Source of the DNA: Branchiostoma floridae
Lineage: Eukaryota > Chordata > Leptocardii > Amphioxiformes > Branchiostomatidae
Assembly: GCF_000003815.2 (NCBI RefSeq)
Contig: NC_049986.1
Coordinates: forward strand, 2,705,782-2,769,781
Length of the DNA: 64,000 bases
Reading direction: 5' to 3'
The translations under genes and the position numbers were made by a program. Each line of letters starts with the position of its first letter. Position 1 is the stretch's first letter. Positions 1 through 64,000 of the stretch are shown one piece after another. The notes beneath the pieces are model-generated. The model was not told where the DNA came from, ran no database searches, and saw only the letters and a list, made by a program, of their open reading frames with translations.

Positions 1-89
1 TGCTGCCTGTGCAGACGTCGCAGCTCCTGGGACCGGTCAGGACTGTACGTGTAACACTGGGTATGAGGGAGATGGATACACATGTACAG
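1..89 (+). CDS. EGF exon 1 (partial)
   Basis: 3' part of an EGF exon cut by the window edge. The donor GT follows at 90-91 and the exon ends in phase 1. Confidence 0.85.
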
Positions 90-3000
90 GTAATATCATA
101 CTTACCTTCGCCAGAAGTTATGTTTTGAGCGTGTCTGTCTGTCTGTTAACAGCTTAACTCGAGAAGCCTTGAATGACCCTGATGCTTACCTGGTATGTGG
201 GTAGGGATCAGGAAAACGAAGGTCAAATTCGATATTGAGACTTAGTGGCTTCCTAAGGTATTGCAGCAAAGCCAATTTCCAATGCAAATATTTATCTTTG
301 TTTTTGAAGATATCGATGGATGTACTGGCGACCCGTGCGATGCCAATGCTGCCTGTGTAGACGTCGCAGCTCCTGGGACCGGTCAGGACTGTACGTGTAA
401 CACTGGGTATGAGGGAGATGGATACACATGTACAGGTAATATCATACTTACCTTCGCCAGAAGTTATGTTTTGAGCGTGTCTGTCTGTCTGTTAACAGCT
501 TAACTCGAGAAGCTTGAATGATCCTGATGATATTTGGTAGGTGGGTAGGGATCAGGAAAACGAAGGTCAAATTTGATATTGAGACCCTAGTAGCTTCCTA
601 AGGTATTGCAGCAAAACTAATTTCCAATGCACATATTTACCTTTGTTTTTGCAGATATCGATGGATGTACTGGCGACCCGTGCGATGCCAATGCTGCCTG
701 TGCAGACGTCGCAGCTCCTGGGACCGGTCAGGACTGTACGTGTAACACTGGGTATGAGGGAGATGGATACACATGTACAGGTAATATCATACTTACCTTT
801 GCCAGAAGTTATGTTTTGAGCGTGTCTGTCTGTCTGTTAACAGCTTAACTCGAGAAGCCTTGAATGATCCTGATGATATTTGGTAGGTGGGTAGGGATCA
901 GGAAAACGAAGGTCAAATTTGATATTGAGACCCTAGTGGCTTCCTAAGGTATTGCAGCAAAACTAATTTCCAATGCACATATTTACCTTTGTTTTTGCAG
1001 ATATCGATGGATGTACTGGCGACCCGTGCGATGCCAATGCTGCCTGTGCAGACGTCGCAGCTCCTGGGACCGGTCAGGACTGTACGTGTAACACTGGGTA
1101 TGAGGGAGATGGGTACACATGTACAGGTAATATAATTCTTCATTGTGTGTAATAGTGTGTGTGTTTGTGAACAAAGAATAATAAGGGAAGCTGCAATGCA
1201 CTTTATCATGTCCAGGGTGTTGATGAATGTTGGCAATATGTAAAACGATTAGATTGTTAGGTCACTGTTAGATTTACAAAACTCTGGTTACTGGACAATT
1301 GTACGTATGAGTTCTGTTTAAACCCATGCTTGGAATACATTTGTGAACGTTGGATTATTTTCTAATTTACGTAGCAAGCCATTTCCATTGTGCCTACATT
1401 TGTTTTTTGTTTCGCAGATATCGATGGCTGCGATCCCAACCCGTGCGATGCCAACGCTGCCTGTGCAGACGTCGCAGCTCCTGGGACCGGTCAGGACTGT
1501 ACGTGTAACACTGGGTATGAGGGAGATGGATACATTATTTGTACAGGTAATATGTTTCTCTTTATTATGTGTAATTTTGCATGCGTGTATGTGTCAGTGT
1601 GCATATTTATGCACGTATTTGTTTATGTGTTTGTGAACAGCGGTCAATAAGGGATGTTGCTGACATATTTTAATTAAGGGTTAATGACCCGCCCCGAGGT
1701 GTACATGGTGTCATAACGCGTGGTCCTTTGCTATAACCACCGAATGAAACCATGAAACCACCGAGTGAGCGAAGCGAACGAGGTTGTTTTATGAGGTGGT
1801 TATAGCAAAGGACTAGGCGTTATGACACCATGTACACCGAGGAACAGGCGGGCCATCAACGTTATTATCATATAGCCTACCCAAACTTGCAAACTCCTGT
1901 ATGACGCATAGATCCCTTGGTACTATACAGTGTGAATTCCGTTGTCGAATTTCTGAAAATTCACATTTGTTCCATGGTACATAAATTTGTAAGGAGATTA
2001 CAGATTGCATTTTGAAACCAAAAGTTCCACAGAGAATATTCGAAACAGTGCAGTCTTTGGTTTTTTAGAACAAAACTCATTACCAATGTTAACAGAAGGA
2101 GCCTGTACTTATTCCCTCTGCTCTGGCATATGTTTCGCTCGTTTTGATTGGCCAATGCCTGCATATCCCTTACTTTCCTGTGTGCATTACTCATTTTGAT
2201 TGGTCAGAACGAATCGACACCGCCACCGGTGTCGATTTGCATCGACACTGCCGGTGTCGATTCATTCTGACCAATCAGAAGGAGCGAACACACCGGCCTG
2301 GCCGGAATCTATATGTTACTGCGTCATAACCAACATGGAACGGGGCCTTCTGATTGGTCCACGGCGCCTGGCTATATGATAATGGTTTTCAATGCATTGG
2401 TAAGTTTTTGGTAATGTGAAGAAATGATTATTTTATTCTTTAAATTTTTACCTTTAAGTACAAACATTTTATTCACCACTGGCCACGTGACAATTGTAGT
2501 TCTTGAATCTGAATAATAATAATACGTCCATAGTTGCAGTTTTTTTTAATATCAATTTCGGAGTATGTACTAGTTGATGCATCACACTATTCCCATCGTG
2601 GCCACATTTACCTTTTCTTCTGCAGATATCGATGGATGTGCTGGCGACCCATGCGATGCCAATGCTGCCTGTGCAGACGTCGCAGCTCCTGGGACCGGTC
2701 AGGACTGTACGTGTAACACTGGGTATGAGGGAGATGGATACACATGTACAGGTAATATCATACTTACCTTCGCCAGAAGTTATGTTTTAAGCGTGTATGT
2801 CTGTCTGTCTGTCAACAGCTTAACTCGGGAAGCCTAGAATGATCTTGATGCGGGGCGCAATGTTGGTAGGGATCAGACAAACGAAGGTCAAATTCGATAT
2901 TGNNNNNNNNNNNNNNNNNNNNNNNNNNNNNNNNNNNNNNNNNNNNNNNNNNNNNNNNNNNNNNNNNNNNNNNNNNNNNNNNNNNNNNNNNNNNNNNNNN

Positions 3001-6000
3001 NNNNNNNNNNNNNNNNNNNNNNNNNNNNNNNNNNNNNNNNNNNNNNNNNNNNNNNNNNNNNNNNNNNNNNNNNNNNNNNNNNNNNNNNNNNNNNNNNNNN
3101 NNNNNNNNNNNNNNNNNNNNNNNNNNNNNNNNNNNNNNNNNNNNNNNNNNNNNNNNNNNNNNNNNNNNNNNNNNNNNNNNNNNNNNNNNNNNNNNNNNNN
3201 NNNNNNNNNNNNNNNNNNNNNNNNNNNNNNNNNNNNNNNNNNNNNNNNNNNNNNNNNNNNNNNNNNNNNNNNNNNNNNNNNNNNNNNNNNNNNNNNNNNN
3301 NNNNNNNNNNNNNNNNNNNNNNNNNNNNNNNNNNNNNNNNNNNNNNNNNNNNNNNNNNNNNNNNNNNNNNNNNNNNNNNNNNNNNNNNNNNNNNNNNNNN
3401 NNNNNNNNNNNNNNNNNNNNNNNNNNNNNNNNNNNNNNNNNNNNNNNNNNNTAATATCATACTTACCTTCGCAGAAGTTATGTTTGAGCGTGTCTGTCTG
3501 TCTGTCTGTCGTTAACAGCTTAACTCGAGAAGCTTGAATGATCCTGATGATACCTGGTATGTTGGTAGGGATCAGGAAAACGAAGGTCAAATTCGATATT
3601 GAGACCCTAGTGGCTTCCTAAGGTATTGCAGCAAAACTAATTTTCAATGCACATATTTACCTTTTGTTTTTTGCAGCATATCGAATGGATGTCTGGCGAC
3701 CGTGCGATGCCAATGCTGCTGTGCAGACGTCGCAGCTCCTGGGACCGGTCAGACTGTCGTGTAACACTGGGTATGAGGGAGATGGATACACACGTNNNNN
3801 NNNNNNNNNNNNNNNNNNNNNNNNNNNNNNNNNNNNNNNNNNNNNNNNNNNNNNNNNNNNNNNNNNNNNNNNNNNNNNNNNNNNNNNNNNNNNNNNNNNN
3901 NNNNNNNNNNNNNNNNNNTTGGTAGGGATCAGGAAAACGAAGGTCAAATTCGATATTGAGACCCTAGTGGCTTCCTAAGGTATTGCAGCAAAACTAATTT
4001 TCAATGGACATATTTACCTTTGTTTTTGCAGATATCGATGGATGTACTGGCGACCCGTGCGATGCCAATGCTGCCTGTGCAGACGTCGCAGCTCCTGGGA
4101 CCGGTCAGGACTGTACGTGTAACACTGGGTATGAGGGAGATGGATACACATGTACAGGTAATATCATACTTACCTTCGCCAGAAGTTATGTTTTGAGCGT
4201 GTCTGTCTGTCTGTCTGTCTGTCTGTTAACAGCTTAACTCGAGAAGCCTTGAATGATCCTGATGATACCTGGTAGGTGGGTAGGGATCAGGAAAACGAAG
4301 GTCAAATTCGATATTGAGACCCTAGTGGCTTCCTAAGGTATTGCAGCAAAACTAATTTTCAATGCACATATTTACCTTTGTTTTTGCAGATATCGATGGA
4401 TGTACTGGCGACCCGTGCGATGCCAATGCTGCCTGTGCAGACGTCGCAGCTCCTGGGACCGGTCAGGACTGTACGTGTAACACTGGGTATGAGGGAGATG
4501 GATACACATGTACAGGTAATATCATACTTACCTTCGCCAGAAGTTATGTTTTGAGCGTGTCTCTCTGTCTGTCTGTCCGTTAACAGCTAAACTCGAGAAG
4601 CCTTGAATGATCCTGATGATACCTGGTATGTGGGTAGGGATCAGGAAAACGAAGGTCAAATTCGATATTGAGACCCTAGTGGCTTCCTAAGGTATTGCAG
4701 CAAAACTAATTTTCAATGCACATATTTACCTTTGTTTTTGCAGATATCGATGGATGTACTGGCGACCCGTGCGATGCCAATGCTGCCTGTGCAGACGTCG
4801 CAGCTCCTGGGACCGGTCAGGACTGTACGTGTAACACTGGGTATGAGGGAGATGGATACACATGTACAGGTAATATCATACTTACCTTCGCCAAAACTTA
4901 TGTTTTAAGTTTTTAGCGTGTCTCTCTGTCTGTCTGTTAACAGCTTAACTCGAGAAGCCTTGAATGATCCTGATGNNNNNNNNNNNNNNNNNNNNNNNNN
5001 NNNNNNNNNNNNNNNNNNNNNNNNNNNNNNNNNNNNNNNNNNNNNNNNNNNNNNNNNNNNNNNNNNNNNNNNNNNTGGTATGTGGTAGGGATCAGGAAAA
5101 CGAAGTCCAAATTCGATATTGAGACCCTAGTGGCTTCCTAAGGGTATTGCAGCAAAACTAATTTTCAATGCACATATTTACCTTTGTTTTTGCAGATATC
5201 GATGGATGTGCTGGCGACCCGTGCGATGCCAATGCTGCCTGTGCAGACGTCGCAGCTCCTGGGACCGGTCAGGACTGTACGTGTAACACCGGGTATGAGG
5301 GAGATGGATACACATGTACAGGTAATATCATACTTACCTTCGCCAGAAGTTATGTTTTGAGCGTGTCTGTCTGTCTGTCTGTCCGTTAAAGGGGCCGGTA
5401 AAACTATATAAAGAGCAGATAATATAAACTATGCCCTTCAATACGCTACAGGCACCCATACAGTGCACATCAGTGGTGGCCTGGCTGAGAAAGTTTATTA
5501 CCAAGTACAAGTTACTCTTCAAATCATGTCTGAAATCTAGAGACAAAAGAGAAATTAAAGTAAGAATACACATAAAGAAGTTAGCTTGAAGAACACTTAG
5601 CCCAGAATATGAAGTAATGAAAAACACTGGGTTGCTCTTCAGTCTGAGACATTGGCTGGCAGTTATGTGTGCAGTTCTACAGAGCACAGGACTAAATTGG
5701 TTCCTTACTATAAGTCAAGTATTACAAGTCATATTTCTACACACACAACTCATGAGAGCTAATTCAGCTATAAGGAAGACATTTTCAAGTTTAAAAATGC
5801 AGATGCAAATAGATACTCTGTTACAATTTTGAGGTAATTTGAAATTTGAAAAAAATTTGTTCTTTCAAGAACTGCATGTAGTATTATCTTATTATCACAT
5901 GATATTATCTAATTGAAACCTTGCATTGTGTAACTTTGTTACTTACTTTGGATCATTCTGTATGATTTGATAATGTTCCTATGAAAACCAGTACTTTGAA

Positions 6001-9000
6001 CCAGTACAGTATTTGAATCTGTGACCAGTAATATGCTAATCTGTCTCTGACCATTGTTTCTAGCTGGTAGACAGTATGAGATGTTTATGAGTTTATGTGG
6101 TTATGGGGGTCAATCCACCATTCAAACTGCTGGACAAGTCACAGTGGGAGCACTTCCTTATTGTTCTTGACCTGGGCAAGAAACCAGCCGGTTTAACAGC
6201 TTAACTCGAGAAGCCTTGAATGATCCTGATGATACCTGGTAGGTGGGTAGGGATCAGGAAAACGAAGGTCAAATTCGATATTGAGACCCTAGTGGCTTCC
6301 TAAGGTATTGCAGCAAAACTAATTTTCAATGCACATATTTACCTTTGTTTTTGCAGATATCGATGGATGTACTGGCGACCCGTGCGATGCCAATGCTGCC
6401 TGTGCAGACGTCGCAGCTCCTGGGACCGGTCAGGACTGTACGTGTAACACTGGGTATGAGGGAGATGGATACACATGTACAGGTAATATCATACTTACCT
6501 TCGCCAGAAGTTATGTTTTGAGCGTGTCTCTCTGTCTGTCTGTCCGTTAACAGCTAAACTCGAGAAGCCTTGAATGATCCTGATGATACCTGGTAGGTGG
6601 GTAGGGATCAGGAAAACGAAGGTCAAATTCGATATTGAGACCCTAGTGGCTTCCTAAGGTATTGCAGCAAAACTAATTTTCAATGCACATATTTACCTTT
6701 GTTTTTGCAGATATCGATGGATGTACTGGCGACCCGTGCGATGCCAATGCTGCCTGTGCAGACGTCGCAGCTCCTGGGACCGGTCAGGACTGTACGTGTA
6801 ACACTGGGTATGAGGGAGATGGATACACATGTACAGGTAATATCATACTTACCTTCGCCAGAAGTTATGTTTTGAGCGTGTCTCCCCCCCCCCCGGTCTG
6901 AATAGGGTTAACTCGAGAAGCCTTGAACGATCCTGATGATACCTGGTAGGTGGGTAGGGATCAGGAAAACGAAGGTCAAATTCGATATTGAGACCCTAGT
7001 GACTTCCTAAGGTATTGCAGCAAAACTAATTTTCAATGCACATATTTACCTTTGTTTTTGCAGATATCGATGGATGTACTGGCGACCCGTGTGATGCCAA
7101 TGCTGCCTGTATAGACGTCGCAGCTCCTGGGACCGGTCAGGACTGTACGTGCAACACTGGGTATGAGGGAGATGGATACACATGTGCAGGTAATATCATA
7201 ATTCTTTATTATGTGTGATTGTTCCTGTGCGCGCGTGTGTTTGTGTGTGTGATGGTGTGATGAGATTGATACACATGTACAGGTAATATACTTCTTTACT
7301 GTACGTGACTTTGTTGTTGTGTGTGTTTGTAACCAACGAGATTGTGACCTCAATATTAGATAGAGTCAATTAGCGCGTGTAACCTGATAATCAGTCAGGG
7401 GTTCTTAATAATGAAACGGCCTTGTTTCTTTTTATGAATATTCGAGAAGTTTCTAGTTTCTCTAGCGAACTACTATTTCCATCGTGCACACATTTACCTT
7501 TTTTCTGCAGATATCGATGGATGTGCTGGCGACCCGTGCGATGCCAATGCTGCCTGTGTAGACGTCGCAGCTCCTGGGACCGGTCAGGACTGTACGTGTA
7601 ACACTGGGTATGAGGGAGATGGATACACATGTACAGGTAATATCATACTTACCTTCGCCAGAAGTTATGTTTTGAGCTTGTCTGTCTGTCTGTCTGTTAA
7701 CAGCTTAACTCGAGAAGCCTTGAATGATCCTGATGATACCTGGTATGTTGGTAGGGATCAGGAAAACGAAGGTCAAATTTGATATTGAGACCTAGTGGCT
7801 TCCTAAGGTATTGCAGCAAAACTAATTTTCAATGCACATATTTACCTTTGTTTTTGCAGATATCGATGGATGTGCTGGCGACCCGTGCGATGCCAATGCT
7901 GCCTGTGTAGACGTCGCAGCTCCTGGGACCGGTCAGGACTGTACGTGTAACACTGGGTATACGGGAGACGGATACACATGTACAGGTAATATTATTTTGT
8001 TATATTTCATTATGTGATTCTTTGATTTTAGTATGTTTTATTTTGGACTAGCTTGATCTTTTTCTTTTGGTAGATGTACTTCGTCTATGAATTGACCACA
8101 CCACAAGTATTAAAGATATTAGCGCGATGATACACGTTCTTTTTTTTGATAGAGGGGTGCTATCACATTTTTTCACTAATACTAGTAATAGACGCCAATT
8201 AAATATTATAGTCAAAATTAACTGACTTGTACTGCATTATGTATACTTTTTTTTACTGCAGCCGATAGCGGATCCGAATGTGACCCAAACCCTTGTCTGT
8301 ACGGAGGTACCTGTCTGGAGCTGTCCCCATCTGGCTATAGTTGTCAGTGCAGAAGCGGCTACATCGGAGACAACTGTCAAATCGGTTTGACTCGACATTT
8401 GTCTTTAATAGAGTGTCTTCCCTTTTACAATGTTTATTCTATCGTGGTGCGATGAATTTCTCCAGAATTTCTAACTTTAACTTCTCTTAGAATTCTGGGA
8501 CAATTTTCTCCGAGAAATGTTGTGCGTGGAGACATTTTGGTCTGCAAACAAACAAACATTGATATTTTGTATTAGTTTTGAAATTAGATGATTCATGCAT
8601 GAAAGTAAATCATATTGGCATGGCCATTACTGATATTCAAGATGAAAGAATTTGCTCATTCTCAGTGTTTTACGCCTACTTTTAGTATTTTTGTTAGCCT
8701 CCTTTGCAGAATTGTAGATCTAGTGTAACTGGCCTTTATTTTATGGGGGCACGCTAGTTCGCGATTTTCAACGCTGGCTGGGGTTCCCTAATGCAAGGAA
8801 AGGGAATATCACCGCTTCCACGGCAAACCCTCTTCCCGGTACTAGAGAACCTTGAAAATCGTGAACCAGCGCCCCCCCCCCCCGCCCCAGAAGTCTGCCT
8901 AGGAGGCTTAGTATCTATTTGTTGGTTTATAATATTATCTACTATTTAACGTAAGTAGCCATTGGTCCGAGAGGTATGACGTCATACCCCCTATAAACAA

Positions 9001-11315
9001 AAGAGGCGCGCATGACTATTGCACTCTTCTCACTGACCGGTCCTCCGGCTACGTCAGGAGCCTGAAGCGAACCCTCCCGCCCACCCGACATGTTTCCGAT
9101 TTGGGCGCTGAGAGGCTATGATCCAAAGGCATCTTTAGGCTCCTGACGGCAATCTTCCGCATCACTCATACCGGAGGACTGATGGCTACGCACGATAAAA
9201 AGGATACTGTTTTCTAGTGTTATTTTCTCATGGTTCGCGTCTTCTTAGGTCATTGTAACTTTACAAAGCTTGTATATTCTAAGTAGGGGTTGCTATATAT
9301 AGTTTGCAAAATACATTTTGTATTACTTTTCCTAACATTCCCAGGTTGCAACATTCAGCACCCCAATTTCCCAGCCGATCGATTTGCCATCGACAGCGAG
9401 AATCGTTGTTACTGGTTCTCCAGGTACAGCGATAAGGCCAAACAGGCAAGTGCCGAGAAATCTTGCATCGATGGCGGAGGAAAGCTCGTCAGAGTGAGGA
9501 CCGCTGCCAAACAACAGTTTCTTGTGGACAACATCGCAAAGTTTGGGCTGAGGTGCGTTCATACCCTTTATAGGGCCTTCACATTGAAACCGACTTAGCA
9601 GGAATCAAGCAGAACCAGCCGGAATGAAGTATTTGCAAAATTCGGGTGGGAATTCCAAATGGACCTTATATCCCCTTCACACGAGAAGGAATGAGCCAAA
9701 ATGCCGTCAGAATGAAAATTCTTTTCTATTCCTGCGAATTCGTAGTGTATTCGAGAAATTCTTACTGCATTCCAGATATTCTTTTGGCCACATTTGGGCA
9801 GGATTCGAAGTGGCTTGCCGTTTCAATTATCCATCGAATGACGTAAGAATGTTTCAAATAATATTGGAATGCCGTAGAATGCGGTCATACTGCAGTCAGA
9901 ATAGTTAGCATACACTTAGAATCCACTTTGAATGCCATTCGATATTTCTCCACTTCGAATGCACCTCGACAGTTTTTAACATGTCAAAAGACCGGGCACA
10001 AATAGCTGGAATGAGAATTTCTGGAACACACTACGTCAGGAATTGCCAGGCAGGAATAGAAAAGAATTTTCATTCCGACGGCATTCCGGCTGATTCTTGC
10101 TCTCGTGTGAAGGGGGCTTTATGTACAGCATTTGGTGGTAAAGCTCGAATCTCGATGTCATGAGAGAGGATGTCTTAGGTATTTACAGGACATTTCATTT
10201 ACAGTTTACATATTACACTTGGCTTGGGAATGCAAACGACTGCGCTAGGTAAGAATTATCTTCCTATTTCTGTCCTATAGAACCTATTGGATTGGTTTGG
10301 ATGACAAAGGCAAAGGAAGGGAGAAAAAGTTCAGGTGGAGCGACGGGACGAATTACGATACCATCTCCGGCTACCACAACTGGCGCTTTGGGTCCTTCCC
10401 ACGGAAGCATAAGTACCGAGACTGCGTCGCCATTTCTAGAGTTCGCTCTGAATGGGTGGTGCTCCATTGCAAGAAGGCTGGACATCCTTATATCTGTGAA
10501 ATGGGTGAGTAAAGTTTGGACGTGATCGGTAAAAAAACGTCAATGTTGAACTGTACATTATGTCTAAGATGAATAAATGATCCAAGTGGAAGTCCATGGC
10601 CAGATATGTATATTGTTGCTGTGAAATTCACAGGCTTGTGGAATTCACACAAACCAGACTGACGTTCATGTCTACTCAAGTGGCCATGAGTATGTCATAG
10701 TTTCCGTCGACATGGATCTTGACTTTATATTATTGTTTGCCTGTGCTCACAAAGAGGACTCATCTACAAGCATTTTTGTTAGAAGCGCCAAAAAAGGAAA
10801 ATGCATAAATTTATGACTGTTTGACACTTGCCTGCTAAACCGTCGCTGTACCTTTTTTCAGAAGTGTTATCCTTTGGATTAAATTGTCTTCTCGCTAAGC
10901 GTTTCAGCTCTTTACTGAATCAAATCGATTCTCTTGTACTACTTTACGTACTGGCGTCATCTGCCTATACAACCAGAGGTTCGGCTCCGGCTGTTTTTGA
11001 CGTGTTTTTATAGGGCTTTCTATTTTGCCGTTTTTGTCTGGCCGGCGGGCATAAAGAAACGGTACAAAATAGAAAGCCCGATAAAAACACCTACAACAAC
11101 TTAGAAAACAGCCGGAGCCGAACATCTGCTTGAAGAGTATGATCTGCCATCGTGTCTTCAATTTTACTGCTATTGTATGAGGCTTGTTAAGGGGTTCAAC
11201 GGCTCACAGAGTCTTAGACCACTCAATGCTATTGTATGGGACTGGTTAAGGGTTTTTAACCTGTCACGGACCAGACTGTCGTTTGTTTGCAGATACGACC
11301 CTGCCGAATCCCTGA
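1..11315 (+). CDS. Multi-EGF / C-type lectin-like protein gene (5' end outside window)
   Basis: Gene model assembled from splice sites and phases. Visible coding exons are: sixteen near-identical EGF exons (the first cut by the window edge, one damaged), one divergent EGF exon (8262-8384), two exons of a C-type lectin-like domain (9345-9552 and 10281-10504), and a probable terminal exon ending at 11315. All EGF exons are phase 1-1. The CTLD exons run phase 1 to 2 and 2 to 1, so the chain stays in frame throughout. The product would be an extracellular protein with a long EGF rod and a lectin-like head; no signal peptide or membrane segment is visible because the 5' part is missing. Role is inferred as adhesion or recognition. 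Two N-gaps and probably two hidden exons lie in the array. No named orthologue is recognised. Confidence 0.8.
310..435 (+). CDS. EGF exon 2
   Basis: 126 bp, phase 1-1, six cysteines, starts DIDGC. The acceptor is GAAG rather than the GCAG used by the other units, so it may be used less well. It has Val where most units have Ala (AACVDV). Confidence 0.85.
655..780 (+). CDS. EGF exon 3
   Basis: 126 bp, phase 1-1, with GCAG acceptor and GTAATATC donor. It encodes the consensus unit DIDGCTGDPC...CNTGYEGDGYTCT. The opening D-I-D resembles calcium-binding EGF, but the usual Glu before the first Cys is Gly. Confidence 0.9.
1001..1126 (+). CDS. EGF exon 4
   Basis: 126 bp, phase 1-1, consensus unit. 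It is followed by a different intron type (291 bp, GT-rich start). Confidence 0.9.
1418..1546 (+). CDS. EGF exon 5 (one extra codon)
   Basis: 129 bp, phase 1-1. It starts DIDGCDPNPC and has an extra Ile before the last Cys (GYIICTG instead of GYTCTG), giving two residues between Tyr and Cys. This is the most divergent member of the main array and probably an older unit. Confidence 0.88.
1674..2400. mobile_element. Complex foldback elements in an EGF-array intron
   Basis: 1678-1745 and 1797-1862 are inverted copies (GGTGTACATGGTGTCATAACG...CCTTTGCTATAACCACC). A second hairpin lies at 2197-2282 with nested ATCGACACCGG palindromes, and CATATAGCC (1869) is mirrored at 2370. A related copy is at 47551-47690. 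Confidence 0.65.
2626..2751 (+). CDS. EGF exon 6
   Basis: 126 bp, phase 1-1, with Ala in DIDGCAGDPC. The preceding 1079-bp intron carries foldback elements at 1674-2400. Confidence 0.9.
2903..3451. other. Assembly gap (549 N) probably hiding two EGF exons
   Basis: The left edge stops inside the intron motif that lies about 73 bp before an exon, and the right edge starts at the second base of the donor that follows an exon. One unit would need about 200 bp and two units about 546 bp, close to the 549 N. Confidence 0.6.
3677..3795 (+). pseudogene. EGF exon 7, damaged copy at gap edge
   Basis: Clearly the same exon but with several one-base insertions and deletions against its neighbours, all near two N-gaps. 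The intron before it also has homopolymer-length differences. Low-quality read ends are a likelier cause than real decay. The exon end lies in the 123-N gap. Confidence 0.6.
4032..4157 (+). CDS. EGF exon 8
   Basis: 126 bp, phase 1-1, consensus unit. The following intron has a longer TGTC run (232 bp). Confidence 0.9.
4390..4515 (+). CDS. EGF exon 9
   Basis: 126 bp, phase 1-1, consensus unit with identical splice sites. Confidence 0.9.
4744..4869 (+). CDS. EGF exon 10
   Basis: 126 bp, phase 1-1, consensus unit. The intron after it holds a 100-N gap at 4976-5075. Confidence 0.9.
5196..5321 (+). CDS. EGF exon 11
   Basis: 126 bp, phase 1-1, DIDGCAGDPC variant. The following intron carries the 803-bp TTAA insertion. 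Confidence 0.9.
5390..6192. mobile_element. 803-bp insertion at a duplicated TTAA in an EGF-array intron
   Basis: The host intron is interrupted after TTAA (5386-5389) and resumes with TTAA (6193-6196). Removing 807 bp gives an intron of exactly 228 bp, the same as the introns at 4516-4743 and 6483-6710. The insert is AT-rich and starts AGGGGCCGGT; the reverse of its end starts ACCGGCTGG, so inverted termini are weak. TTAA duplication is the hallmark of piggyBac-type transposons. No transposase is visible, so a non-autonomous element is the best call. Confidence 0.75.
6357..6482 (+). CDS. EGF exon 12
   Basis: 126 bp, phase 1-1, consensus unit directly after the TTAA insertion. Confidence 0.9.
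6711..6836 (+). CDS. EGF exon 13
   Basis: 126 bp, phase 1-1, consensus unit. Its intron carries a transposon-end footprint (6883-6911). Confidence 0.9.
6883..6911. mobile_element. Short poly-C plus GGTCTGAATAGGGTTAA footprint
   Basis: In this unit the usual TGTC run and TTAACAGC are replaced by a C-run followed by GTCTGAATAGGGTTAA. The same terminal sequence ends a longer repeat at 18265-18292 and, in reverse, begins repeats at 20846 and 24858. It is probably the last bases of a TTAA-targeting element. Confidence 0.5.
7064..7189 (+). CDS. EGF exon 14
   Basis: 126 bp, phase 1-1, with several private changes (Ile in AACIDV, Ala before the donor). A 3' exon relic with donor (7258-7290) lies 70 bp downstream in its intron. 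Confidence 0.88.
7258..7290 (+). pseudogene. Relic of an EGF exon 3' end plus donor
   Basis: A stretch matching the last ~22 bases of the EGF exon (GATTGATACACATGTACAG) followed by the donor GTAATAT, without any 5' part. It is probably left from an unequal crossover in the array. Confidence 0.6.
7511..7636 (+). CDS. EGF exon 15
   Basis: 126 bp, phase 1-1, DIDGCAGDPC and AACVDV. The upstream intron resembles that before exon 6 (TTTTCTGCAG acceptor). Confidence 0.9.
7860..7985 (+). CDS. EGF exon 16 (last of array)
   Basis: 126 bp, phase 1-1. It carries CNTGYTGDGYTC instead of CNTGYEGDGYTC. The donor is GTAATATT and the following intron is unrelated to the array type. Confidence 0.9.
8262..8384 (+). 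CDS. EGF exon 17, divergent
   Basis: 123 bp, phase 1-1, between TACTGCAG and GTTTGACT. It encodes SECDPNPCLYGGTCLE then YSCQCRSGYIGDNC, a classic non-calcium EGF with six cysteines. It links the EGF array to the lectin-like domain. Confidence 0.88.
8743..8890. mobile_element. Foldback element in intron
   Basis: Imperfect inverted repeat: the left arm with GTTCGCGATTTTCAACGCTGG reappears reversed on the right before a C-run. A related end occurs at 51958-52075 in the HVCN1 intron. Confidence 0.6.
9037..9183. mobile_element. Foldback element in intron
   Basis: GTCCTCCGG...GTCAGGAGCCT on the left is mirrored on the right as AGGCTCCTGACGG...CCGGAGGAC. No coding capacity. Confidence 0.6.
9345..9552 (+). 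CDS. C-type lectin-like domain, N-terminal half
   Basis: 208-bp exon, phase 1 in and phase 2 out, between CATTCCCAG and GTGCGTTC. It encodes a Cys-containing lead-in, RCYWFSRYSDKAKQASAEKSC and GGKLVRVRTAAKQQFLVDNI. This matches the first half of a CTLD: the aromatic strand, the first core cysteine and the L-V-R-V strand. It is joined to the EGF part in phase 1 and continues at 10281. Confidence 0.85.
9571..10117 (+). mobile_element. 547-bp MITE, family copy 1
   Basis: Both ends carry inverted GGCCTTCACA / GTGAAGGGGGC-type termini, and the inner arms are palindromic (AATGCCGTCAGAATGAAAATT mirrored near 10060). It is flanked by TTTA at 9567-9570 and 10118-10121. A near-complete copy lies inverted at 15169-15767 and truncated ones at 58990-59176 and 62412-62586. 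It sits in the CTLD intron. Confidence 0.75.
10281..10504 (+). CDS. C-type lectin-like domain, C-terminal half
   Basis: 224-bp exon, phase 2 in and phase 1 out. It encodes TYWIGLDDKGK, FRWSDGT, YRDCVAIS, EWVVLHCKKAG and YICEM, which fit the WIGL core, the CVAI and HC strands and the final YICE of a CTLD. The calcium and sugar motifs are missing: no EPN or QPD, and no WND before the HC strand. A calcium-dependent sugar-binding role is therefore unlikely, and protein or other ligand binding is more plausible. Confidence 0.85.
10978..11122. mobile_element. Foldback element, long hairpin
   Basis: Arms GTTCGGCTCCGGCTGTTTT and its reverse complement enclose a second mirrored block (TATAGGGCTTTCTATTTTG / CAAAATAGAAAGCCCGATA). 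It lies in the last intron of the EGF/CTLD gene. Confidence 0.7.
11293..11315 (+). CDS. Probable terminal coding exon of EGF/CTLD gene
   Basis: A good acceptor (TCGTTTGTTTGCAG) is followed, in the phase 1 left by the CTLD exon, by seven codons ending in TGA (D-T-T-L-P-N-P-stop). AATAAA lies at 11353-11358. In another frame the segment reads YDPAESLNDN, faintly kelch-like, but that frame does not fit the splice phase. Confidence 0.45.
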
Positions 11316-11358
11316 ATGACAACGTACGAAGCTGGTCATTGCTGTCGAAGAGAATAAA

Positions 11359-12589
11359 CATTTACTACATCGCCAATGGTAGCGCCCAAAGAACAACGGT
11401 ATTCTGGATATTTCTCTCACACAAGAAACTAATGTTTTATTATTTTTCTCTGTTAACACGCAAATACTAACATTCCATTAAAATCTTAAGTTCTTGTTTT
11501 TAAACATGCAAACTTGCTCCGAAGCCTGAGTATGTTCTATAGTGCGTTTTAGCAACCATTCTTTGTAGGTCTTATACACGTCATTCAGTAGTGATTCAAA
11601 GGCCTTGTATCAATTATTATGCCACTTAATTTCAAATGTAGACCGTCGACAGTGCATATACTACATGAGTAACTTAGCTTATAGTATACCTGATCATAGT
11701 GGTGTTATTGCATAGTAACTACACTTTTTAGATTTCATGATGCATATACTATGGTATTTCATCGTATTTGTATACATTTATGCATAGTTAGGAAACACTA
11801 TGTGTATGACTTTCTTTCAACTAGCCCTACATTTCGTTATATGAATATATACTAATCATATGTATCGCCATCACATCACATTTAACGTTCCCAGGGAACA
11901 TGGTGAAGTAGAAATATTACAGTAGTTTGGATCTTACACAGAGATTTTCTCTATTTGTATGGCATTCCGTAGACCCCTTCCTGTGTTTTAACATTAGATA
12001 CTTTGTATAATGCATGCATATATCATCGTTATAGTTGTTAACATCTATCACGAACTATGAATACTCAGAATGTAACAATATAGAATACTATGATATGATA
12101 TTTTATTCCTGCCAAACTAAGATACTTACTTCAGGGAACGCTTAAAAGTCTTAAGCTTTTATTGAGATATCAGAGAGAAATTTCAAATATTAATTAAAAC
12201 AATAACATTCAGATATATCAGAAAATTATATATGTTCCTGTCGTCCTGTCATAACAATTGGGAACGAATAACTCTATCTGTTGCATGATGAACTTATAAT
12301 TAGTGCATATGATTATTCTATAGAAAAACAGATTTTAAATTGCATGTAGACCCAGTCAAATATAACATTCCACGATTCCAATGTTTACTTTAGTATTTCA
12401 TAATAAAGAGGTGAGAGGTACTGCTGCTGTTGGGTGTGTTTTGGGTGTGTTTCTTGTGACATTAGTAAAGCAAGTGATACCAGTCTACCACGCTAATGTC
12501 ACCGTTACTACTAGTTCACGTCTTGAATACAGGAATGAATGCCTTTTGGCTGTGATACTATGTTTCGTTGCTTCAATTTTTTTGCAATG
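11359..12589. other. AT-rich spacer, no gene seen
   Basis: Lies between the EGF/CTLD gene and the convergent kelch gene. No coding sequence, RNA gene or clear repeat is recognised. Confidence 0.5.
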
Positions 12590-12595
12590 TTTATT
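12590..12595 (-). terminator. Polyadenylation signal AATAAA of kelch gene
   Basis: On the minus strand AATAAA lies 63 bp after the stop codon at 12658-12660, a position that fits a real 3' terminal exon. Confidence 0.55.
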
Positions 12596-12657
12596 GTGTA
12601 TATTTGGAAAATTTAGGAATCTTGTTTTTTCACCATCTTGTTTTTTTCGCTTGAAGT

Positions 12658-14963
12658 TTAGCCCTTTATGGCCTTCTGTCCGTGATTGTAGCAGTAGCTG
12701 TTTTCACACAGTGTACGGAAGAAGTTCCCTTCGAAACACTGCCCCTCGTGTAGGGTGTTCTCTTCGACATCGAGGATGTATAGGTTGGAACTCTGCGTAT
12801 ATCCGGTACGGATGTAGAGCCTGTTGTTGGCAACAGACGTGGTGAAAATGTCTACGTCCTCCAAAGACTGACGCACTAGGATATCGGCGTACCTCCAACC
12901 GTGCACATCATACGTATGAACAGAGACTTTGTGTCTGTTTCGTTCACGGTCGCTCTCTGAAACCTCGATGAATACGGCCTTCGTCCCAACGGCTGTTATG
13001 GTAAGGTTCGATGAAGTGAATATTCGCGCAGGTAGCCTGACTAAAATCGCGCCCCTAGCGGCCGGCCCTACGATTGCCGCCCCCTTAGGAGGGAGGGGGT
13101 CATTAAGCCCAGCCGGCAAGAGCTTGTGTAAACACAGGCGGGTCTCACTAAATACCGAAAACAACCGAAAACAACCGAAAACAACCGAAAACAACCGAAA
13201 ACAACCGTAAACAACCAAAAACAACCGAAAACAACTTTCACTAATTACCGAAAACAACCGAAAACAACTTTTAACTACCGAAAACAACCGAAAACAACTT
13301 TTAACTACCGAAAACAACCGAAAACAACTTTTAACTACCGAAAACAACCGAAAACAACTCGACACAACCATGAACAACAGACAATCATTTCAATGGGTTA
13401 TTATTTGACAATTTTCATTTTATTTAGGCAGGGGGTAGGCTAGGACGACCCATGTTATTGATACAATATTAGCAATAATAGAGTCAACGATCTCCTTTGT
13501 CCTTTTGAATATATTAATGTTCGAATTCAGATTCATGGATCCTGTATGTTATAAACGGGGACTGCTTGGTTAACTCGCAAACTCAGCAATGGATATCTTT
13601 ACTACTTGGCATCTACTGTGTAACTCCAAGCAGAGGTAATGTTGTGCGTGTATTAATGTATTTTATGTAGACAACTGGAAGAATAGCTGGCAACATAATG
13701 TTGTAATAGCTAAAAGTGGATCTGAATAAAGTTAAAGTCAAAGGTTACGGTGGAGCGGAGGTGTAGTAGTGGCCCCAACAAGAATCGCAGTCACTACTAT
13801 CCCCCGACAAAACTGCTTCGAAAGTAGGTTTGCTTATTAATTACTGTTGAATCTACCTACTGCGCATTTACCTAATCTGTACTACATTTTGTTCTAGCAA
13901 CCGAAACAATCTAGTACATTTCTTGCTCAATTACAACGCATTTCCGCTGCTACAACAAATCGGTTTAAATGGACAAACCGGAAACGTGTCTTACCACAGA
14001 GGCCCCTTATTCTGGATTAAACTAAATGATCAAAATAAGGATTTTGCTCTACATCATAAAACAGTGTGGAATATAAAGGTGTTTCCACAGTCTATATCCC
14101 CTTTGCTGGTAGAATCCTTCATTCAGAATTACCCCATTCTCTCCGTCGGCAAAGGAGAACATAATTCAAGGGATAGAAACGAGTAGATTAAAATAAAATA
14201 GAAATAAGTAGTTGTTTAAGAGTTATTTTCCGGCTGTTTTGGAGTTCTGATCGTTTGTTCATGGGTGTTTTAGAAGGTTTCGAGTTGTTTTTTGGTATTC
14301 ATTGAGTTGTTTTCGATATTTTCCGAGTTGTTTTCGGTAGATACCAAGTTGTTTTCGGTTGTTTTCGGTAGATATCAAGTTGTTTTCGGTTGTTTTCGGT
14401 AGATATCAAGTTGTTTTCGATTGTTTTCGGTTGTTTTCGGTTGTTTTCGGTTGTTTTCGGTTGTTTTCGGTATTTAGTGAGACCGCTTCCTTCAGATTCA
14501 CTCCATTCTCTCCCTCGGCAGTGGAGAAAATAATTCAAGGGAGAGTAACCAGTAGATGAAGATAAAATAGACATCGTTGTTGTTTACGAGTTGTTTTCCG
14601 GCATTTTTCGGGTTCTGATAGGTTGTTCATGATTGCTTTGATGTTTTTAAGGTGGCTTCGAGTTGTTTTCGGTATTTGTCGAGTTGTTTTCGGTATATTT
14701 CAAGTTATTTTCGGTTGTTTTCGGTTGTTTTCGGTTGTTTTCGGTATTTAGTGAGACCGACACAGGCTACCGCGCAGGTATCTTCATCCAAAACGTGTAT
14801 GGAGGATAGTAGCAATCCATGGTCACTAGAGACGAATCCTCGACGTCACCGCCGACCAGGAAGAGATTCCCGTTTGATACGACCACAGACTGATGCTCTA
14901 CCCTGCCGCGAGGCATGTCCGGCAATCTCATCCAAATGTCTGACTGGAAATCGTACCGGAAGG
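12658..14963 (-). CDS. Kelch-repeat protein, C-terminal part, split by a transposon-like intron
   Basis: Two exons on the minus strand. Exon A (about 14963 down to 14771) encodes FRYDFQSDIWMRLPDMPRGR, then VEHQSVVVSNGNLFLVGG, a textbook kelch blade, followed by YYPPYTFWMKIPAR. Exon B (13036 down to 12658) continues IFTSSNLTITAVGTKAVFIE and ends in GQKAIKG-stop, with a poly(A) signal 63 bp later. Kelch blades form a beta-propeller, often the substrate-binding part of Cullin-3 adaptors (KLHL family); no BTB or BACK part is visible here. The upstream acceptor is not clear and repeats lie upstream, so this may be a fragment or pseudogene. The intron (14770-13037) is the inserted element described separately. 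Confidence 0.75.
13035..14770. mobile_element. Transposon-like element forming an intron in the kelch gene
   Basis: About 1.74 kb flanked by the direct repeat CGCGCAGGTA (13025-13034 and 14771-14780). The ends are inverted: GTAGCCTG at one, CAGGCTAC at the other. Subterminal regions are long arrays of a 10-bp unit CGAAAACAAC (13139-13363) mirrored by GTTGTTTTCG (about 14280-14475 and 14655-14755). Internal blocks near 14110-14170 and 14490-14555 repeat each other. On the gene's strand the element begins GT and its other terminus contains CAG, so it can be spliced out. No transposase is seen. Confidence 0.8.
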
Positions 14964-14984
14964 CTTGTCCGTATGAGATTCGTA

Positions 14985-15082
14985 CGAACATTTTTTGAAA
15001 ACGCACGAACCTTACGTGATTCGCACGAATCACTATGTGACACACACGAACCTTATGCGATTTGCACGAACCTTATGCGAAA
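14985..15082. repeat. Degenerate short tandem repeat upstream of kelch exon
   Basis: GCACGAACCTTA(T/C)GYGATT-like units of about 18-22 bp occur four times. No known function. Confidence 0.5.
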
Positions 15083-15168
15083 CGCCGGGTCACGTGACAT
15101 TGCGTCATTCACCCTTGTTATGTTACAACCAGAAATTGTGTCGTAGTTTTTCCTTATGCAACCGTAAA

Positions 15169-15767
15169 GCCCCCTTTACACGAGAGCACGAATGAGCCGG
15201 AATGCCGTCAGAATGGAAAATTGTTTTCTATTCCTGGCAATTCCTGGCAATTCGTACTGTATTCTAAACATTCTTACTGCACTCGAGATATTTGTCCCCG
15301 TTCTTTTAGCTGGGTCAAAAGTTTTTGACATGTTAAAAACTGTCGAGGTGCATTCGAAGTGGAGAAATATCGAATGGCATCCAAAGTGGATTCTAAGTGT
15401 ATGCTAAATATTCTAACTGCAGTATGACCGCATTCTATCTGCGGCATTCCAACATTATTCGAAACATTCTTATCTCATTCGATGGAGAAGCGAAACGGCA
15501 AGCCACTTCGAATCCTGCCCGAATGTGGCCAAAAGAATATCTCGAATGCAGTAAGAATTTCTAGAATACACTACGAATTCCCACGAATAGAAAAGACTTT
15601 TCATTCTGACGGCATTCTGACTCATTCCCTCTCTTGTGAAGGGGATATAAGGTCCATTTCGAATTCCCACTCGGAATGGCCCCGAATGTGGCACGAGTTT
15701 TGCAAATACTTCATTCCGGCTGGTTCTGCTTGATTCCTGCTAAGTCGGTTTCAGTGTGAAGGCCCTA
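15169..15767 (-). mobile_element. MITE, family copy 2 (inverted to copy 1)
   Basis: Same termini and inner palindromic blocks as 9571-10117, in the other orientation, with TAAA at 15165-15168 and again at 15770-15773. Two such copies flank the kelch region. Confidence 0.75.
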
Positions 15768-15789
15768 TATAAACGGTGATATTTAATAC

Positions 15790-18110
15790 GTACCTACAGC
15801 AAACAATAACGTGGTTTTGATTTGTTTTTCTGCTCATTTAACGTTACACAAGACAAGAGCAGCTCATGTAACGTTAATTGATTTTGCCCAAACTTCGATA
15901 TGATCATTCTAAAGTCACTTATATTGCCCCATTCTACCCTTGTGCCAAATTTCAGGTCATTAGACCTAGGAATTGATTGATTGACCCAGAAACGACGGAA
16001 ATTAATCCATTTGAAGTTATGCCAGGAGAAAAAATGGAATGAAATAATCACACATTTCACTGCCATGATTTTCCTTCACATTTTGAACATGACCAATTCA
16101 ATAAGACGCAACTAGGTGCAATATGTGCGAATTCTCTCGACCCTATACTTTACAAGGATCACAAGCAAACCCTATTAATCAGTTGCAGTACTGTAGCATT
16201 ATGCGCAGTGGCGTTTTGCAGTACCGCAACTGATTAATAGAGGTCGCTCGTGATCCATGTAAAGATTCCTGCATGTTGGCTGTACGACACTGGTACACTA
16301 TTCTAGACCATTGTACAGTACACTGACAATATAATTATGTACGTGACATCGATCAACAAAAGCTCCACTTAATCAATGGCTTCTTATGTTTGGCTATTAT
16401 TGAATCTGACAGCTCATCTGCTCATATCAGGCGAGGTACTGTACTGTCAGAAACGTTTGTCCATTAATTAATCAGAAAATTACGATCTTTCACTGGCACC
16501 CCTCTAGCCTCTGTGATTGGATACCTTATCTGATCAAAGTTTCTTTGACATCTAACTGTCATATCCTCTTATACAACAAATATCTGAGCACCAGACGGTT
16601 AACTGATATAACAAGGATCAACAAGGACATTTATATGCACGGCCATATCTTACAACCTTCTTTCTCCTGACTATCGTTTCACGAGTAAGGTGTCTACTAA
16701 GTATTACTCGGAGAGGCAAGCAGTTCAGTTTTCGGTGGGTCTATGGAGAGTGCATTAAAATGGATGTCTCAATTGCGTTAAAGGCTTGAACACGTATCTG
16801 TGGTCCAAGTCGACAGATACGTGTTGATGGTTGTCGGCCATGTTAATTCAATTATATGGATGGTATTCTCTGGAACTCCAAAACTGACGCGAGTGTGCGA
16901 GAAAAATGTTTGGCAAAAAGCTGCCTTCATGATGAATCCAAGTGGTCAGAATGTTAGAGCAAATTACATCTAAACACGCATATAGTATGGTTTGCCGAAC
17001 AACGGATTCTTTAGTCCTGTTCTTTCATACCTTCCTCTTTGATATTAGCATTCTCCAACTTAAGTATCCTTTTCCATGATATTTCAGCTTTGCTTTGCAC
17101 GGTTTACAGTATGGTCAAAACCGTTTTGTTTTGGGAAACGGACGGAAATCAATGCTCGCACGGATGTCATCCATATATTAGTAATCAAATCATGACCATG
17201 GCTTTACTGGCTTAAGAAGAAGTTCAAAAAAGTGTGGCAATTAAAACTATTGCCATGGCGACGGTTTTATTGTTTATAAGTATCAATACTTGTTGTTGTA
17301 GGTTTGTTGTATTTGTGTTCTATCCTTTCGCCGATGATCATCTCTTCTGTCTAAATAACAAAGTATGAAAGTCTTAGCCAAGAAAGCTACAGTAGCATTT
17401 TCTCAAAAACTATGTAAATGAGACCCTGATTTGCCCTTCTTACGTCTGCATGTACATGTTGCTGCCAAATATCGGAAGAATGGAATTTCGTCATTTAACA
17501 CTATAATAACAATTTCTCATTAATTATGTAAATTAGGTAACAATTTGCATAATTGATATCTATCGATATTCATCTCTTTTCTAGTTACATGTCATGTTTA
17601 CGTGTCCTAGTAGTAATGAAATACTTAATAAACTGTGCTCGTTGATTATGCAAATTAGCTCGGGGTCTGCATTAATAGCCCTTATTTATGGAAGGCATCT
17701 CCGAAGTTATCTACATATAAAAAATTACGATGATCAGTAAACCCCTTCCCGAGTTATCCCCTTCCAAAAGTATGGTGCAATTGCGCACGCGCGGACGGAT
17801 TGCTGTAGAATTTCGGTAATTTGGGCCAATCGGATATATACTTAACAGTAAGCATACTATTTCTCTCTTTTTGAATTACATATGGTATATTTTTGAGCAT
17901 TTAACATGAACTGCAGTGCATTTATAAACTGTCCTCATTAATCATGCAAATTAGCCCCTGATTTGCATGATTAGCATTTACATTTATGTAATTATGTTAG
18001 GCATCTCTGAAGCTATCTATATTCTAAATATTATGATAATCCATCAACCCATTTCCGAGTTATTCCCCTGTAAAAGGATGATGCAACTACGCAAGCGTGG
18101 AAAAATTCCT
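15790..18110. other. Intergenic region with repeats, no gene seen
   Basis: AT-rich. Contains the hairpin at 16148-16265, and from about 17400 a repeat type with recurring ATTATGCAAATTAG / TTTGCATAATT motifs that is seen again at 55700-56600. No coding exon is recognised. Confidence 0.5.
16148..16265. mobile_element. Hairpin element
   Basis: TTTACAAGGATCACAAGC...TATTAATCAGTTGCAGTACTG is mirrored by CAGTACCGCAACTGATTAATA...GTGATCCATGTAAAG. It is a compact foldback of about 118 bp. Confidence 0.7.
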
Positions 18111-18292
18111 GATATTGCCATGGCAACACGAAAAAATGGAAAATTTGTCAAACTTCGTAAAATTGTTGCCAACAATATTTTAGGAAAACTCACCAAATTT
18201 GGTGGCTCTAGCGTAAGCCGTTCTGGCGTTATAGGACATCGAAGTTGGCGCGGGCCTCAAAAGCCCCCCCCCCCCCGTCTGAATAGGGTTAA
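18110..18292 (-). mobile_element. TTAA-ended repeat, family copy (reverse)
   Basis: Ends in a C-run, GTCTGAATAGGGTTAA. The inner part (CACCAAATTTGGTGGCTCTAGCGTAAGCC, then GTTGGCGCGGGCC) recurs in forward orientation at 24858-25060 and in part at 40678-40800. No coding capacity. Confidence 0.55.
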
Positions 18293-18811
18293 ATCTGCAC
18301 TGCATGCTATAGGAGGTCAAAAACTACGGTATAAGTGTATACACTTCGTACGTACGTAGAGATTAGAGAAACGTACGTTCGGAGGCCATCTTGACAGAAC
18401 AGTTTAGATCTTTCCCGCTAGGTGGCGCAAGCGAGCTGTATTGAAACCGAAGGACAAAGATAGTAATGAGACAGTTTGATGGCATTTGCAAACATCTAAA
18501 CCACGTGTCACTGTGAACAGGTGAGACAATAAACGTGCTTAGGATGTTCTAGGCTTGTTTTAAGAAAATGAAGACTGTCAGCTGTATCATAACTCTTAGT
18601 AGATAACGTCACTGAATAGATGGATTATTTCTTCTATCATTATAAGACAGGTGGATTGAGAAAATGTCGTCTTCAGAGATGGATTGTAGTAAATGCTGCA
18701 CAATATTCCGCTCTTCTAGTCGACCTCTTCAGCACAATAGAACATTATGTTGCTACCATGATCATGATAATATATTTGATAATTTGCATGATGTCCTGGC
18801 TACCATCACTA

Positions 18812-19165
18812 GTTGGGGTACGGGCACTAGTGGGGGTACGGACGATCTTGGGGTTCGGACAATTATCTTGGCGGTACGGACACTACTGGGGTATGGACAC
18901 TCTACAGGGCGGTACGGACACTACTGGGGTATGGACAATCTTGGGGGTACTTACAATCTTGGGGGTACGGACACTACTGGCGGTACGGACACTACTGGGG
19001 GTACAGACAATATTGGGGTTACGGACAGTCTTTGAGGTACGGACACTACTGGAGGCCTAGGTACGCACACTATTGAGGGTACGGACACTAGTGGGAGTAC
19101 GGAAACCTTGGGGTATCGACACTACTGGGGGTACGACAGTGTTTGTGGTGCGGACAGTCTTCGCA
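18812..19165. repeat. Minisatellite, GGGGTACGGACACTACT type
   Basis: About eighteen imperfect units of 18-20 bp (GGTACGGACACTACTGGG with variants ACAATCTT and ACAGTCTT). The open frames across it follow from the repeat, not from a gene. Confidence 0.85.
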
Positions 19166-19189
19166 ACCAATCGGGTTGTGCACTTGAAG

Positions 19190-21270
19190 CCATTGACGAA
19201 CTAGCCTCTGTCACTGAGCAATCTGTGCATTGGACTCTGTGCATTGATATTATTCATATGCAACTTTTTTCTACGTTGGCAGACTACCATTTTGTCTACT
19301 TTATAAGCAAACTTCTTATCACCGTACATGCTAATATCCACCCACTACTAGACAAAGTATCTTTTGCTAGCCAAAGATATATTAATATGAATATGAAAGG
19401 CAATCTTGTGATCGGTCTGAAGTAAGGCTATCTTTGTTCTTATAAGAGTTCGATGACGTTTTGCAATCTTGTTTTTTTCTATGCTAGCAGACTTAGTCTT
19501 TGGAAAAGAAGGTACTTGGAGATGGGTCTTGGGAGATAAAGTATTTTCCAAATCCGTGTTTACATACGGCCAACCGATAATTTAAAAACATAATCACCGT
19601 ATATATATATTCCAGACGAAAAGGATGAGTAATAAGCACCCTAATACAATTGTACCAATGTCTGAAATCACAATGGCAGCAAAGAGACTTGACCTTACGT
19701 AACGTGGTGGCCTGATAACTATTCAAGACCCTGACGTTTTATTTGTCTGATGTTGATAAAAAATGCTCGGGCAAGTTCATCGAAATATTTCTAAATGAAG
19801 AGGGCATAGATACAACATACATGCACTTCTTTTGTAAAACAATGAAAATGATGTCGTAATGAAGTACACATTTGTTCAGAAAAGCACTTCATTTAGTATA
19901 TTCCTTTATACCGACAAGTGATTAAACATTTATGCATCTATATTCGATGCTTTGCTCTCACGAAATGGTTCGCATGTAGTCTTGAATAATACAATTCAGT
20001 CAACTGCCACCTGGGACAAAATCTGTCTTATAATCCAGAAGCAAATATCGCCGTCGTATCGTTGAAGTTTAAGTCCTGATAAATCGGGAATGACTGGTAG
20101 AGTCCATTCCAAGACACCATGAGGGTTTTTAGGCGATATTTGTAATAAGTCTGAATTATTTTGAATAAAAGAATATCTAAGCCACAATAATTAATTTTTT
20201 TTTCAAAAAATTGACTAAGAAAATATTTAACTATTTGAATTCCTTAGAATATTTTAGAAACATTTTGAAAGTAACTGTACAAAAATATCTTTATTTAGAA
20301 TAATTGTGAAACCATTTGTAAACTTCGCCAAATGGCAAGATTAGTTTATTGCCCCCATAAAAGTAAGCCCTATTGTTGCATCTGTATATTTTTAGATTTC
20401 ACTGCTGGGCACTGGTGGATCCTTTGTGGTGGGCCATTGTTGCATGGCACCCAACCATACTTTGCAAGGATGTACATGTGTGAATTGGTATCTTCCCAGC
20501 CCACTGACCCATTTACAAAAAATGGTAGAAAATGGTAAATAATGGTAGAATGCTGTTATCATTATTTAGAAACCATTAGAAGTATCCAATTCCACACCAT
20601 TAATATTTCCAAAGTTTTACAGGACCAGGGAAATATTTATAAAGTTGTAACAGTGTTCAAAATATTTCTGAAGTATCAAATGTCCTAGATATATAATTAC
20701 AAAACCTTAGAATCAATTCTAAACAATGGCAACAAACATCAACACGGTGTCTTGGAATGGACTCTACGTACAAAATGTTTAATCCATTTGTTGTTTGAGT
20801 ATGTCTAACTGAAACCAATCTTCTACTAAACTCAGTTCTATTATCTTAACCCTATTCAGACTGGGCTTTTTGGCATTCCCTGGACACAGCTTATTTCAAG
20901 CTTAATATCTTCTTGCATCTTATAATTGTATCAGAATAATGTCAACTCTAATAATTACGCAAGGTAACCTTAAAACGAAAATAAGTAACTTTGCAATGAA
21001 TATCTAAAATGCGCAAAACGTGGGGATAGCTAATGCTGTAATAATCATTGTGTGACTTCTGAGATGACTGAACCATCATTGGAAAAGTGCGGAAGGGGCA
21101 GAGAATGTACTGATGCAATAATCTCTTTAAATTGTTAGTCTTAGGGTACCCTGAAAAATGATAATGGTGCCCAATAGACAATAAGATTGTCTATGACAGA
21201 AAGTGTATGATTTTCATTTTCCATATATGTATAAGATATATTTCATGCATAATGATATGTCAGAAACATT
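19190..21270. repeat. Old segmental duplication, copy A
   Basis: Collinear with 21960-24110. Shared blocks include 19370-19600 with 22130-22350, 19735-19990 with 22500-22760, and 21150-21260 with 24010-24110. It is diverged, with a 49-bp identical block at 19497-19545 (copy B 22262-22310). No gene is recognised in either copy. Confidence 0.75.
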
Positions 21271-21959
21271 TTATCCTAGTGTCATCATTACCATCATCAT
21301 CATATCACTTTTCTCCTGATGAGGTCATTCTCACACTAGTTATTTATTTATTCATCTAAAAACTTTTGAAAGTTGATTTCCAAAGGGGCCCCACCATACA
21401 TGTAAACAAGACAAATAAAGTGTTACATTCAGTCAAACTTAAGACACCAGTGGAAAACACACAGTAGATCATATGAAAACCTAGGCGTCAAAACAAATCG
21501 GTTCCCATTTCACCAAGCATGAAGCTAAGCAGGACCATGCACCAAGGAGCTTTCATAAGATAACCCCCCCCCCCTCCTCTTGATTTCACAGTCGTAAACT
21601 TTCAAAGGTCAAACCAAAAACGCCAAGAGATGGAGTGGAGGTCAGAGGTCAAGGTTCTACATGTGTACCATGATGTGTAGTTACGCTCAACTTGCATACA
21701 ATACTTATGCCACTGCAACCTAGCAGACAATGCAGTTGTCTTAGAGTTAAGTTAGTTAAACCCTTCTCACGCCTGATGGCGCATAGGGCGGCGCCTATCT
21801 CTGTTTCCTTAGCCCTGGGCCACACAACGCAATCACTACTGCAGGGGGCTAGTCCACTGGTAGTAGTGTGTGTTCAACTTCCATACTCTTTCCCGAATGC
21901 TGAGTGCTAAGCAGAGAAAGCAGCATGTACCTACCGAATGCAAGGCGAACACTCAATAT

Positions 21960-24110
21960 GCCATTGCATCGGTCACTAGTCTTAGAGGTATTACTGAAAT
22001 AACATCTGCCATTGAGCAAACTGCACACTTGTAATTGATACCGAACAAGCCTATTGCTCTGCCTCACGTTCGCACATTGCCATTTTAAAAACTTCTTCGT
22101 ACTATACAAGCAAAGAACCACCCACATTCATTTGCTAGCCAAAGATATATGAATATAAGAAGTATTTTGTGTGATAAGTCTGAAGTACGGCTATCTTTTT
22201 TCTTATGTACGAGTTCAGTGACATTTTGCAATGATGTTTTCTTCTATGCGAGCAGACTAATTCTTTGGAAAAGAAGGTACTTGGAGATGGGTCTTGGGAG
22301 ATAAAGTATTGTGCGAATCCGTATTTACATACGGCCAACCAATAAGTTCAGATACTGATCACTTAACTAACCTATATACATTCAAGAAGAAACGGCTGAG
22401 AAAAACGTACCCAAATATTTGCGCCAATGTTTGAAATCACAATTGCGACAAAGAGATTTACCTTACGTCACGCTATTGTCTCATAAAAATTCAGAAACCT
22501 GGCGTTTCATTTGTCTGATGTTGATGAAAAAGTGCTAGGGCAAGTCTATTGAAACCTTTTAGAATTTTATGTATACATCATACATCTCAATTTAATGTGA
22601 AACAAAGAAAATTGTGTCACAGTGATGTATACTTTTGTTCAGACAAGCACTTCATTCACTATATATTCCCAGTACGCCAACTAGCGATCACAAATTTCTC
22701 CATCTACATTCGATGTTAGGCACCCGCGAAATGGTTCGTCTTGAGTCTTGAATAATTTATTACAATTCGTCTTAAGTCTTGAATAATTTATTACAATTCG
22801 AAGACACCAGGAACGAATTCTGTCTACCAAGAAGCAAACATCTCAGTCGTGTCGTTCGAGTTTGAGTTGCCGGATAAAGCGAGAAGGACTGAGTGAGGTG
22901 AGTCACCACTAGAGCTGGGTATCGGTACAGCGTACCGGTAAATAACCGTTTTTCTTAGTGGACCGGTCCAGAAAAACCGGACCTGAAAAAATTGGGTAGA
23001 CCGGATGTTGGACCGATTAGAAAATTGACAGATTATTTTATCAGGCATGCACACGTTTTGGCGCTTGCAGGTGGAAGAAAATAACAAGAGTGAGGTAGAG
23101 TAGAGTTTGTAGTAATTTCTTCCAAGGACCAAGTTTTACAGCCGATCGTACAGGTGCAGTTAGCGTTGCAGTACTAGTATTTTAAAACACCAGTGTAAGT
23201 CTCATACTCCACCAAACAGATTTCTTTGTAGTGAAATGGACCATTGGTATGAGTCATACTCCATAAGGTCCGGATCCAGGTTCAGGTTCAGGACCTGGAC
23301 CTGAATTTTCTGTACCGGTACCCACCCCTAGTCACCACCATAGAAGTCATTCAGTGAGAATGAAATGTTTAATCCTTTTTTTATTGAGATCGCCTAAGGT
23401 CATGTTGATTTCATTACATGGATGACATCCGCGCACGCATCAATTTTCGGCCATTTTCAAAAATAACTAAAAAAGTTTTCAACAATACTCTAAATCGTAC
23501 AAAGCAGCTTCAAAATAAGCAAATATATGCCGTAAATTGCAAAAATAAATATCAGAAAACGTATACTACTGTCATAGACCATTACAACGTTTAACGAAGA
23601 TGTGAAAGAACAAAAATGAAGAATCTATTGTTTCATTGTTTGGTGTACTATATTCTGTGTGTTCAGTCATTTGTTCAACCTTTCTGACTTCATAATAAAA
23701 GTTTCTTTCTTTTTGGGTCAAGCTTGTGTATTCACACGCTCTCATCAGTTTTTGCATTCCCAGAGAATGTCATCTGTATAATTAAATCAACATGGTCTAA
23801 CTGAAACCATTCTTTTGCCTAACTATGTACTGCACTTTTAATATTGGTACATATTACATTACATTATTACATATGCAGCTGTTTAAAAGCTAAATATCTA
23901 GAATCTTATGTCGACAGTCTCAGAATCCATCGATGTTTCAAATATGTTAGCATTATTGTGAAATGACTATCGCCAACCTTACGTCTATTATCCTAATGTT
24001 ATAATCAATACAGAACTTGGTGCCCAATATAGAATAAGGTTGTCTATGACAAAAAAGTGTATACAGTATTCATAATCCATGAAATATGATATATCAGAGA
24101 TATGCATTGC
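21960..24110. repeat. Old segmental duplication, copy B
   Basis: Partner of 19190-21270, interrupted by the hAT-like insertion 22910-23330, which copy A lacks. Confidence 0.75.
22910..23330. mobile_element. hAT-like non-autonomous element (421 bp)
   Basis: Flanked by an exact 8-bp duplication GTCACCAC (22902-22909 and 23331-23338). The termini are inverted (TAGAGCTGGGTATCGGTAC versus TAGGGGTGGGTACCGGTAC), matching the hAT type with a GGGTGGG-like end and 8-bp target duplication. No transposase; internal ACCGGTCC-rich palindromes. Confidence 0.85.
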
Positions 24111-24857
24111 TTACTGTCAATCTCACTTAGAAGCCTAAAGTACGAATGGCACGAACATGTCTATATATAGATCTTTGGAAAGAGCTATAAAATTGACCGA
24201 TCCTGTCTAACTCAATAATCTACCACAAGGTCTTGATCTACTTGAAACATCTCCCTTGCAAGCACCGCTGGTGTGACAGAAATGGCCGCCGCTGTAATGT
24301 TGTTATTTATACCGACTGATTTTGGTGTGGCTTTGGGGCCATAAAAACTTCTCAGAACGGGCCAAAGAAAAAGACGTAGCCTTCTTTGCTGCTATTTCTC
24401 TACTTGTCTGTGTGCCTATGTTTCATGAGTCAGACAATGATGTGGAACTCTGCAATAGAGGACTGTCAGACATGTCACCCCCCCCCTGCGCGAGCTGTTT
24501 TCTTCTTCATCTTCTGATTTTCCCTGAACATGCACGAAGCTTATGCATGTAGCCAACACGGTGGGAAACTTGTAACAGATATACGTATTATGCTTGAACA
24601 CGCGTGTCATCTGCTTGTGAGCAGTCGGCCACTCTATCTCACCAACAAGGTAATGATATGCTTCGCCGCTTCCGTTTTGACTGAAATCAGCACCCTTAAC
24701 GCAGCTATAGGCATCTCTTCTCAAAGACGGTATGGCCCTTTTCTTTTACCCGTTAGCTTTATTCCATTGTTTCAGGGCCCAGAAAAAGATAAACAGAATG
24801 CAGTATAATCAGACCCATCTAAAATTTTGAAAAATTGCATATTCTAGACATGTTGAC
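24110..24857. other. Intergenic, no gene seen
   Basis: No recognisable coding exon, RNA gene or repeat apart from a C-run near 24478. Confidence 0.4.
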
Positions 24858-25060
24858 TTAACCCTATCTACACGGGGAGTGGGGTGGGTGGTGGTGGTGG
24901 GAGGGTTTGGGGCTAAAAGAGCTCGCGCCAACTTTGACGTCGTATAACTGCCGAACGACTTCTGCTAGGACTAGTAAACTTGGTGACTTTTCCTAAAGTT
25001 TAGTTGGAAAAATCTTAAACCAATCAAGTAAGTTTTCCATTTGTCGTGTTGTCATGGCAA
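24858..25060 (+). mobile_element. TTAA-ended repeat, family copy (forward)
   Basis: Starts TTAACCCTATCTACACGGGG, then GCTCGCGCCAACTTTGACGT and AACTTGGTGACTTTTCC, the reverse-complement arrangement of 18110-18292. The right boundary is not resolved. Confidence 0.5.
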
Positions 25061-25728
25061 TGGGTTTCAGAAAGGCATATTTCATAGAATTTGATAATTT
25101 TGGTTTAGATAATGTGTTTTCAAGGTTTTATTGCTGAACCACACTTGTTTTCGTTTCTCACAAACATTTTTTTTTATATTTCTATCGTACATTATTGATT
25201 TGATATTCATAATTTACGCAAAGTAGGGCCCCATCATTTAAGTTTGGAACTGAAGGGGACTTTTTGGCAAAATTTTCCAAAGAGGACGACTGATTTCCAG
25301 TATATGAGGCATACAGGTAGCTTTGATGGAGATCTATACAGTTATTTACTGGTACCTATGATGCAAATGAAGACTTCATTTTCATAATTAAGCTGGAAAT
25401 TCTATATTTCAATTTTTTCTATAACTGGACTTACCAAGCGTGCAAATGATTCGCACAATTAACAGGATACGTCAAATAACAATTACCACACAACTGAATA
25501 TGCTTTGGGAAACCGTAGCATCCACTGCCTTTAATATTTAGGTGACAATGAAGAAATATTGCCGGAAAATTAGTTTTATACCCTAAACCATGAATTGATA
25601 GGTAAAACTTTACATAGTCCAATGGGAAATAAACGTAAGCCAAAATCAAGACAAGGTTGATGCAAATGAGTTAAAATTAGCTTCTGTTGTTTGAGTAAAG
25701 GAGCTAAATGTGTTTTATTTCTCGCTGG

Positions 25729-28700
25729 TTTTTTTTTTTATTTTTTTTTATTGGCATACATATAAGACAAGACACAGTGGTAAATGCACTCTAGCAAAGC
25801 TAATTTTAACATTACCACTAGGACATTTGAAAATAAAATAAACAAAGGACAAAACAATGTGAGATCAAATAAAAACAGTAGTACAGCAGTGGGGTGACGG
25901 ATCCAACAAATAAATATATATATACATACAAGATTTAAAGGAAAATGTCAATCAGTTTGAAAACGGTTGGTCTGGAGTATGTATGTCTGTGTAAGCTGCA
26001 TGATATGGTTATTTGTTACTGTTGGTAAAGTGGGTGAACCCTTGAGTAAAAGTTGAGTTAAGACTGGGTCAGACGTAGTTTTCAAATCAAGGGTTAAAAG
26101 GTCTTGAAGATTGCAGAGAAGGGTTTTTCTAAGATGGTTGTAGTTTGGGCAGTACAATAAATAATGGACAACGCTTTCGCATCGGGAGCCACAGCTACAA
26201 GAAGGACTATCGACTAGATTACGTGTGAATAAGCTAAAGTTCAAACTACAAGTCCCGATGCGGAGGCGTGTTAGTAAAACGCAGGCGTACCTGGGGCCAT
26301 GTCTAAAATGTGTGTTAGGGGAAGGGCGAACCAATTTTATTAAGTAGTTTTTGAATGTTGAAGGATTTAATGACCGAACAGCTAAATCAAGATCATTCCA
26401 GTGATGTGTAGCATACGGAATAAAAGACCTTTGGTAACGAGTGGTGGTACAAGCCGGTGACTGTAAGTTGTGTTTGTTACGAAGGTCGTAGGGAGTAAGG
26501 GCAGAAACTTCAGGAGTGATCAACTCCTGAAGGTACTGGCGAGTTTGACCATGAACAATTTTATGAAACATTGTCAATGAGTGAATATAGCGACGGTCAG
26601 ACAGCTTTTCCCACCCAAGTTCAGAAAGGAGTGACAAATATGAGGATCCTCTCACAGCACCTGATACTGTGAGTGAGCACTCATATTGTACTCTCTCTAT
26701 ACGTCGGGAGTCCGATATAGTGCAGCCATGCCATACTATGTCGGCGTATTCAAGAAGAGGACGAATGAAGGACTTGTAGATAACTTCGAGTACATGTCGT
26801 GGCAATTTAAATTTAAGTTTGTTAAGTGTGGACACACGTTTTGATACTTTGGCAATCATGTGTGTAATATGTTTTTCCCAAGACATGGTGGACGTGAGAA
26901 AAACACCAATGTGCTTGTGGTCTTTTACAGATTGAATGACACAGTTATCAAGAAAAAGGGGAGGATGGCAAGGGGGATCGATTTTCCTGGAAAAACACAT
27001 TTCCTCAGTTTTTAAAGGATTCAGTTTCATAAGCCATGTGGAAGCCCAACATGATATCTTACTAAGATCAGAATTTAGACTTGACGCAGTTTCGGTTGGG
27101 CTATCCACTATATCTATTAAAGAACTATCATCTGCAAAGAGAAACGGGCAAGATGATAAATCGTCCACCATATCATTGATGTAAACAAGAAATAAGAGGG
27201 GGCCTAATACAGAACCCTGTGGTACGCCTGCGCGAATATTACACCAATTTGAGTGCTGGCCATCTATAACTACTCTTTGTACACGATCAGAAAGATAGCT
27301 GTGGAACTAATTTAGGACCGGACCCTCGACCCCATTTCTTTGAAGCTTGAAAATGATGCCCTTATGCCAAACTTTGTCAAATGCACGTGAAAAATCTAAA
27401 TAAACCGCTCGGACCTCTCTATTAGAGTCAAGAGCTTCAAGAATTTTGTCAGTTACACAAACAAGTTGGCCAACTGTAGAATCTCCACGGATAAATCCAG
27501 ACTGGAGAGAATATAATAAGTTTTGGGACATCAGGTGGTTGTACAAGTGTTTAAATACAATCTTTTCAAGGATTTTAGACAAACAGGGGAGTAGGGATAC
27601 AGGTCGGTAATTCGACACATCCTCGGGGTCCCCCTTTTTGAAAATTGGTACCACATTTGCTCTTTTCCAGGATTCAGGGAAGACTCCGTGATTTAGAGAC
27701 AAGTTAAAAACATATGCAATTTTGTCAGGGATATAGGGACATATGGATTTAAGAAAACGATTGTCTACATTATCATAGCCACATGCTTTAGATACTTCTA
27801 AATCTGAGACATAAAGTTCTATCTCAGCAGCTGATGTAACACACTGTGTAAGACGAGCACTAGTAAGGAAATCAAGGGGTGGAAGTCTAGCACTGGAGTC
27901 ATCCACTGAGGCCTGAGAAGAGAAATACAAATTAAACATAGTTGCCTTTTCTCTTGAATCGGTTATAAAACAGTTGCCAGACTAAAGCGGTGGAATAGTA
28001 GAATTAACTTTACTTTGGTAGAAATGTTTCACAATGTGCCACCACTTTTTGTTGGATGAGGGGGGACTACTTAAGGAGGCAACCAGGCGGTTGTGATAAT
28101 TAGACTTGGCTAGTGATAACTGATGGACAAGTTTATTTCTAATAAGACGATATGAAGACCAATGAATAGGGCTGTTCGTTAACTTGGCTTTCTTATGCAA
28201 CTTGTCTCTCTGGTGCATTAAGCGTCTAATGTCAGGTGAAATCCAAGGTTTGTCACGAGGTCTAACGAGAATGTCCTTATGAGGCACACATTTAATTTTG
28301 GCTTCCAAAATCAGTTCCATCAACTTCTTGCTAGCTTCTTCAACAGTACCACAATAGAAAACTTCATGCCATATTGGCTCAGACGAGAAGAGTGCCAGCA
28401 AGCTGTGATCGGTTTTGGAATAATCCCAGATGGTACGGACATAAGGACGAGGGGGCCTGAGTGACAAGTTAATAGTAGCGACAATAGGGCTATGGTGGCA
28501 TCCGGAGAGGGGAGATAACACAGAGGTAGACTTGATAAGTTTTTTCTCGTTGATGAATAGAAGGTCAATCAGGGAGGGAGACCGTGACAAATCGCACGTT
28601 GGCTCCTTTATCACCTGTGTGAGATTTAACATTTTAGAAGCTTGCAATAGTTTTGTGCCGACCGAAGTGATTGGGTCATGGACCCACCATGCCTCGTGTT

Positions 28701-29408
28701 TGGCATTAAAGTCACCTGTGATAATGATGCCATCGTGTTGAGAGGATTCAGCTGTGAATACTGAGTCACTAAACAAGTCAACAAATTCATCAACAGTTTT
28801 GGAATCCTGGCCAGGTGGCCGGTAGTAGACAGAAAAGAGTAAACGGCTGCGTCCTACAAAGAGTTCAAGCCAAATGCATTCAACAGACGGTGATTCCAGA
28901 TCTAAGCGTCGTTTGTACGCTATCTGGTCAGATATGTAAATGAGGACACCGCCACCATGCCTATTTCTGTCACGACGGACTGGCAACTGAAAACCGTCAA
29001 GAGAAATTGCAAAAGAATCAACAGAATCTCCCAACCAAGTTTCTGATACAGCAATAACATCGAGGTTGAGTCTAACAGCTAGAGCAGATAGTTCGTCCAT
29101 CTTAGTGCCAGCTACTAGGCTATTGACATTTAGATGCATAACGTTAAACTGTTTACGGCAAACTGGCCCTGGATTGGGATGGACGTCTCCCGCTACTAAA
29201 ATTACTACAAAAGATATGAAAACAGTAGTGTAGGATAGGAAGATATCTAGATTCAGAGTAAGTCTAAATCTTTCCTTAGAAATTAGGCGTGAATGTGCAG
29301 AAAACAAACCAATGACTGCCCTGTACATATCAAGACCTATGAAAGCGGCCTCGCGCACCCTCTCTGCAATCTATTCAGAAGTATTGACCCGCTGGGGTTG
29401 GAGCGCTA
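25729..29408 (-). mobile_element. CR1/Jockey-type non-LTR retrotransposon (LINE)
   Basis: Reads right to left: a 5' part, a single long frame with endonuclease and reverse transcriptase (29358 to 25948), a 3' UTR of about 200 bp with AATAAA, and an A-rich tail (25729-25750 on the plus strand as T-runs). The 5' boundary is uncertain. The element is nearly full length but has two in-frame TAG codons. Confidence 0.85.
25948..29358 (-). pseudogene. LINE ORF2: APE endonuclease + reverse transcriptase, two TAG stops
   Basis: One frame of 1137 codons. N-terminus: a hydrophobic stretch then GDVHPNPGP (29164-29190), a 2A-like motif. Endonuclease: MHLNVNSL, VSETWL, YRPPGQD, ITGDFNAKHE, SLIDLLFIN; the usual Ser-Asp-His near its end reads Cys-His-His. 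Reverse transcriptase: NYRPVSLLPCLSKILEK, SGFIRGDSTV, VYLDFSRAFDKVWH (motif A), AGVPQGSVLGPLLFLVYIND (motif B) and LFADDSS (catalytic FADD). The C-terminus has a Cys/His cluster (CSCGSRCESVVHYLLYCP). TAG at 27984-27982 separates endonuclease from RT, and TAG at 27309-27307 lies between motifs A and B where a Trp codon is usual. Such proteins nick DNA and copy the element RNA into the genome. Confidence 0.9.
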
Positions 29409-29560
29409 TGTCCCAAGTGCTGAAAACTCGATACGTAGGCCTCCTTTCCTGTACACTCTATCAAATATTGTCTCTCTAACCCCCAATTCAAACCAGCTGG
29501 GGTCGCTTTCTAGGATATCTTTGGGTTTGAAATTGAAAGATTGTCCCTGATTGTGTTGTA
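29409..29560 (-). pseudogene. Possible Penelope-like element fragment
   Basis: The minus strand reads DILESDPSWFELGVRETIF and then a KGGLRIEFSAL segment. It resembles the WF-x-RGVREAI...G region found after the GIY-YIG nuclease in Penelope-like and related elements. It is short, followed by a stop, and uncertain. Confidence 0.3.
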
Positions 29561-29617
29561 TGTAGTGGAAATGGCAAAGGAGTAGCCGTTACAAATCATT
29601 CTTTGTGCCTTTTATAA

Positions 29618-30401
29618 GGCTTAGGTCACAATTGGCCCGGTGCCCGTCAGTGATATAGCCCCGCCCGGGCTCTGAAGTCGGGCGGACACCGACTGTTTAC
29701 CGGCTGTCGTGGTCACAATCAAACGTTGCCTTCACGCTGCCCCGTGGGGATCTCGGAGTGTTCCGGCGGGCACCCCGTGATTTTTCTTTAAAAAAATTCC
29801 ACCTTCCTACTAGGTTCGTCTCCGGTAGACACCCGTCAGATGTTCTGACGGTGTCCTGTAGTCACCCTGCGGGGTCCGACAGGGTAACGTTTGTCTCTCA
29901 CAGCCCGGTGGCGTAGTTGTAGGGTCCCTGCCGCATGCCTCGCGAACAACGGCAGGTAACCAGACAGGCTCCTGGTGGGCACTTGTCATTTTTCGTGGTT
30001 ATAAAATCAAGCACTGCTCGGATAATCTACATTCCCCTAGTTCTTTCTCTGTCACGACTGCGCGTGTCCTACAGACAATAATCATCCAGTGAATCATCCA
30101 AGCAGAGAATGCAGCGACTACCTGCAGACAATTCAGGGCTTTTGTCCTTTCACGTGTTCTGTGCCGTCACGTATTTGACTCGGTGTTACGAATCAAACAC
30201 TTTTATTCTGTGCACCTGGTCTTTGACGTAACGAATTTATCCCGACGGACTGAAGCATCCGGAGGGGTCCCTCTCGGTGATTACATCGCGGGGTGGTTGT
30301 ACGGGCTGGTCCCTGGTTCATTTTAAGTCCGACTTAAAGTGCCTAAAAACAGCCCGTGAACTGCCCGGCAGGGCCCCATTTTTCCAATTGTGACCTAAGC
30401 C
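29618..30401. mobile_element. 784-bp element with perfect 18-bp inverted repeats, TAA target (PIF/Harbinger-like)
   Basis: GGCTTAGGTCACAATTGG at 29618-29635 is perfectly inverted at 30384-30401, with TAA directly outside both ends (29615-29617 and 30402-30404). A 3-bp TAA/TWA duplication is typical of PIF/Harbinger elements. The inside is GC-rich and CpG-rich, unlike its surroundings, with no transposase. Confidence 0.8.
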
Positions 30402-30846
30402 TAAGCGGCGACTGCGCTCGTCGATGTATGTATTGTTGCAATTGCAAAAATCACATTTGAGTCTTTAGATCACATTGGCCTTGATACCTTTCCGAGGTCG
30501 GTCTTTTGAAAGCACAAGTTTTGGCCGGAGGGTTGAGTAAAGTTTATGTGAGTCAGTTTTCCGATTTTCCTTGAACATATGCAATGGTGATATTGATCTT
30601 GTTTCTGTCGGTCAACGGTTTGCGCTTGGGTGTTTTCTTCGAGAGTAGTTTAGTTCGAGGGTTTGAGGGCTTTGCTGAAGGTCCATTTGGGGCTTTGTCA
30701 GAGGTAATGATGTTGTCTACCTGATGGAAGATCAACCTCGTCTTAACTTTGTACAATCATGTCTTATGTTTGTTTGTGCTATTGTATACACGACTTTATG
30801 GTGGTGAGAATAAACTTTCTATTGTCACAACTACATGTATATACAG
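30402..30846. other. Upstream region of the receptor-like gene, nothing certain
   Basis: A short minus-strand open frame (30756-30553) is rich in Lys but not recognised. First exons or promoter of the gene at 30847 may lie here but cannot be picked out. Confidence 0.35.
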
Positions 30847-32869
30847 GGCGAGGAGGATATCATCACAACCGATTCTGTGCCAAGATTCAACACAAACGGC
30901 GTCTCGGAAGGTAGTTTGAGACAAATACGTTCACGTACCCAAAGACAGAAAGAGTTGGAGGTAGTTTAAGACAAATACGTTCACGTACCCAAAGACAGAA
31001 AGAGTTGGAGGTAGTTTGAGACAAATACGTTCACGTACCCAAAGACAGAAAGAGTTGGTGGTAGTTTGAGACAAATACGTCCACGTACCCAAAGACAGAA
31101 AGAATTGGAGGCTGTTTTGAACGTGCTGCCGAATACAATGTACAAATCAGGTAGTATCCCATCTGAAAATGATGCTGACAGCTGGGATCCTGTCACAGAT
31201 AGCACAACGATACCTGTAATTCGACATCCCCAAAATACATATGAGAAGCTGACTAATCCCAGAAACTATGACAGCTCTGACGGACATCCTTCCATACCTA
31301 TTGTGTGCAATGATCACCGTGATGGCAATCATATTCTTGATAACACTGAAGCTTCAGTTGATGCCGGACAACCAATCAAACCAGCATCAGCTGATGCCGA
31401 TGTCAATCAACATACTGATGAAAGCATATGCCAGAATGACAAGATGGCTTCGAAATCAAACATAAATCCCACATCCCAGCAACATTCATATGAGACACTA
31501 ACTAAACCCAGTGACTGTGACAACGACGGACATCCCTCCATACCCATCGTGTGTAATGAACATGATGGTGGTAACCACATGCCTGGTACGACCGAAGCTG
31601 TAGTTGATACCGGACAACCAATCAAACCAGCCTCAGCTGATGCCGATGCTAATCCACATACTGATGGCAACGTAAGTCAGAATGACAAGATGGCTTCGAA
31701 ATTAAACATAAATCCAACATCCCAGCAACATTCATATGAGACACTGACTAAACCCAGTGACTGTGACAACGACGGACATCCCTCCATACCTATCGTGTGT
31801 AATGAACATGATGGTGGTAACCACATGCCTGGTACGACCGAAGCTGTAGTTGATACCGGACAACCAATCAAACCAGCCTCAGCTGATGCCGATGCTAATC
31901 CACATACTGATGGCAACGTAAGTCAGAATGACAAGATGGCTTCGAAATTAAACATAAATCCAACATCCCAGCAACATTCATATGAGACACTGACTAAANN
32001 NNNNNNNNNNNNNNNNNNNNNNNNNNNNNNNNNNNNNNNNNNNNNNNNNNNNNNNNNNNNNNNNNNNNNNNNNNNNNNNNNNNNNNNNNNNNNNNNNNNN
32101 NNNNNNNNNNNNNNNNNNNNNNNNNNNNNNNNNNNNNNNNNNNNNNNNNNNNNNNNNNNNNNNNNNNNNNNNNNNNNNNNNNNNNNNNNNNNNNNNNNNN
32201 NNNNNNNNNNNNNNNNNNNNNNNNNNNNNNNNNNNNNNNNNNNNNNNNNNNNNNNNNNNNNNNNNNNNNNNNNNNNNNNNNNNNNNNNNNNNNNNNNNNN
32301 NNNNNNNNNNNNNNNNNNNNNNNNNNNNNNNNNNNNNNNNNNNNNNNNNNNNNNNNNNNNNNNNNNNNNNNNNNNNNNNNNNNNNNNNNNNNNNNNNNNN
32401 NNNNNNNNNNNNNNNNNNNNNNNNNNNNNNNNNNNNNNNNNNNNNNNNNNNNNNNNNNNNNNNNNNNNNNNNNNNNNNNNNNNNNNNNNNNNNNNNNNNN
32501 NNNNNNNNNNNNNNNNNNNNNNNNNNNNNNNNNNNNNNNNNNNNNNNNNNNNNNNNNNNNNNNNNNNNNNNNNNNNNNNNNNNNNNNNNNNNNNNNNNNN
32601 NNNNNNNNNNNNNNNNNNNNNNNNNNNNNNNNNNNNNNNNNNNNNNNNNNNNNNNNNNNNNNNNNNNNNNNNNNNNNNNNNNNNNNNNNNNNNNNNNNNN
32701 NNNNNNNNNNNNNNNNNNNNNNNNNNNNNNNNNNNNNNNNNNNNNNNNNNNNNNNNNNNNNNNNNNNNNNNNNNNNNNNNNNNNNNNNNNNNNNNNNNNN
32801 NNNNNNNNNNNNNNNNNNNNNNNNNNNNNNNNNTACCGCAACAAAACGTACCGCAGCAAAGACGTTGTC
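30847..32869 (+). CDS. Cytoplasmic exon with 82-residue YxxL repeats
   Basis: Follows ATATACAG and reads GEEDIITTDSVPRFNTNGVS, then a tandem 50-bp repeat (30911-31110), then an open frame. The 246-bp (82-residue) repeat starts YETLTKPSDCDNDGHPSIPI and runs through GNHMPGTTEAVVDTGQPIKP to NDKMASKLNINPTSQQHS; an older first copy reads YEKLTNPRNYDSS. Motif tyrosines begin near 31240, 31486, 31732 and 31978; an 835-N gap (31999-32833) could hold three more copies. After the gap: PQQNVPQQRRC and the donor GTAAGT. YxxL is a minimal SH2-binding or endocytic motif; signalling is inferred. Confidence 0.6.
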
Positions 32870-35800
32870 GTAAGTTTTTTTTCTCTTAGGGCCAGATTTA
32901 GTTTTATGTGTACTAATTCAATGTGTATATGAGAACATTTCTAATGCATTTAATGCTGGTAAAGAGTTTCTTATCATTATTTCAACCATACTACAAATAG
33001 GGGTTGAAATATTTTGCTTTTCCTGATGTTTCTTTAATTTCCTCCACCCCTTCTTCTTCTCCTGTCAGATCTTCTAAACGATTCATCTCTATCATTTTTG
33101 GGTCAAGTGACCTGACATTTGGCGCAAGTGCAGAGTGGGACAGTGCCCATGTGCCATGTATTTTGTTGATTTTATATCTGTCGTCAAATTGATATCATTG
33201 AGGTTTATAGGCCATTTTTAGACCAAAAATGTATATCTTGCCTTCATGTATCCTGGTGTTTCAACCAAATGACGTACCTGAAATTTGGTACATTACATAG
33301 GGGTAACACATGCAGGAACATAGGTGTTTATTCTTGCACGGAAGTTTTTTTTATGGACGTGTGATGATCCAAAACTCCATTTTTCTTGCGGAAGTGGTTC
33401 TGGACTGGTATATTTTACCTTTTTAGATGTGATGCACTGGAAGTGTCCATCCTTGCACGGGGGAATATTTAAAGATTCATTCTTTCGGCTAAAGTGTGAT
33501 TAGTAGTCATTTTTAAGCAGAAGTGTATCCTTTTTTTGCACAGGGGTGATTTTGGATCCATTGTTGCATGGGGAATGAGATGGCTGAAATGTGCTGAATT
33601 TGCTCTTGAGCAAATGTCGGCCCTTCTAGTTTTATCTTTATTGCTATATTTTTTTCACGTTCCTGGATGCTTTGTGGATATTCCAGTTATATCTATATAA
33701 TTTTCCTTCATTTAACAACTAGTTGGATTTTTGACACCCTATTTCAATAGTATATGTCCCATTCTTAGTTGATTGGAAACATTTTGCATTATGTTTCGGT
33801 AAGACGTGTTAGGATTTTGATTTAAGTTTCAATGGAGTCTATCACACAAGAGTACAATAGAATAGATGCTTGTGTTTAAGTAGTACTAACAAACTCAACG
33901 ATAGACCAATGAGTCTTGCTACATTATATATATCTTATGCCTTCTCTGTTTCTCACTAATTCTCTGTAATACAAAATGTACATGTTGCCTGACTACGCTG
34001 GCATTTTCAACAAGACCTTAACGTTCTTATCATATGTCTCTTCAGAGTGCACTTATGGCGTGGTTGGCGTTGTCGTGATCATAGCTGCCTTGTTGGCGGC
34101 ATCGTTCTTTTTCGGCACCTGGCTATATTTGAGCAAAGCCAGTGGTCGGGACGCTCAAAAGGTAACGCTACGTTTCCTTTCCATTTCGAGTTGTAGCCTA
34201 CGTATATCTTTTTGTCCTTTTCACGAAGGCATTTTTAATCGTGTACCTTTTGGTCAGTTTTCATCGTGTGCCTTTTGAACAGTTTTCATTGATCATGAGT
34301 ACCGTTTGGGCATTTTTCATCGTGTACCTTTTGGGCATTTTTATCGTGTATCTTTTGGGTATTTTTCATCGTATACCTTTTGGACATTTTTCATCGTATA
34401 CCTTTTTGGGCATTTTTCATCGTATACCTTTCGGGCATTTTTTTATAGTGTACCTTTTGGGCATTTTTATCGTGTATCTTTTGGGTATTTTTCATCGTAT
34501 ACCTTTTGGACATTTTTCATCGTATACCTTTTGGACATTTTTCATCGTATACCTTTCGGGCATTTTTTTATAGTGTACCTTTTGGGCATTTTTCATCGTA
34601 TACCTTTAGGGCAGTTTTATATCGTGTACCTTTTATACATTTTTCATCGTATACCTAATGGTCATTTTTTATCGTATACCTTTTGGGCATTTTTTATCAA
34701 GTACCTTTGGGGCTGTTTTCATCGTGTACCTTTGGGGCATTTTTCGTTGTGTACCTTTCGGGCATTTTTCCTCGTGTAGTTTTTGGGCATTTTTTATCGT
34801 ATACCTTTTGGTAGGTATGGTGAAATATATTGTATTCGTAATGTTTCTTTCTTTCTCCTGTCAAATCTTCAAATCGATTCAACTCCGTCGTTCCTGGACC
34901 GAATTACTTGAAATTTGGCACAAGGGTAGAGTGGGTCAATACCCAAATGCTTTTTCTCATTTTTTTCATATCTTCCTTTAAAATGATTTTATTCATGTTT
35001 TTTGCAATTTTTATGTACATTTTGCCCCCCTGTTCCCTGGTGTTACAGCCGAATGACCTAAAATTTGGTACAGAGGTTCCTTGATCATGTGCCCACAAAA
35101 TTTCAAAAACAGTTTTGGCATACGGTACAGCAAAATGCTTAATTTTGGCATTTTTTGCCATTTTTTGGCCCAGAAATGACATTTTTTGGCTCCTATACCC
35201 CCATTTTACAACCAAATGACCTGAAATTTGGTATAGGAGTGCCGTCTACATATGCACACATGAATTCATTGACACCTTTGGCATACAGTACAACAAAATG
35301 CTTAATTTTTTAATTTTTTGGCCATTGTTTGACCAAAAACGTACGCTTTTCGCTCCTGTTCCCTGGTCTTGTAACCAAATGACCTACATTTTGGTAAATA
35401 GGTGCACTAGATATTCATTCAAATGACCCATGTATAATTTCTGGCATAAACCACTTCAAAATGATATATTTGGGTACTTTTTAAGTAATTCTCCACTGGC
35501 CAGAGGGTCAACGACCTCAAGGTCGTTGACCTCTCCCATCTGAAGACAGCATGTGCATATGTCTATATATACTAGTAACTTGATTAAAGAGGCAACCAAT
35601 CACGTAGCCTGAGTCAACATCCCGAATGGGATTGGCAGCCAATCAGTGAGCCCGGTGTTATCTGGATGAGTCCATTCTGGCACGGAGGGGGTACATATTT
35701 TTTAAATTCATCTTTCGACTGTTGATTATTTAATGTCTCTTAATGGGAGTATTTTTGAACTGGACTATTTTGCAATTTTACATGGGGTGTACTGGAAGAG

Positions 35801-37175
35801 TCCATTCTTGCATGGAGGGGGGCATTTTTTGAAAATTTGTTTATGGACTTTGGTGATTTGATATGTCAATGTGTTTCAGTGTGGCTATTTTTTGACTGGT
35901 CAACTTTGCAATTTTAGATAGGTTGTGCTGGAAGAGTCGATCCTTACATGGGGGGATTTTTAAAATCCATTTTTGGGACTTTGGTGATTAAGTCCAATTT
36001 TAGCGATGTATTTTTGGACTGCACCACTTTACATAGGGGCATCGCAAAAAGAGTCCATTCTTGCATGGGGATGTTTTCAAATTTAGTTTTAGAAAGGTGA
36101 TAATTCAATATTCCATTTTTAGTGGAAGTGTTTTTGGACTGGTCTATTTTACCTTTTCATGCCTTTTTTGCTTAGTTCAACCTTGACCATGTTTTCAGTG
36201 AGAGTATTTCTGGACTGGTCTATTGTGCAAATTCACATGGGGTGCACTGGAAGAGTCCATTCTTGCACTAAGAATTTTGTAAGATTCATTTTTGGGTGTC
36301 ATTAAGTGTCATTAGTGGAAGTGACTTTTAAACAAAAGTGTTCGATTCTTGCACATGGGTGATTTTGGAATAGCCTGTTGTTGCATGGGGAGGGAGATGG
36401 CTGAAATATGCTGCATTTGCTCTCAAGCAAATGTCGGCCTTTCTAGTTATCGTATACTTTTGGGGCATTTTCATCGTGTACCTTTGGGGCATTTTTCATC
36501 GTGTACCTTATGGGCATTTTTCATCGTGTACCTTTTGGCCATTTTTTATCAAGTACCTTTGGGGCATTTTTCATCGTGTACCTTATGGGCATTTTTCATC
36601 GTGTACCTTTTGGCCATTTTTTATCAAGTACCTTTGGGGCTGTTTTCATCGTGTACCTTTGGGGCATTTTTTCATTGTGTACCTTTGGGGCATTTTTCCT
36701 CGTGTACTTTTTGGGCATTTTTTATCGTATACCTTTTGGGCATTTTTTATCGTATACCATTTGGGCCTTTTTTATCGAGTACCTTTTGGACATTTTTCAT
36801 CGTATACCTTTGGGGCATTTTTCATCGTGTACCTTATGGGCATTTTTTATCGTATACTTTTGGGCATGTTTATCAAGTACCTTATGGGCTGTTAACATCG
36901 TGCACCTTTTGGGCATTTTTCATCGTGTACCTTTTGGGCATTTTTCGTCGTGTACCTTTTGGGAATTATTCATCGTGTACCTTTGGGNNNNNNNNNNNNN
37001 NNNNNNNNNNNNNNNNNNNNNNNNNNNNNNNNNNNNNNNNNNNNNNNNNNNNNNNNNNNNNNNNNNNNNNNNNNNNNNNNNNNNNNNGTTTTAATCGAGT
37101 ACCTTTTTACACGATTAAAAGAACCGACCGTTTTTATGATAGGTACAAGTTCTGTTCAACTGTTTTCGCACACAT

Positions 37176-37210
<35 letters not shown>

Positions 37211-40200
37211 TATATTCTCTCCTATCTGCAGGCAATTGACGCTGCATCCACACCTGGTCAGCCTGATGTGGACACCATCCACATCACTGGTCAGCCTACT
37301 TTGGACGCTACTTACATCCCTGGTCAGCCTGCTTTGAACACTAACAACACTAATGGTCACCGTGCTGCGGACACTACTGACACCCCTGGACAGCCTGCTG
37401 TGAACGCTACCGACATCCCTGGTAACCCTTTTGTTCATGTCAATATTACGTGTACCCCTAATCAGCTGGCTATGATCACTACCTATAATGACATCATTTC
37501 CGTGGTTAGCAACTAATTTTTTGTTACTCTGTGACGGAGGGTAATCTCCGACGACAGAGTATTGTTGTTTGTGGATGTGATGACTGTTCGCGTATGTATC
37601 CCTATGTTACGTTTGCCACATTGGTTTGTAGTTTGGCATGTCGTCTGCACTCAGTTGCGCAATGGTGATGCACGTTATTTGTCTGACTGGGACTGTCCAT
37701 ATCATCGGCATAATATATATTGTTGCAACTGATGCGGCGAAAACCATAAATGCGCCGCAGAGGATGTTACCTACGGTCACTTGTTATTATTGTTATCAAT
37801 ACAGTTTATTCACAATTTATTCATATATAGATTCAAAACTCTTGCCAGTTCGTCAGCACGTATTTGTTCAGGAGTTGTTGTTTCTTCTTCTGAAATTAAT
37901 TTTGAAGCATCCTGTCCGCACGGCAACCGTTTCGTACTACCAAGTGGTAAGGTTTACGTCGCCGCTGAAGGCACCAAGAACTATCCTGACGCTCAGAAAG
38001 AATGCGGATACCGAGGCGGCATCGTCGCGATACCGAAGGACGAAGACGAACAGAGGCACCTGGTGTTTCTAATGAACTGCGTCAGCAGGTTAGATAACAA
38101 CTACAAATACACCTTTCTCGCGCGGCGGCCATGATAGATCTAAAACGAGTTCAATGAGGCAAGCAAAAGACGGTCCACCATAATCAACAGTTCAACCAAT
38201 GATAGCATGGCAATTAGAAAATCGACCAATAAAACAATGGCTGCATCTCCGGCAAATATTTGAATTACTTTGTTTTTATTTTGCATATCTTAAGGGACTA
38301 TTGGATCAGTCTGCGCTACTCTTAATTGCTGCATCTTTCGGTGCATCACACTAGTTATAATATTCATAACTTGATCTTATATTGTGAAAATTTGTGTGGT
38401 TTTGGGGAAAACTAAATCGGAGCTGATTTTGGAAATTACTTATGTCTGTTTGCTGTTTGATCTCGTCTTCGTTCAATCATGGCCGCCGCGTGAGAAAGGT
38501 GTATAGTAGGGCTTGTGTATTACTGTTACTCCACCCCCTTTTCTCACAGTCGAATTCACCTTATGGTATTACAGGCGAAATAATAAAACTGTTGTAATAT
38601 ACAATGTATTTCTGTATTAATTTTGTATGTACAATACTAGTGGCGCTCAGTTTCGGATTGGTATCAAGAAGACAGATGGTGTATGGAAAGACGGTAGGGG
38701 TACCACACTGGGTTTCACGAGCTGGGCAGCCGAGGAGCCAAACAACGTTCGTCACGACTGTGCACACATCGTCTTCGATGATGCCAAGGGAGAAAGGCGA
38801 GGCATCTGGGCAGACGCTCGCTGTCGTTCTCAGTTTCGCTACGTCTGTGAGCTAGACGATGGTAAGATTGAGCATTTTGTGAGCTAAACAGATAGTATTG
38901 AAATAGCGTAGCACATATGCAAAATGATGCACGTTGTTTGAAATTACTTACACCGTAGCTGTTTGTTTATTAAGTGAAGTAATATTTCCAAAAAAGCAGT
39001 CGAATATTCGTGGAACTGTGGAACGGGTCGTCGATGTCACATGCACACAGACACACACACACAGACACACACACACGAACACACGCACACACACACACAC
39101 ACACACATACACATACACGCACACATGTATATGCATTTACATTTACGTTCATTTTCCCCATGACACAGCCAGACTGTTGTAGCTATTTTTCTAATCACAA
39201 TATGTGAGCAACGCCTAGTCAGATTTAATCACATTAGCGTCCATAAATTATTTTCCTCCATTGCACATATCACATAACACATTATGTTTCTATTTTTGTT
39301 AAAGATTCCACGTCCTCCTCCTTGAAGCAATGGCTGGTACCGAAATCGTCATGGGTTATGGACTTCTCAGGCAAACCTGGCATATGTGATGCCACGAGGC
39401 CTTCGATGGGGACACTGGAACCTACTGGAACCCGACCGAAGGAACTGGCCATAAATGCGATGAAAAGTCAAAGTGTTACATTGAATTGGACCTTACATCA
39501 AACTATACTCTGACTATGCTGACATTCTTCAGTTGCGACATTGCAGCCTTTTGGTTGTATAGGTCAGAGATTGGGTATCCCTACTGCTGGAGGCAAGTTC
39601 AGTACATGCGTTTTGGATCATATAAAAAACGGGGATTTGAAGGGAACCGTTTCCACGCCGATTTCTATGGATTCACAGCGCGGTATTGGAAGTTCCAGTT
39701 CACTCTGACTGAAAAGGGCACGCCACGGATAAACGAACTGAACGTCTACGGAAGCCGATCCTCATCAGGTGAGAGAAGATATCATATTTTGTTTTGAACG
39801 ACAAATCTGTATAACATAATCAGCTGCTATATTAGTAAAGTAAAGTGTGATGACTTGAAATGTTCAGCGTTATATAGTACGTCGAACGTCGCGCATTTCA
39901 TATATCTTTTGCCGTGAATTAAACAAAAAGGTTCACATTCACGTTTAGTCAGGGTACCTTTTTGGCGTAATATTTACACGGAAAAGATGTCAAAAGAGAG
40001 AGAGAACTGGTTTATTTAGATGACAACAACACACACAAAGTACAACATCTAGATNNNNNNNNNNNNNNNNNNNNNNNNNNNNNNNNNNNNNNNNNNNNNN
40101 NNNNNNNNNNNNNNNNNNNNNNNNNNNNNNNNNNNNNNNNNNNNNNNNNNNNNNNNNNNNNNNNNNNNNNNNNNNNNNNNNNNNNNNNNNNNNNNNNNNN

Positions 40201-41951
40201 NNNNNNNNNNNNNNNNNNNNNNNNNNNNNNNNNNNNNNNNNNNNNNNNNNNNNNNNNNNNNNNNNNNNNNNNNNNNNNNNNNNNNNNNNNNNNNNNNNNN
40301 NNNNNNNNNNNNNNNNNNNNNNNNNNNNNNNNNNNNNNNNNNNNNNNNNNNNNNNNNNNNNNNNNNNNNNNNNNNNNNNNNNNNNNNNNNNNNNNNNNNN
40401 NNNNNNNNNNNNNNNNNNNNNNNNNNNNNNNNNNNNNNNNNNNNNNNNNNNNNNNNNNNNNNNNNNNNNNNNNNNNNNNNNNNNNNNNNNNNNNNNNNNN
40501 NNNNNNNNNNNNNNNNNNNNNNNNNNNNNNNNNNNNNNNNNNNNNNNNNNNNNNNNNNNNNNNNNNNNNNNNNNNNNNNNNNNNNNNNNNNNNNNNNNNN
40601 NNNNNNNNNNNNNNNNNNNNNNNNNNNNNNNNNNNNNNNNNNNNNNNNNNNNNNNNNNNNNNNNNNNNNNNNNNNNNCATGCTTACGCTAGAGCCACCAA
40701 ATTTGGTGAGTTTTCCTTAAATTTAGTTGGCAACAATTTCACAAAGATAGAAAAATTTCGGTTTTTTTCTGTTGCCATGGCAATCATTTGTTGACAGGAA
40801 TTTTTGACGAAAATCGGTTATTTGTTGACAAGCATTTTTGACGAAAATCGCTAACATTCTAACGATGTATTTTTCACGTTTATTTGCTGGATTACTGCCA
40901 TTTTCTTACATAAATAAAATCTTATGTTTTCTAGAATAGCTTTCATAATTAGATATGCATAAATTATGCTAATTTGATGTCGTCAGCGGCCAAAATCTAA
41001 ATGGCGGACCATATGACCTGATGAAGAATAACTGGCTTATTACTAGTATCCCTTAGATTTTGTAACTACCTCGTATTTTTCATCAAAAACGTTTCAATGA
41101 ACGTTTTTAGTCTATTTCCATTGTCATTTGCGATTATTTTGCAAAAAATGTGTGTTTGAAAATTCAAGGTGGTGGATATAAGAAGGCGGAGCCCAACTGG
41201 TATCTTAGATACGCATGGCGTCATTGACGTCATTGATGTTGCCATAGGCAACACATGTCGTAACAAACATTATAATTCTGTTATCTTCACTGGTTGTTAC
41301 ATTTTCGTAGTATGCCTGGAAGTTTTCTGGGAATACCCTTTTTAATGGTTTTAGCCAATACAATCAAAATAATGACGTCATAAATACGTCATATTACATC
41401 ATACTAGTGTCAGAATTCTTAAATGTTTAGATATCATGTCATTATATAAGCAAACTGTGCTTTTTGCCTGATACTCATAAAATATATTTGAATAAAATAA
41501 ATAAAAAATAAAACATATCATGTCAAACACATTTTCTGAAAATTTGGTGGTCATATGATAGGTCGTTTAAGAGTTACAGGAGTACCTATTTACAATACAA
41601 ACAACTCAAGATAACTTGATATAATAAAATATCAATGATAACAGATTCAGGCAGTGGATCAACTTAAAATCAAAGTGAGTTTTCAAATGCTACTCAAACC
41701 ATACACTAAGAAATAGTTGTGGTTTACGTTTATGTTTATCCGCCCTAATATTTTATTGTGTGTCATTAATGGTGTCACTAATAGCACCAGCACCTAGCTG
41801 TTTCCATGGAATGGTCCAAACAAGCTTCTGATGTGCCAACTGCGCCTGCGCTGCTGTTTGAAAAATCTAATATTCTATAACTGTTCACTTTTCATCTAAT
41901 ACAGTTCCTAAGAGGAAGTTTCTATACGGCAATCGTTGCGCTACCCTATAG
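30847..41951 (+). CDS. Type II membrane receptor-like protein: YxxL repeats, TM, stalk, CTLD, F5/8C
   Basis: Exon chain joined by matching splice phases: cytoplasmic exon 30847-32869 (ends phase 1), transmembrane exon 34046-34161 (1 to 0), stalk 37232-37421 (0 to 1), CTLD 37872-38088 (1 to 2) and 38641-38861 (2 to 1), F5/8C 39305-39768 (1 to 1), possible last exon 41905-41951. Arg-Arg before the transmembrane segment favours an inside N-terminus, so the lectin and discoidin domains would face out. Tyrosine motifs inside and a lectin outside resemble the layout of vertebrate NK-type and Dectin-type receptors, but a discoidin domain behind a lectin is unusual there. Defects: a 4x50-bp tandem repeat with a stop in exon one, an 835-N gap, and a 1-base frameshift in F5/8C. 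First exon and start codon are not identified. Confidence 0.65.
30911..31110 (+). repeat. Four tandem 50-bp units inside the exon
   Basis: Units 30911-30960, 30961-31010, 31011-31060 and 31061-31110, nearly identical. Each begins GTAGTTT; units 1, 2 and 4 end GGAG and unit 3 ends GGTG. Since 50 is not a multiple of 3 the frame rotates, and TAA arises at the start of unit 2, but three extra units (150 bp) bring the frame back. Confidence 0.9.
31231..31998 (+). repeat. 246-bp coding repeats (82 residues)
   Basis: About three copies before the gap. The second and third differ by only a few bases and the first is diverged. The repeat stays in frame. Confidence 0.9.
32870..34045. other. Intron with interspersed repeats
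   Basis: Contains blocks seen again in the next intron: an AAATGACNTNAAATTTGGTA unit near 33260, and a block at 33525-33640 nearly matching 36335-36455. No exon is seen. Confidence 0.6.
34046..34161 (+). CDS. Transmembrane exon
   Basis: 116 bp, phase 1 in and 0 out, between CTCTTCAG and GTAACGCT. It encodes CTYGVVGVVVIIAALLAAS, FFFGTWLYL and SKASGRDAQK: one strong hydrophobic helix. The preceding exon supplies Arg-Arg-Cys and the following residues are also basic, so orientation rests on the lectin lying downstream. Confidence 0.75.
34205..34815. repeat. Minisatellite, GTACCTTTTGGGCATTTTTCATC unit
   Basis: About 26 imperfect units of 22-24 bp. Long open frames across it are repeat-driven. 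Confidence 0.9.
35507..35534. repeat. Perfect short palindrome
   Basis: GGTCAACGACCT, a two-base loop, then AGGTCGTTGACC. It can form a hairpin; no function is assigned. Confidence 0.7.
36449..37110. repeat. Minisatellite, second array of the 23-bp unit
   Basis: Same unit as 34205-34815, interrupted by a 100-N placeholder gap at 36988-37087. Together the arrays span much of the intron. Confidence 0.9.
37169..37208. repeat. CA microsatellite near an acceptor
   Basis: About 20 CA units end 23 bp before the stalk exon acceptor. CA repeats near splice sites can bind hnRNP L in vertebrates; here that is only a possibility. Confidence 0.9.
37232..37421 (+). CDS. Stalk exon with 11-residue repeats
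   Basis: 190 bp, phase 0 in and 1 out, between CTATCTGCAG and GTAACCCT. It encodes five PGQPxxxxxxx-type repeats (TPGQPDVDTIHI, TGQPTLDATYI, PGQPALNTNNT, PGQPAVNATDI). There are two N-glycosylation sequons (NNT, NAT). Without splicing, the frame would run on to a stop at 37514-37516 and give a lectin-less product, a possible alternative end. Confidence 0.65.
37872..38088 (+). CDS. C-type lectin domain, N-terminal half
   Basis: 217 bp, phase 1 in and 2 out, between TTTGTTCAG and GTTAGATA. It encodes SCPHGNRFVLPSGKVYVAAE, YPDAQKECGYRGGIVAIP and DEDEQRHLVFLMNCVS. Same exon layout as 9345-9552, so the two genes share a domain ancestor. Confidence 0.82.
38641..38861 (+). CDS. C-type lectin domain, C-terminal half with EPN
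   Basis: 221 bp, phase 2 in and 1 out. It encodes GAQFRIGIKKTDGVWKDGRG, FTSWAAEEPNNVRHDCAHIV, GIWADARCRSQFRYVCELDD. EPN is the calcium-site motif of mannose-type lectins. The second site reads WAD instead of WND, so calcium and sugar binding are possible but not certain. Confidence 0.85.
39030..39135. repeat. CA-rich microsatellite
   Basis: Interrupted (CA)n in the intron before the F5/8C exon. Confidence 0.9.
39305..39768 (+). CDS. F5/8 type C (discoidin) domain exon with 1-base frameshift
   Basis: 464 bp between TTAAAG and GTGAGAG. The first frame reads DSTSSSLKQWLVPKSSWVMD to GKPGIC. The second, from 39390, reads CHEAFDGDTGTYWNPTEGTG, then KCYIELDLTSNYTLTML and ends RYWKFQFTLTEKGTPRINEL and NVYG, a typical discoidin end. 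Both exon borders are phase 1, which requires a multiple of three; 464 is one base short, so a single base is missing near 39388-39390. Discoidin domains bind phospholipids, glycans or other proteins outside cells. Confidence 0.75.
40055..40677. other. Assembly gap (623 N)
   Basis: Unknown bases downstream of the F5/8C exon; another exon could be hidden. Confidence 0.9.
40678..41058 (+). mobile_element. Repeat fragment of the TTAA-ended family
   Basis: Carries GCTTACGCTAGAGCCACCAAATTTGGTGAG and the GTTGCCATGGCAAT block seen at 18110-18292 and 24858-25060. Confidence 0.45.
41059..41287. repeat. Interspersed repeat, copy 1
   Basis: Closely matches 42220-42447 (for example GTGGATATAAGAAGGCGGAGCCC versus the same with ATGGTGGAG). 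No coding function. Confidence 0.8.
41905..41951 (+). CDS. Possible terminal exon of the receptor-like gene
   Basis: After TTCATCTAATACAG, in the phase 1 left by the F5/8C exon, it reads VPKRKFLYGNRCATL-stop. A short terminal exon is plausible, as in the EGF/CTLD gene, but repeats surround it. Confidence 0.3.
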
Positions 41952-42219
41952 AAAGAAACTGATGTGGTGTCTCGATTTCATCTGTGACGGCCTCTGCTTT
42001 GTCTACTCCGGAAAAAAAGAAGGGTAAGAGCCATGCAGCTGGATGAAACATCTTTGGCGACGGTTACCTTGTCGATAGTCTACTGTAATACTAATTGGCC
42101 GGATTTTCCTGTAAGGCTGTATTGGTTCAACAATACAAATGGCCACCTCGGGCAACCCCAAAAACCAACTGATGAGAGGGTGCGAAAAAAGTTTAGCAAA
42201 GCTTATCATCCCATAGAGT

Positions 42220-42447
42220 TTGTAACTACCTAGATTTTTTCATCAAAAACGTTTAAATGATTGTTTTAAATCTATTTACATTGTCTTTTGCGACTATTTG
42301 TTGCAAAAAATGTATATTTGAAAATTCAAGGTGGTGGATATAAGATGGTGGAGCCCAACTGGTATCTTAGATATGCATGGCATCATTGACGTCATTGATG
42401 TTGCTATAGGCAACACATGTCGTAACAAGCATTATCATTCTGTTATT
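42220..42447. repeat. Interspersed repeat, copy 2
   Basis: Partner of 41059-41287 in the same orientation; the pair brackets the possible terminal exon. Confidence 0.8.
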
Positions 42448-42856
42448 TTCAAGATTTCGCAAAATAATTGCCTGCATTTTGACTTAAGTATTCCTCGACA
42501 TAACTGTATCCATCTTCTGATTTTTGCTGCAAGTTTCTGCATGCATTTGACATTTTTTCAGCTGATTTATAGTATTTTTGACACATATTTTAACAGAAGG
42601 GAATTGGCACGCGCGTTTATGTCATCCGTATACTCGAATGAACATGGCAAGAATTTGAAAGAGAATGGAACTATTGACAGGTAGTTCCTTTTGATGAAAC
42701 TTTTTGGCCCCTTTCACAGGATGTTCTTTTGAAAAGGCTTGTACAAACCACTCATGATCCTGTCAATCCCAAACCTAACCCTGAGAATAATTCCATAAAA
42801 CGGCGTAAGAACAATTTTTGTTTCCACACATGAGATGTTAAAAATATTATGTTTTA

Positions 42857-42928
42857 GGATCGAACTCAATGCCTTTTGCATCTGGCAGTAAGTCTAAGAC
42901 ACTGCCTGTTGAGCTATTACACCGATCC
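42857..42928 (-). ncRNA. tRNA-derived SINE head (tRNA-like, not a functional tRNA)
   Basis: On the minus strand: GGATCGGTGTAATAGCTCAA (A-box-like TAGCTCAACAGG) and a B-box-like GAGTTCGATCC spaced as in a tRNA. The 3' acceptor strand that should pair with GGATCGG is absent (TAAAACA follows), so this looks like the head of a SINE whose body runs toward 42700. Confidence 0.45.
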
Positions 42929-43081
42929 TTTTTGTTGATCTCTACTGGTTAGTTTCCAACGTTTTTCTCTGATTCATGGCAATACGGGTTATCTTTGCAC
43001 CTTTCATATAGACATTTTGCCGATAGCCATCACCTTCTATTATATATTCTTATCCTTTATTGCATCCATCCCTGCATCCAT

Positions 43082-43375
43082 GCATCTGTTCTTCTATCCG
43101 TCCAACCATCCATCCATCCATCCATCCATCCATCCATCCATCCATCCATCCATCCATCCATNNNNNNNNNNNNNNNNNNNNNNNNNNNNNNNNNNNNNNN
43201 NNNNNNNNNNNNNNNNNNNNNNNNNNNNNNNNNNNNNNNNNNNNNNNNNNNNNNNNNNNNNTTCTTATCCTTTATGGCATCAATCCCTGCATCCATGCAT
43301 CTGTTCTTCTATCCATCCATCCATCCATCCATCCATCCATCCATCCATCCATCCGTCAATCCATCCATCCATCCA
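43082..43375. repeat. CCAT microsatellite with 100-N gap
   Basis: (CCAT)n either side of N at 43162-43261. The flank CTTATCCTTTATNGCATC...CATGCATCTGTTCTTC occurs before and after the gap, so the locus is duplicated or misassembled. Confidence 0.85.
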
Positions 43376-43389
43376 TGCATTTAGGGAAG

Positions 43390-46200
43390 TATAATTCTTA
43401 CACTTTGTAGATGTGACTGTATTTTTGACTTATTTTCAAATTGCGTTATTTCATGATAGGATATAGGGAAGGATAATTCTAACGATTTGTAGATCTGGCT
43501 AAGATTTTAACTTATTTTTCAATTGCGTTATTTCACAATAAGGTTTAGGGAACGATAATTCTTACACTTTGTAGATGTGACTGTAATTTTTACTTATTTT
43601 TCAATTGCGTTATTTCATGATAGGGTTTTGAGGAGGACAATTCTTACACTTTGTAGATGTGACTGTAATTTGGACTTATTTTTCATTTGCGTTATTTCAT
43701 AATAGGGTTTACTCACTTACTTAGGCCTGCTGCCCATCCTTTTTATGGAAGGATAATTCTTACACTTTGTTGATGTGACTGGAATATGACATTTTTTTCA
43801 CTTGCGTTATTTCATTATAGATTTTAGAGAAGGATAATTCTAACACTTTGTAGATGTGATTGTTATTTTGATTTATTTTTCAATTGCGTTATTTCATAAA
43901 ACGGTTTTGAGAAGGACAATTCTTACACTTTGTAGATGTGACTGTAATTTTCATTTATTTTTCAATCGTGTTATTTCATAATAGGGTTTACGGAAGGATA
44001 ATATTTACACTTTGTAGATTTGACTGTAATTTTGACTTATTTTTCAATTACGTTATTTCATAATAGGGTTTAGGGAAGGATAATTTTAACACTTTGCAGA
44101 TGTGACTTTAATTTTAACTTATTTTTCAATTACGTTATTTCACAATAGGGTTTAGGGAAGGATTATTTTTGAACTTTGTAGATGTAACTGTAATTTTGAC
44201 TTAATTTTCAATTGCGCTTTTTGACAATAGGGTTTAGGGAAGTATAATTCTTACACTTTGTAGATGTGACTGTAATTTTGAATTTAGTTTCAATTGGGTT
44301 ATTTCATAATAGGGTTTTGAGAATGACAAGTCTAACGCTTTGTAGATGTGACTGATTTTGACTTATTTTTCAATTGCGTTATTTCACAATAGGGTTTTGG
44401 GAAGGATAATTCTTACACGTTGTAGATGCGACTGTAATTTTGACTTTAATTTTCAATTGCGTTATTTCATAATAGGGTTTTGAGAAGGATAATTCTTACA
44501 TTTTGTAGATGTGACTGTAATTTTGGCTTTTATTTCAATTGCGTATTTCATAATCGGGATTTGAGCTTAATTTCAATTACTTTATCTTATAATAGGGATT
44601 TGAGAAGGACGGTTCTTACACTTTGTAGATGCGACTGTAATTTTGACTTTAATTTCAATTGCTTTATTTCACAATAGGGTTTTGGGAAGGATAATTCTTA
44701 CACTTTGTAGATGTGACTGTAATTTTGACTTATTTTTCAATTGCGTTATTCCATAATAGGGTTTTGAGAAAGACAATTCTTACTCTATCTATCCATCCAT
44801 GTTAATCCGTCCATCCATCCATGATCCAGTCCATCCATCCATTCATCTATCCACGATCTATCCATCCATCCATCCATCCATCCATTTCACGATAGGGATT
44901 TAAGCTTAATTTCAATTGCTTTATTTCATAATACGGATTTGAGAAGGACGGTTCTTACACTTTGCAGATGTGACTGTAATTTTGACTTATTTTTCAATTG
45001 CGTTATTTCATAATAGGGTTTTGAGGAGGACAGTTCTTACACTTTGTAGATGTGACTGTAATTTTGGCTTTATTTTTCAATCGATGTAGAACTACGTTAT
45101 TTCATAATATGGATTAGTGAAGGATAATTCTTACACTTTGTAGATGTGACTAATTTTGACTTTAATTTCAATTGCGTTATCTCATAATAGTGTTTTTAGA
45201 AAGAAAATTCTTACTCTATATATCCATCCATGTTAATCCGTCCATCCATCCATGATCCATCCATCCATCCATTCATCTATCCACGATCCATCCATCCATC
45301 CATCCATCCATCCATCCATCCATCCATCCATCCATCCATCCATCCATCCATCCATCCATCCATCCCTTTCATGATAGGGATTTAAGCTTAATTTCAATTG
45401 CTTTATTTCATACTACGGATTGAAGAAGGACGATTCTTACACTTTATAGATGTGACTGTAATTTTGACTTATTTTTCAATTGCGTTATTTCATAATAGGG
45501 TTTTGAGGAGGACAATTCTTACACTTTGTAGATGTGACTATAATTTTGACTTATTTTTCAATTGCGTTATTTCATAATAGGGTTTTGAGAATGACAATTC
45601 TTACACTTTGTAGATGTGACTGTAATTTTGACTTATTTTTCAATTGCGTTTTTTCATAATAGGGTTTTGAGGAGGACAATTCTTACACTTTGTAAATGTG
45701 ACTGTAATATTGACTTATTTTTCATTTGCGTTATTTCATAAGAGGGTTTTGAGAAAGACAATTCTTACTCTACCTATCCATCCATGTTAATCCGTCCATC
45801 CATCCATGATCCATCCATCCATCCATTCATCTATCCACGATCCATCCATCCATCCATCCATCCATCCATCCATCCATCCATCCATCCATCCATCCATCCA
45901 TCCATCCATCCATCCATCCATCCATCCCTTTCATGTTAGGGATTTAAGCTTAATTTCGATTGCTTTATTTCATAATACGGATTTGAGGAGGACAATTCTT
46001 ACACTTTGTTACAAAGTGTAAGGTCAAACTTTGTAGATGTGACTGTAATTTTGACTTATTTTTCAATTGCGTTATTTCATAATAGGGTTTTGAGGAGGAC
46101 AATTCTTACACTTTGTAGATGTGACTGTAATTTTGACTTATTTTTCATCCGCGTTATTTCATAAGAGGCTTTTGAGAAGGACAATTCTTACACTCTGTAG
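43390..46200. repeat. Satellite of ~83-bp units interleaved with CCAT repeats
   Basis: About thirty units with core ACACTTTGTAGATGTGACTG and CAATTGCGTTATTTCATAAT. Three CCAT tracts (around 44790-44885, 45215-45365, 45770-45925) interrupt it, each in the same local context, so a higher-order unit of about 0.5 kb has itself been duplicated. Confidence 0.9.
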
Positions 46201-46319
46201 ATGACTGTAATTTTGAAACTTGAACTTGAGTAAAATGATGATGATAAGAATAAATCAGCAGGGCTAACATAACAAGAATAGGAAGTAGGCGCTTTGGTAT
46301 CATGTTTCATGTGATCGTG

Positions 46320-46419
46320 NNNNNNNNNNNNNNNNNNNNNNNNNNNNNNNNNNNNNNNNNNNNNNNNNNNNNNNNNNNNNNNNNNNNNNNNNNNNNNNNN
46401 NNNNNNNNNNNNNNNNNNN
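46320..46419. other. Assembly gap (100 N)
   Basis: Round 100-base run, probably a placeholder of unknown size. Confidence 0.9.
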
Positions 46420-46689
46420 TGGATTTCAATGAAAATCATTCTTCTCTAGACGAAGGATTTGAGGCCTTGGATGTCGTATAATATCTTAATTTAAAGTTGT
46501 AATATCTTTATGACAGCACCATCGAACTTGGTAGCTTTTCAAAGAATAATTTGCCACCAAATAATGATTTAAGTGCAGCATTTTTGTGTTACCATGGCAA
46601 TAGGCTTCTGACAGCAAGAATAATCAACACAATACACTTATTCGTCGATGAAGGTTAGTATAGATACGTCAAATAACAATTACCCAAGC

Positions 46690-46915
46690 AGCTGGATATG
46701 ATTCTGGGAACGGCCAGACGTTTCAGATAACATCCACTACCTTTCGTCAGTGACACTGAGAATATCTAAATTTATAAGGAGAGCATGTATGAAGAAGTCA
46801 GGGTATGAAACCTACTCTACAACAAGACTATCCTCAGTGTCACTGACGTAATATAGTTGATACAACCTGAAACTTCTGACCGTTTCCAAAATCACATTTA
46901 GTTTCTTGAGTAATT
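46690..46915. mobile_element. Foldback element
   Basis: GGAACGGCCAGACGTTTCAG...GTCAGTGACACTGAG is mirrored by CTCAGTGTCACTGACG...CTGAAACTTCTGACCGTTTCC. Its flank (GTCAAATAACAATTACC) also occurs at 25467, so 25430-25680 holds a related fragment. Confidence 0.65.
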
Positions 46916-46919
46916 GTTG

Positions 46920-49511
46920 TTTTGATACACTTATTTCGGTTTAAACAATAAAACTTTTGTAGTAGTCAGAGTATTTTATCTTTGGCCAACTTCCAAGGAT
47001 CGTTGATTGACAACAGTTATCCTATTGACTGTGCTACAAAACATTATATTTCTTGGTAGATGCTCTCTTCTCTCCTCCACTACGATTTCTAAGATGATGT
47101 GCTTCACACAATATTTCACTATCCAGAGTAAATATCCTTCATATTCATAAACCACATAATTTAACTGTCTTTACTTTTGTTCTACTTAAAATACTATAGG
47201 GAGAAGAAGTACGAATTTGCGCTGTCAGACTAAAACTAAGGCCATTAATGTGATGTTTTAATAGTATTTATGTTCTCTTTGTTGGTTTCATCATTTTTTT
47301 ATGTGATGGCGGTACCGATATAAGATATATATAACCTTACATCAACAATATAGTTTGTAATTCAATGTAACTTGTATGTTGTAGAATCCACAATGTAAGA
47401 TGATTTGATCGCTATTGCCGGTACGGTCCAAGATGGCGGAAATAAGCTGGTCACTTTACTGTTATTATAGTGACGTAACATTAATTATCACATGTCGACA
47501 GAAGTCTTCGGTGATGCTACTCACTATGGAGATGCTCATTAGAGATGTTAATCAAGGGTTAATGACCCTTCTCGGGGTGTATATGATGTCATTATGCCCG
47601 GTAAGTTGCTGTTACCACCGAATGAATCTACTGTGTGAGCGAAGCGCACCGAGGAACCTGTTGGTCATTAATGTTACTTTAACAAAGCCTACACAAACTG
47701 ACCCAATTTTATATACCTGTAGAGCAAATAGATCCTTTACTATAGTAACTATTTATGTAAACACATGTCCGATTGTTGAGAAATACAGTTAATATTTTAC
47801 AATTGTCCCTTTGGTACATAAGAAAATTATATATACATTTCATTTAGAATAAAATGTTTCAAAATTCTGCAATTTTGGCATGTCAAACCTTTTTTAAAAA
47901 TATTTCCCTCCTACTTGGGAATGTGTATCCCTTTTCCTGATTGATAAGCATAATTTTCTTCTGATTTGTCATCTTGCAATATAAGGAATATGGACGGTCC
48001 TACCAACCGTTGGATTTTCGAGAATTCTGTTTTCATTTATTTCCATTAAATCTATGTTATATCAAAGTGGTTTTAATTCGTTTGTCATTTGTTTACGTTA
48101 AATATTACAAACGTTGAAAAAATATTCCTCCTGCTAAATATGTATTAATATGGAGGACAAATTATGCAAATAAATTTATGTGAAGGACATTTTATGAGGA
48201 TATACTAAATCTTTGTTTTTGTTTCAATAAAATTCTGTCTGAAACAGTTATGAGTAACTCCAATTTTTCCTTTGGAATCCACTCATTAATGCAGGAAATG
48301 CCATTTCAGACGGTTTAATTTTCAAAATATTCCGGCGGGATATGCCCCCGGACCCCCTAAGAAGCTCGCGCTGGCGCAAATTTCCGTTTCGTAAACCGCC
48401 GTTGCCTTCAAGAAAGGTCGTTGCCAAATTTTAGAACGCTCGTTGCCTTTCAAATGATAAGCCCGGCTCTCGCTGGTCCCTCAGATAGTAAAATTATGCC
48501 CCCCCCCCCCCCAACAAAATCCTGGCTACGGGCATGCGGTTTGGGGCCCTTAGCTGCGTCATAATCAATGAGAAGAGATGAAATAGTAAATCCAATTAAG
48601 GTGCAAATATTTCACGAAGGTGTGAGGTCTTCGAACTCTTGTTTCAGGTACACTTTATTCACAAACTGTAAAGAATCACATGGACATCAATAATATCATT
48701 ACATTAAAATTCAAACCACTTCTGCAATCCCTTGCTTGAACACGAAACTCCAAATAACTTTTGTACTATTTACAAGGTTTGGAAATAAACTACCTGCATT
48801 TCTACATATTTCTTTATTACAAATTTTAAACCTAGTTTTCTTACGCACCCGGCTCACCCCAACTTTGCGGTTTCGTTTCTGCCCCCGCCCTAAACCCTGG
48901 CTAGGGAGAGACGAACCTGGAGGCAACTCTCTATCTTCATGTCTACATTGTCCCGCCAAAGACCTGGAGGTCAAGGGACTAGGTAGGTAGGTAGTAAACC
49001 TGTTTTGCCCTCGTCGTTGCTCTTTACCCCCGTTGTAAATCTGCTTGGTCCCGTCCTTCTGTTTTGGCCCCCAGACCGCCTACAGCCGGCACCGCTCATA
49101 GATGTCCTCAACATACAAACCCCTCAAACGCAACATATAAAAATACTGATACGCATGCAACAAAGACCTCTCGAACCCCTTTTTACCCGGTCCGATACAA
49201 AATATAACTATATACAATAGTTACCACAAATTTGATTTTAAGTGTACTAATGTTACAGCAGCCGTTTGTATACGGCCGCCGCAATGCACTAACGTTTTCT
49301 GTGAGCAGAAAAAAAGCTTACTTGATTTTCACTGTTCTTTTGATCACATTCACAAAATTGTGTGTGTTAGTTTGTTTGTGTGTTTGTGAGTTTTTTTGGT
49401 GTATTTGACCTGCATAACTTCAGAATGCCTGGATGGATTGTATTGATATTTGGCGAAGGTGTGGGGTTGTGGAACTCTAGTTTCTACGGTTATGGCTATT
49501 CCCCATTGGAA
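46920..49511. other. Intergenic region with transposon relics
   Basis: Contains the foldback at 47551-47690, a C-run near 48498, and an unrecognised minus-strand open frame (48974-48711). Part of it may be the 3' untranslated region of HVCN1. No other gene is seen. Confidence 0.45.
47551..47690. mobile_element. Foldback element related to 1674-1862
   Basis: Shares GGGTTAATGACCC, the ATGATGTCATTATG block, TACCACCGAATGAA and GTGAGCGAAGCGCACCGAGGAA with the copy in the EGF intron. Confidence 0.65.
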
Positions 49512-52859
<3,348 letters not shown>

Positions 52860-54640
52860 CTGGGAGAAAGAAGACGTAGTCAGAAAATGTTTTAGTTATG
52901 GTCATAATCAGCATCATATTTGGAATACAATGTTGAGATTGACACAATAGCCAACAGGCCGCGCCAAATTTAACATCATAACTCCACCGGGTGATATAAT
53001 ACAGCTACATGAGAAAACATACATGTATTTCAAGTTATTTGAAGGATGCACCAATGTAGTACCCATGACCTTTAGGTATGTACACTTCAGATATGTAGTA
53101 GCTCAATTTTGATGCTCAAGAGAGGGCTTTGAGAACATGTGTTTTTGATGTGACGTATTATGGCACCCGGTGGAATCATGAGAGTTGATGTTACATGGTG
53201 TAGGTTTTATTCATATACTACGCCAATGTAGGTGTTGTTTTTTTAAATACGCCTACCACGTTATGAGGTAGTTTTGTAATGCCCTTGTTCTACAGTGTCC
53301 AATACCTAACCACTACTGGCGACAAAAGATATATAGACAACAAACATTCAAACATCTATTTGGATATTACACTTTGTACAGTCATACCTGTGATTGGATG
53401 TGTGGACGAGGGTGTCTGTGGCACCTCCTTCTCGTTCCCAGTGCGTTATAAGCCGGGGTTAAGAGGTCAGGATGCTAAAATGGTGCCCCAGGTAATGTAT
53501 GCTGAGCTCTTTGTTAGCTTTGCTGAACCAAAGTGTAATGTTGCATGGCATACCGTAAAAACTGGTCCACTCATGCAAGCACACCACTCGGTTAAGCTCT
53601 TTCTTCTTGGTATCTTTGCTTTTTCCTTCAATTGAATTTGCTAGTTACTGCACTGGACATTTTTCTATGAGTTTGACAAATCTTATCGTCACTATGTTCA
53701 TTTGAGTGTAAGGAAAGAAGGAAAGACTTTATAATGTTCACCACGATTTAAGAAACATAATTTCATTTCAAAAATAGTAATAGAGTATTGTATGTCAACA
53801 TGCTATCATTTCATGAACTTTAGAAAATAATTAACTCCGAAAAGGAGTAAGAATAGCTGATCGTGGGGAAAAAGACTACCCCCGGTTCGAGATGGACTAG
53901 TCCAAATGTAAGCTGTCAGACAAGGCGAAACCCCTGGCCCGGCTCTGCGCCTTGAATGAAAAGTTGTCTGCTTTCTATCCGCTCTCACGTCAACTACGTG
54001 CGCAGACTATACAAAACATTTAGAACCGCCACCAGGAAAACGAAATCATCTTTGCAAACGTACCGTGAGAATTATATTCTTAGAAACATACAGAAGATAT
54101 GCATACAAATAACAAAAAACAACCTCGGCGAATTTCAAAACATCCACGAAGCCTCGATCGATAGACCACAAACTCCAGTTGTTCTAGTGATCGTTTCTAA
54201 GTTCTCACGTCCCTTTCCCAAGACGTACTGATCGAAGTGACAGTACGAGGCATGTTGCTTGGTGGATCCGGAAGTGTTACTGCAGCTGATAACCCATTCT
54301 ATGGGGACAGTCCAATAATAGTCAAGGGGGATCGAGTGAAGTTTAGTAGAATGGTATATGGAAATGATTGTAGAGAAATTGCAGAAGACAATGAAATTAG
54401 GAAATGGCGGTGTAAAAACTTGCACAAACATATAGATGGGCTTGGGTCGAAAAGACAACAGAAACACGAACATGGTTATATCTGCTTTGTCCCTATCGTT
54501 TGTACGACAACGACATCTAGCGGTTTTTGTGAGTATTAGATTTTTGGTCATTGGTCTGTCAGTGACGTGAGAGAAGTCCGAGGCTCCATAGTTCATCCAA
54601 GTGTATACCGGGTCAACTCTATCTTTGTCGAGTGTATTAT
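52860..54640. other. Region upstream of HVCN1 exons, no clear exon
   Basis: May contain the HVCN1 first exon(s) but none can be supported. Holds a foldback (52970-53192). Open frames at 53279-53635 (+) and 54596-54135 (-) are not recognised. Confidence 0.4.
52970..53192. mobile_element. Foldback family CACCAGGTGCCATAAT, diverged copy
   Basis: TCATAACTCCACCGGGTGATATAAT at the left is mirrored by GTATTATGGCACCCGGTGGAATCATGA at the right. Same family as 55017, 60346 and 63672. Confidence 0.65.
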
Positions 54641-54646
54641 GTACTT

Positions 54647-54648
<2 letters not shown>

Positions 54649-54710
<62 letters not shown>
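54649..54710. repeat. CA microsatellite
   Basis: (CA)31, uninterrupted. Confidence 0.95.
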
Positions 54711-54712
<2 letters not shown>

Positions 54713-55016
54713 TTCACCTGTACATAGCTTGCTGATGTCACAAGTATGATCACCAGTATGATAGCAGAAAATTACAAGGCAATGTTTAAAAAGCCATCAC
54801 GTTATCAACTAATTACTCCCATGCCTTGTGAAAACACAATAAAATTGCAGATTTTTGTTTTTACATGTAAAAACCGACCGAAATCTTACATAATATGTTT
54901 GTTTGTTTGAACCTTTATCTATTCATGAGAAGCTCAAATCGGCCTACAGGCCGCTTTTCATTGAGGTCTGGCACTGTCTGGCAGAATGAATAACAGGAAA
55001 ACGGTTTAACATCAAC

Positions 55017-55224
55017 TATCATAATTCCACCAGGTGCCATAATACCGCCACCTCAAAAAACGTTAGTAAAGAGGTCTTCCCAAGATTATCTTTAACACCG
55101 AATGTTAAATATCTTAAATATAATACAAATCAGATATTTAGGTGTTGAAGACATTCTTGAGAAGGCCTCTATAACAACGTTTATTTTAGGTGGCGGTGTA
55201 ATGGCACCTGGTGGAATTATGAGA
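55017..55224. mobile_element. Foldback family CACCAGGTGCCATAAT, copy
   Basis: Nearly the whole element is an inverted repeat: ATAATTCCACCAGGTGCCATAATACCGCC mirrored at the end, and AGGTCTTCCCAAGATTATCTT mirrored inside. Confidence 0.8.
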
Positions 55225-57567
55225 AATATAGAATACAACACGATGTATTCCGTATCACCCGAAATCCCAGCCCGACCGCGGGGAGGATCGCCTGACGGCC
55301 GGAGGGTGATCCGACCCGCGGGAGGGCTGAGACCGATTTTATTTATGTCATACCCACCTGAGAAAACACATATTTCGATGCGAAATGCACCAGAAGTTGA
55401 GAACATGTTGTGTCCTCGAACTAAAGATTGTAACAATAGCAATTCTAACGTCCGAATCCGGTATTCGAATTTTCAACAGTGCCGTATTCGGCCCGTTCGA
55501 AATAGTTCGATTCACTCGAAGGAAGCCTGTGTGATACAACTTTAGAACCCGTGTGATACGGAAGTTATCACACGGTCCGGAACACCCGTATCGAACGTTT
55601 TCGCGTCACAGCTGACATAATGTATGTTACCATGTCAAAACTATTAAACTCATAAGGATCATGCACAAATGTGTAAATGGTGGTCCTGTTTAGAAATAAA
55701 ATGAACTAGAGTTCCACGACCCCATACCTTCGCCAAATGATTCTACCCTTTACAACTGCTGTATTAATTGTTTTTGTCATTAATTATGCAAATAAGATTC
55801 TCATTTGCATTAAGTATATTACTTGATTATCTCCTCCACCAAACAACAGACATACACAGTCTATGCTAAAAAAAGGTGTTTTATCGCATTTTCCTCATTT
55901 GCATAATTATTGTTCATCAATGGTCCCTTGTACATAACTTCCAAATGTTACAAGTAAAAAGTTCCCGTCATTTGCCACGATAACATTATAGCATTTCCTC
56001 ATTAATTATGCAAATAAGGTCTTTATTTTGCATAACATATCTATCAATATTCTTCTTTCTCGGTTACAAATGTCACATGTTGCAATGGTCCTAAAATGGA
56101 ACTGAGCATGTTAAGACGATTTCCTAATTAGTTATGCAAATTAGATTCCGATTTGCATAATTGATACAGTATCATATGAAGCATCACTTAAGCTATTTAC
56201 ATACCAAAAATCATGACAATCCGTCAACTCCTTGAGCTATTCCCTTTCAAAATCTGACACTAAATCTGCCCTGCAGTTCCAAAACAAGTTGCTAGGGGGC
56301 CTAAACCTATACCACTTAATTTCGGCATCAAGAGCTATCCACCACTTAAAAATCATAGCCGCAGCATGTCCAGAACTCGAAATATCAAACCAGGAAGTTC
56401 CGCTGCAGTGCCATAACTGGCCGCTACGGGTGCCCAAAATCTAATCGTTTTGAGCTCTCAACAAGGCCTACTGGCATACCGAATATCAATACAATCCATC
56501 CAGGCGTTCTTCAGTTATGCTGGTCTTCTACAGACATACATACATACATACACACGCTACCCAAAATATAACCTTCTTGGCGAAGGTAATAGATTAAAAT
56601 AGATAGTTCCTACGGTAAGGCAATGCCGTAAGAACTGTTACTGTCTTTTAAATTTATGTTACAATACTGGGTTGGAGTGGTCCCATATACTCGAGAGTTC
56701 TACGACAACAAGTACTCCCTTATATATAAGGCTAACGCAACATTTCCAAACCAGGGCCTGTTTGGTTGTTTGTGGAAACGAAAAATAGAAATGTATTCGT
56801 TAAAATATACACAAATAACGTTCACGACTATTCTCTTTACGTCTTGTGTAGTTTGTTGTATTCTATATCATACTTTTCGTTCCTCAAAGCCCCGGGCCCC
56901 GGTTGGGAAATGTGACGTGCACTCTCACCGCACTTGCGTCAAGCCTGCGTCACTGCAGGGTTCGTTTACTGGGTCGCTGTTCTGTTATTTTCTCCGATAT
57001 TGCGTAATACATGTACGTGAAAGTATGTCTTAGAAGACGACAAAATACACAAAAAGTAAGAAAATTCGTTCTTTATCTCTGAAATTCGTTGAGTACCTGC
57101 AGCTGTGCAGTAAGAGTGCACCTGTAGGAATGATTTAGGTTCGCTCCATTAAATGTCCTCCATGACCCCGCGTTCGTACCACCATGGTGCACAGCCAATG
57201 ATGTTTCTTCTCTCGTGTGTGAGATTTTACTTACTCTGGTCTCTGCATATTCTGTGCACCTGCCCAGGATATGTAAACGGGTTTGAAATCCTGACCGGTC
57301 CCCATTAATTGTTTTCAACACAAAGGTTCGCGACACTTATGTCCGCCCACTCCACGACACACCTACCCCCACAGGCTACCTTCGAAAGGTTAAGCAATTA
57401 TATATAATTACCGTAATTTTTTTTTTCTGACGTACAAGATAGTAAATCTCTGAAATGTCCTTGGATCTTAGAAAGTTTCGCAGTTTTCTTACTTAGTTAA
57501 AAGTGCTCTAAGCGCTGTGTTGAGATACGTTGTTATCAACAATATATCCATCGACACATGACATGTC
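55225..57567. other. Intergenic, transposon relics
   Basis: 55700-56600 carries the ATTATGCAAATTAG-type repeat and ends in CGCTACCCAAAATATAACCTTCTTGGCGAAGG, matching material at 17400 and 49400. 56640-57360 has unrecognised open frames on both strands. No gene is supported. Confidence 0.45.
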
Positions 57568-58123
57568 AACAGGGTTAGATATCAAATTTTCCTCATCAGT
57601 GATTCTCTCACTCCAAATGACACATTAAGGGCGAGAACAAATTCATTTCTGGTTGTGGATAAGAGAAAAATTGTTAACGTTAAGCACAGGTGTTAACATC
57701 TTCCTACAAGATATGTAAGACCCCGTCCGTTATTGACTGATAGTTGAAGTGCTTAAGAATCCCAAACGCGAAACTTAATGTACCCGTGACTAAGCTCATA
57801 GGAAATGTTTTGTAAGATAATGTAAGAATTCTCTCCAAAACCATCCACATTTCAACAATCCTGTGCTGACTTGCATGTCCAAACCAAAAAATTATTTTGA
57901 AGATAAAGCACTCTTAAATTTTCTTAAACTGAGCCTTCCTGTGCATGCAAAAAGGACACAACACACTGGAATTTTCGCTGAGCAAGAAACAAAAGACAGT
58001 TGATGAATTGCTTTGGCCAAAGGTAGTTGTTAGACCAGTCTATGTCATTCCTTTCTCCCACTGTTGTACATCCGTACAGCTTCACAGGGATCTTGTCTCG
58101 TGTGATTTCTTAGTATAGCCGAC

Positions 58124-58141
58124 ATGTACATGATGTACTAA
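58124..58141 (+). promoter_or_regulatory. Five-codon upstream ORF abutting the start codon
   Basis: ATGTACATGATGTACTAA ends directly against the main ATG at 58142. The arrangement is kept in copy B (61544-61561, Tyr to His). It could lower translation or allow termination-reinitiation. Confidence 0.4.
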
Positions 58142-58659
58142 ATGGCTGTGAGAAGTGTTCTTCTACTGCTTGTCGTCCTGGCATCAACACCATGGGCAGC
58201 AAGGGGACAAAGTACGTATGAAAGTACTCCTTACTTCTGTGACCATTTATTTAGGGGCATTTGACGTATCGTCGCCCGAGGTACATGTTAAATGATACCC
58301 CTGCGTTTCAAGCAAGAACAACTTGAAACATGCGGCGAATGGCTGGTGTAAGTGTATGTACCAACCATTTATCGCATGTTTCAAGTTGTCCTTTAAGTGA
58401 CATTCAAGCTTATGTGGTGACTTTGGCCCCCTTTCCACTAGACTGAGAGGACAACAAAAACACACAAAGTGTAAAAGATTTCTTATCTATACAATTCGTT
58501 GAGCGATCTGTAAAATTTTAGGCCGCAGGGAGAGCGCGGCGAGAGCACCGTACTTGTGGAAAGGGGGTAGAAGACAGGAAACGGAATTTCCAGCGATTAC
58601 CGTACTTTGAAAATATTTCACTATAACCTTGTGACTGTGTGTGCGTGTGTTTGTGTGTA

Positions 58660-58692
<33 letters not shown>

Positions 58693-58838
58693 GTATCAGT
58701 GTTTGTGTGTGTGTGTGTGTGTGTATGTTTGTGACCGTTTTTTTTCTGTATGTTTGTCTCTCTGTATCTCTATGTCTTAAAGGAACGTTTCACTCCAGCT
58801 CCAGAAGCGGGTATTACAATTCCTCGAAAAATGGATAG
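58142..58838 (+). CDS. Secreted/membrane protein, first two exons, copy A
   Basis: Exon 1 (58142-58215) encodes a clear signal peptide, MAVRSVLLLLVVLASTPWAA then RGQS, with predicted cleavage near Ala-Arg-Gly. Donor AC|GTATGA gives phase 2. Exon 2 (58783-58838, phase 2 in, 1 out) then reads NVSLQLQKRVLQFLEKWIG, a short amphipathic stretch with one sequon. Another donor (A|GTACGT, phase 1) would bring exon 2 to a stop, so the phase 2 choice is preferred. Later exons are not seen before copy B begins, so this copy may be 3'-truncated. Confidence 0.5.
58638..58735. repeat. GT microsatellite
   Basis: Interrupted (GT)n shortly before exon 2; matches 62056-62133 in copy B. Confidence 0.9.
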
Positions 58839-58989
58839 GTATGCCTGAATCAAGATTGTTTGGTCAAACGACCATAAGTTGAAACCTAAACGCAGAGTGA
58901 ACAGTGTAGCAAAAGAGTTCTCGAATTTCCCTGAGTTCCCTTCCAATTGTGCACACTGGTGGGGGAGGACGTGACTTTGACCATGGGAA

Positions 58990-59176
58990 CAGGTACCGGT
59001 TGGAAGAATTTTTAGAATACACTACAAATTCACAGGAATAGAAAAGAATTTCATTCTGACGGCATTTGGGCTCATTCCTTCCCGAATGGCCCCGAATGTG
59101 GCACGAATTTTGCAAATACTTCATTCCGGCTGTTTTTGCTTGATTCCTGCTAATTCGGTTTCAGTGTGAAGGACCT
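58990..59176 (-). mobile_element. MITE fragment (family of 9571-10117)
   Basis: Only the part from AGAATTTTTAGAATACACTA to CAGTGTGAAGGACC remains. Confidence 0.7.
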
Positions 59177-59454
59177 GTTAGAGACTACCGTTAGGGAGAA
59201 ATTGTGCCCAAAAGTAGTTTTGGCGCCGCCATTTTACGTTGACCTACTTTCCACTTCTTTGCTGTCCCCAAGTGCCCAAATGTCTCAATCCAAGATGATT
59301 ATATATAAATACAGTCTTCAAACCTTTCTTGTATCTCTCTAATTGTGTTATAATCACTTCAAGGACTGTTTCATCAAGGTTATCCCCACTACCCTGGACG
59401 AGAAAGAGTGACGGAAGTTGGCTTTGTTGGCAAATCATATACGGCGCAGTACAT

Positions 59455-59720
59455 TAGAATATAGAATAGAATAGAACTTTATTGCGCGACAATTGTAACA
59501 GGTACAATGTATGGCAATCTGTGTATACATGGGAGTTGAACTATATACTATTGCAAATAACTAACAACTAATCTAATCTAATGTAACGTATAAACAATCT
59601 AGTTAATATCATAAAAGCTAATACTTCAGATCATTATGTCAATATAGCATTGTCTCGTTTTTGCAAGGAGTTGTAAATGAATTGGCCTACGTAGGCAGAT
59701 ATACGATAATGTCATATTGA
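59455..59720 (-). mobile_element. Non-LTR retrotransposon 3' tail
   Basis: The minus strand ends CGCGCAATAAAGTTCTATTC followed by ATTCT repeats, the form of many CR1/L2-like LINE or SINE tails. Also in copy B at 62868-63100. Confidence 0.45.
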
Positions 59721-59905
59721 ATATCTCTGTCTTGGTATGTGGTAGTACAATATCATTAGCAGCGGGTCCGTATGAGGGTACCTGGATTTGGAAGAGGATT
59801 ATTGTCGAAAAGACAAATGAGATAACTTTGCGAAAATCGGATGCATGTGTATCCCCCCAAAATATTATCTATCAGAAAATAACACTCACTTCTGGAGCGT
59901 TATAC

Positions 59906-59944
<39 letters not shown>

Positions 59945-60084
59945 CATATATATATATACATATCACTATATGTGCGCGTGTGTTTGGGTATCCAGAAACA
60001 GTATCCAAGCCCGTGGGGGCAGGCTGGACATTGTGTGCTTACTGCCTTAATTCCTGCCACCGTAGAATCTTCTTGGAGATTAGC

Positions 60085-60186
60085 NNNNNNNNNNNNNNNN
60101 NNNNNNNNNNNNNNNNNNNNNNNNNNNNNNNNNNNNNNNNNNNNNNNNNNNNNNNNNNNNNNNNNNNNNNNNNNNNNNNNNNNNNN
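60085..60186. other. Assembly gap (102 N)
   Basis: Copy B (63458-63560) gives the likely missing sequence. Confidence 0.9.
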
Positions 60187-60345
60187 TATTTATCGTGCAC
60201 GATATATATTTTTGAGATCAGGCTGGGATATGGTATCCAGGCTTACTAGAATAGTGCAATAATGCAGAACAACATTTTTGTTTGATATGCATGCATGACT
60301 CACTGTACAAAGTGTCATTTACCAATAGCGTTATATAACACACAT

Positions 60346-60552
60346 TCTCATAATTCCACCAGGTGCCATAATACCGCCGCCTCAAAAAATGTTGTTATAG
60401 AGGCCTTCTCAAGATTGTCTTCAACACCTAAATATCTGAATAGTATTACATTTAAGATATTCAACATTCGGTGTTCAAGACAATCTTGGGAAGACCTGTA
60501 TACTGACGTTTTTTGAGGTGGCGGTATTATGGCACCTGGTGGAATTATGATA
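60346..60552. mobile_element. Foldback family CACCAGGTGCCATAAT, copy
   Basis: Inverted-repeat element as at 55017; part of duplication copy A. Confidence 0.8.
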
Positions 60553-61561
60553 GTCGATGTTAACCTTTTATCCAGTAGAACTGTTCAGTGTCGTCACTTG
60601 CTAGCTGACCTTCAGCTCAAGATATAGCTTACATCTCAGACTGTCATTATGAAATTGTGCACAGCAACAGACGATACACTATTCTGAAAACATCACAGTA
60701 GCTAGTTAAGTGGATGATGTGTCTGTGCGTGTGTTTGTAATTGTGGGAAGAAGGGGGGGGGGGTCGCACATGAGTGGATTTCGAATCACTACTAACGTAT
60801 GAAGCTTACTTACGCCAAAGGCTCATTTATGAAGAGTGAAAAAAATAGCACACTTCTTAAGTCACAAGAGTTATAAGAAAAGTCATTTGAGAATCTTCTT
60901 CTTGTGTAAGAATGGCCTCGGCGTTTCTTAGAAAGCCTGCCCTTGCCTTCAGAACGTTCTTGTAGGGCAACTAATTACGCTACCCTTCAACAGGGTTAGA
61001 TATCACATTTTCCTCATCAGTGATTCTCTCACTCCAAATGACACATTAAGGGCGAGAACAAATTCATTTCTGGTTGTGGATAAGAGAAAAATTGTTAACG
61101 TTAAGCACAGGTGTTAACATTTTTCCTACAAGATATGTAAGATCCCCGCTAGCACATTTTATTGTCTGATAGTTGCAGTGTTTAGGAGTCCCAAAAGCGT
61201 AACATTTTGTACCGATAAACTGATAAGAAATGTTTTGTACGATAATGTAAAAATTATCTCCAAAACCATCCACATTTCAACAATCCTGTGCTGACTTGCA
61301 TGTCCAAACCAAGAAATTATTTTGAAGATAAAGCACTCTTAAATTGTCTTAAACTAAGCCTTCCTGTGCATGCAAAAAGATACAACGTGAATTTTCGCTG
61401 AGCAAGAAACAAAAGACAGTTGATTAATTGCTTTGGCCAAAGGTAGTTGTTAGACCAGTCTATGTCATTCCTATCTCGCACTATTGTACATCCGGACAGC
61501 TTCACAGGGATCTTGTCTCGTGTGATTTCTTAGTATAGCCGACATGTACATGATGCACTAA

Positions 61562-62072
61562 ATGGCTGGGAGAAGTGTTGTTCTGCTGCTTGTCGTCCTG
61601 GCATCAACACCATGGGCAGCAAGGGGACAAAGTACGTATAAAAGTACTCCTTACTTCTGTTACCTTTTATTTAGGGGCATGTTGGGTATCGTCGCCCGAG
61701 GTACTTTAAATGATACCCCTACGTTTCAAGCAAGAACAACTTGAAACATGCGGCGAATGACTGGTGTAAGTGTATGTACCAACCATTGATCGCATGTTTC
61801 AAGTTGTACTTTAAGTGACATTCAAGCTTATGTGGTGACTTTGGCCCCCTTTCCACTAGACTGAGAGGACAACAAAAACACACAAAGTGTAAAAGATTTC
61901 TTATCTATACAATTCGTTGAGCGATCTGTAAAATTTTAGGCCGCAGGGAGAGCGCGGCGAGAGCACCGTACTTGTGGAAAGGGGGGAGAAGACAGGAAAC
62001 TGAATTTCCAGCGATTACCGTACTTTGAAAATATTTCACTATAACCTTGTGACTGTGTGTGCGTGCGCGCGC

Positions 62073-62136
<64 letters not shown>

Positions 62137-62245
62137 TTGTGACCGCTTTTTTCTGTATGTTTGTCTCTCTGTATCTCTATGTCTTAAAGGAACGTTTCAC
62201 TCCAGCTCCAGAAGCGGGTATTACAATTCCTCGGAAAATGGATAG
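61562..62245 (+). CDS. Secreted/membrane protein, first two exons, copy B
   Basis: Exon 1 (61562-61635) encodes MAGRSVVLLLVVLASTPWAA then RGQS; exon 2 is 62190-62245. Two of the first seven residues differ from copy A, and one Glu in exon 2 becomes Gly. Splice sites and phases are the same. Later exons would lie beyond the window, and this copy is the likelier one to be complete. Confidence 0.5.
62056..62133. repeat. GT microsatellite
   Basis: (GT)n with GC units at its start; matches 58638-58735. Confidence 0.9.
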
Positions 62246-62411
62246 GTATGCCTGAATCAATATTGTTTGGTCAAACGACCATAAGTTGAAACCTAAACGC
62301 AGAGTGAACATTGTAGCAAACGAGTTCTCGAATTCCCCTGAGGACCCTTCCAATTGTGCACACTGGTGGGGGAGGACGTGACTTTGACCATGGGAACAGG
62401 TACCGGTTGGA

Positions 62412-62586
62412 AGAATTTTTAGAATACACTACAAATTCACAGGAATAGAAAAGAATTTTTATTCTGACGGCATTTGGGCTCATTCTTTCCCGAATGGCCC
62501 CGAATGTGGCACGAATTTTGCAAATACTTCATTCCGGCTGTTTTTGCTTGATTCCTGCTAATTCGGTTTCAGTGTGAAGGACCTGT
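62412..62586 (-). mobile_element. MITE fragment in copy B
   Basis: Same truncated MITE as 58990-59176, carried along by the duplication. Confidence 0.7.
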
Positions 62587-63290
62587 TAGAGACTACCGTT
62601 AGGGAGAAATTGTGCCCAAAAGTAGTTTTGGCGCCGCCATTTTACGCTGACCTACTTTCCACTTCTTTGCTGTCCCAAAGTGCCCAAATCTCTCAATCCA
62701 AGATGATTATATATAAATACAGTCTTCAAACCTTTCTTGTATCTCTCTAATTGTGTTATAATCACTTCAAGGACTGTTTCATCAAGGTTATCCCCACTAC
62801 CCTTGACGAGAAAGAGTGACGGAAGTTGGCTTTGTTGGCAAATCATATACGGCGCAGTACATTAGAATATAGAATAGAATAGAACTTTATTGCGCGACAA
62901 TTGTAACAGGTACAATGTATGGTAATCTGAATATACATGGGAGTTGAACTATATACTATTGTAAATATTTAACAACTAATCTAATCTAATCTAATGTAAC
63001 AGTATAAACAGTGTAGTTAATATCATAAAAGCTAATACTTCAGATCATTATGTCAATATAGCAAGGAGTTGTAAATGAATTAGGCAAATATATGCTAATA
63101 TCATATTGAATATCTCTGTCTTAGCATGTGGTAGTACAATATCATTAGAAAAGGTATGAGGGTACCTGGATTTGGAAGAGAATTATTGTCGAAAAGACAA
63201 ATGAGATAACTTTGTGAAAATCGGATACATGTGTATCCCCCCAAAATATTATCTTTCAGAAAATAACACTCACTTCTGGAACGTAATACC

Positions 63291-63330
<40 letters not shown>

Positions 63331-63671
63331 TATATACATATCACTTTATGTGCGCGTGTGTTTGGGTATCCAGAAACAGTATCCAAGCCCGTGGGGGCAG
63401 GCTGGATATTGTTTGCTTACTGCCTTCCTGACACCGTAGAATCTTCTTGGAGATTAGCAAGCTGATGAAGTAAAAGACAGCCAAAGCCACGCACAAACGA
63501 TTAATCAAATCGCCAACTAGAACATAGCTTGGTTACCATACTCCAGCCCTATCTCAAAAATATTTATCGTGCAGGAACAATGCAATAATGCAGAACAACA
63601 TTTTTGTTTGATATGCATGCAGGACTCACTGTGAAAAGTGTCGTTTACCAATAGCGTTATAAAACATACAT

Positions 63672-63880
63672 TCTCATAATTCCACCAGGTGCCATTATAC
63701 CGCCACCTCAAAAACGTTGTTATAGAGGCCTTCTCAACATTGTCTTCAACACCTAAATATCTGAATAGTATTACATTTAAGATATTCAACATTCGGTGTT
63801 TAAGACAATCTTGGCAAGACCTCTATACTAACGTTTTTTGAGGTGGCGGTATTATGGTACCTGGTGGAATTATGATAGTC
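63672..63880. mobile_element. Foldback family CACCAGGTGCCATAAT, copy
   Basis: Inverted-repeat element as at 60346, in duplication copy B. Confidence 0.8.
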
Positions 63881-64000
63881 GATGTTAACCTTTTATCCAG
63901 TAGAATTGTTCAGTGTCGTCACTTGCTAGCTGACCTTCAGCTCAAGTCATAGCTTACATCTCAGGTATTTGGTTCCGACTGTCATTATGAAATTATACTT

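Follow-up and report, generated by a model that had tools for sequence, protein, structure and literature searches.

Is the insert that interrupts a kelch gene at this locus a new intron in the making, or is it a lesion in a gene copy that is itself falling apart? A sequence-only reading of the window, by which we mean the whole 64,000-nucleotide stretch of Branchiostoma floridae DNA that was analyzed, had taken the insert for a single transposon that behaves as an intron. We compared the insert and its host frame with their relatives in the genome, which was searched as the window's own (513,431,437 bases in 431 contigs). The results very probably reflect nested transposons in a decaying, 5′-truncated kelch duplicate that was once long under purifying selection.

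The kelch frame and its two nested inserts

The insert, of ∼1.75 kb, breaks a kelch reading frame on the minus strand between ...WMKIPAR and IFTSS.... As the sequence-only reading had observed, the coding sequence is cut between two copies of the 10-bp direct repeat CGCGCAGGTA (13025–13034 and 14771–14780), and deletion of the insert with one repeat copy restores KIPARIFTSS, here within an uninterrupted frame of 185 codons (...WMKIPARIFTSS...). With this restored frame as the reference, none of 2000 single-base shuffles was stop-free over the same length, and GC content at third codon positions (0.63 in each half) exceeds that at second positions (0.40 and 0.37). The remaining 5′ part (14770–14967, minus strand) runs from CAAGCCTTCCGG (QAFRYDF) to the insertion, includes one copy of the target duplication (14770–14778), and matches Kelch_4 (3.2e-07) and Kelch_1 (5.6e-07) in Pfam. 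The 3′ part (12658–13032, minus strand) reaches to the stop codon, holds the other duplication copy (13024–13032), and gave a weak Kelch_6 match (E 0.084); an AATAAA stands near it, at 12595. Among solved structures, the kelch frame matched KLHL17 best (6.2e-11), followed by KLHL3, Keap1, KLHL2, the NS1-binding protein, and designed kelch proteins.

The insert is not the single transposon that had been proposed but two elements, one nested in the other and each with its own target duplication. The outer element, M, is the 109-nt unit TAGCCTG...CAGGCTA that is left after removal of 1620 nt and one copy of ACACAGGC: its first 107 nt (TAGCCTGACT...ACACAGGC) occupy 13033–13139 on the plus strand, and its last 2 nt (TA), split off by the inner element, occupy 14768–14769. 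M belongs to a family in the same genome for which 40 matches were scored of 1014 first-look candidates, all 40 at 92–100% identity over 105 or 106 of 106 query bases. We compared 31 of the 39 other listed copies (11 loci and 20 further stretches, with 8 left out), all of them from the best-scoring end of the list and not a random sample. Each of the 31 aligned from first to last base without the inner element, at a length of 105–112 nt, and TAGCCTG at the start and CAGGCTA at the end were each found in 30. A single-element reading is ruled out by the continuity of M in all 31 copies read, together with the duplication that flanks the inner element. The M-like matches at L002 and L011 are not independent, since the similarity of their surroundings extends beyond M.

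Of the 31 other copies, 16 are flanked by an exact target duplication of 9 bp and 7 by one of 10 bp; in 4 more the duplication is 9 bp long with a single mismatch, and in the last 4 it is of another kind. Two of the sixteen (L044 and L051) carry identical duplications and probably stem from a single event. Because 23 of the 31 thus have an exact 9 or 10 bp, the most plausible duplication of M in the window is one of 9 bp in which the left copy, TCGCGCAGG (13024–13032), differs at one position from the right copy, CCGCGCAGG (14770–14778), whose first base is the G of the proposed GT donor. The same count makes a duplication of 7 or 8 bases less likely. The 10-bp repeat and the terminus GTAGCCTG described in the sequence-only reading are both present, the latter as GTAGCCTG/CAGGCTAC at 13032–13039 and 14763–14770; part of each is nevertheless a coincidence of target and element, because the other M copies set the ends at TAGCCTG/CAGGCTA next to a 9-bp duplication. 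At further TAGCCTG/CAGGCTA pairs within the window, no duplication was found.

The inner element, C, is 1620 nt long (13140–14759, plus strand), has the ends GGTCTCACTAAATACC and GGTATTTAGTGAGACC, and carries long subterminal inverted arrays of the 10-bp unit CCGAAAACAA. The 16-nt GGTCTCACTAAATACC and its reverse complement, each with one extra base, are bounded by an exact 8-bp repeat, ACACAGGC, at 13132–13139 and 14760–14767. The terminal sequences of the two elements are TAGCCTG for M and GGTCTCACT for C. A search with C returned 198 matching pieces (40 scored of 358 candidates), with relatives of about 1.1–1.26 kb. Some 100 nt of the window copy (query 499–599; 13638–13738) are absent from the listed relatives, and its last 274 nt (14486–14759) appear to be extra, because these relatives mostly stop near query 1346; this tail repeats an inner stretch of the element, its own right end, at 76–84%. 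No Pfam family was detected inside M or C at E 0.01 in six frames of 13025–14780.

Target duplications of 9–10 bp point to Mutator-like transposons, and the non-autonomous elements and MITEs of that group have such duplications together with terminal inverted repeats and many copies. M and C resemble them in 9–10 bp duplications, terminal inverted repeats, many copies, and the lack of a recognized domain. M is short and non-coding, with terminal inverted repeats, a near-fixed duplication length, and many similar copies, which are the features of a MITE. Judged by target-duplication length and by that criterion alone, M would be a Mutator-like non-autonomous transposon (23 of the 31 other copies have exactly 9 or 10 bp). 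By duplication length only, C would likewise be Mutator-like, with exact 9-bp duplications at three of the seven other loci read and 8 bp in the window copy. Subterminal tandem repeats in inverted orientation are typical of Foldback-type elements, which C resembles, by array structure alone, in its long inverted arrays of a 10-bp unit.

We therefore have two insertions to account for in the preferred explanation, that of nested transposons in a decaying duplicate. M, a non-autonomous multi-copy DNA transposon of 109 bp, inserted antisense in the kelch exon of one gene copy; C, of ∼1.6 kb and also non-autonomous, later inserted into M, no more than 10 bases from its end. The gene copy also appears to have lost the sequence upstream of QAFRYDF, its place being taken by a minisatellite.

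Paralogues and the missing 5′ part

In DNA searches, the 3′ half of the kelch frame had a single relative (L064) and the 5′ half matched at 11 other places, of which three (L065, L066, and L067) were read along with L064. Neither M nor C is present at the insertion site in L065, L066, or L067 (3 of the 11 paralogous places), so that among the copies read only that of the window carries the insertion; absence from related genes at the same place is also what an introner would show. In L066 and L067 the frame runs past the site without a break as far as the C terminus (tblastn 2e-46 and 2e-51). L065 is the closest paralogue (86% at the DNA level); a 4-nt insertion within its target-site sequence shifts the frame, foreign sequence disrupts it ∼45 nt further on, and its 3′ part lies beyond, as L064, the sole other DNA match of the kelch 3′ part (86% over query 207–357). 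This closest kelch paralogue (L065 and L064, G000:C8:18120465-18122683) is thus itself broken, and it contains a 100-N gap.

The ratio dN/dS between the window copy and L065/L064 is 0.25 (dS 0.46, 124 codons), which suggests that the window copy was long under purifying selection before a recent decay. The signal of constraint comes from one close pair, since the ratio against the more distant L067 is higher, at 0.74 for the whole frame and 0.61 for the 5′ half; the corresponding values are 0.52 for L066 versus L067 and 0.54 for L065 versus L067.

The coding continuation of the window copy ends at CAAGCC (14967), and an unrelated 20-bp minisatellite follows (truncation edge at 14968–15077, minus strand; array at 14972–15077) where the paralogues go on coding: in L065, L066, and L067 this open frame extends past QAFRYDF on its upstream side, and the last two have further kelch repeats there. 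The missing 5′ part gave no blastn or tblastn match in the window or in the neighbors L002–L022 (100 kb below and 110 kb above), assembly gaps excepted. BTB, BACK, or kelch models found nothing on the minus strand from 15 to 53 kb at E 0.01; as a positive control, the known kelch exon was detected at 1.1e-4 in a stretch of 1781 residues read in the same way. From 53 to 64 kb the search for upstream exons was by BLAST only, and a scan of the minus strand of 1–9002 returned matches to EspF repeats only, which we took as chance. Within the window and the neighbors searched, assembly gaps remaining, neither a complete BTB-BACK-kelch gene nor a complete kelch exon was found. The gaps amount to 2632 N in the window and 23475 N in the fetched neighbors, and the missing 5′ part could lie in them or be an effect of misassembly or a misjoin at 14967. 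As for the signs of a processed retrocopy, a run of seven As comes six bases after the AATAAA, and the flanks share no repeat longer than an 8-mer.

Because the gene copy also seems to have lost its front part, ordinary gene decay appears likely, and we infer that the window copy no longer makes a working protein. Against decay stands the frame of 185 codons, which has neither stop nor frameshift besides the insert, and this is the strongest argument left for some residual function. At an age corresponding to the 3.7% by which the window's M differs from its family majority, the 555 nt would have taken ∼20 substitutions, of which 4.3% create a stop; these, together with indels, might have broken a neutral frame, and some function may thus remain. 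An in-frame ATG precedes QAFRYDF in the window copy, and a short protein from it is conceivable.

The alternative that survives best, and that we regard as a real though minority possibility, is that the interrupted copy is an allele that is polymorphic or confined to this assembly. On most chromosomes the site would then be empty and the gene perhaps full-length, and the assembly would either represent a broken haplotype or have fused two sequences at 14967. Consistent with this, the M family looks young, the 31 other copies differing from the majority by 2.8% on average, and the divergence of the window copy allows its insertion to be young and polymorphic. Further, the left junction pattern was found once in the genome, and the coding frame is intact otherwise. 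On the other hand, no run of N marks the junction.

The proposed splice sites

The proposed intron, GT...CAG on the minus strand (13037–14770), is 1734 nt long, or 106 nt without C. The arithmetic behind it is right: removal from the GT (14770) through the CAG (13037) keeps the frame and adds 12 nt net, made up of 4 nt (GCTA) plus the 9-nt duplication minus 1. The claim that the element's own ends supply both the GT and the CAG is half correct. In the sense of the gene, the junctions read CCTGCGCGG|TAGCCTG upstream and CAGGCTA|CCTGCGCGA downstream; the CAG lies in the element, but only the T of the donor is M's first base, its G being the flanking base of the target. The closest paralogue, L065, reads GCGCGAATATTC across the site, and because both it and the downstream duplication copy in the window have CGCGA, the A is probably ancestral and the donor G derived. 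L066 and L067 are too different at the junction to inform on the ancestral base.

A new intron at this site would have arisen by an A-to-G change at the junction of target and element, giving CGCG|GTAGCC, after which GT...CAG would be spliced with four codons added and C would enlarge the intron from 106 to 1734 nt. The GT and CAG are in place, the frame would be kept and has remained open, the donor G is probably derived, and C is tolerated inside M, all of which fit such a history. However, the sites themselves score low. Of the 7523 GTs on both strands of the window, the donor (−2.5 bits) ranks at the 72nd percentile, and of the 6509 AGs the acceptor (−3.8 bits) ranks at the 66th, both by approximate vertebrate weights that may not suit the lancelet, and two other AGs within the element reach the 94th and 88th percentiles. 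By comparison, a repeated EGF-like exon toward the window's left end has acceptors of 8.6 bits and donors (CAG|GTAATA) of 3.0 bits, the acceptors having been chosen by a score of >6 bits and two of the four preceding this EGF-like exon.

Nor is the kept frame peculiar to this pair, for 72 of the 399 GT/AG pairs around the insert keep it too. The proposed donor pairs with nine in-frame acceptors, several AGs stand ahead of the proposed acceptor, and both proposed sites are predicted to lie within one terminal stem. Added to these points is a host exon that is without its 5′ part where this was searched. Thus, the claim that the insert behaves as an intron found no support, given a donor G that comes from the target, low scores, many frame-keeping pairs, a 5′-less host, and no enrichment of open frames at the sites of other M copies (below). 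Neither the percentiles nor the count of frame-keeping pairs is proof that splicing is absent. Intron birth is possible on the sequence, but apart from the dinucleotides at its two borders, the frame arithmetic, and a frame that is still open, little speaks for it, and we consider it improbable; the insert is probably not efficiently spliced.

Slightly less credible again is the fuller version, in which we would be looking at a half-made intron of the chordate type, begun when a common 109-bp transposon entered an exon, furnished with a donor by the A-to-G change and with an acceptor by the built-in CAG at the cost of four extra residues, and later enlarged by a second transposon. Least credible is the proposal that M is an introner family spreading as introns through the genome: all 31 other copies have CAG at the antisense end (CAG|GCTA in 30) and the 106-nt length lies within the introner range quoted in the text of PMC9860276, yet a G directly precedes the element in only 5 of the 31 antisense and 9 of the 31 in sense, which leaves most copies without a GT there. 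Moreover, a frame stays open over 222 nt at the empty sites of 4 of these 31 best-scoring copies, compared with 530 of 2648 random windows drawn from one neighborhood (L002–L022) that is rich in tandem repeats.

Known introners and other repeats of the window

In the introners of Aureococcus, as described in the main text of PMC9860276, 12 bp are added, 4 bp from the element and 8 bp from the duplication, a total equal to the 12 nt found here. The likeness extends to an element with a target duplication, in which GT/AG splicing near the ends would add 12 nt, or four residues. This likeness is real, but because 72 of the 399 nearby GT/AG pairs also keep the frame it is no evidence of splicing. 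The Aureococcus element described there also differs in carrying both splice sites, whereas here the donor G comes from the target, one site only is concerned, and the M copies examined show no exon enrichment. The introner elements of Amoebophrya, in the sections of PMC7789003 that describe them, likewise have inverted and direct repeats at their borders and a predicted hairpin that joins the exon ends; unlike the present case, they occur mostly among non-canonical introns, in a dinoflagellate, and with many per genome. The words Branchiostoma, lancelet, chordate, tunicate, and deuterostome have no occurrence in the main text of PMC9860276, and a literature search on introners in amphioxus gave only work on gammarid transcriptomes.

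With the preferred reading of nested transposons in a decaying duplicate, the locus would be a clear worked example of that process, and it carries the caution that a frame-preserving GT...AG across a transposon is easily found. It also defines a 109-bp family in which 40 copies were scored of 1014 candidates and the 31 others read all have CAG at the antisense end. Because the 9-bp duplication and the tail are frame-neutral when the target base is G, this family could serve as a direct genome-wide test of the rate at which such transposons become introns in a chordate.

The window holds several other repeats. Two copies, 84% alike, of a further repeat with terminal inverted repeats lie at 15165–15770 and 9569–10121, and shorter pieces related to it at 59004–59176 and 62411–62584. 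On the minus strand, 25948–29370 is a non-LTR retrotransposon with endonuclease and reverse transcriptase domains, whose three long frames share one reading frame with two stop codons between them. Tandem arrays of 346–354 bp units, with 95–96% matches and assembly gaps between the arrays, occupy 1–1140, 3921–4975, and 6188–7200; the first contains the repeated exons that we take, from their cysteine pattern, to be EGF-like. A 25-bp unit makes up two long arrays ∼1.6 kb apart, at 34228–34811 and 36449–36984, whose registers are shifted relative to each other.
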